Shown piece after piece: positions 1-32,900 of a DNA stretch of 32,900 nt. The notes beneath the pieces were generated by a model. That model did no database searches. It worked only from the letters and a program-made list of their open reading frames with translations, and had not been told where the DNA came from. Position 1 is the stretch's first letter; each line of letters opens with the position of its first letter. The translations under genes and the position numbers were made by a program. This DNA is from Cyanobacteria bacterium RM1_2_2 (GTDB lineage: Bacteria > Cyanobacteriota > Cyanobacteriia > Elainellales > Elainellaceae). Location of the stretch: contig JAAUQT010000040.1 of assembly GCA_012033495.1 (NCBI GenBank), positions 1 to 32,900 on the forward strand, in the 5' to 3' direction.

Positions 1-94
1 CGTTGGGGCAGGTTTGGACTCAGTCTCGCGTCGCCTAGAGGATTGATCTGCAAAACCTGCCCGTACCGGGGTAGAGGGTTTCCCAGAAATCTCC
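1..94. repeat. Family A palindromic repeat, copy a (cut by window start)
   Basis: This is the right part of a ~122 bp interspersed element also present at 26483-26604 and 32807-32900. It contains the inverted arms ggcaggttt (9-17) and aaacctgcc (53-61) and ends with the terminal arm cccagaaatctcc (82-94). That arm is the near-complement of the ggagatttctagg seen at the start of the other copies. The left terminal arm lies outside the window. No coding capacity. From 95 to 269 I see no gene; the stretch is the leader of the alanine racemase gene and carries two direct copies of acttgattt just upstream of it. Confidence 0.85.
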
Positions 95-269
95 TAAGAA
101 TGACCTAACGTGAGCTACCATTTCCAGGAATGAAATGCTATGCTTCAGGCGCTAGAACGCTCTTTTCTGCGAAAGGCAGACTGAAGTACAGCCCTGAAGC
201 GGAAACGAAGAGTGTACTGCTGCAATCGTTACTTGATTTGAGCTACTTGATTTCAAGCATAGAAGCGGT

Positions 270-1511
270 ATGAATCACAACTTCTTTCAGTCTATCCAGC
301 ACGAATCTTCCTGGTGTGAAGTTTCAGCCTCAGCGATTCGCTCGAATGTTGAAATTTTGCGACGACGGGTGGGTGAACAGGTGGTCTTAGGCATCGTCGT
401 TAAAAGTGATGCCTACGGTCATGGATTAATTCCTTGCGCTCAAGCGTTTTTGGAATCTGGAGCAGATTGGCTGATTGTCAACTTTGCTTATGAAGCGGTG
501 AAGCTAAGAGAAGCAGGAATTGATGCGCCGATCTACATTTGCGGCAATACTTCGGTAGCACAAGCTGAGACGGTTGCCCGAACGCAGGCGAGAATTGCGA
601 TTTATGACCTGGAAGTGGCGCAAGCAATGGCCAAAGCTGGACGAGAATCGGGTCATGTGATTCCGGCACACATCAAGATCGAAACCGGAACTCATCGGCA
701 GGGCTTGGTTTTGCAAGATGCGCTGGAATTGGCGCGGCAGATCGATCGGCTTGATGGTATCCGGTTGGAAGGCATCGCCACCCACTATGCCGACATTGAA
801 GACACCACCGATCACCGCTTTGCCCTTCAACAGCTAGCCTGTTTACAGGAAGCCGAACAAGCCTTCCGGCAAGCTGGATTTGCCTTACCGATTGTGCAAT
901 CTGCGAATTCGGCCGCTACGATTTTGTGGAATCAGACCCATGCTGCCATGGTGCGGGTGGGCATCGCTGCCTACGGACTCTGGCCCTCAAAAGAAACTTA
1001 TGCGAAAGTGCTTCAAACCTTTGCAGAACGCGGCGAAGGCTTCATCCCCAATTTGCAGCCTGTGTTGTCTTGGCGGGCGCGGGTGGTGCAGGTGAAAACC
1101 GTGCCTGCGGGTGGCTATGTTGGCTATGGTCGCACGTTTCGCGCCCCCTATGAGATGAAAATCGCGGTACTGCCGATTGGCTATCACGAAGGCTATGATC
1201 GGCGGCTTTCGAGTTTAGGACATGTGCTAGTCAACGGAATGCGTGCGCCTGTGTGTGGACGAATTTGCATGAATATGATGATGGTGGATGTAACGCATAT
1301 TCCTCACGTCAAAGCAGGCACAGTGGCTACAATTTTGGGCAGCGATGGAGATGAACGAGTGAGTGCTGAGCAGTTAGCTGCCTGGATGGGAACGATTAAC
1401 TACGAAGTGGTCGCCAGAATCCATCCGTCGCAGTCTCGTTATGTCGTCAACGATCTGCAATCTGATCAAGAATGGGCAACCCGCGAGCCAGCGGTTTCGA
1501 TTGCTTATTGA
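270..1511 (+). CDS. alr: Alanine racemase
   Basis: A 413-aa PLP-dependent fold-type III enzyme that interconverts L- and D-alanine, supplying D-Ala for peptidoglycan in the cytoplasm. The N-terminal barrel carries the PLP-lysine motif VVKSDAYGHG (Lys about residue 45). The C-terminal part has GYGRTF with the catalytic tyrosine and the family signature CGRICMNMMMVD. Length is a little above the usual ~360-390 aa because of short terminal extensions. The ATG at 270 is the first in frame, and no strong Shine-Dalgarno precedes it. The gene is monocistronic as far as can be seen: a family A repeat lies upstream and a separate lipoprotein gene follows 170 bp downstream. Confidence 0.95.
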   Translation: MNHNFFQSIQHESSWCEVSASAIRSNVEILRRRVGEQVVLGIVVKSDAYGHGLIPCAQAFLESGADWLIVNFAYEAVKLREAGIDAPIYICGNTSVAQAETVARTQARIAIYDLEVAQAMAKAGRESGHVIPAHIKIETGTHRQGLVLQDALELARQIDRLDGIRLEGIATHYADIEDTTDHRFALQQLACLQEAEQAFRQAGFALPIVQSANSAATILWNQTHAAMVRVGIAAYGLWPSKETYAKVLQTFAERGEGFIPNLQPVLSWRARVVQVKTVPAGGYVGYGRTFRAPYEMKIAVLPIGYHEGYDRRLSSLGHVLVNGMRAPVCGRICMNMMMVDVTHIPHVKAGTVATILGSDGDERVSAEQLAAWMGTINYEVVARIHPSQSRYVVNDLQSDQEWATREPAVSIAY

Positions 1512-1683
1512 ACGCCAGTAGAATGCTAATAGAAATGACGTGCTTCCGAGCCGGAGAACGGTTTGCCACCCAATGCATAGATCGGAGATCACGACTTCGG
1601 GGGTCGTCGTTTCCCCATCCGCAAGCCATTTGGTTCACGCTAACGTTAAGCTGGAAGAAAGTTTACCGGATGGAGTTGCCGTG

Positions 1684-3054
1684 GTGAGCCTTAAACCGTC
1701 TGTCCTCCTCGCTAGCGTCTTACTGCTGTTCCTGGGTGCTTGTGCCAATGGCCCACTGGCAGAGCAGTTAGAGCGCTCAATTGCTGCTGATCCGCGCCTA
1801 CAAGCCGATGCAACCAATGCAGCAGACGGCACAACCCCAGGGGCAACGCCTGACTCCACCACGGCCCAACTGCCTGCTGACTTTCCGGCAGAAATTCCGC
1901 GCTACCCTAACGCAGAACTGCTCGAAGTGACGGGAGCCGAGTCTACCGGCATCGCCATTGGAGCGAATTCAGCCACTCAAACCCGCTGGCAAACCCCAGA
2001 TGTAGCGGCAGAGGTGCAAAGGTTTTACCGCGAACAGTTTCAAACGCAAGGATGGCAACTTGCACCGGCAACAAGTCCAGAATCCGTGACGCAGCCGCTG
2101 CAAGCCAGCCGCGATGGTCTGCAAGTGACAGTGGCAACGGTGACATCTGGCGAAACCACAGAATTTACGCTGGATTACCAGTTTGGAGCCACTAGCGCAA
2201 CTGAATTGCCAAGTCCTGCTACAACTGCCGCCAATCCTGATGCCCTACCGCAACCGGGCGATCCTGACTTTATTGGGCCAGTCCTGCCTGCCGAACTTGC
2301 GGAAGCCGCTAGCCCCACACCAACCTCTGAGGCAGATCCAACGACTTTTGCAGACTTAAATCAAGCGCCACCTGAACTGCAACCCTACATTGTGGATTTG
2401 GCAAAATTAGGCGCGCTGCCCACCCAACCTCTAAACGAAGCGCCTTCCACAACAGGTGGCGAACTGAAGCCAAACGCCGAAATTTCTCGCCGTGACTATG
2501 CCCGTTGGCTTGTGACGGCAAACAACCGCATCTATGCCAACCAGCCCGCCCGCAACATTCGCCTGGCCCCAGCCAGCGGTCAGCCTGCTTTCCAGGATGT
2601 ACCGACTTCCGACCCAGATTTTGGCGTGATTCAAGGCTTAGCCAATGCGGGATTGATTCCCAGCCCGCTTTCGGGCGACTCCACGACCGTCACCTTCCGC
2701 CCGGATGCCCCCCTCACCCGCGAGGAGTTAATCCTCTGGAAAGTCCCCGTCGATACGCGCCAAGCCCTCCCCGCTGCCTCGATTGAATCCGTCCAGCAAA
2801 CCTGGGGCTTCCAGGATGCCACCAAAATCGACCCTAGAGCACTCCGCGCCGTGTTAGCCGACTACCAAAATGGCGACCTCTCTAACATCCGTCGGGCTTT
2901 TGGCTACACGACCCTCTTTCAACCCCAAAAACCGTCAGTCGTGCTGAAGCTGCGGCTGTCCTCTGGCAGTTCGGCTCCCAAGGAAACGGCCTTTCTGCCA
3001 AAGACGCAGCAGCAGTCAACCCACCAGCGGCTCAGGGGGGGTGAGAGGGAGTAG
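1684..3054 (+). CDS. S-layer-homology domain lipoprotein
   Basis: A predicted exported lipoprotein of about 456 aa. The frame is open from 1540, but I choose the GTG at 1684 (1681 is also possible). The following residues, VSLKPSVLLASVLLLFLGAC, form a lipoprotein signal with lipobox LGAC, and GGAG sits 7 bases upstream. After a low-complexity Ala/Pro/Thr linker there is a domain ending near base 2190 that compares an observed and target peptide-like fold, which I cannot name. The C-terminal third has SLH-like sequence: DYARWLVTANNRIYA, then FQDVPTSDPDFGVIQGLANAG, then FRPDAPLTREE. SLH domains bind cell-wall polysaccharide, so an envelope role is inferred. Similar proteins are common in filamentous cyanobacteria. 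It ends 3 bp from the convergent pentapeptide gene. Confidence 0.75.
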   Translation: MSLKPSVLLASVLLLFLGACANGPLAEQLERSIAADPRLQADATNAADGTTPGATPDSTTAQLPADFPAEIPRYPNAELLEVTGAESTGIAIGANSATQTRWQTPDVAAEVQRFYREQFQTQGWQLAPATSPESVTQPLQASRDGLQVTVATVTSGETTEFTLDYQFGATSATELPSPATTAANPDALPQPGDPDFIGPVLPAELAEAASPTPTSEADPTTFADLNQAPPELQPYIVDLAKLGALPTQPLNEAPSTTGGELKPNAEISRRDYARWLVTANNRIYANQPARNIRLAPASGQPAFQDVPTSDPDFGVIQGLANAGLIPSPLSGDSTTVTFRPDAPLTREELILWKVPVDTRQALPAASIESVQQTWGFQDATKIDPRALRAVLADYQNGDLSNIRRAFGYTTLFQPQKPSVVLKLRLSSGSSAPKETAFLPKTQQQSTHQRLRGGERE

Positions 3055-3057
3055 CTT

Positions 3058-3945
3058 CTACAGCTTACATTCTACCTTTCCAATATCTTCTTGATTACAC
3101 AGTTGCATTCCGTGGGCAGCAGGATCAAACCCTTCTGAAAATTGTGTTCCAGGTTTACTATATTTTGCTCCCTGAAGCATAATATTTGAGAGGTTGGCAC
3201 CTCTTAAGTCAGCGTCTTTCAAGTAGGCATTTGAGAGGTTGGCACCTCTTAAGTCAGCTTTCTTTAGATCAGCACCTTCCAGTACTGCATTCTGTAGACG
3301 AGCACCTTTTAACTTAGCATCAGATAAACGAGCACGTCGCATGTCAGCTTGGGTTAGGTCAGCCCCATTCAAGACCGCTTTTTCTAATTTTGCCCCTTCT
3401 AACGTTGCCTTGATCAGCGTGATCTCTGGCAACACGGCTCCGTCCAATGATGCTCCAGATAGATTGATTCCTGCTAGCGCAGGGGCTGGTTGTTCAAGTT
3501 TTGCGTCAATCAGTTTTACGCCTGAAAGGTTCATCTGTGTACCCTCACATGGCTCTAAAACTTCCAATTCTTTAGAGAGATTACAGCGACCAATCAATTT
3601 TGAATCATACAAAAATTTAAGAAGCTGACCTTTGCGCTCAGGATCTGCAAGCTGACGCGATGCATTTAATGTAATTGCACCTGCAATAGATGATTCATAC
3701 TCATTAGGTTTTTTGACAGAGCCGTCTTCATCGACAAGAAGATCTGTCATTTCCTCAAGATATTCCGACATGACCTCATGTTGTCGGGTATCTTTGGCGA
3801 TGCTTAAATCTGTTCGCCTTTGTAACCACGCACTGCCGATTTGAACTGCGCTCAAGACAACGGTCAGAACAGCGATGGCAACTGTGATTGCCCCTCGACT
3901 TCCCTCGTTCTGGGGAGGATTTTGATTCTCTACACTTGCTGTCAT
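3058..3945 (-). CDS. Membrane-anchored pentapeptide-repeat protein
   Basis: A 295-aa protein with a short polar N-terminus and one hydrophobic segment (about residues 20-42, AITVAIAVLTVVLSAVQIG). A charged region follows, then from about residue 137 some 25 pentapeptide repeats of A(D/N)Lxx type (for example ADLKKADLRGANLSNAYLKD). Pentapeptide repeats fold into a right-handed quadrilateral beta-helix. The biochemical role of most cyanobacterial members is unknown. The repeat shows in DNA as near-identical 26 bp blocks at 3189 and 3233. The C-terminal tail carries two cysteines (LCNQEDIGKVECKL). The first ATG at 3945 fits a short leader before the membrane helix. Convergent with the SLH lipoprotein gene. 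Confidence 0.8.
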   Translation of the reverse strand: MTASVENQNPPQNEGSRGAITVAIAVLTVVLSAVQIGSAWLQRRTDLSIAKDTRQHEVMSEYLEEMTDLLVDEDGSVKKPNEYESSIAGAITLNASRQLADPERKGQLLKFLYDSKLIGRCNLSKELEVLEPCEGTQMNLSGVKLIDAKLEQPAPALAGINLSGASLDGAVLPEITLIKATLEGAKLEKAVLNGADLTQADMRRARLSDAKLKGARLQNAVLEGADLKKADLRGANLSNAYLKDADLRGANLSNIMLQGAKYSKPGTQFSEGFDPAAHGMQLCNQEDIGKVECKL

Positions 3946-3987
3946 TTTGATTGATCTCTCTGATAGATAATTTTTTGTGGATCAAAT

Positions 3988-4205
3988 AGAAGAACCCAAA
4001 TAAACTCACCCCACCGCAAGCAGCGGGGTATTCCGGTTCACATGAGTCAAATACGAGCGCCCCAAGGGGCGGGGAATTAAACCCGAAATAGATTAAACGG
4101 ACTTAAAATTCGGGTTTCGACTGCGCTCAACCCACCGAATGCAAGGTTTGCGCGTTGAGCGGAGCCGAAACGCATCTTACAGTTAATTTTGTCCACCTAC
4201 TTACA
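3988..4205. repeat. Family B palindromic repeat, copy 1 (interrupted)
   Basis: This matches 23670-23880. Shared landmarks are agaagaaccc at the left, ggacttaaaattcgggtttc, and tttgtccacctact at the right. Inside, gtttcgactgcgctcaac (about 4115-4132) and gttgagcggagccgaaac form an imperfect inverted repeat that would fold as a long hairpin. The right end ctacttac is complementary to the left-end gtaagtag of the other copy, giving short terminal inverted repeats. No coding capacity. Copy 1 differs from copy 2 by a ~90 bp insertion at its left side, listed separately. Confidence 0.85.
4000..4094. mobile_element. Small insertion with two hairpins, IS200/IS605-end-like
   Basis: Compared with the uninterrupted family B copy at 23670 (agaacccaattcaacggact), this copy has about 90 extra bases between agaacccaa and aacggacttaaa. 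The insert holds two GC-rich hairpins: cccaccgcaagcagcgggg (about 4010-4027) and gcgccccaaggggcgggg (about 4057-4074), followed by aattaaaccc. Paired subterminal hairpins without terminal inverted repeats recall ends of IS200/IS605-type elements and their associated RNAs. There is no tnpA or tnpB here. The insertion itself is seen directly; the family assignment is inference. Confidence 0.5.
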
Positions 4206-4307
4206 AATCTTGACAGGCAATGCTTGATGGGACTCCTAAAACAATATGGAGTCCTATGCTCGATCAATTACCTGTAATTGAGAGTGTTGGTAGCCAATGC
4301 ACTGAGT

Positions 4308-4511
4308 TCAACGCTGTTGCCAGGTTCCATCAGGCATACAAATGAAAGAGCCAACTGTTTGACCGGGAGAGTATTGTTGACCTCCATACTCACAAGTTAC
4401 CTGAGCCTTGGCAGGTGAAGCGATCAGGAGTTGGGCTGTGAGGGCTGCGGTGGTGCTGATGGAGAGGAAGAGAAGCTTTTTGAGTTGACGAGAATGCTTT
4501 TGAGTAATCAT
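4308..4511 (-). CDS. Small exported protein
   Basis: A protein of about 67 aa. I take the ATG at 4511 (MITQKHSRQLKKLLFL) because it starts a textbook signal peptide: basic n-region, hydrophobic core LFLSISTTAALTAQLLIA, and cleavage after SPAKA. The upstream ATG at 4562 would put a second hydrophobic stretch in front. The mature part is about 35 aa (VTCEYGGQQYSPGQTVGSFI...) with two cysteines that could form a disulfide. I do not recognise the family with certainty, but short Cys-containing sequences ending in PDGTWQ occur in other secreted cyanobacterial proteins. Flanked by repeats and gene-poor DNA. Confidence 0.6.
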   Translation of the reverse strand: MITQKHSRQLKKLLFLSISTTAALTAQLLIASPAKAQVTCEYGGQQYSPGQTVGSFICMPDGTWQQR

Positions 4512-4562
4512 AGCCGAGTCCTTACTAACGACAGGAAATAAAACCATCGGGAACAGGAACAA

Positions 4563-5140
4563 GATTTGGGCTGGCTGAACCAGTAGAGTTACTGACTGTT
4601 ACTGATGCAGCTAAAGGTATCTACAAGCAGTCTTCGTAGATTTACTGATGCGATCCGAATATAATCAAAAAAATTTTGGGGTGGTTGAACCTCTTATAAA
4701 ATCTTTGCTTTCGTGATCTATTTCTCTGTCATCCTCAGGAGGTGGCAAGCGAACCGGGACAACCCTTTACTCGCAGCTTGAGTAAGGGTGAAACCGAAGT
4801 CCATATCGCAGTGGGAGCATCTATGGCACTCGTCGAAATCAACGCTGCTGGCTATCGACAACAGATCCACAAACCTTACTGGAGAACTCGACGGTCTATC
4901 TCATCAGCAATGCACCTGAAGGTCAAACCCGATGAAATTGGGGATGCTGATGGTTATTGGATTTAGATTGAGTATGGACTCAAGCAAACCTATTTATGAC
5001 TCTAATCAAAAGCTTGCCGCCAGATCAGGCATCAATCAGGCATCTCTCTACCAAAGTCTAACTGGAAATGCCAATTCCCTCGTTAGGACATCACCCGCCT
5101 CTTACCTAATTTAGCCATCCTATTGCCGATAGTGAAAATC
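4563..5140. other. Gene-poor stretch, no supported gene
   Basis: There are two short open frames here, 4742-4966 (GTG start, 74 aa) and 4932-5114 (60 aa). Neither resembles a family I know, and neither has a good ribosome site apart from aggagg just before 4742. The pair overlap in different frames and could be pieces of a decayed gene. A short hairpin, tgccgat/atcggta (about 5123-5144), lies just before the IS1 remnant. Confidence 0.4.
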
Positions 5141-5328
5141 GGTAGTGCTAAAGAGGAGAAAATGAAGGCGCTGTGATTCTAATGTTGCTTGTTCTTCTGT
5201 TTACTGCTCTGCTGAGATGTCCGAATTGTCAGTCTGACTCTATGATGAAGAACGGTCGCACTCGGCATCACAAGCAAAGTTACAAAGATCGAGATTGTGG
5301 ACGGCAATTTTTGGAAGCCCCGCAGTAA
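5141..5328 (+). pseudogene. IS1-family InsA remnant
   Basis: The frame from ATG 5182 to the stop at 5328 (48 aa) contains CPNCQSD, MKNGRTRHHKQSYK and CGRQF. This is the N-terminal zinc-finger pattern of IS1-family InsA: CPxC, then KNG, GKQxY-like and CxxCGRQF-like residues. Here the third cysteine region reads KDRDCGRQF, with the first Cys of the second pair replaced by Arg or Asp. InsA is normally about 90 aa and followed by InsB. Neither the rest of InsA nor InsB is visible downstream, so this is a truncated copy. The sequence ggtagtgct at 5141 may be a relic of the left terminal repeat. Confidence 0.65.
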
Positions 5329-5935
5329 TGGAGGATGAGCGAGGGAACTACAGCTATCATTGACTGATTGTAGGTGAAGCTACGGCAGGAAGAGCCAGTC
5401 GAAATAATTAAGGGATTGCTTGCCTGTATGTGCGCTGAGCAGTGATTTGAATAACTTCTGCAAACAGCGCTGTTGAAAAAGGGAACACACAACAACAGGT
5501 GATAAGAAACAGAGAACACGCGAGAATGGTCAGGGAACGAATGCTATCTTGAAGAGCACACAACGGTAAACAGAAATGGACAGAGAACACACAATGATGA
5601 AGTCGGAAGTTAGAAAAACAGGCAGGGAACTTTCAGAAGGTAGAACACTTTTGATCAGCAAATGGCTGTGGGTTGTAGCAGCCTGTCGTAGAGATTTTGA
5701 ATGATTCAGTATGACGCAGCCATCTGTAGATATATTTACTGAGAAATCGAAAGGTTGCCTAGCCTACCAGTGCGTGCTTATCGAAACTTGACCCAGTTCC
5801 TGAGAATGATAAAGTTAGCTTCAAAAAATCTGAGTTGCTCTGACAATTCTAGATTTTTAGAACGGAGTGCCGGAAAGCCGATATGCTCAGAAGGAGTAGT
5901 TTAGTGATTCTGTGATTCAACAGTAGAGTGCAGCT
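5329..5935. other. Gene-poor stretch, no supported gene
   Basis: Two minus-strand frames here (5280-5519 and 5408-5590) are cysteine-rich, overlap each other, and show no family features, so I treat them as chance. Loosely repeated gagaacac/gggaac words occur between 5480 and 5640. The last ~120 bases are the leader of the S9 peptidase gene. I see no RNA gene. Confidence 0.5.
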
Positions 5936-7896
5936 ATGTCAATGAGTGTATCGCCTTACGGTTCCTGGAAATCTCCGATCACATCTGATCTGATTGTGGC
6001 AGGCAGCATCCGGCTGGGTGAAATCCGTCTGGATGGTCAGGATATCTACTGGAGCGAAGGGCGACCTACCGAAGGCGGACGCAGCGTGGTTGTCCGGTAT
6101 GACGAAGCCAAATCAACAGACGTTACTCCGTCTGCTCCCTACAACGTTCGGACTCGCGTTCACGAATATGGTGGCGGCTCATACATTGTTGCAGATCGGA
6201 TTGTATATTTCTCTAACTTTGTCGATCAACGGCTTTATCGTCAGCCCGTCGGCAGCGAGCCAGAACCAATCACACCCGCCGCCCATTTTCGGTATGCGGA
6301 TGCCGTGATCGATCGACAGCGCCACCGTTTGATCTGCGTCCGGGAGGAGCACCTCTCAGAAGAGCAGGAGCCAGTGAACGCCATTGTTGCTGTAGAAACT
6401 GCTGTAGAAACTGCTGTAGAAACTGCACCTGCGGTTTCAGAAGGGGGGCAACTGCTGGTATCGGGAAGTGACTTTTACGCCTCGCCTCGCCTCAGCCCCG
6501 ACGGATCACAACTGTGCTGGCTCAGTTGGAATCATCCGAATATGCCTTGGGATGGCACAGAGCTATGGGTGGCAGAAGTTCGAGCGGACGGCACTTTAGG
6601 AGAGGCACAAAACATCGCTGGAGGACAGACAGAATCCGTGTTTCAGCCGGAGTGGTCGCCCGATGGCGTGCTCTATTTTGTCAGTGACCGCACGAACTGG
6701 TGGAACTTATATCGCTGGCAGGGTGGGCAAGTTGAGCCAGTTTGCCCCAAAGCAGCCGAGTTTGGCTTGCCGCAGTGGGTGTTTGATATGACGACCTACG
6801 GCTTTGAATCGTCTGAAAGTTTGATTTGCACCTACGTTGAAAATGGCGTTCAGCATTTAGCCCGCTTGAATCCGCAATCGTTGGAACTGAGCGAAATTGC
6901 CACTCCCTTTTCGGCGATTGGCGGCTTAAAAGTTGCCTCCGGCTTTGCGGTGTTTATTGGCGGATCAGCAATTTGTCCGAGTGCGATTGTGCGACTCAAT
7001 TTGCAGACGGGACGAGTGGAAGAATTGCGTCAGTCGAGTACGTTAGCCATTGATCCAGGATACATTTCTGCTCCTGAAGCGATCGAGTTTCCCACCGAAA
7101 ATGGCTTGACTGCCTATGCCTTTTACTACGCTCCCAAAAACCAGGATTACACGGCTCCAAGCGGTGAACAGCCGCCTCTGTTGGTCAAAAGTCACGGTGG
7201 CCCCACTGCCTCTACGTCTGCGTCTTTCAACCCTAGCATTCAGTATTGGACAAGTCGCGGCATCGCTGTTTTAGATGTCAACTATGGCGGCAGTACGGGA
7301 TATGGACGAGCTTACCGAGAACGCCTGAAGAGACATTGGGGAATCGTTGATGTAGATGATTGCGTGAACGGAGCAAAGTATTTAGTCAATCAAGGTTTGG
7401 CAGATCCCAATCGGCTTTGTATCGACGGCGGCAGTGCGGGTGGATATACGACGTTGGCGGCTCTCATATTCCGCGATGTATTTAAAGCAGGCGCGAGCTA
7501 CTACGGCGTGAGTGATTTAGAAGCGCTGGTTCGAGATACGCACAAGTTTGAGTCCAGATATCTTGATGGACTGATTGGAAAATACCCTGAAGAAATTGAA
7601 ATTTATCAACAGCGTTCGCCGATCGAATTTGTCGATCAACTGGACTGTCCGCTGATCTTTTTCAAGGGGATGAAGATAAAATCGTGCCGCCTAACCAAGC
7701 GGAGATGATGGTGGAAGTGCTGAGAAAAAAAGGCTTGCCCGTCGCCTATGTCTTGTTTGAGGGTGAACAGCATGGGTTCCGCAAAGCCGAAAACATTAAG
7801 CGGGCGTTGGATGGCGAACTTTATTTCTATGCTCGCGTGTTTGGGTTTGAATTAGCCGATGCGGTTGAGCCAGTTCCGATCGAGAATTTAGGCTAA
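5936..7896 (+). pseudogene. S9 family peptidase (prolyl oligopeptidase type), frameshifted
   Basis: The gene encodes a ~650-aa serine peptidase of the acylaminoacyl/dipeptidyl-peptidase group: an N-terminal beta-propeller (about residues 1-370) and a C-terminal alpha/beta-hydrolase domain. The nucleophile is in GGSAGG (Ser about residue 500, codon 7433-7435). The frame breaks near 7660-7670. In the first frame the protein ends [14 protein letters not shown] at 7708. One frame back, the sequence reads [17 protein letters not shown] and runs to 7896, including the His motif EQHGF. One missing base in the T5-C-AA-G4 stretch explains it, and the lesion falls a few bases before the catalytic Asp of the EDKIVPP motif. 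A 12-base unit repeated three times (about 6390-6428) encodes AVETAVETAVET in a propeller loop. If the lesion is real, the first product lacks Asp and His and should be inactive. Confidence 0.88.
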
Positions 7897-7961
7897 ATCT
7901 GTCCAGGAGATGGCTAGCTGTTGTAGATTTAGATTGATCTCTACATTTGCCGATTTTTTCC

Positions 7962-8813
7962 ATGCCTGCTGCGGTTTGTCTCCAAAATGTCCACAAAGTC
8001 TACAATAACGTTTCGGTTGTAGATGATCTGTCGCTCAGAATTGAACCCGGAGAGATTTTCGGGCTGCTTGGTCCCAACGGAGCCGGAAAGTCTACCACCA
8101 TTCGGATGGTGACGACGCTGACCAAACCTACCCAGGGCGACATTGTGGTAGCAGGCTATGATGTGCTGCGCCAGCCGTTTGGGGTTAAAAAGCAAATTGG
8201 CGTAGTCTTGCAGCAAACTAGCGTAGACCTGGATCTCACCGTCTGGGAAAACATGGAGTTTCACGCTCGAATGCACCATATTCCCAATCCGCGACGGCAG
8301 CAAGAAATTAATCGCTGGCTCGAATATGTGGAACTCACCGAGCGCCGCAATGATCTGGTCAAAACTTTGTCGGGTGGGATGAAGCGACGGTTACAAATCG
8401 CTAGAGCCTTGCTGCATCAACCACAAATTCTGTTTCTCGACGAACCGACGGTAGGACTTGATCCGCAAACGCGCCGCCGCCTCTGGGAAATTATCAAAGG
8501 CTTAAACCAACAGGGCATGACGATTTTGCTCACTACCCACTATATGGAAGAAGTTGAGTACCTGTGCGACCGCATCGGCATTATGGACAGCGGCAAATTG
8601 ATTGAACTCGGCACGCTAGAAGAACTGCGGCAGCGACGCGGAGCGGGACTGGTGATGAAGCAAGAAAGCGAGCGCTGGGATTATAAATTTTTCCCGACGT
8701 TGGAAGATGCCCGCTTGTATCTTGAGCACCAACCTGACAAAACGGGTATGATGGTGCGTCCATCTAACCTCGAAGATATTTTTGTGGAGCTAACAGGGCG
8801 GAATCTAGACTAA
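7962..8813 (+). CDS. ABC transporter ATP-binding protein, DrrA/multidrug type
   Basis: A 283-aa ATPase of the CcmA/DrrA class that powers ABC-2 exporters at the inner face of the membrane. It has Walker A GPNGAGKST, signature LSGGM, Walker B LFLDEPTVGLDP and the switch His in LTTHYMEEVEYL, followed by the C-terminal extension typical of the DrrA group (LEDIFVELTGRNLD). I choose the ATG at 7962; the frame also opens at TTG 7947. The ABC-2 permease normally encoded next to such genes is absent: the next gene is a DinB protein. The partner must be elsewhere or the operon has been split. Confidence 0.9.
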   Translation: MPAAVCLQNVHKVYNNVSVVDDLSLRIEPGEIFGLLGPNGAGKSTTIRMVTTLTKPTQGDIVVAGYDVLRQPFGVKKQIGVVLQQTSVDLDLTVWENMEFHARMHHIPNPRRQQEINRWLEYVELTERRNDLVKTLSGGMKRRLQIARALLHQPQILFLDEPTVGLDPQTRRRLWEIIKGLNQQGMTILLTTHYMEEVEYLCDRIGIMDSGKLIELGTLEELRQRRGAGLVMKQESERWDYKFFPTLEDARLYLEHQPDKTGMMVRPSNLEDIFVELTGRNLD

Positions 8814-8875
8814 TTGAAACCAGAAATCTCGGCGTTGCAGACTGGCAGCATTTATTCCAAAGCAGATGAAAGCAG

Positions 8876-9376
8876 ATGATCGATCCCATCTACTGTGAAA
8901 CTATGGCATCCTATAACCAATGGATGAACCAGAATCTCTATCAAATCTGTGCAGAGATTCCCGATTCCACTCGCCGTGAAGACCAAGGCGCTTTCTTTCG
9001 CTCTATTCATGGCACGCTGAACCATCTACTCATCGGCGATCGGCTCTGGTTGGGGCGATTTACGCAACAGCCTTTTGTGGCCAGGCTGGATCAAGAACTC
9101 TACAGTGATTTTGCCGAACTGTGGCAGCAACGTCAGCAGACGGATCAAATCCTTCTCGATTGGGCTAAAGATTTATCCTCTGAGTGGCTAAGTCAACCTT
9201 TCACTTACACCAGCGTTTCGGGTAACAGAACCGCAACCCGCCCTGCTTGGCTGCTCGTCACCCATCTGTTTAATCACCAAACTCATCATCGCGGACAGCT
9301 AACGACACTGCTGAGTCAGCTAGGATACGATCCAGGGGTGACTGATTTACCTTGGATCCCTAACCTAAGTCTCTAG
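8876..9376 (+). CDS. DinB family protein
   Basis: A 166-aa four-helix-bundle protein of the DinB/YfiT metalloenzyme superfamily. These proteins bind a divalent metal through three histidines; many act as thiol-dependent S-transferases, and a damage-inducible role is known only for some. Visible here are the N-terminal YNQWMNQNLY helix, the first His in IHGTLNHLLIGDRLWL, and the paired His in HLFNHQTHHRGQLTTLL. Length is normal for the family. The start at 8876 follows a short direct repeat (agcagatga twice). The 3' end overlaps the convergent Ap4A phosphorylase-like gene by 12 bp. The substrate cannot be told from sequence. Confidence 0.85.
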   Translation: MIDPIYCETMASYNQWMNQNLYQICAEIPDSTRREDQGAFFRSIHGTLNHLLIGDRLWLGRFTQQPFVARLDQELYSDFAELWQQRQQTDQILLDWAKDLSSEWLSQPFTYTSVSGNRTATRPAWLLVTHLFNHQTHHRGQLTTLLSQLGYDPGVTDLPWIPNLSL

Positions 9377-10330
9377 CAAATCGTTTCTAGCAACTGCCAC
9401 ATTGCTGAGCAATTGAAAAGGGCTAATTGCTTTCAGGCGATCGAACTGTGTCTGATCGCGGACAAACAGCGTGCCTGCAAAGCCTAGCGAGTTTACTGAA
9501 ATTGACTCAAATTGCTCCTGCGTTCGCGGCACAATTAACAGCCACTCGCGGGTGATCAGCAGGTTGTAGGCTCCTTTAAGTTCATTGGTATTTTCGTTGG
9601 CAGTATTTTCGTTGGCATTGTACAAATGGAGATCTGCCAACAGTGTGTAATAGGCTGCTAGCGTGTTCTGGGCTGCTTGTTGCGGAGTCAGGGCTGCGTG
9701 CCAATTGAGGCGGATAAGGGCATGTTGGAACGGCAAAACTGGGCTGACTCCAATTCCGCCTTGCCATGTTGCAGTCGTGAAAGCTGCCTCAATTGGAACT
9801 TTTGTCCCTGTTGGCACAAGTGGCAGCGGCAGAAGTTGCAAATGCTTGTGGGGTTGGCTGGCTCCCGCCTGCTTGCCAGAGTTATAGAAACCTAGCCCAT
9901 CGACTTGATTGAGGCAAATCCACAGCGCTTCTAAATCTGCTAGGGTCAACAAATCTTCTTGGGCTTCATAGGCACGAGTGATGATCAACAAGTGATGATC
10001 AACAACATTATATTTGTTCAGCAAGCAAACATGAGTCGGAGACAGATCCGCCACAAACAAGTCCCGATCGTAGGGCAGAAACGGATTAAAGGGTTTACTA
10101 TTTGAGCTAACTTGCTGTTTTTTATCCGCCGCTTCTTTGCGAGCAATATTGGTCAAAATTCTCACCAGAAACCGAATACCGCCTTGCTCAATCCACTCAG
10201 ATTCGGTTGGAATCGGCTGTAGTGCGCCACAGGCAAGCGCTTGTTGTGTGCGGGCGGTTGCTAAATCCCACAGTTCTCCGGGGAGGGGCACAACTGGGTT
10301 AGCTTCTGTCATTTCTGTGGTTTCACCCAT
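9365..10330 (-). CDS. ATP adenylyltransferase (Ap4A phosphorylase) family protein
   Basis: A 321-aa protein of the HIT-related ATP adenylyltransferase family, which phosphorolyses diadenosine tetraphosphate to ATP and ADP. The active-site motif is QPHKHLQLLPL, with H161, H163 and Q165 in the HxHxQ pattern. An N-terminal part (residues 1-110, including NPFLPYDRDLFV) and the C-terminal ATP_transf-like part (LLITREWLLIVPR, NSLGFAGTLFV) are both present, so the protein is full length. A short in-frame duplication gives NENTANENTNEL in a loop near residue 250. The start may be the ATG at 10330 or the one six codons later. It stands alone, convergent with the DinB gene. Confidence 0.88.
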   Translation of the reverse strand: MGETTEMTEANPVVPLPGELWDLATARTQQALACGALQPIPTESEWIEQGGIRFLVRILTNIARKEAADKKQQVSSNSKPFNPFLPYDRDLFVADLSPTHVCLLNKYNVVDHHLLIITRAYEAQEDLLTLADLEALWICLNQVDGLGFYNSGKQAGASQPHKHLQLLPLPLVPTGTKVPIEAAFTTATWQGGIGVSPVLPFQHALIRLNWHAALTPQQAAQNTLAAYYTLLADLHLYNANENTANENTNELKGAYNLLITREWLLIVPRTQEQFESISVNSLGFAGTLFVRDQTQFDRLKAISPFQLLSNVAVARNDLLET

Positions 10331-10534
10331 AGCAATGTTTGATTCCGGCGGGTTTAAAGCAGCTGGTTGATTGATAACGCTTCTATTCTCTATTAAAAAG
10401 GCAGACGATTAAAAGGGTAGAAAGCAGAGAGGAGAAGGCAACTACTAAGGGCAGGCTTTGTCAGCAGCCTGTGATTGTAGGCAAATCAACCTTTTGCGAA
10501 ACTTACCCCGACCCTATCCTCCCTTACTACTTTC

Positions 10535-10662
10535 GGATCGTGGATTGAATCAATCTGTCAACTGTACGGGCAGGTCTAACAGATCAATGGGCATCCTGCC
10601 ATGGATTTGACCGCAAAAACCCGCCCCTACCGACGATCGAACGGATTGAATTCCCATTCCTT
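10535..10662 (+). repeat. Family C interspersed repeat, copy 1
   Basis: A ~128 bp element running from ggatcgtggattgaatcaatc to cggattgaattcccattcc. It matches 14209-14338 in the same orientation and 22903-23030 in reverse. The core has gggcaggt and acccgcccctac arms. It ends exactly at the base before the stop codon of the oxidoreductase gene (10663). The 200 bp to its right-hand neighbour (10331-10534) holds no gene; it includes a fragment caaatcaaccttttgcgaaac that resembles family D. Confidence 0.85.
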
Positions 10663-11775
10663 CTAAACAGAAACCGGAATTCCTTGCTGCTCCAAAGACC
10701 GCGTCAGGGCTGCCAGAATTTTGACGAGATCTGCGCCTAACCAACCAGGAGAAATTTCGGAAGGGCGATTGAATTGAACGCAGTCTAGAAAGTGGGTGCA
10801 AACTGCGTGGAGGGGTTCGATGGATTCGAGTGGCAGAGCTTGTTGCGGTTGATAGCAGGGAACAAAATGCCCATCTTGCGGGTTTAGCTGCCCTTGGAGC
10901 AGGGTGAGGGGCGTGGCTGCCATTTCGTCAAATACGAGCGTTCCCTGACTGCCCACAACGCTCAGCCGCCTTTGCTTATCAGGATTAGCCCAGCAAAGAT
11001 GAATTGAGGCTTGAAACCCGTTGGCATAAGTCAATTTCGCCCAGACCAGATCGGCAAGACCAGAGGCAGACTGAAGCCAAGTTGCGCCGCTAGCTTGAAC
11101 CTGTACCGGAACATCATTCAGCCAACTATTGAAAATTGCGATATCGTGAATTGCCAAATCCCAGAGGGCATCAACATCCTGCCGAACGGGGCCTAAGTGA
11201 GTTCGGGCGGCATAGCCATAGCGCAACTCGCCAAGGGTTCCCTTTTGAATCGTGGTTCTGCCCTGCCGCACTGCCGGATGAAACAAATAGGTGTGGTCAA
11301 TCACAAGCTGACATTGCTGCTGTTCGGCAAGCTGGCAGAGTTCCCAGGATTCAGTGAAGCTGAGGGTCAGCGGCTTTTCTGCCAACACATGACAGCCTCT
11401 TTCTAACGCAGCCCGAATCATCGGGTAGTGGGTGGCAGCCGGAGTAGCAATCACCACCGCTTCTACGTCGGGGATCTGAAGGGCAGTTTGCCAGTCGGTT
11501 GTGACGGTGATCTGCTGCTGCTGTAGCTGATACTGACGCGCCAAGGTGTTGAGCCGCTCAACAGACGGGTCGGCAACAGCAATGAGTTCGGCATTGGGAT
11601 GTTCTAGAAAGTTTCGCAGCAGATGCGTTCCCCATCGTCCCACGCCAAACAGAGCGACTCTAACGGGCCGTTTGGATAACGCAGAGGTATGAGCCGGAGC
11701 CAATGAGACAGGTTGGTGGATCGAGCGTTGCGGGCTGAGCGTCACGATGCAGGTTCTCCATTTCAGTTCCCCCAT
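10663..11775 (-). CDS. Gfo/Idh/MocA family oxidoreductase
   Basis: A 370-aa NAD(P)-dependent oxidoreductase. The Rossmann part has the glycine-rich motif ALFGVGRWGTHLLRNF (about residues 41-56), then AVADPS, and the family's catalytic AEKPLTLS (EKP motif). The C-terminal alpha/beta domain has AIHDIAIFNSW with the His often involved in catalysis. Members act on sugars, inositol, or in nucleotide-sugar and biliverdin chemistry; the substrate is not clear here. The N-terminus has about 35 extra residues before the Rossmann strand and no strong ribosome site, so the true start could be later, though no other ATG is available before the GVGRWG motif. It lies 102 bp downstream of rnc on the same strand. 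Confidence 0.88.
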   Translation of the reverse strand: MGELKWRTCIVTLSPQRSIHQPVSLAPAHTSALSKRPVRVALFGVGRWGTHLLRNFLEHPNAELIAVADPSVERLNTLARQYQLQQQQITVTTDWQTALQIPDVEAVVIATPAATHYPMIRAALERGCHVLAEKPLTLSFTESWELCQLAEQQQCQLVIDHTYLFHPAVRQGRTTIQKGTLGELRYGYAARTHLGPVRQDVDALWDLAIHDIAIFNSWLNDVPVQVQASGATWLQSASGLADLVWAKLTYANGFQASIHLCWANPDKQRRLSVVGSQGTLVFDEMAATPLTLLQGQLNPQDGHFVPCYQPQQALPLESIEPLHAVCTHFLDCVQFNRPSEISPGWLGADLVKILAALTRSLEQQGIPVSV

Positions 11776-11877
11776 TGCGATTGAGTGCGTTCGAGGGCAG
11801 GTTGAAGCTAGGGTTCCCGCTGAATGAAGGGTGCAATTTCCGAGGAATTGCGGAAGTTTGGCGCAATTGCTGAGAAT

Positions 11878-12600
11878 TTACGCTTGAGGTGGGTTGATAG
11901 CCTGGAGCGCTAAAAATGCAATTTGAGCCGCTGCTTGTTCCGCTGCCTTTTTGGAAGGGCCTTTGCCTTGTCCCCAAAGTTTGCCCTGAAACCACACCTC
12001 CGCCATGAACCGTTCTGCATCGCCGTAAGTTTGCCCGATTTCGGTAAGGCGATATTCCGGCAGTAAGTGATAGTGCGCTTGGGTTAATGCTTGCAGAGCG
12101 CCCTTATAGTTTTGTAGCGTCGGGTCTTGCCGGATTGCTTCAGCGTAGCGCTGCCAGTGTTCGTCGAGCCAAGGATGAATCAACCGCAGGTCGTGGGTGC
12201 TGAGATAGAGAGCCGCCAACACTGCCTCAAAAGCTGCCGCCATGCGGGTTTCTTGCCCAACTTTGTCAGCCGAAGTGCTGGTGTTCATCATCAAGTAGCG
12301 CTCGATGCCATAGCAATCAGCAATTTCTGCCAAGATGCGGTCGCTGACTAAAATGCCGCGAATCGCCGAAAGTTCTCCCTCTGCCACGGTGGGGTACGCC
12401 GCAAACAAAAATTCTGCCGCCGCCAGTTTCACGACCGCATCCCCGACAAACTCTAAGCGCTCATAGTTTTCAGCCGCCGAAGCCGTCGGGTGGATCAACG
12501 CCAGATCTAATAGCTGCCACTTGATTGGGCTTTCAGCGGGGAGTCCTAATTTCTGGACAAATTGTTGGAGTTGCTTTTGGCGACGAGGATCGGGGAACAT
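11878..12600 (-). CDS. rnc: Ribonuclease III
   Basis: A 240-aa double-stranded RNA endonuclease. The N-terminal RNase III domain carries the signature NYERLEFVGDAVV (Glu47 to Asp54) and the second acidic helix TRMAAAFEAVLAALYLS (Glu125). The C-terminal dsRNA-binding domain spans about residues 163-236, ending GPSKKAAEQAAAQIAFLAL. In most RNases III the second motif is ADxxEAxxGAxYLD, but here the metal-binding Asp position (D114 in E. coli) is Ala. Cyanobacteria often have more than one RNase III-like protein, so this may be a divergent paralogue. Its neighbour is the RNase P RNA gene, 230 bp away on the same strand. Confidence 0.9.
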   Translation of the reverse strand: MFPDPRRQKQLQQFVQKLGLPAESPIKWQLLDLALIHPTASAAENYERLEFVGDAVVKLAAAEFLFAAYPTVAEGELSAIRGILVSDRILAEIADCYGIERYLMMNTSTSADKVGQETRMAAAFEAVLAALYLSTHDLRLIHPWLDEHWQRYAEAIRQDPTLQNYKGALQALTQAHYHLLPEYRLTEIGQTYGDAERFMAEVWFQGKLWGQGKGPSKKAAEQAAAQIAFLALQAINPPQA

Positions 12601-12625
12601 GATCTGCGGCAGTGATGGTCAAAGA

Positions 12626-12670
12626 TGCACGGGTCAAAAATGCACGGGTCAAAAATGCACGGGTCAAAAA
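12626..12670. repeat. 15-bp tandem repeat, three copies
   Basis: The unit tgcacgggtcaaaaa occurs three times in perfect tandem, with a degenerate half-copy on each side. It sits just upstream of the rnc start, between rnc and rnpB, so it lies in the rnc leader. A mini-island of cyanobacterial palindromes follows (ccccctaatctcc/aaggggggaac at 12711-12744). Confidence 0.9.
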
Positions 12671-12776
12671 TACACTGCTAAAACTTCTGCACTGGAAGCT
12701 TGAACTCTCGCTCCCCCTAATCTCCATTTTTTAAGGGGGGAACTTCTAAAGTCCGCTTTTTGTAGACGCGAAGTGG

Positions 12777-12812
12777 TTTCCCGCAGGGGAGGGGGATCTC
12801 TTCTGCGGGAAA
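12777..12812. repeat. Inverted repeat downstream of rnpB
   Basis: tttcccgcag (12777-12786) and ctgcgggaaa (12802-12811) are perfect complements around a 15-base loop. It lies 20 bases beyond the 3' end of rnpB on the minus strand, and a T6 run precedes it at the rnpB end. It could assist termination, but no T-tract follows it, and similar hairpins occur as generic cyanobacterial repeats. Confidence 0.5.
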
Positions 12813-12830
12813 ACAGGCAGCTAAAAAAGG

Positions 12831-13258
12831 GAAGAGGCGGACATAAGCCGGGTTCTGTTCTTCTGATGCTGCCATTTAGACGATCACCAGAAGGGCAGTT
12901 ATCTATCTGGGATGCCTGTCACCAGACACCTCTAGCGGATTTCGCAGAATGGGTTGCCCACACCCTGCCCGGAGCCGGAAAAAGATCAACCATGACTCCT
13001 ACAACCTTGCTCCCAACCGGGGTTTACCGAGCCAATGCCTCACGACATTGCTGGTGCGCTCTTACCGCACCCTTGCACCCTTACCTGTGTATTTGCGGCT
13101 CAGACCCAAACACCATCGGCGGTATGTTTCTGTGGCACTCTCCTCACGGTCGCCCGCACTAGGCGTTACCTAGCAAGTTCGATCTTTTGGGAGCCCGGAC
13201 TTTCCTCAGACTTAGCCAGCGAACTGACCAATCTGCAACCGCCTGCGCCTCCTCTTCC
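12831..13258 (-). ncRNA. rnpB: RNase P RNA
   Basis: Read on the minus strand, this is the catalytic RNA of RNase P, which matures tRNA 5' ends. The 5' part has the conserved GAGGAAAGTCCGGGCTCCC (CR-I). The middle has AGGGTGCAAGGGTGCGGTAAGAGCGCACC. The 3' part has the CR-V sequence CAGAACCCGGCTTATG. The outer ends pair: GAAGAGGAGGCG at the 5' end with CGCCTCTTC at the 3' end (helix P1). The length of about 428 nt fits cyanobacterial type A RNAs. The exact ends are estimated from P1. Open frames in this region are chance. Confidence 0.95.
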
Positions 13259-13302
13259 CTTGTTTCCAGTCTAGTGTGAGATGACGCGATCGATGCGACC
13301 CA

Positions 13303-14022
13303 CTACTTTTTGGGCGGTTTGGGGTTCCACGGCAGTTGATCGATGCGGGGTTTGCGAGACACCGTAAAGTTACAGTCTACGAAGCCCCACATATCTTTTT
13401 TGGAGCCTTCAACGATGTTGGTGATTTGCAGCGGCAGCCGCAGCGAGAAGGTCAGTGGCTCTCTCATCGCCATGAAATTGCTGTAGGTGGTTTTTAGCTT
13501 CTGAATTTTTTCTTCGTCTTTTTTATCTTTGGGTTTGGCGTTCTTATCTTGTGCCAGCTTTTCAACGTCAACAATGGGTTTAGTCGCACGTAGCTCTTTG
13601 GTTTCGTCATCGGCTGTCACCAAGCCCTCAGCAGTTAAAGTTGCTGAGAAGCTGCGTTTGGGCGAAATCGTACTAGGCGTTTGGGCTTTGGCTGCTTCTT
13701 GCAATCCGGGAACCAAGTGGAGCAACCGCCGATCGTTTCCCTGAAAGTCGCGCAACGCTCCTTTTTCCCAGTCCACTGTGATGGTGGCGCTAGGCGACTT
13801 ATTTTGAATCGTGGCGGCTAATTTGGCAGGCTGCTTCGAGAAGGCGTAGAAGTCATCAAGTTTAAACTTGACATCTAAAAAATCTTTCAAGGTTTCGTAA
13901 TCAAACACATTACCCACATGCTTGATCACAGTTCGTTCTTCTAGGGAATTCCAAGCCTGAAGAATGACGTAATAGATGCAGATTAGGTAAACAGTAACAA
14001 TGATCAAGTCGGTTGAGGTCAT
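13303..14022 (-). CDS. Conserved hypothetical membrane-anchored protein
   Basis: A 239-aa protein of unknown function. It has one N-terminal hydrophobic segment (about residues 5-26, DLIIVTVYLICIYYVILQAW), which is either a membrane anchor or an uncleaved signal. A mixed alpha/beta region follows, with Lys-rich stretches (DKNAKPKDKKDEEKIQK at about 163-179). The C-terminal part is beta-rich and ends in basic proline residues. Nothing in it points to a catalytic site. It lies 45 bp upstream of rnpB on the same strand. The start at 14022 puts the hydrophobic segment right at the N-terminus, which supports it. Confidence 0.65.
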   Translation of the reverse strand: MTSTDLIIVTVYLICIYYVILQAWNSLEERTVIKHVGNVFDYETLKDFLDVKFKLDDFYAFSKQPAKLAATIQNKSPSATITVDWEKGALRDFQGNDRRLLHLVPGLQEAAKAQTPSTISPKRSFSATLTAEGLVTADDETKELRATKPIVDVEKLAQDKNAKPKDKKDEEKIQKLKTTYSNFMAMREPLTFSLRLPLQITNIVEGSKKDMWGFVDCNFTVSRKPRIDQLPWNPKPPKK

Positions 14023-14029
14023 GTCCTGA

Positions 14030-14252
14030 AGCGCGCGAGGAATTCGGTCAGCGCAGCAACTTGATTCTAGATCCGCCGACTGGATTTTGGATGCGGAAGT
14101 TGCTCAGGAGATTTGCGAGAAAAAATATCCCTCTGAGTTGGGGCAGGTAATGGTCGGGGGCAAGCGGATTTTTAGCCTGCTGTTGATGAACTTTAAGATT
14201 ATTCACTTAGGATCGGGGATTGAATCAATCTGTCAACTGGACGGGCGGGTTT
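14030..14252 (+). pseudogene. Possible gene fragment on the plus strand
   Basis: Between two minus-strand genes there is an open plus-strand frame after the tga at 14027 with protein-like sequence: SADWILDAEVAQEICEKK, then ELGQVMVGGKRIFSLLLMNF. It has no ATG near its beginning and runs into the family C repeat at 14209, stopping inside it. It looks like the tail of a coding sequence cut off by rearrangement. I do not recognise the family. It may also be chance. Confidence 0.35.
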
Positions 14253-14338
14253 AGCAGAGCAATGGGCATCCGGCAATCGATTTGACCGCAGAAACCTGCC
14301 CCTACCCACGATCGAACGGATTGAATTCCCATTCCTTA
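14209..14338 (+). repeat. Family C interspersed repeat, copy 2
   Basis: Same orientation as the copy at 10535-10662, from ggatcggggattgaatcaatc to gattgaattcccattcctt, with the core gacgggcgggttt and aaacctgcccctaccc. It ends two bases before the stop codon of the narM-like gene (14341), the same placement relative to a stop codon as copy 1. Confidence 0.85.
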
Positions 14339-14340
14339 GC

Positions 14341-14790
14341 TTAGGCAAGACCAAACTCTTGCAGGGCAGGCAAAAAGTTTTTGTTCTCGTGTTGCGATCG
14401 GCTGAGCTTAATCAGGGCGAAGCGTTGGAGGGGCGACAGATTTGCCCATTCTGTTAATGAAATAGAGCACCCAACCGATTCAGCTTGCGTTTGCACACTC
14501 TCTGGAATCGCCTTTGCCTCCAGCCACGGATGGCTCTCAACCAGCAAATCAGCAGGCAGTTCGCCCGTATGCACTTGCACCATCTGCTGCAAACGAGACC
14601 GATACGCCTGAATTTCGGCTGCCGTTGTGCAAGGCATCTCGACAAGCTGCTGCCGTTCGCTGACATTGAACTGATTCCAATGGGGCAGCTTCAGCTTAAT
14701 GCCGCAGGTATCGAGTTTATACCTGACCTGCATGGGAATGCAGCGCAACGTATCGACAAAATCTGCTTCAAATTGAAAGAAATCAGCCAT
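14341..14790 (-). CDS. narM: Nitrate reductase associated protein (Nitr_red_assoc family)
   Basis: A 149-aa cytoplasmic protein. From memory it matches the cyanobacterial family typified by NarM, which is needed for ferredoxin-nitrate reductase (NarB) activity. Characteristic segments are FFQFEADFVDTLRCIPMQVRY at the N-terminus, LDTCGIKLKLPHWNQF, and the C-terminal LSPLQRFALIKLSRSQHENKNF. Length is normal (about 150-160 aa). No narB, nrtP or nirA is present here, so it is separated from the nitrate genes. accD lies 33 bp upstream on the same strand, so the two may be co-transcribed. The symbol rests on family resemblance only. Confidence 0.75.
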   Translation of the reverse strand: MADFFQFEADFVDTLRCIPMQVRYKLDTCGIKLKLPHWNQFNVSERQQLVEMPCTTAAEIQAYRSRLQQMVQVHTGELPADLLVESHPWLEAKAIPESVQTQAESVGCSISLTEWANLSPLQRFALIKLSRSQHENKNFLPALQEFGLA

Positions 14791-14823
14791 TGCTTATCTC
14801 ACAGCCTCAGCAACCTGCCTGCT

Positions 14824-15801
14824 CTAGTCTGGACTTACCGTATTCATCGACAGTGCATCGGGCATAATCACACTCGCGACAGCATCGGGCATGACGGCAT
14901 CGGGCACATGCACAAAATGGTTGGAATGATGAGTTGCGGGGGAATAGGGCTGATGTAGCCGAATCAGTTGAGCTAGCATCTTTTTGAGTTGGGTGCGCGG
15001 CACAATGGCATCCACAAATCCATGCGCCAACAAATACTCGGAGGTTTGGAAGTCATCCGGGAGCTTTTCGCGGATGGTTTGTTCAATCACGCGCCGACCT
15101 GCAAACCCAATCGTTGCCTTTGGCTCAGCCAGAATAATGTCTCCCAGCATGGCAAAACTCGCCGTCACGCCGCCTGTGGTGGGATGGGTGAGCACGGGAA
15201 CATAGAGCAGTCCAGTTTCTCGATGGCGCTCTAGAGCCGCAGAAATTTTTGCCATCTGCATCAGGCTCAACATTCCTTCCTGCATTCTCGCTCCGCCCGA
15301 CGCACAGACGATCACAACAGGCAATCGTTCGTGGGTTGAGCGTTCGATCAGGCGAGTCAGCTTTTCTCCGACCACCGATCCCATACTGCCGCCCATAAAC
15401 TGGAAATCCATCACGCCCAAGCCCAGCGGCAACCCTTCCAACTGACCCAAGCCCGTCTGCACTGCGTCAATTAAGCCCGTCTTTTCCTGAGTTTCCCGCA
15501 ACCGATCGCTGTAGGCTTTGCGATCTCGAAACCCTAAAGGATCGGTAGGGCGCAGATCTTCGTCAAGCGGATTCCAAGTGCCGGGATCAACCAACTGCTG
15601 CACGCGCTGATCGGCAAAAATTCGTAAATGATGACCACACTCCAAGCACACCATTTGGTTTGCTCGCAAGTCTTTGGTGTAGGTGAGGACGCCGCACACC
15701 GGGCACTTTGTCCACAAGCCGTCAGCAATCTCGCGTTCCTGTTTCTCTTTCGTGAGAGAGCTTGTTTTCTGACGATTGGCAAACCAGTCAAATAAAGACA
15801 T
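14824..15801 (-). CDS. accD: Acetyl-CoA carboxylase carboxyltransferase subunit beta
   Basis: This subunit, with AccA, transfers the carboxyl group from biotin to acetyl-CoA to make malonyl-CoA in fatty-acid synthesis. The N-terminal zinc ribbon has CPVC (C33, C36) and CLEC (C52, C55). The crotonase-type core carries [38 protein letters not shown] and [16 protein letters not shown] take the ATG at 15801 because the family usually begins MSLFDWF; the ATG at 15807 adds two residues. The C-terminus has an Ala/Met-rich tail ([20 protein letters not shown]) encoded by repeated catcgggcat words and probably disordered. Confidence 0.96.
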
Positions 15802-15859
15802 TGGCATTGAAAAAGAAGGGTTATAGATTTAGAGAAAAAGCAGGTGAGAAATCGCCCAC

Positions 15860-16093
15860 TCAAGAATTTTTATCCAACGTTTCTTCTGGATTTTCGTCAA
15901 TGGGACTGAGCAGCAGCAGCGCAGTCCATCGATCTTGCAGGCAGACTTGCAGAGAGGCAGGAACGCCACAACCAAAGTGGGCTGAAACTCCCTGGCTGAC
16001 CACGCGCGCCGGAATTTCATGGGCAGCCAAAATCTGCTGCATCCACTCCGCTTCCCAGCGAGTAACCGTTGTTCTGATAGTGATCCAAGTCAC
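15860..16093 (-). CDS. DUF2007-type small protein
   Basis: A 77-aa protein resembling the DUF2007 family, sometimes called putative signal-transducing protein. The pattern is an N-terminal strand (TWITIRTTVTRWEAEWMQQIL), an amphipathic helix, then IPARVVSQGV and a hydrophobic segment LQVCLQDRWTALLLL, ending in a short acidic tail. Family members bind no known ligand and their role is not established. It is the gene upstream of accD on the same strand, 58 bp away. The ATG at 16093 gives the expected length. Confidence 0.65.
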   Translation of the reverse strand: MTWITIRTTVTRWEAEWMQQILAAHEIPARVVSQGVSAHFGCGVPASLQVCLQDRWTALLLLSPIDENPEETLDKNS

Positions 16094-16139
16094 AGAATGA
16101 TCTTATCAGAGGGGTGACACGTCGTAGATGATCATACAC

Positions 16140-16174
16140 GGGGAGAGGGGAAGGTGGGGGAGTGGGGAGTGGGG
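16140..16174 (+). other. G-tract array, possible G-quadruplex
   Basis: The plus strand has five runs of four or five G within 35 bases (16140-43, 16147-50, 16156-60, 16164-67, 16171-74) separated by short linkers such as agt. It lies between the 3' end of the prepilin peptidase gene and the start of the DUF2007 gene. On those minus-strand transcripts it would be C-rich. Similar ggggagt arrays are seen as simple intergenic repeats in other cyanobacteria. Confidence 0.6.
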
Positions 16175-16199
16175 CAGGCAACTTTTGGTTTAGTGACAG

Positions 16200-17021
16200 T
16201 TAAAGGGTTGGGAAGAAAATTTGCATGTATCCTGAGACTAATGCTTCTCCGAAAAAGGCAGATAGGATGGCTCCTAAAGCTAGAAATGGGCCAAAGGGCA
16301 TGGGTTGGCGACGGTTGAGCCAGCCGAGAGCAATCGCTCCGCCACCGACAAAAGCCCCAATCACACAAGCCAAGAATGCGGCGATCAGCAGCAGTTTCCA
16401 GCCCAACCAAGCGCCCATCATGGCGGCAAGTTTGGCATCTCCGCCGCCCATTGCAGTTTGACCAAAGGCAATTGAGCCAATGATTGTAATGAGGTCAAAC
16501 AGCCAAATTCCCAGCACTGCGCCGATTAGCCCGCCCATCATGGCATGGAGTGCTCCAGAAGTGCTTGCCGTTGCAAACCAGCCCACCAGCGCTTGAAACG
16601 CGAGTCCGGCGATTAGTCCAGACTGAGTCAGTGGATTAGGCAGCGTCAGCGTATCAATATCGATCAGCGCCAGTGCCAGCAGCCAGCTAAAGAACGCCCA
16701 GTATCCTAGCGTCGGCAGCGATAGGTCAAATGCCCAAAAGGTGAAAACAAACAGCAGACCTGTTGCAGCTTCAACCAGCGGATAGCGGATTGCAATCGGG
16801 CTTTTGCAAAACCGACAGCGCCCTTTCAGCCACAGCCAGCCCAAAACCGGCACATTATCGTAGGCTTTCAGCTTCCGTAAACAATGGGGGCAGCGAGAAG
16901 GCGGAAACAGCACCGATAAGCCTGCCGGAACGCGATAAATCACCACATTCAAAAAGCTGCCAACCGCAGAACCCAACACAAAAACCGTCAGCGTGATGGC
17001 AGCAGAGAAAAGAAATTCCAT
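16200..17021 (-). CDS. pilD: Type IV prepilin peptidase/methylase
   Basis: A 273-aa inner-membrane aspartyl protease (A24 family) that cleaves and N-methylates type IV prepilins and pseudopilins. The N-terminal segment GSAVGSFLNVVIYR is the methylase signature. The cytoplasmic zinc loop has CPHC (C44, C47) and CRFC (C69, C72). The catalytic aspartates are in ALIDIDTLTLPN (D121 or D123) and GGGDAKL (D195). Seven or eight hydrophobic segments follow the family pattern. No pilin genes are adjacent, and it appears monocistronic, with family D repeats upstream. Confidence 0.93.
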   Translation of the reverse strand: MEFLFSAAITLTVFVLGSAVGSFLNVVIYRVPAGLSVLFPPSRCPHCLRKLKAYDNVPVLGWLWLKGRCRFCKSPIAIRYPLVEAATGLLFVFTFWAFDLSLPTLGYWAFFSWLLALALIDIDTLTLPNPLTQSGLIAGLAFQALVGWFATASTSGALHAMMGGLIGAVLGIWLFDLITIIGSIAFGQTAMGGGDAKLAAMMGAWLGWKLLLIAAFLACVIGAFVGGGAIALGWLNRRQPMPFGPFLALGAILSAFFGEALVSGYMQIFFPTL

Positions 17022-17067
17022 AGGAGGGGGCAGGTTTTCGCAAAAATATAGAAGCCATTGGCATCAA

Positions 17068-17280
17068 TCATATAGACAAACCCGCCCGTCCAGATTTTGG
17101 GTTTCCCAAATCTGGCAAAATTCCCGTAGGGGCGGGTTTCGCAGACCCTATAGGGCATCCGTTCCGATCAGCCCAACAAACCCGCCCGTCCAGATTTGAG
17201 GTTTCGCAGACCCTATTTGTATTTGATTTGTATTTGATTTGTATTTGTTCCGATCAACCTAACAAACCCGCTCGCATACA
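17068..17280. repeat. Family D repeat cluster with an 11-bp tandem
   Basis: Three partial copies of a unit around acaaacccgcccgtccagattt occur at 17078, 17179 and 17265 (the last diverged). They are separated by ttcgcagaccctat and ttccgatca. Between the second and third copies, tgtatttgatt is repeated in tandem about 3.3 times (about 17216-17252). No coding capacity. The cluster fills the gap between pilD and the MerR gene. Confidence 0.8.
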
Positions 17281-17691
17281 TCAAATTTTTTGAATATTAG
17301 GGCAAATGGTTTGTTCAATTCGATCTGCCGGAGGTTGTTCCTGCCAGCCCGAAAGAATGCCTAATAGCTCAGCGCGAAGGGTTTGCAGGGCTTCAATTTG
17401 CTGCGTAATTTCGACCACTTTAGATTCTAAATGCTGCTTTGCCTCGCCACAGGGCAAATTTCCCTGATCATGCACCTCAAGAATTTGATGAATTTCTTTG
17501 AGGTTCAGCCCCAAAGACTGAGATCGCTTAATAAACGCAAGGCGATTCAACACTTCTGTTGAAAAGAGGCGATAGTGTGACTCCGAACGCTCCACCGTCG
17601 GCGTGAGTAAGCCGATTTCTTCGTAATAGCGAATGGTTTTCACTGGAAGCCCGCTCGTTTCCGCGACTTCACCAATTTTGAGGAGTTTCAT
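17281..17691 (-). CDS. MerR family metal-responsive transcriptional regulator
   Basis: A 136-aa protein with the ATG at 17691 (MKLLKIGEVAETSGLP). A longer frame upstream to 17865 runs through repeat DNA and is not credible. The N-terminal winged helix-turn-helix (KIGEVAETSGLPVKTIRYYE) is followed by a dimerisation coiled coil. The metal-binding pattern resembles ZntR/CadR: Cys81 in NLPCGEAKQHLESK at the start of the long helix, and a C-terminal Cys130 in CPNIQKI. The CC pair of true ZntR is missing, so the metal cannot be assigned. No efflux pump is adjacent. It probably controls its own promoter (see 17710). Confidence 0.85.
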   Translation of the reverse strand: MKLLKIGEVAETSGLPVKTIRYYEEIGLLTPTVERSESHYRLFSTEVLNRLAFIKRSQSLGLNLKEIHQILEVHDQGNLPCGEAKQHLESKVVEITQQIEALQTLRAELLGILSGWQEQPPADRIEQTICPNIQKI

Positions 17692-17709
17692 CACTTGTGA
17701 CTCCTGGAT

Positions 17710-17734
17710 CGCTAGGTCTAACTTTACTCTAGCG
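17710..17734 (-). promoter_or_regulatory. Dyad upstream of the MerR gene, candidate operator
   Basis: cgctag (17710-17715) and ctagcg (17729-17734) are a perfect 6-bp inverted repeat with a 13-base centre, 19 bases upstream of the start codon at 17691. The total span of 25 bases is about that of MerR operators. No clean -35/-10 pair with the long 19-20 bp spacing can be read with certainty. Confidence 0.4.
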
Positions 17735-17773
17735 CGAGGGGTGGGGAGGAAAGGCAGAAACCAAAACTGCTTG

Positions 17774-17915
17774 TACGGGCAGGTTTGGCAATGAATCTCA
17801 TCACGGAGACAAATCAATCTTTTGCCAAACCTGCCCCTACCCAACCCACCGGGCAGGTTTTGCAATGAATCTCATCACTGGACAGGCAGATGGTTGGCGA
17901 AACCTGCCCCTACCG
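17774..17915. repeat. Family D-like inverted repeat pair
   Basis: Two adjacent units each begin with gggcaggttt and end with aaacctgcccctac (about 17777-17833 and 17849-17914). Each shares an internal gcaatgaatctcatcac. In each unit the ends are inverted complements, giving stems of 10 bp or more. The cluster lies between the MerR gene and the 3' end of the tricorn gene. Confidence 0.85.
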
Positions 17916-17923
17916 CCCCTGAC

Positions 17924-20900
17924 CTAATTGGGTAATGGCAAATAGGGTCGATTACTAAAATCTGGTAAGGCGACCGGATTTTTCTCTAGCTGCTCCAAAA
18001 TGACCTGAATCGCTTTTTCTAGTTGCGGATCTTTGCCCGCTGCCCAGTCTTGGGGCGTGATTTCGACTTCGAGGTCAGGATCGGTGCCGTAGTTTTCTAC
18101 GTTCCAGCCCACATCTTTAAACCAAAAGGAATATTCAGGCTGAGTTACCTTGCCCTGATCGACGAGGGAATGTCGCGGATGGATGCCGATGACGCCGCCC
18201 CAAGTTCGTTTGCCGATTAGGGTTCCCAGGTTCATCAGCTTGAAACAGTGGCTGAAAATGTCGCCGTCGGAACCTGCATGTTCGTTGGTGATGGCGACGA
18301 TCGGGCCGGCGATCGAATCGGAGGGGTAGGGATCGGGTTTGCCCCAACGGGAAATGTCGTAGCCGATGCGCTGCCGAGCGAGCTTTTCGAGGATGAGTTG
18401 CGAGACATGCCCGCCACCGTTGTAGCGCACGTCTACAATTAGCCCGTCTTTGTGAACTTCGGCAAAATAGTAGCGGTGGAATTCGGCATAGCCATGAGCG
18501 GTCATATCGGGAACATGGACATAGCCGATTCTGCCTTGTGTGGCTGCCTGAACGATGCGGTGATTGCGTTCCACCCACTCTCGATAGCGCAGGTAGGTTT
18601 CGCCCCAGAGGGTTTTGACGGTGACGGTGCGGGTTTCGCTGCGGGTTTCGCTGGAATTGCGTCCTGCAAAGGTGAGGGCAACTTCACATTTAGACTGGTT
18701 GACGAGCAACTCTTGTGGTGCGCAGTGGCGGTTGACTCGCTGCCCGCCGATCGCCAGCAGCACATCACCCACTTGCACATTGGCTCCCAGTTGGCTGAGC
18801 GGCGAGGTTGATCTGTCCAGGAGTCGCCTTCAACGATATGCGTTACCCGATAAGCATCGGACTCAGCATCATACTGAAAGTCTGCGCCCAAAAAGCCCAT
18901 CCGATAGTCGGGTTCTTCGCGGTAATCGCCGCCACGTTCGTAAGCGTGGGAAGTGCCCAACTCGCCCTGCATCTCCCAAACCAGATCGGAAAATTCGGAG
19001 CGGACGGCAACCCGATCCAACAAGGGACGATAGCGCTCATAAACCCGCTGCCAGTCAACGCCAGACATATCAGGCGTCCAGAATTGCTCTTGCTGCAACC
19101 GCCATACTTCTTTGAACATTTGCTGCCACTCTTGCTCTGGATTCACCGACACCCGCACCCGCTTCAGATCAAGCCAGCCGCTTTTACGTCCCGGTTCATT
19201 TTCTTTGTTGCGATCCCGGTCTTGAGGGCTAATTCCACAAACGCGCAAACGGTTGCCAGAACGGTAAATCAGGGTTTTGTGATCTTTACCAACCCGGAAG
19301 TGAGAGACATCAGCAGCGATGCGCTCTTGCTTGTGTGCTTCAAAGTCGTACATCTCCAAGGAGGGTTTAGCGTCGGGTTTGCTGCTGCCGTTGCGACCTT
19401 CCAAACTGCCCTGCACCGGATAGGTGGTAAACAGCACTTTGCCTTCAACGCCCCAAATCTGCCTGTAGATGCCTTCAACAACTGGAAACCCCACAATGCG
19501 CTGCTGAATTTCGTCCAAATCGATTTTGATGGGTTCGATTTTGGGTTTTGCCGGCTTCTCAGACTTCCCAGCATCCACTGTTTCATCTGTAGATTCAAGA
19601 TCGGCGGCGTCTTCCGTTTTTTCTGCCTTGTCTGAGTCTTTCGGTTTCGCGCCGTTCAGGGGTTTGGGGAGAGGCACAAAGGGCGACAGCGTTTCTTTTT
19701 GCAGCGAAATTAGGAAAGGCCGCAGCGCTTTAGGGAAGCTGAGGTCGAAGTAAATGCGGTCGTAGACAGGGTTGAAGTCGCGGATAGACAAAAAGTAGAT
19801 GAACTTACCGCCCGGATCAAACATTGGCTGCGTATCGCGGAAGCGGGGCGGTGTGAGACAGTGGGTGCTGCCATCCTCAATCCGGCAAAGCTTAATCGAA
19901 AAAGTGAACTGAGTTTCGGCACAGCCATACGTCACCCATGCACCATCGGGCGACCAGCAAAAGCCTTGAATTCGATTGAAGTCGCTGCGATCCAAAATAC
20001 GGCTTTCCTTCGTTGCCAAATCGACCCAGATTAGTTCTTGTCGATGATTGGTCAAAATCACCTGATCGGCAGTGGGTGACACTTCCAGGTTAAGCACTCG
20101 CCCCAGATCGAGTCCGGCCAGCGGTTCTGGCGGCATGGCAAAATCGGGGCTGAGAATTTCTAGTGTTTCGGCTCCGCTGCGGTCACAAATGCTAACGAGG
20201 CGCTGTTTGTCGTTCAGCCAGCGAGTGAGGCGGTAGCGTCCGGCATCAGGTACGCCAAGCTGAAACACGGCTCCTTCCCAGTTGCCAAAGCAGAAACTTT
20301 TGCCGCGTGTGGTGATGGCGACCGAATGCCCTTCTGGGTGCAGATCATAGTAGTTGAGGAATTCGTCGGCATCCACAAACTTGCGCTGACGTTGCACCTT
20401 GGGGCTGTGAAACTGCACGTCAATTAAGTGATTTGATTCAGTAGCAGGATCAAACCAAAACAAATCGGCTCCTGCATGGTAAACAATCTGCGTTCCATCT
20501 GTAGAGGCATTGCGAGCGTAGTAGTCGCTTTGCTGAGTGTGGCGCTGCAAATCTTCGCCGCTGGGCATACAGGAATAGAGATGACCGATGCCTTCGTGAT
20601 CGGAGAGGAAGTAAATTCGCTCTCCCACCCACATCGGCGAGGCTAAATTGCCGTTCAGATCGATCAGCTTCCTGAAACTGCCCTCACCTGTTGGATCAAC
20701 CCACAGCACGCCTACCCTGCCGCCGCGATACCGTTTCCAGCGAGCCGGATCGGCCGTATTGCGCCCCAACACCACGCCGCCATTTGCTCCAAACGAAACG
20801 CTGTGGGCTAAGCCGTAGGGCAATTGTTCGGGCAGTCCGCCTGCTGGATTGATCGTGTAAAGATGAGGCATTCCATGGAAGGGTTGTCCGGTACTGCTGC

Positions 20901-21210
20901 GAAAGACAATCGCCTTACCGTCTCGACTCCAGCCTTCCACATGCGCCGATCCTACAAACGTCAGCCGCTTCGCCGCGCCGCCCAGTGCAGGCATTTCATA
21001 CACTTCCGAGTGACCTTCTTCACGCCCCACGAAGGCTAGCTGCGTTCCATCGGGCGATAAAAACGGACGACGCACCATGCCGAGATTGGCAGTTAAGCGA
21101 ATGGCGACGCCACCTTGAACCGATACACTCCAGAGATCATCTTCGCAAACAAACACCACTCGATCGCCACTGATGGTGGGATAGCGGTAGTAACCAGGTT
21201 GTTGACTCAT
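17924..21210 (-). pseudogene. Tricorn protease homologue (S41), frameshifted
   Basis: The gene encodes a ~1095-aa cytoplasmic protease of the tricorn type: N-terminal six- and seven-bladed beta-propellers (to about residue 680), then the core with C1, PDZ and S41 parts. The frame from 21210 carries real sequence to about residue 800, including the SH pair in LGTSHAYE (S754, H755; tricorn S745, H746). It then runs out of frame to 18502. The rest is in the frame ending at 17924: SPLSQLGANVQVGDVLLAI (PDZ), nucleophile Ser in AGSDGD, and Glu in VENYGTDPD. Ser to Glu spacing is 58 residues, as in tricorn S965/E1023. One missing base near 18803-18814 explains the break. Known role of the family: degradation of peptides, probably released by larger proteases. 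If real, the lesion removes the catalytic Ser and Glu. Confidence 0.88.
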
Positions 21211-21392
21211 GCGTTTCGTGCAAACTTGGGAGGTGAAAGGAGCAAAAGCAAATAATTTCTATCCATTAAAGCTCGAAGTTTTTGCAGATGGGATAAATCT
21301 CACAGTTTTTTTTTCATACCCGTGGCGCTTCGATGCCTGCTGTTCAGGCAAAATCATGGAATAGAAGCAATCTCCGTTGCTGGCTAAACGTC

Positions 21393-22122
21393 ATGCTGCC
21401 AACCAAACCTCGATTTCTCAGTTTTGAAGAGTATCTGTCCTACGACGACGGCATAGAGAATTTGTACGAACTGTTTAACGGAGAACTGGTTCAAGTGCCA
21501 CCAGAATCGGGTTTTAACATCGAAATTGCAAATTTTCTATTCTCACTTTTTCTACCAATCGTCGGGTATCGTCGGCTCAGAGGACACGGTTTAGAACTCG
21601 AAGTGCGAGGAGAACCATTATTCGGGAAGAGCACATTCAGCTTCTCAAACAACGAAATACGATTCGGCTTGATATGGCTCCTCCCCGGTTGGTCGTCTAC
21701 CGTGTACACACCCGTTGAGATTAGCTTCGCAGATTTCGCCCCCTAGATCCCCATTCTGGAGGACCTCTCCAAGCCGATTGGGTCTTCAAAGTCTCCCACG
21801 GGTGGGGGATTTAGGAGGCTGAGAGGAGTTGTGTATACACTGTAACCTATTGGTCGTGGCAATTGTCAGCCTGGGGAAACTGCAACGCGACTGTGATTAT
21901 ACTTCTAAACGCTCACAGTATCAGGATTGAAGCACTCTCGAATATTGGATTGTTGACCCGCAAGGAAAAACTTTCCTGATTTTATAATTGAATAAATTAG
22001 TGTATATAAAAGTGAATGTATTTAGGAGCACTGACTGGATTCATTCACCTCAGTTTAGAGAACTCAATCTCACAGTCGCTCAAATTTTTGCAGCAACCAA
22101 CCCATCAGAGACAGTTGAGTAA
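21393..22122 (+). pseudogene. Uma2 family (putative restriction endonuclease-like) pseudogene
   Basis: An old Uma2 (DUF820) gene with a PD-(D/E)XK-like fold, common in cyanobacteria and of unknown function. The start MLPTKPRFLSFEEYLSYDD and GELVQVPPESGFNIEIA are normal. After VRGEP (about 21617) a small internal deletion removes the PDL region and shifts the frame; the second frame reads IIREEHIQLLKQRNTI. A 153 bp element then splits the gene at RLVV (21697-21849, 8-bp target duplication). Beyond it the sequence continues LGKLQRDCDYTSKRSQYQD, stop, then EYWIVDPQGKTFLIL, stop, ending NPSETVE at 22122. So there are two in-frame stops, one deletion and one insertion. This is clear decay. Confidence 0.9.
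21697..21849. mobile_element. Small non-autonomous transposon (MITE) in the Uma2 gene
   Basis: A 153 bp insert flanked by an exact 8-bp direct repeat ttggtcgt (21689-21696 and 21850-21857). The host gene reads through perfectly if the insert and one copy are removed. Ends are imperfect inverted repeats: ctaccgtgtacacac at the left against the complement of gtgtatacactgtaa at the right. The interior is itself a broken palindrome of the common cyanobacterial type (ccccctagatcccc against ggggatttaggagg). It has no coding capacity; an 8-bp duplication fits several IS families, so the helper is unknown. Confidence 0.85.
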
Positions 22123-22141
22123 GTCAACCAAACGAAGAATT

Positions 22142-22366
22142 TTAGAAAGAATTTCTGCGACCGTTGGTGAGTGCTGTGAGCAGCAAGTAAATTAAACCAG
22201 CGGCAATAGCAATTTGCCAAGCATGAGGCATTAAAGTAAATCGAAGCCAATAGCCAAAGCCAGCCGAAATTCTCAGCAGTGAACTAAGAATCCAGGATGC
22301 CCCTTTCAAAAGTAAAAAGCAGGCAGCGACAACACCAAGTGCTTGAATAAAACGATTGTTAAACAT
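22142..22366 (-). CDS. Small membrane protein, unknown
   Basis: A 74-aa protein with two predicted membrane segments (about residues 8-32, ALGVVAACFLLLKGASWILS, and 48-67, AWQIAIAAGLIYLLLTAL) and a basic tail NGRRNSF. I do not recognise the family. It starts with ATG at 22366 and ends 20 bp from the Uma2 pseudogene, convergent with it. The hydrophobic pattern and short loops suggest a true small membrane protein; support is moderate. Confidence 0.55.
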   Translation of the reverse strand: MFNNRFIQALGVVAACFLLLKGASWILSSLLRISAGFGYWLRFTLMPHAWQIAIAAGLIYLLLTALTNGRRNSF

Positions 22367-22902
22367 GATTGAAAGAAGACGCTACTCAGTTAGAGTTCCC
22401 AAGCAGAGCATCAACTTCACAGATCCAAAATAGCCACGAGCCAACCCGTTTAGAGCAAGCTAAGTTCAAATGCAGTGGCTGCCCTGCGTCAAGGTAATCA
22501 GCAAATCTTCTAACAGCTTCAGTGAAAAAGTTGGGCTACTGGGTATGAAAACCCCGGCAACGGAGGGCTGGCGAACTGATTTGAGAGAAACAGTGCATGG
22601 ACAAATCGTAATAGCACCTTCCAAGGGGGGAATACAACTGCCAGATAAGTCTAGGACTACTGCTCTGTGTCGGTGAGCACCAGGGGCGTTATTTCTCGAT
22701 CTTTGGCAACCGACATGGCAGCAGTCAAGAAAAAAGTACATCCGTTCTACTAGACCTTCTAGCGGTCAGCAATAACCTTCGGTGCAAGTAATGCCATTTT
22801 GCAAAGGTTAGAGGAAGACAGCCAGCGATTCAAACGGTTCTGGTTTCGTGGCGGAACAATTAATTGCCATTTTTACTGCGTTTACGGGATTTGGAGCATC
22901 TC
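22367..22902. other. Gene-poor stretch, no supported gene
   Basis: Two overlapping frames on opposite strands (22470-22676 plus, 22466-22741 minus) have no family features and I leave them out. No tRNA or known RNA motif is visible. The right end meets family C copy 3. Confidence 0.5.
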
Positions 22903-23030
22903 AGGAATGGGAATTCAATCCGTTCGATCGTGGGTAGGGGCGGTTTTGCAGTCAAATCGATTGCCGGATGCCCATTGATCTGCAAAACCCGCCCTTACAG
23001 TTTACGGATTGATTCAATCCACGATCCTTA
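22903..23030 (-). repeat. Family C interspersed repeat, copy 3 (reverse orientation)
   Basis: The reverse complement of copies 1 and 2: aggaatgggaattcaatcc at the left and gattgattcaatccacgatcc at the right, with core arms gtaggggcggttttgc and gcaaaacccgccctta. It lies 25 bases beyond the fasciclin terminator. Confidence 0.85.
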
Positions 23031-23054
23031 GAGCGCAATGAGTTCCGAACGCGG

Positions 23055-23086
23055 AAAACCCAAGAGTAGCAACTGCCACTCTTGGG
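23055..23086 (-). terminator. Rho-independent terminator of the fasciclin gene
   Basis: cccaagagt (23059-23067) and actcttggg (23078-23086) form a perfect 9-bp stem with a 10-base loop. On the minus strand four T follow. It sits 8 bp after the stop codon of the fasciclin gene. Confidence 0.75.
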
Positions 23087-23093
23087 AAGGAAT

Positions 23094-23495
23094 CTATGCA
23101 GGAATCAACACAGTATCAATAATGTGAATGACACCATTGTCAGCAGCCACATCAGGGGTTGTAACAGTAGAGTTATTCACCTTCACGCCTTTGGAAGCAT
23201 CAATTGCCACCTCTGAGCCTTCAACAGTTTTAGCCGACTTCAGCTTCACTACATCCGCCGCCATGACCTTACCGGATACGACGTGGTAGGTCAGGATTTT
23301 CTTGAGTTGAGGAATGTCCTTGAGTAGTCCATCTACCGTGCCTTCTGGTAATTTGGCGAATGCCTCATCTGTAGGGGCAAAGACCGTGAATGGGCCTTTA
23401 CCTTTGAGTGTATCAACCAAACCAGCGGCTTTGACAGCAGCAACCAGGGTGCTGAAAGAACCAGCATTAACGGCAGTATCAACAATGTCAGCCAT
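23094..23495 (-). CDS. Fasciclin (FAS1) domain protein
   Basis: A 133-aa single-domain FAS1 protein. It shows the two conserved blocks: [15 protein letters not shown] (H1, about residues 36-50) and the C-terminal [13 protein letters not shown] (H2), with the YH motif in ILTYHVVSG between them. There is no signal peptide, unlike many secreted fasciclins, so it may stay in the cytoplasm. Such stand-alone domains are common in cyanobacteria and are often called secreted or surface proteins, with little functional proof. It has its own terminator. It is the last gene of the light-stress run before repeat DNA and is separated from ftsH by family B copy 2. Confidence 0.9.
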
Positions 23496-23669
23496 GTTTT
23501 TTACCTAGTATGTGTCATTTGTTGACGGTTTTATCCATTGCAGGATAATTGGCCAACTCTGATTAGTATGACACTCGCATGTTTGATTTTATGTTTGAAT
23601 CGTTGCTTGAATACATATTTTTAGTGAATCATAGAAGAACAAACTAATGGTTTGGAATCATTTATGTAA

Positions 23670-23880
23670 GTAGAAGAACCCAATTCAACGGACTTAAAAT
23701 TCGGGTTTCGACTGCGCTCAACCCGCCGTTTGACTGCGCTCAACTCACCGAATGCTGAAAATTGGCGCGTTGAGCGGAGCCGAAACGCACCGTTTGACTA
23801 TGCTCAACTCACCGAATGCTGAAGGTTGGCGCGTTGAGCGGAGCCGAAACGCATCTGACAATTCATTTTGTCCACCTACT
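23670..23880. repeat. Family B palindromic repeat, copy 2
   Basis: From gtaagtagaagaaccc to tttgtccacctact. It lacks the insertion seen in copy 1 but carries a ~64 bp internal duplication (gactgcgctcaactcaccgaatgctgaa... ending gagccgaaacgcaccgttt, twice). The gtttcgactgcgctcaac and gttgagcggagccgaaac arms form the stem. It fills most of the gap between fas1 and ftsH. Between 23881 and 24023 there is only a possible hairpin (ggttggag/ctccaacc), which may end the ftsH transcript. Confidence 0.85.
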
Positions 23881-24023
23881 GAGCAGTCCTAGATAATTCA
23901 TTGTTGTCTATGGCAGTCCTCAATGATCGGCAGAAGGGGGTTGGAGAAGGTAATGCCCCCCTCCTTGGAAAGGCTCCAACCTTCTCTCGCTTTTTCATCG
24001 ATGATTTGGGATAGCCATAGCAT

Positions 24024-25907
24024 TCAATCTTTCAAATAAATGTCTCGGACGACTGTTGAAGCCTGAACCTGACTCAGCAACTGATGCAGTTTCTCACCTT
24101 CAATCGCTTCAGTTTCCAAAAGCTGCATCGTGATAGTTTCCAACAGGTCGCGGTTATGTCTGATCGTCTCCAATGCCTGCTGGTGAGCGGTTTCGACGAT
24201 CTCTTTTACCTCACGGTCGATTGCCTGTGCGGTTTCCTCACTCATAGAACGGCGGGCATTGGGCATCCCATCGTTAAGGAACATCGGTCTTGCGCCCTGC
24301 TGATATGCCAGCGGGCCCAAGACTTTGCTCATGCCAAAGGTTGTCACCATTTGTTCTGCCAGGTCAGTTGCCCGCTGCAAATCATTAGATGCGCCTGTGG
24401 TAATGCTGTTGAATACAATCTCCTCTGCCGATCGCCCGCCCAGCAACGTAGCAATCTGCCCCCGCAGTTCCGCTTCATCCATTAAGAACCGATCTTCTGT
24501 CGGCAATTGCAGCGTATACCCCAGGGCTGCCATACCACGGGAAACAATAGAAATCTTTTCGACCCGACCACTCCCCGGCATCAGCGACCCGACCAGCGCA
24601 TGACCGACTTCATGATAGGCAACAATTTTCTTTTCCTTGTCGTTGAGGACTCGGCTTTTCTTTTCCAACCCTGCTACAACTCGCTCGATAGCCTCCGCAA
24701 AGTCTGTCTGTGCCACCGCCTGCCGTCCGTTGCGAGCTGCTAACAAAGCTGCCTCATTCACCAGATTTGCCAAATCTGCTCCAGCAAAACCAGGGGTGCG
24801 GGTAGCGATTGCCCTCAAATCCACATCTTCACCCAGCTTTACTTTCTGCGCATGGATGTTAAGAATGGCTTCTCGTCCTGATAGGGCAGGACGATCGACT
24901 AAGACTTGCCGATCAAACCGACCAGGGCGCAGCAGGGCAGGATCGAGAATTTCGGGGCGATTGGTGGCAGCCAGCACAATGACCGTAGCTGCTTCTGCCG
25001 AAAATCCATCCATTTCAGACAGCAATTGGTTGAGCGTCTGTTCTCGCTCATCGTTGCCGCCGTAGAAACCATTGCTGCTGCGCGACTTGCCGATCGCGTC
25101 TAGTTCGTCGATGAATACAATACAAGGAGCCTGCTTTTTGGCTTGCTCAAACAAATCCCGCACTCTGGAAGATCCCACACCGACAAACATTTCCACAAAC
25201 TCTGAGCCAGAAATACTGAAAAAGGGAACTCCAGCTTCTCCGGCAACTGCTTTCGCCAGCAGGGTCTTACCCGTCCCCGGTGGCCCCACCAGCAGCACAC
25301 CTTTGGGAATTCGCGCTCCAATCTGGGTATAACGTCCTGGCGTTTTGAGGAAATCCACAATCTCAACTAACTCAGCCTTTGCTTCCTCCACTCCCGCTAC
25401 ATCTGCAAACGTTATCTTAGCGGCTTCTCCCTCAACGTATACTTTGGCTTTACTTTTACCAATCGAGAGCATTCCTTGAGCACCACCACCGCCACGACGG
25501 GCAAAAAACTGCCAGATGCCTACAAAGATCAGCGGCGGAATCACCCAGCCCAGCACGTTACCAATCCAGCCGTTTTTAGGGGGTGGGGCAGCGGCAAACT
25601 CAACGCCTTTCTCTTCTAGTAAATTAGGCAAACTTAAATCAAAAATAGGGGTAGTTGAGAAGACTTGCCCAGCCTCTTCGTCACCCGTTTTGAGTTGAAA
25701 GCGAATTTGATTTTGTCCCACTTGCACCCGCGAAACTTCACCTTCTTGTACCTGATGGATAAACAAGCTGTAGGGCACTCCGGGAATCTGAGGACCTGTC
25801 ACCAGCGGCAATATAAAATTAGCGGCTAAGAATAAGGCTCCGATGATGAGAAAAATATTGTTGAAAAGACGAAAACGGGGTGGATTGGGTTGATCTTTAA
25901 TTGGCAT
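24024..25907 (-). CDS. ftsH: ATP-dependent zinc metalloprotease FtsH
   Basis: A 627-aa thylakoid or plasma-membrane AAA protease. In cyanobacteria, FtsH complexes degrade damaged photosystem II D1 and other membrane proteins. Two N-terminal membrane segments (about residues 15-35 and 114-135) flank a periplasmic/lumenal loop. AAA motifs: Walker A GPPGTGKT (208-215), Walker [13 protein letters not shown] (262-273), and second region of homology [21 protein letters not shown]. Protease motif: HEVGH (H432, E433, H436). Length is typical. Cyanobacteria carry about four FtsH genes and I cannot tell which one this is; the clustering with hli, nblA and a rhodopsin suggests a stress-related copy. Confidence 0.96.
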
Positions 25908-26024
25908 GATAGTTACTCATCAATAGGGAATTTTCTTGCAACTTAAATGAACCTTGTTTGATTTCTGGAGTGATTTGATGAACTACGACATTAAAATCAA
26001 CAATTCATCCATCAGTTGAGCAAA

Positions 26025-26309
26025 TCAATAACTCTCACCGAGGTGAAGTGCGGGTTCATAATCGAGGCAATTGATCGCTGCTTCAGTCAGAGCTTTGCAG
26101 GGATGAATCGTACATTTCAGGTGATATTCCCCTGTAAAAAAGGTGCAGCCACTACACGGAACTTGATGCAACCGTTGCAGATTGCCCCAACCTTGCCGCA
26201 AATCCTTCCAGAACGACCATAAGAAACTCAGTAGAATCAGCCACATACAAATGGCGAAAATAGATCTGACAATAGATGGAACAATCTGAAGTAAAGTTGT
26301 GATCAGCAT
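26025..26309 (-). CDS. Small cysteine-motif membrane protein, conserved in cyanobacteria
   Basis: A 94-aa protein. It has one N-terminal hydrophobic segment (about residues 8-33, IVPSIVRSIFAICMWLILLSF), then an amphipathic stretch and the cysteine block VPCSGCTFFTGEYHLKCTIHP followed by CKALTEAAINCLDYEP. Five cysteines in this arrangement suggest a metal or disulfide site on one side of the membrane. I recall similar short proteins annotated as hypothetical in cyanobacteria, but no function. It lies 117 bp upstream of ftsH on the same strand, so the two may form one transcript. Confidence 0.7.
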   Translation of the reverse strand: MLITTLLQIVPSIVRSIFAICMWLILLSFLWSFWKDLRQGWGNLQRLHQVPCSGCTFFTGEYHLKCTIHPCKALTEAAINCLDYEPALHLGESY

Positions 26310-26482
26310 GGTAGGATGACACCGAGAGTATTAAATCAAATGGATGCGATCACATTAATTTCGAGATCAGGAGATTAGTTTGGAGTTCTGTATGCAGAAT
26401 TCAGAAATTTCGATCTGAAGGTTGAACACTTCCCCTGTAGCTCAGAAGCAAGTTGGGTCAAGCTATCGGTTTCGTCGCTCAA

Positions 26483-26604
26483 GGAGATTTCTAGGAAAAA
26501 GTTGTTGCCACGTTGGGGCAGGTTTGGACTCAGTCTCGCGTCGCCCAGATGATTGATCTGCAAAACCTGCCCGTACCGGGGTAGAGGGTTTCCCAGAAAT
26601 CTCC
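26483..26604. repeat. Family A palindromic repeat, copy b (complete)
   Basis: The only complete copy here, 122 bp. Terminal arms are ggagatttctagg (26483) and cccagaaatctcc (26592-26604), near-perfect inverted complements. Internal arms are ggcaggttt and aaacctgcc. The spacing and the lack of coding suggest a MITE-like or REP-like element. It lies 10 bp downstream of the 312-aa gene stop and splits the light-stress run into two parts. Confidence 0.9.
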
Positions 26605-26614
26605 CAACAACGGC

Positions 26615-27553
26615 TTAAGCGGGCCGTAATTCTGTTGCTCCGGCAGATTGAGGCTGCTCCAAGCTTGAACCGTACAAATCAGCAAAGCGCTCAAACAGTT
26701 GCATGGTTTCGGGATAAGAACCTTTACCGACTTTGCCTGAGCGGTGAATCTTACCTTCAGACAGTTTGCGGAGGTAGGGCAGATCCTCCAGCAGAGTTAA
26801 GCCCGATGCTAGATGGAGAAGGACTTGCAGTAGCGGCTTTGGAAACACCACATTACAGTAGATGTCGATGAACAACTTGTGGTTGTTTTGACTAAGTGGC
26901 AAAACGTTGAATATCACAGTAATGTTTTTGCCATTGTAGATTGGAATACTCAGTTCAATGGTGTAAGGAGTATGCAGAATCAACTCAACTTCAACAGCGG
27001 GCTGCCTCCAAATTCTGAGGAGATTGAGCGGCGAATTTAAGATGGTTTGAAACCGAATTGCTCCACCAATCGTGGTTGTTTCAAATTGGCTCACTTTGAC
27101 AATTTTTAAGCCGTTGAGACTAAGGCTGTGAATCGATTCCAGATGCTTTAGATTCAACAAGTGATAGATCTGACAAAGATAGGGAATCGGCAAAACATAC
27201 TCCTGGCTAATCAGGTGGTATTTTGCTAATTGCAGCATTCTGATCTCAGCTTTGTGCAGATAGGCTTCGTGTGGAGGTTCAATGGATTCCAATTTGTAAT
27301 ATTTGAGCGTGCTGATATCCGCAGCACTCAAGCTCTCGAACTCTAGACTAACCTCCGGTTTTAGATAAACCCAGCCAGCCAGTAATAGAGAAACTGCGAA
27401 TAAGCGGAATAACTCAATCGCAGACAAATCACCATCTGCAAGAAACTCAAAGCTTTGATTCGTGACGTTAAACATCCCGTAGAGGATGCCAAAATGCCAA
27501 ACGTTGTTGCGGAGTTTCGTTAAAGAGAAAGTTTTTGTAGACGTAATGTTCAC
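26615..27553 (-). CDS. Hypothetical protein with one or two membrane segments
   Basis: A 312-aa protein I do not recognise. The GTG at 27553 is preceded by ggagg 11 bases upstream. Residues about 45-60 (IELFRLFAVSLLLAGWVYL) are the only clear hydrophobic segment. The rest is a soluble-looking domain rich in Leu and Ile with repeated hydrophobic strands (IRFQTILNSPLNLLRIWRQ, VEVELILHTPYTIELSIPIY). The C-terminus is polar (SSLEQPQSAGATELRPA). It is 155 bp downstream of ycf35 on the same strand. The role is unknown; context suggests a link with the light-stress genes. Confidence 0.6.
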   Translation of the reverse strand: MNITSTKTFSLTKLRNNVWHFGILYGMFNVTNQSFEFLADGDLSAIELFRLFAVSLLLAGWVYLKPEVSLEFESLSAADISTLKYYKLESIEPPHEAYLHKAEIRMLQLAKYHLISQEYVLPIPYLCQIYHLLNLKHLESIHSLSLNGLKIVKVSQFETTTIGGAIRFQTILNSPLNLLRIWRQPAVEVELILHTPYTIELSIPIYNGKNITVIFNVLPLSQNNHKLFIDIYCNVVFPKPLLQVLLHLASGLTLLEDLPYLRKLSEGKIHRSGKVGKGSYPETMQLFERFADLYGSSLEQPQSAGATELRPA

Positions 27554-27708
27554 GACTTCACAGTCCTCCCTATTGGATGTATCGGTAATCGTGGGAGGGG
27601 TGGATGGTTTGTACGAGCTTTAGCTGTGAGCCATGTGAGCGATTCGGCAACAGATTTGACAGCTTGCAACGCATCGATTGCCAAATCCTGATTGAACAAG
27701 CAAACGCA

Positions 27709-28062
27709 CTACGGTTGCATGACCAGCTTGACCTTGGCATTCTGTAAACCAGGGCGTTTCACTGCTGCTAGTGTTTGATTCACTGCATAGTTCTGATTGA
27801 TCGAGGTGATCAATCCAGCCATATCGTGCTTTCTAGCCACGCCCCACAGGTCAGCAATTAGATCAAACGAGCCATCTGCATTCCGAGACCAGCCTAAGTC
27901 GTAGCCTCCTTCAAGCACGGCAACAATGTCAGCTCGCACTCGCTGGCTATTAGAACCCCGTACTTCCGCATCGGTCTGAACCACAATTCCCAGGTTGCGG
28001 AGAGAGGATTTTAGAATTTCGACATCTGTCAGTTTGCTACGCAGCGTATTGAAGTGAGACAT
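27709..28062 (-). CDS. ycf35: Ycf35 family protein (DUF1257)
   Basis: A 117-aa protein. The start is the ATG at 28062 (MSHFNTLRSKLTDVEIL), with an aagga ribosome site upstream. The longer frame to 28191 only adds unlikely residues. It matches Ycf35/DUF1257, known from red-algal plastids and cyanobacteria: central GGYDLGWSRNADGSFDLIADLWG and C-terminal LITSINQNYAVNQTLA. No function has been assigned to the family with certainty. It is normally a single conserved gene in cyanobacteria; this copy, next to the rhodopsin, could be an extra one. Confidence 0.88.
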   Translation of the reverse strand: MSHFNTLRSKLTDVEILKSSLRNLGIVVQTDAEVRGSNSQRVRADIVAVLEGGYDLGWSRNADGSFDLIADLWGVARKHDMAGLITSINQNYAVNQTLAAVKRPGLQNAKVKLVMQP

Positions 28063-28218
28063 CTGGGTTTCCTTGACATTAATGTTTGCGATTGTTGGCA
28101 AATTTGTGATTGTAGACACGGGAGGATTTGCAGCACTCCACTGAAAGCAATGGTTCAGACTCAATCGTTCAAACTCAACCACCTCTTCCAACCCAATGCT
28201 ACGAATCCTCCCATCCAG

Positions 28219-29118
28219 TTAGGACTGAGCAGGCGTGGAAATTACGTCCAGTTCAGTAACATGGTCTACCTCAACCGGCAAGCCGCTGTTCTCGCCATCA
28301 AATTTCGTTTTTGTTAGCGCAATCGCGAATACTAACAATCCAAAAATCGGTTTTGCTAGCACATCTGCGATCGTGTAACCAAGCTGAACACCCACCGTTG
28401 CTGATGTCCCTACAATGCCTAACATCGGTAGAAGGTAGGCAATTGGGTAAACGCCCCAAGAGAGCAACAGCAGCAGGCGCATGTTGCGAACTAAGGTCTG
28501 CACAGGGGCAGGTTGGCGAACCAGCGATTTGGATAGCTCAACCCACAGCACATAGAGAATGTAGGCAAAGGGAATCGTGCTGACCGTACCCCAGATGATC
28601 CGCGTTGTGAGGTTAGAAGAAATCTCACCCGGATAACCTGTAGCAATCATCACAATTGAAGCAACCGCCAGTTTGATCAGCAAAGGTCTTGCTTCTTTCA
28701 CAGGCAACGCTAACACTGCCACTGCCTCAACCAACAGTAACGGCACAGTCAATAGCCAATCGACATAGCGATAGGCATCATTAAACGGTGCGCCCGTCAG
28801 CGTATATGCGCCATTCTGCAAGCTATATGCGGCTTCCCAACTGTTGAAAATTCGGAAGTAATGGTAGCCTGCAATGCTGACGACTAAGGCTGAAACCAAC
28901 AGGGCAATCCGGTATTTTTGTCCAACCTGAGCGCGAGCGTTGAAGAAAAAGAGGGCTGACGCGAACATTGCCGCGATCGCAAACGAGAAGGCGTTATAGA
29001 TCAAATTGAATTGGCTGGGTGTCAGCGATCGGGCTGTTGATAACCGATCTGCAATATCGCCTCGAACAAAAAGCGCTCCCAGAAGCGTGAAGTCAGGCGC
29101 TAAAGAAACTTCTATCAT
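28219..29118 (-). CDS. Light-driven proton-pump rhodopsin, xanthorhodopsin/Gloeobacter-rhodopsin-like
   Basis: A 299-aa seven-helix microbial rhodopsin in the cell membrane that uses retinal to pump protons outward. Helix C reads YRYVDWLLTVPLLLVE. By bacteriorhodopsin numbering, D85 is D120, T89 is T124 and D96 is E131, so the motif is DTE. The helix-B His of proteorhodopsin-type pumps is H86 (GYHYFRIF). Helix G has DVLAKPIFG with D252 and retinal Lys K256. In helix E, TRIIWGTVSTIPFAYILYVL has Gly177 where bacteriorhodopsin has Trp138; this Gly opens the fenestration used by carotenoid antennae in xanthorhodopsin and Gloeobacter rhodopsin. PGE (163-165) is also present. A ribosome site cggag precedes ATG 29118. 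No retinal-forming gene (blh or dioxygenase) is in the window. A cyanorhodopsin affiliation is possible instead. Confidence 0.95.
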   Translation of the reverse strand: MIEVSLAPDFTLLGALFVRGDIADRLSTARSLTPSQFNLIYNAFSFAIAAMFASALFFFNARAQVGQKYRIALLVSALVVSIAGYHYFRIFNSWEAAYSLQNGAYTLTGAPFNDAYRYVDWLLTVPLLLVEAVAVLALPVKEARPLLIKLAVASIVMIATGYPGEISSNLTTRIIWGTVSTIPFAYILYVLWVELSKSLVRQPAPVQTLVRNMRLLLLLSWGVYPIAYLLPMLGIVGTSATVGVQLGYTIADVLAKPIFGLLVFAIALTKTKFDGENSGLPVEVDHVTELDVISTPAQS

Positions 29119-29171
29119 TGATAATGTCTCCGTTACGGTAGTTGTGAATCAATGAACTGAAATTGAGATCA

Positions 29172-29573
29172 CTAATTCGTGAATCCTTGACGGCTCATGC
29201 AGCTTTTCAACTCAATCTCTGCTTCACTGAGCTTGGGATTAGACTTAAGATTAAAAGCTCGCTCAAGCTGATCGTCACCCATTTCACTCAAAGCTCGTTT
29301 GAGGTTCGGCTGACTGAGTTGCTTGGGCAGGCAAGCCATCAGAGCATTCATGCGGGCGCTCTCAATGGAGATAGAATCAACAGAAGTAGAATCAACCCGT
29401 GATGCGATCTCTGCGGTCATTGCGGCTACATCAGGCATCGCCAGCGCTGAAGTGAGGGGAAGAACTGGTAGCCAGATTAAACCAATTAGTAAACTGGTCA
29501 AGAGCGTGCGCTTGAGCAAACTCAGAACTCGGTTGCAAGATGGACTGTACTTAATCGCTAATCTAGTCGTCAT
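29172..29573 (-). CDS. Exported or membrane-anchored protein, unknown
   Basis: A 133-aa protein. Residues 18-45 contain a long signal-like hydrophobic segment (LLKRTLLTSLLIGLIWLPVL) ending in ALA before MPDVAAMTAEI, consistent with export to the periplasm or lumen. The mature part is helical and has two cysteines (MNALMACLPKQ and ELKSCMSRQG) and a repeated KRALSEMGDDQLERAF region. I do not recognise the family. A ribosome site agga lies 5 bases before ATG 29573. It is 53 bp upstream of the rhodopsin gene and 65 bp downstream of the HLIP gene, all on the minus strand, so co-transcription is likely. Confidence 0.65.
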   Translation of the reverse strand: MTTRLAIKYSPSCNRVLSLLKRTLLTSLLIGLIWLPVLPLTSALAMPDVAAMTAEIASRVDSTSVDSISIESARMNALMACLPKQLSQPNLKRALSEMGDDQLERAFNLKSNPKLSEAEIELKSCMSRQGFTN

Positions 29574-29638
29574 AACAGTCCTGAGTGAAGTTGAATTTTG
29601 CTTGAGAACGAGAATGAAATAAACTTGCGGTGGCTGAT

Positions 29639-29833
29639 CTAGATCAGGTTCCAGAAGTGAAGAACACCTTGACCGGAAAACAACTCCACCAGGAGAGCAG
29701 ACACAAATCCGATCATGGCCAGACGACCATTCCAGTTTTCAGCTTGAGGCGTGAATCCCCACACCCAACCGTTGCGGGTCTCTTGTAGAGAGGTTTTGCC
29801 AACGCTAGGCGTTCCTTTTGTAGAACTTGTCAT
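29639..29833 (-). CDS. High-light-inducible protein (HLIP/SCP), chlorophyll-binding
   Basis: A 64-aa single-helix member of the chlorophyll a/b-binding family. HLIPs dissipate excess energy and help chlorophyll reuse during photosystem II assembly in the thylakoid. The core [20 protein letters not shown] carries the ExxNGRxAMIGF motif with chlorophyll-ligating Glu and Asn, followed by [14 protein letters not shown]. The polar N-terminus (about 30 aa) with GWVWGFTPQ is typical. The start at 29833 has ggag 7 bases upstream. It is between nblA and the exported-protein gene on the same strand. Such genes are induced by high light and nutrient stress. Confidence 0.93.
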
Positions 29834-29918
29834 GAGTTTGACTCCAAATTGTGTGATTATAAGAACTGGATGCAGTTATTAGAGAAGAATTGGCCAACCT
29901 TCTTAACTAGCAATCCTC

Positions 29919-30121
29919 TTAAAGAGAGGCAAAATCCACATCTAGTTTCCATTCGTGCTTCAGGAGATCTCGATACATGACTTCCCGAAGCATCATGAGT
30001 TTGTGTTGTTCAATCAGGAATTTTGCGCCTGTTCGAGAGACATTTGTTGAACCAGGTCGGCAAATGTTCTCAGGTTGAAGTCCTGCTCAAGCGTAAGTTC
30101 GATCGCTTGATCCTTGTCCAT
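29919..30121 (-). pseudogene. nblA: NblA-family phycobilisome degradation protein, frameshifted
   Basis: NblA is a small adaptor that brings phycobilisomes to Clp protease under nutrient starvation. From ATG 30121 the sequence reads MDKDQAIELTLEQDFNLRTF and VQQMSLEQAQ, the family N-terminal half. A strong ribosome site gggagg lies 5 bases upstream, which is why I reject the longer frame beginning at 30211. After that, a stop follows at 30014. In the next frame, the sequence continues FLIEQHKLMMLREVMYRD and LLKHEWKLD to a stop at 29919, which is the normal C-terminal half. One missing A in the run at 30021-30024 restores a 67-aa product (QAQKFLIEQ). As read, the product stops after 35 residues and lacks the half that binds phycobiliprotein. 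Confidence 0.85.
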
Positions 30122-30594
30122 CGCTGCCTCCCATAACCCAATTAGGGTAAAAATTGTGAGCCCGATAATACCGCTAGGTGCTTTAATTGCCTCTAAGACA
30201 ATCCGGCTCATTGTATTGACGCTTGGCTAACAGCAGGGGCTATTAACGGAGTTGGTATAAATCAAGAGAATGCTCTCGTTGAGAAACCTAGACAATATGC
30301 TCCGACGTTCGTGTAGATGCAAATCTGCCGTTGCTTGGAACCGGAATGGTGTCTCTGTTTGTTACGATATGCAAACTAGTATAACAATTATTTACATGGC
30401 TGACCGGATTTTAGAAATCGTTGCTTATTCTCTTTTTTTAGTTATGAGAATGAAATCGAACGCATTACTCTTAATGGGATAGCAACGAGATGTTTGATTT
30501 CTAGGGGCAGTGATCGATTCCAGCTAAAACCCTGTTTGACCATTCATGGATGACGCGCCCTAGGGTTATTTGGTTGATCATTATTTGGTTAATC
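30122..30594. other. Non-coding stretch upstream of nblA
   Basis: The 473 bases contain no supported gene. The frame 30270-30482 has no recognisable features. Near 30212-30240 the minus strand has tacaat, a possible -10 element for nblA, without a convincing -35. No NtcA-type gta-n8-tac site could be picked with confidence. Confidence 0.4.
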
Positions 30595-30637
30595 AAAAAA
30601 ACTCCCACTTGCTCATGTTGAATCAGCAATGGGAGTT
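30595..30637 (-). terminator. Strong rho-independent terminator
   Basis: aactccca (30600-30607) pairs with tgggagtt (30630-30637), and the inner ttgct (30609-30613) pairs with agcaa (30625-30629), around an 11-base loop. On the minus strand the stem is followed by a T run (a at 30595-30601). It ends transcripts coming from the small Lys-rich gene at 30710-30832. Confidence 0.85.
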
Positions 30638-30709
30638 CAAATCTATTTAGCGATTGCGACTCATTGGAAAAGCACACCATCAAATCGCGTCAGCACAATT
30701 TATTTTGCA

Positions 30710-30832
30710 TCACCGAATAGCCCAGTGATGCTTCCATCATGCCTTCTAGGATCTTTCTTTTGCTGCTTAGTTCCATCAGAAGGTGCTTTTCGGTTTTTTG
30801 GCTTCTTTGTTGCCTTTTTGCTGCTTTGACAT
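30710..30832 (-). pseudogene. Small Lys-rich protein gene, frameshifted
   Basis: From ATG 30832 the frame reads MSKQQKGNKEAKKPK and then stops after 18 codons. The next frame continues APSDGTKQQKKDPRRHDGS and ITGLFGDAK to the stop at 30710. The start resembles a family of short Lys-rich bacterial proteins beginning MxKQxKxNKEAKKPK, of unknown function (from memory). The break is at the A run 30787-30790; one base fewer or two more would restore a ~40-aa protein. A strong terminator follows 73 bp downstream, which supports it being a real transcribed gene. Confidence 0.55.
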
Positions 30833-30871
30833 ACAATTCTCCCATCGAACTCTGTTTAAATGGACTGATTG

Positions 30872-31204
30872 CTAGATCCCAAAGTAATTAGCAGATTCTA
30901 GGTAATCATTGTGCATTCTTCCATCTGGCATTTTTGCCCCTTTCAAGTTCGCTCCGCTCAAATTAGCCCCTTTCAAGATAGCCCAATTGAGGTTAGCATG
31001 ACTCAAGTCTGAATTACTCAGATTTGAACCACTCAAATTCGCTCCAGTGAAATCAACACTACTCAAGTTTGCTTTAACGAGGTTAAGTCCTTTCAAATCT
31101 GTCAATCTAAAATTCCTTTTTCCATTTGCGTATCGTTTGACAACTTCCTTTGCGTCCACATTTATTATTTCGTAACGTTTAGCGTTGTCGCTGTATATCT
31201 TCAT
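30872..31204 (-). CDS. Pentapeptide-repeat protein
   Basis: A protein of about 110 aa. I choose the ATG at 31204 (MKIYSDNAKRYEIINVDAKE), because the frame upstream to 31354 crosses a repeat (see 31205). A short N-terminal part (VVKRYANGKRNF) precedes about ten pentapeptides starting at LTDLKGLNLVKANLSSVDFTG and running to the end of GANLKGAKMPDG. The tail is RMHNDYLESANYFGI. The VVKRYxxGxRxF leader before the repeats is a pattern common in cyanobacterial pentapeptide proteins. There is no signal peptide. The biochemical role is unknown. Confidence 0.8.
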   Translation of the reverse strand: MKIYSDNAKRYEIINVDAKEVVKRYANGKRNFRLTDLKGLNLVKANLSSVDFTGANLSGSNLSNSDLSHANLNWAILKGANLSGANLKGAKMPDGRMHNDYLESANYFGI

Positions 31205-31543
31205 TATAGTCTGCAATAACTTCTCTATCCATTGACGTGTAAATATATCGACTCTATGTGAGGGATAAGAATGATCTGTTGGGTTATGCCATTTCTCTAA
31301 ATTAACGTTACAGATTCTGAAGGGGCGGTCTTTCCTGCGGAAAGGCTTCGCCAACGCGAACCGTCCTTACGGGAGCGATCCTATATAGTCCAGATTTAGA
31401 GAATTGCTGTTGGCTCCCTCAATTTTCAGAGAGTCCGGGAATTTTGCGCTTACGAATCATTGAAGACAGTGATGTTCACATTCAACTTCACAAAGCTTCT
31501 ACGTAAGCAGAAACATTCATTCAATCAAGGAAGTAGCATCATC
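31205..31543. other. Intergenic stretch with a palindromic repeat
   Basis: About 340 bases without a supported gene. Near 31326-31365 lies a hairpin-rich cyanobacterial repeat (ctttcctgcggaaag, then ggcttcgccaacgcgaacc). The open frame that crosses it gives residues such as MAKPFRRKDRPF, which are an artefact. Confidence 0.6.
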
Positions 31544-32038
31544 TTACATAACGTCTTGCCGCAGTACTTCCGCTTCGATTTGCGACTGAAAGCGATTCAA
31601 ACTCTCCGATAGATTGGCTTCCAGCCATCGGTCTAAACCAATTTTCTCCAAGAATGCTCCTGCTATTCCTCTTGGCAGATCGAAGGCAAGGGTCAGGCGC
31701 AAACGGCATCCCCGGTCTGTTGGAAAGAATTCGGCAGAGCCTCGGTTTTGCAACCCAGAAATTGACTCCCAAACAATTAACTGTAGAGGAATGCGCTGTG
31801 TGATACGCGAAGTCCATTCAGTCAGTAGCGGAAATCCTAACCCAAACGTCCAATGCCACAATTCCTCATCGCCTCTTAGACGCCTGACGCTCTTCACCAG
31901 GGGTATCCAACGTGGTACGTTCTCCAAATTTCCCCAGAGGTCGTAAACTTGTTCCACTGAACAAGCGACTTCCACTTCTACGCTGCGTTGAAGCATCAGG
32001 TTGGAATGATCCCCAGAGTTAGGCATGAACGCTTCCAT
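31544..32038 (-). CDS. SRPBCC (START-like, polyketide-cyclase type) protein
   Basis: A ~164-aa protein of the SRPBCC fold, which holds hydrophobic ligands in a deep cavity. It has the family's beta-strand, helix and beta-sheet order: LMLQRSVEVEVACSVEQVYDLWGNLENVPRW, then VKSVRRLRGD, WHWTFGLGF, TEWTSRITQRIP and the long C-terminal helix NLSESLNRFQSQIEAEVLR. The DLWxxxENxPRWxP motif is typical of the cyclase/dehydrase group. Ligand unknown. ATG 32038 has ggag about 10 bases upstream; 32026 is an alternative. It stands alone on the minus strand. Confidence 0.8.
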   Translation of the reverse strand: MEAFMPNSGDHSNLMLQRSVEVEVACSVEQVYDLWGNLENVPRWIPLVKSVRRLRGDEELWHWTFGLGFPLLTEWTSRITQRIPLQLIVWESISGLQNRGSAEFFPTDRGCRLRLTLAFDLPRGIAGAFLEKIGLDRWLEANLSESLNRFQSQIEAEVLRQDVM

Positions 32039-32260
32039 TAGGCATCTTCTCCACTGAGGTTTGCCCCACACGAATTTGCATCAGTCAGACAGGCTTGAAT
32101 GATGAGCGCAGAGAAATTTTTGACTCCATTTGTCGTTGCGACAAGGCTACACGATTCTTTCAACGCATCTTTATCGCTTGTGTTCTCTATCTTTATTGTA
32201 ATCCTTCAGTATTCTTCTTGCATGTACGGCAGGATAGATTCACAATCCTCGATCAGTTTT

Positions 32261-32518
32261 TTAGAGGTGCTGCAAATCAAGATCTTCGAGGACGGGCATG
32301 GCTTGATAGCAATGATTACAGCGCCAATAAAGCTGACCTAAATAAACATGGCGCAGGAGAGCATTAGAGCAACATGGGCAGGTATGTCTACTGCTCATCA
32401 ATTGAGCCGCAAGACTGATTGAGCCAGAGTTCCGCGTTTTTGTGGAAACTAGCTGATCTGACAATGTGATTGGCGATGTGATTGGCGATGTGATTGGATT
32501 AGTCGTTAGAGCACTCAC
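32261..32518 (-). CDS. Small zinc-ribbon protein
   Basis: An 85-aa protein, or about 45 aa if the ATG at 32398 is used. The C-terminal half has two Cys pairs, HTCPCCSNALLRHVYLGQLYWRCNHCYQAMP, the form of a rubredoxin-like or zinc-ribbon knuckle. I recall similar short proteins in cyanobacteria with no known function. The first start is GTG 32518. The N-terminal ITSPITSPIT repeat comes from a DNA duplication (gcgatgtgattg) and is not conserved-looking, so the shorter form is possible. Confidence 0.6.
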   Translation of the reverse strand: MSALTTNPITSPITSPITLSDQLVSTKTRNSGSISLAAQLMSSRHTCPCCSNALLRHVYLGQLYWRCNHCYQAMPVLEDLDLQHL

Positions 32519-32806
32519 TTTAAAGCCCGGAATTAATCATATTTCTACCCACCCCCACTCTGAGCCACTCCCGTTCGACTTCCTGAGTGAATAGATTGAT
32601 TATGTTACAAATATTTACAATATGCAATAATATGCTTTGAAAATTAATAAAAATTTCATGCTGCAATTGGCTCCAAGCTGTTTGCGGCTATGCAACCATC
32701 AAAAAAACCTGGTCTCAGGTCTCGCGCCAACCCGGTCAACAGAGGAAGATGTGAATTTGCTAGGAGTTAAGTTAATAGAGCGCATTCACTGAGGAATGGG
32801 AATTAA
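32519..32806. other. Non-coding stretch with possible terminator
   Basis: No gene is visible in this AT-rich stretch. At 32701-32720, acctg and caggt form a 5-bp stem with a 4-base loop, and on the minus strand a run of seven T follows, so it may terminate a transcript entering from the right. A partial family C end (gaggaatgggaatt, about 32791) abuts family A copy c. Confidence 0.5.
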
Positions 32807-32900
32807 GGAGATTTCTAGGAAAAAGTTGTTGCCACGTTGGGGCAGGTTTGGACTCAGTCTCGCGTCGCCCAGAGGATTGATCTGCAAAACCTGCCCGTAC
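32807..32900. repeat. Family A palindromic repeat, copy c (cut by window end)
   Basis: Begins with ggagatttctagg (32807) and the shared gaaaaagttgttgccacgtt, and continues to gcccgtac at the window end. Identical to copy b except at one position (gagga versus gatga), and to copy a except gccc versus gcct. The last 66 bases repeat the first 66 of the window with one mismatch. Confidence 0.9.

What the first reader, a model, noticed from the sequence alone, without database searches (positions are those of the whole stretch)
24024..30121. Candidate light-stress island: nblA, hli, exported protein, rhodopsin, ycf35, two unknowns, ftsH (fas1 beyond)
All nine genes lie on one strand with short gaps (53-156 bp in the nblA-to-312-aa part). 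NblA dismantles phycobilisomes, HLIPs dissipate chlorophyll energy, and FtsH clears damaged photosystems. A rhodopsin in the middle suggests an organised switch from antenna-based photosynthesis to retinal phototrophy under light or nutrient stress. I know of no described unit of this composition.
Basis: inference. Interest (0 to 1): 0.8.

Follow-up and report, generated by a model that had tools for sequence, protein, structure and literature searches.

The report
Cyanobacterial light-stress island carrying a rhodopsin
A cyanobacterium keeps a light-driven proton pump of the retinal type in one run of genes with those that strip down its light antenna and protect its photosystems, and much of that run recurs with and without the pump in other cyanobacteria, which hints that some of them switch on a back-up light engine when photosynthesis is in trouble.

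Summary
In detail: all nine genes lie where stated, on the minus strand. They belong to a mosaic island with a near-fixed order: pentapeptide, small ORF, nblA, hli, exported protein, (rhodanese), (rhodopsin), DUF1257 paralogue, p312, p94, ftsH, fas1. Parts recur in several cyanobacterial families. 14 of 16 Gloeobacter-type rhodopsin loci have another island gene within 1.5 kb on the same strand; 0 of 26 other rhodopsin places have nblA or hli within about 1.5 kb. The rhodopsin is optional: 13 loci with two or more island genes lack it, among them a same-genus relative with a 95%-identical ftsH.

A conserved block before nblA carries repeats like HLR1, the site of the regulator RpaB. 14 of 18 upstream regions match HLR1 with at most two mismatches (0.37 expected).

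Corrections: nblA, the only copy in the assembly, is split over two frames, perhaps an assembly error since three other window genes look broken too; 'ycf35' is a divergent DUF1257 paralogue; the island reaches beyond the stated ends.

Best reading: an NblS-RpaB-type stress island into which a proton-pumping rhodopsin has been placed. Co-expression and the 'switch' remain untested.

The parts
32261..32518 (-). small zinc-ribbon-like protein (85 aa), possible outer member; a perfect HLR1 match lies upstream of it at 32604-32621
   Evidence: ORF; weak Zn_ribbon hit under its cut-off; HLR1; homologue in L041
31544..32071 (-). SRPBCC/polyketide-cyclase-like protein, upstream flank
   Evidence: Pfam; pieces also upstream of nblA in L134, L204, L212
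30872..31354 (-). pentapeptide-repeat protein, upstream flank
   Evidence: Pfam; homologues upstream of nblA in L204 and L212
30703..30832 (-). conserved small ORF (about 45 aa), split over two frames here
   Evidence: homologues in L204, L212, L205, L036, L134 and, on the other strand, L209
30350..30405 (-). conserved promoter-like block with HLR1-like direct repeats (best HLR1 match 30358-30375, 2 mismatches)
   Evidence: not listed by the sigma-70 scan
29918..30121 (-). nblA, phycobilisome-degradation adaptor; halves in two frames
29639..29833 (-). hli (high-light-inducible protein, 64 aa)
29172..29573 (-). 133-aa protein with hydrophobic N-terminus (export by eye), two Cys conserved in four aligned sequences
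28219..29118 (-). Gloeobacter-rhodopsin/xanthorhodopsin-type proton pump
27709..28062 (-). DUF1257 protein, divergent paralogue of Ycf35
   Evidence: tblastn
26615..27553 (-). p312, unknown protein with hydrophobic N-terminus
26025..26309 (-). p94, unknown small Cys-containing protein
24024..25907 (-). FtsH protease
23094..23495 (-). fasciclin-domain protein
   Evidence: Pfam; also near island genes in L211 and L233

Best explanation
It is a conserved, modular light- and nutrient-stress island. Shown: the gene set, order and strand recur, and a conserved block with HLR1-like repeats sits in front of nblA. Inferred: the NblS-RpaB system represses a promoter there in low light and releases it in high light or starvation. 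NblA then removes phycobilisomes, the HLIP shields chlorophyll during photosystem II repair, and FtsH trims HLIPs and damaged proteins. In some lineages a Gloeobacter-type rhodopsin (Asp120/Thr124/Glu131, Lys256, carotenoid-slot Gly177) stands downstream of the exported gene, so that it would be read with the stress genes. It would then pump protons with green light that the lost antenna no longer absorbs, keeping up the proton-motive force without the electron-transport chain. The rhodopsin is thus an optional auxiliary energy module of a stress operon, not a separate mode of life.
For: Conserved neighbourhood. Of 16 GR-type rhodopsin loci, 14 have another island gene on the same strand within 1.5 kb; the misses are L130 and L039. 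Of 26 other rhodopsin places, 0 have nblA or hli within about 1.5 kb and 1 has a p94 hit. Of 14 strong exported-protein places outside the window (E up to 1.3e-27), 11 have nblA and/or hli just upstream and 5 have rhodopsin downstream. HLR1 within 2 mismatches in 14 of 18 nblA upstream regions against 0.37 expected. Between 23094 and 31354 this is the only such match in the window. GR-type residues; best solved match GR 6nwd. Two RPE65-family oxygenases and phycobiliprotein genes in the genome. Literature: RpaB represses nblA and HLIP genes through HLR1 near the start site (PMC11633204, passages); FtsH4 regulates Hlip levels and affects Hik33/RpaB (PMC11287208, passages).
Against: No expression data. 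The window's own HLR1 has 2 mismatches; such matches are expected 0.63 times by chance in the window, so its weight comes only from conservation among related loci. In L034 and L231 the HLR1 match lies outside the conserved block, and in L032, L033 and L207 it is on the minus strand at the block's upstream edge. The sigma-70 scan did not list the block as a promoter, found fewer promoter-like sites than shuffles (6 against 9.7), and listed a weak one (9 of 12) directly before the rhodopsin, 29148-29121, its end 3 bp from the ATG. nblA is frame-broken here. Gaps of 305 and 117 bp before p94 and ftsH allow separate promoters. RpaB and NblS genes were not looked up. Eight GR-relatives in a sister clade carry no island in order, and in the GR clade L130 has none. 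On the island tree the rhodopsin label changes 4 times, with 67 of 500 shuffles as low, so rhodopsin may come and go without a tight bond. ftsH4 of Synechocystis is reported not to appear to be an RpaB target (PMC11287208), and whether this FtsH is of that type was not tested.
Confidence: 0.55

Rival explanations
1. The island is a real stress locus, but the rhodopsin is a passenger: a mobile or often-lost gene that settled in a tolerant spot and is used all the time under its own signals.
For: Rhodopsin presence is patchy on the island tree. Rhodopsins of the sister clade live elsewhere. Broken or cut copies exist (L133, L134, L137). A weak promoter-like site lies directly before the window's rhodopsin.
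Against: The same slot and strand recur across families; 54-68 bp separate the matched ends of exported gene and rhodopsin in the window, L036, L037, L133 and L134; an hli lies upstream of the rhodopsin even in the genome whose size fits Gloeobacter violaceus.
Confidence: 0.25
2. A true switch: the organism gives up antenna-based photosynthesis and lives by retinal phototrophy under stress.
For: Antenna removal, photoprotection and a proton pump in one unit; possible retinal supply.
Against: Phycobiliprotein genes are retained (13 matches); 13 island loci stand without a rhodopsin; a rhodopsin yields no reducing power or carbon (general knowledge).
Confidence: 0.15
3. Chance clustering of unrelated genes, or a mis-joined contig.
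For: The contig seems to have at least four frame breaks, so the assembly is imperfect.
Against: Same order of shared genes in named assemblies such as Shackletoniella antarctica, RM1_406_9 and SM1_4_3.
Confidence: 0.02

Closest known systems
Gloeobacter rhodopsin (gll0198, PDB 6nwd) and xanthorhodopsins
   Same: best PDB match; 80% identity to the copy in the genome whose size fits G. violaceus (size recalled); proton-pump residues and carotenoid-slot glycine kept
   Different: described as localized alone in the genome (PMC4210194, abstract and passages), whereas here it sits in a stress island; the genome that fits G. violaceus also has an hli 0.3 kb upstream on the same strand
NblS(Hik33)-RpaB high-light regulon (nblA, hli, HLR1 sites)
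   Same: nblA and hli genes, HLR1-like site upstream
   Different: in the passages seen, targets are treated gene by gene; here they are linked in one island with ftsH, unknown genes and sometimes rhodopsin
FtsH4 of Synechocystis
   Same: an FtsH near hli; FtsH4 is reported to control Hlips (PMC11287208, passages)
   Different: FtsH type not tested here; no report seen of ftsH in such an island
Anabaena sensory rhodopsin with transducer
   Same: a cyanobacterial rhodopsin in a gene cluster
   Different: clustered with a 14-kDa transducer gene (PMC4210194 abstract), a sensor rather than a pump (recalled)

Membership tests
Gloeobacter-rhodopsin / xanthorhodopsin proton pumps | microbial rhodopsin family with retinal lysine | tested here: met
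   Bac_rhodopsin E 2.6e-43; Lys256 in DVLAKPIF
Gloeobacter-rhodopsin / xanthorhodopsin proton pumps | Asp/Thr/Glu proton-pump motif in helix C | tested here: met
   D120, T124, E131, aligned to GR; motif meaning recalled
Gloeobacter-rhodopsin / xanthorhodopsin proton pumps | glycine that opens the carotenoid slot (Gly178 in GR) | tested here: met
   G177; role from PMC9151804 passages
Gloeobacter-rhodopsin / xanthorhodopsin proton pumps | light-driven proton pumping and carotenoid antenna | not testable with these tools
   needs expression
NblA | complete NblA domain in one frame | tested here: not met
   both halves present but in two frames; one open frame in most relatives, for example L032, L036, L204; in pieces or degraded in L035 and L034
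HLIP | single chlorophyll-binding helix motif | tested here: met
   [12 protein letters not shown] in the 64-aa protein (motif recalled); Pfam 20.8 bits, under the 22.3 cut-off
Ycf35 | orthologue of canonical Ycf35 rather than only DUF1257 | tested here: inconclusive
   three DUF1257 copies, the window one scores lowest; that the C154 copy is the canonical one is inferred
FtsH4 | FtsH4 subtype | not tested
   only the FtsH family is shown; no labelled references at hand
NblS-RpaB (HLR1) regulon | HLR1 site near the promoter | tested here: met
   2 mismatches in the window, at most 2 in 14 of 18 loci; no transcription start is known, and the sigma-70 scan did not list a promoter there
NblS-RpaB (HLR1) regulon | RpaB binding and high-light induction | not testable with these tools
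   needs binding and expression assays

The most novel reading that the evidence does not exclude
A modular stress island that couples active removal of the light antenna to switching on an electron-transport-independent retinal proton pump under one promoter: a built-in fallback light engine that is gained and lost as a cargo unit among cyanobacteria.
Probability: 0.35. Interest if true: 0.85.

Novelty: new variant of a known kind. Interest (0 to 1): 0.68.

Why it matters
Why oxygenic phototrophs carry proton-pumping rhodopsins is an open question. A conserved link to nblA, hli and ftsH behind an HLR1-like site gives a concrete answer that can be tested: the pump serves when chlorophyll photosynthesis is being turned down. 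It also names unknown proteins (exported 133-aa protein, p312, p94, DUF1257 paralogue) as new candidates in high-light or starvation acclimation.

Tried and rejected
Membrane-anchored NblA: the longer upstream frame looked like a hydrophobic extension, but most relatives start at the ATG equivalent to 30121, and the conserved part upstream reads as a leader rather than protein. Structure of p312 and of the exported protein: AlphaFold models from 3 and 4 sequences were useless (mean pLDDT 39.5 and 45.1), so no fold search was made. FtsH subtype: PDB searches gave only general FtsH. Plasmid origin: GR-like rhodopsin found on 2 plasmid records only, both Polymorphobacter at 49.8%. Phage origin of nblA: no match among phage records to the L032 protein. 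Rfam at gathering threshold: only RNase P RNA in the window. Terminators: the two found on the minus strand lie inside p94 and rhodopsin; 5 in all against 8.5 in shuffles. HLR1 in the 400 bp before hli, rhodopsin, DUF1257, p312 or ftsH of the window: none within 3 mismatches.
Full report
What is there. The window is one whole contig (C202) of a 5.54-Mb assembly in 335 contigs, 91.65% complete. The rhodopsin is of the Gloeobacter-rhodopsin (GR) type: best PDB match 6nwd, with D120, T124, E131, K256 and G177, the last at the place of GR Gly178, which is needed for carotenoid binding (PMC9151804, passages).

nblA. Only the first half of the NblA profile is in the frame at 30014-30211; the second half (29952-30023) is in another frame, and no other NblA match was found in the assembly. 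Three further genes of the window look broken: an S9 peptidase that ends early in its profile (5936-7708, 153 of 213 positions), a Tricorn-type protease in two frames around 18.5-18.8 kb, and a small conserved ORF at 30703-30832. An FtsH on contig C177 is also in two frames. I read this as an indel-prone assembly, so that nblA may well be intact in the organism; this is inference. In most other loci NblA is one open frame, for example L032, L036 and L204; in L035 it is in pieces and in L034 degraded.

Conservation. Searches with the rhodopsin, the exported protein and p312, followed by tblastn of the island proteins against chosen loci, show one mosaic. Examples: nblA-hli-rhodopsin-DUF1257-p312 in Shackletoniella antarctica (L032); nblA-hli-exported-rhodopsin in RM1_406_9 and SM1_4_3 (L036, L037, whose aligned rhodopsins are identical, so one lineage); exported-rhodanese-rhodopsin-DUF1257 fragment in PMM_0083 (L031); rhodopsin-p312-p94 in Chamaesiphon CAN_BIN30 (L038); rhodopsin-DUF1257-ftsH, with ftsH 93% identical to the window's, in D1_MAG_00067 (L047). 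Rhodopsin-less forms: nblA-hli-exported-rhodanese-ftsH (95% and 93% identical ftsH) in the same-genus genome G003 (L204) and in G303 (L212); nblA-DUF1257-p312-p94-ftsH in G021 and G020 (L229, L231). In all, 13 loci hold two or more island genes on one strand without a rhodopsin (L204, L206-L212, L224, L225, L228, L229, L231), some of them cut by contig ends. Departures from the order: L224 (rhodanese between nblA and hli), L039 (hli before nblA, 8 kb from the rhodopsin), L035 (rearranged, with a rhodopsin fragment), L034 (an extra nblA fragment at its end), L131 (rhodanese on the other strand), and the small ORF on the other strand in L209.

Counts. I treat 16 loci as GR-type: window, L031-L039, L047, L130, L131, L133, L134, L137. 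L133, L134 and L137 are broken or cut and were placed by identity only; the other 13 form a group with 93/89 support, short of the tree's own mark for firm branches. 14 of the 16 have another island gene, whole or broken, on the same strand within 1.5 kb; L130 and L039 do not. In the sister clade of 8 loci none has nblA, hli, exported, DUF1257, p312, p94, ftsH or fas1 on the same strand within 5 kb, while L041, L088 and L135 have hli and/or p312 on the opposite strand; several of these are cut by contig ends. Control: of 26 distant rhodopsin places (about 1.5 kb on each side, less at contig ends; some genomes count twice), 0 have nblA or hli, and 1 has a p94 hit. Exported protein: of 14 strong places outside the window (E up to 1.3e-27), 11 have nblA and/or hli just upstream (misses G032, G298, G031) and 5 have rhodopsin downstream (two of these broken or cut). 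Of 29 weaker places I fetched 11 with wide flanks (L213-L223) and none has another island gene; one of the other 18, in G124, is the broken copy beside the L034 rhodopsin. These loci share ancestry, and counts are not corrected for it.

Empty slot. The window aligns with G003 from hli into the exported gene and again from just before ftsH (25916 onwards, 83%), with nothing alignable to the rhodopsin-DUF1257-p312-p94 stretch between; in G003 a rhodanese gene fills the slot. On a small tree of nblA, hli and exported (16 rows, weakly supported) the rhodopsin label changes 4 times, and 67 of 500 shuffles are as low. It is patchy; gain and loss cannot be told apart.

Promoter. The 400 bp before nblA in 18 loci mostly contain a shared block of about 50 bp with a -10-like sequence such as TTATACT or TTATATT followed by 10-bp-spaced repeats such as TTTACATA. 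Against L212, 15 of the 17 other upstream regions beat all 50 of their own shuffles, two of them (L032, L229) only by one, and by eye L229 does not hold the block; L134 and L231 do not beat theirs. HLR1 (KTTACAWWNNKTTACAWW, as given in PMC11633204, passages) is matched within 2 mismatches in 14 of 18 (misses L036, L037, L134, L229), where 0.37 were expected from shuffles. In L034 and L231 that match lies outside the block; in L032, L033 and L207 it is on the minus strand at the block's upstream edge. In the window the match is 30358-30375 with 2 mismatches; such matches are expected 0.63 times in the whole window, so it carries weight only through conservation. The simple sigma-70 scan did not list a promoter in the block, found 6 sites in 8 kb against 9.7 in shuffles, and listed a weak one just before the rhodopsin (29148-29121), so near the ATG that it is doubtful. 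No HLR1 match within 3 mismatches occurs in the 400 bp before hli, rhodopsin, DUF1257, p312 or ftsH of the window. Of 11 rhodopsins tested that do not follow an nblA-led island (L039, L040, L041, L042, L045, L088, L130, L131, L132, L135, L137), one, L045, has a match within 2 mismatches in the 400 bp before it; L136 was not tested. The cited paper says that RpaB represses HLIP and nblA genes in low light by binding HLR1 near the transcription start.

Genome setting. The assembly has two RPE65-family oxygenases as possible retinal makers, other hli genes (four places, a fifth), three long FtsH matches counting the split one, three DUF1257 proteins of which the window's scores lowest, and 13 phycobiliprotein-family matches. 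The DUF1257 of contig C170 is 78% identical to the window's, that of C154 only 32%. Whether NblS and RpaB are present was not looked up.

Mechanism. The best reading is given above: a stress island under an NblS-RpaB-type promoter with an optional proton pump. Shown: composition, order, optional rhodopsin, conserved block. Inferred: RpaB control, co-transcription, the role of the pump, and that this FtsH acts on HLIPs as reported for FtsH4 (PMC11287208, passages).

Literature. Word searches in an open-licence library: Gloeobacter rhodopsin, cyanobacteria, NblA (20 of 241 listed); rhodopsin with high light-inducible and gene neighborhood (16 of 17); rhodopsin with nblA (23 of 23); xanthorhodopsin with cyanobacterial genera (20 of 147); nblA with ftsH, hli, DUF1257 or ycf35 (13 of 13); rhodopsin with phycobilisome, NblS or Hik33 (12 of 18). 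Among the listed titles and abstract starts I saw none that describes this unit; I opened only passages of PMC11633204, PMC11528372, PMC4210194, PMC11287208 and PMC9151804. The cyanorhodopsin-II paper (PMC11528372) has no use of 'neighbo' or 'operon'. PMC4210194 calls the GR gene localized alone. Most subscription papers are not held, so absence here is weak evidence.

Verdict. Real, conserved and, as far as these searches go, undescribed as a unit; built of known protein kinds; function untested.

Noticed in passing
L275 (G000:C214:20500-30043), 3317-9403: A second, short rhodopsin-like ORF (158 aa) lies about 1.5 kb upstream of a psbA-like gene (by eye) and four phycobiliprotein-family matches, which resembles a far-red photoacclimation cluster (resemblance recalled, not tested).
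   Followed up: partly
window 5936-7708, 17924-21210, 30703-30832: Apparent frame breaks in an S9 peptidase, a Tricorn-type protease and a small conserved ORF, as in nblA; they point to an indel-prone assembly.
   Followed up: partly
window 32604-32621 and 32261-32518: A perfect HLR1 match just upstream of a small zinc-ribbon-like gene; a homologue of that gene lies near hli and a p312 fragment in L041.
   Followed up: partly
L134 6958-7200 and L137 7562-8008: Two rhodopsin genes that have lost the middle of the protein (about residues 50-257 and 152-251) while both ends remain, in genomes of different families.
   Followed up: no
   Followed up: partly
L045 2105-4559: A Calothrix GR-relative is followed by an ORF that looks like a carotenoid oxygenase (by eye, not scanned), a possible retinal maker.
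   Followed up: no
L261 (G000:C319), 325-2240: A p94 paralogue and another hli lie about 1.6 kb apart in the same genome, outside the window.
   Followed up: no
L131 6572-7840 and 8455-8817: The genome whose length fits Gloeobacter violaceus (recalled) has an hli 0.3 kb upstream of its rhodopsin on the same strand, and a rhodanese of the island type on the other strand.
   Followed up: partly
window 12827-13254: RNase P RNA gene on the minus strand (Rfam RF00010).
   Followed up: yes
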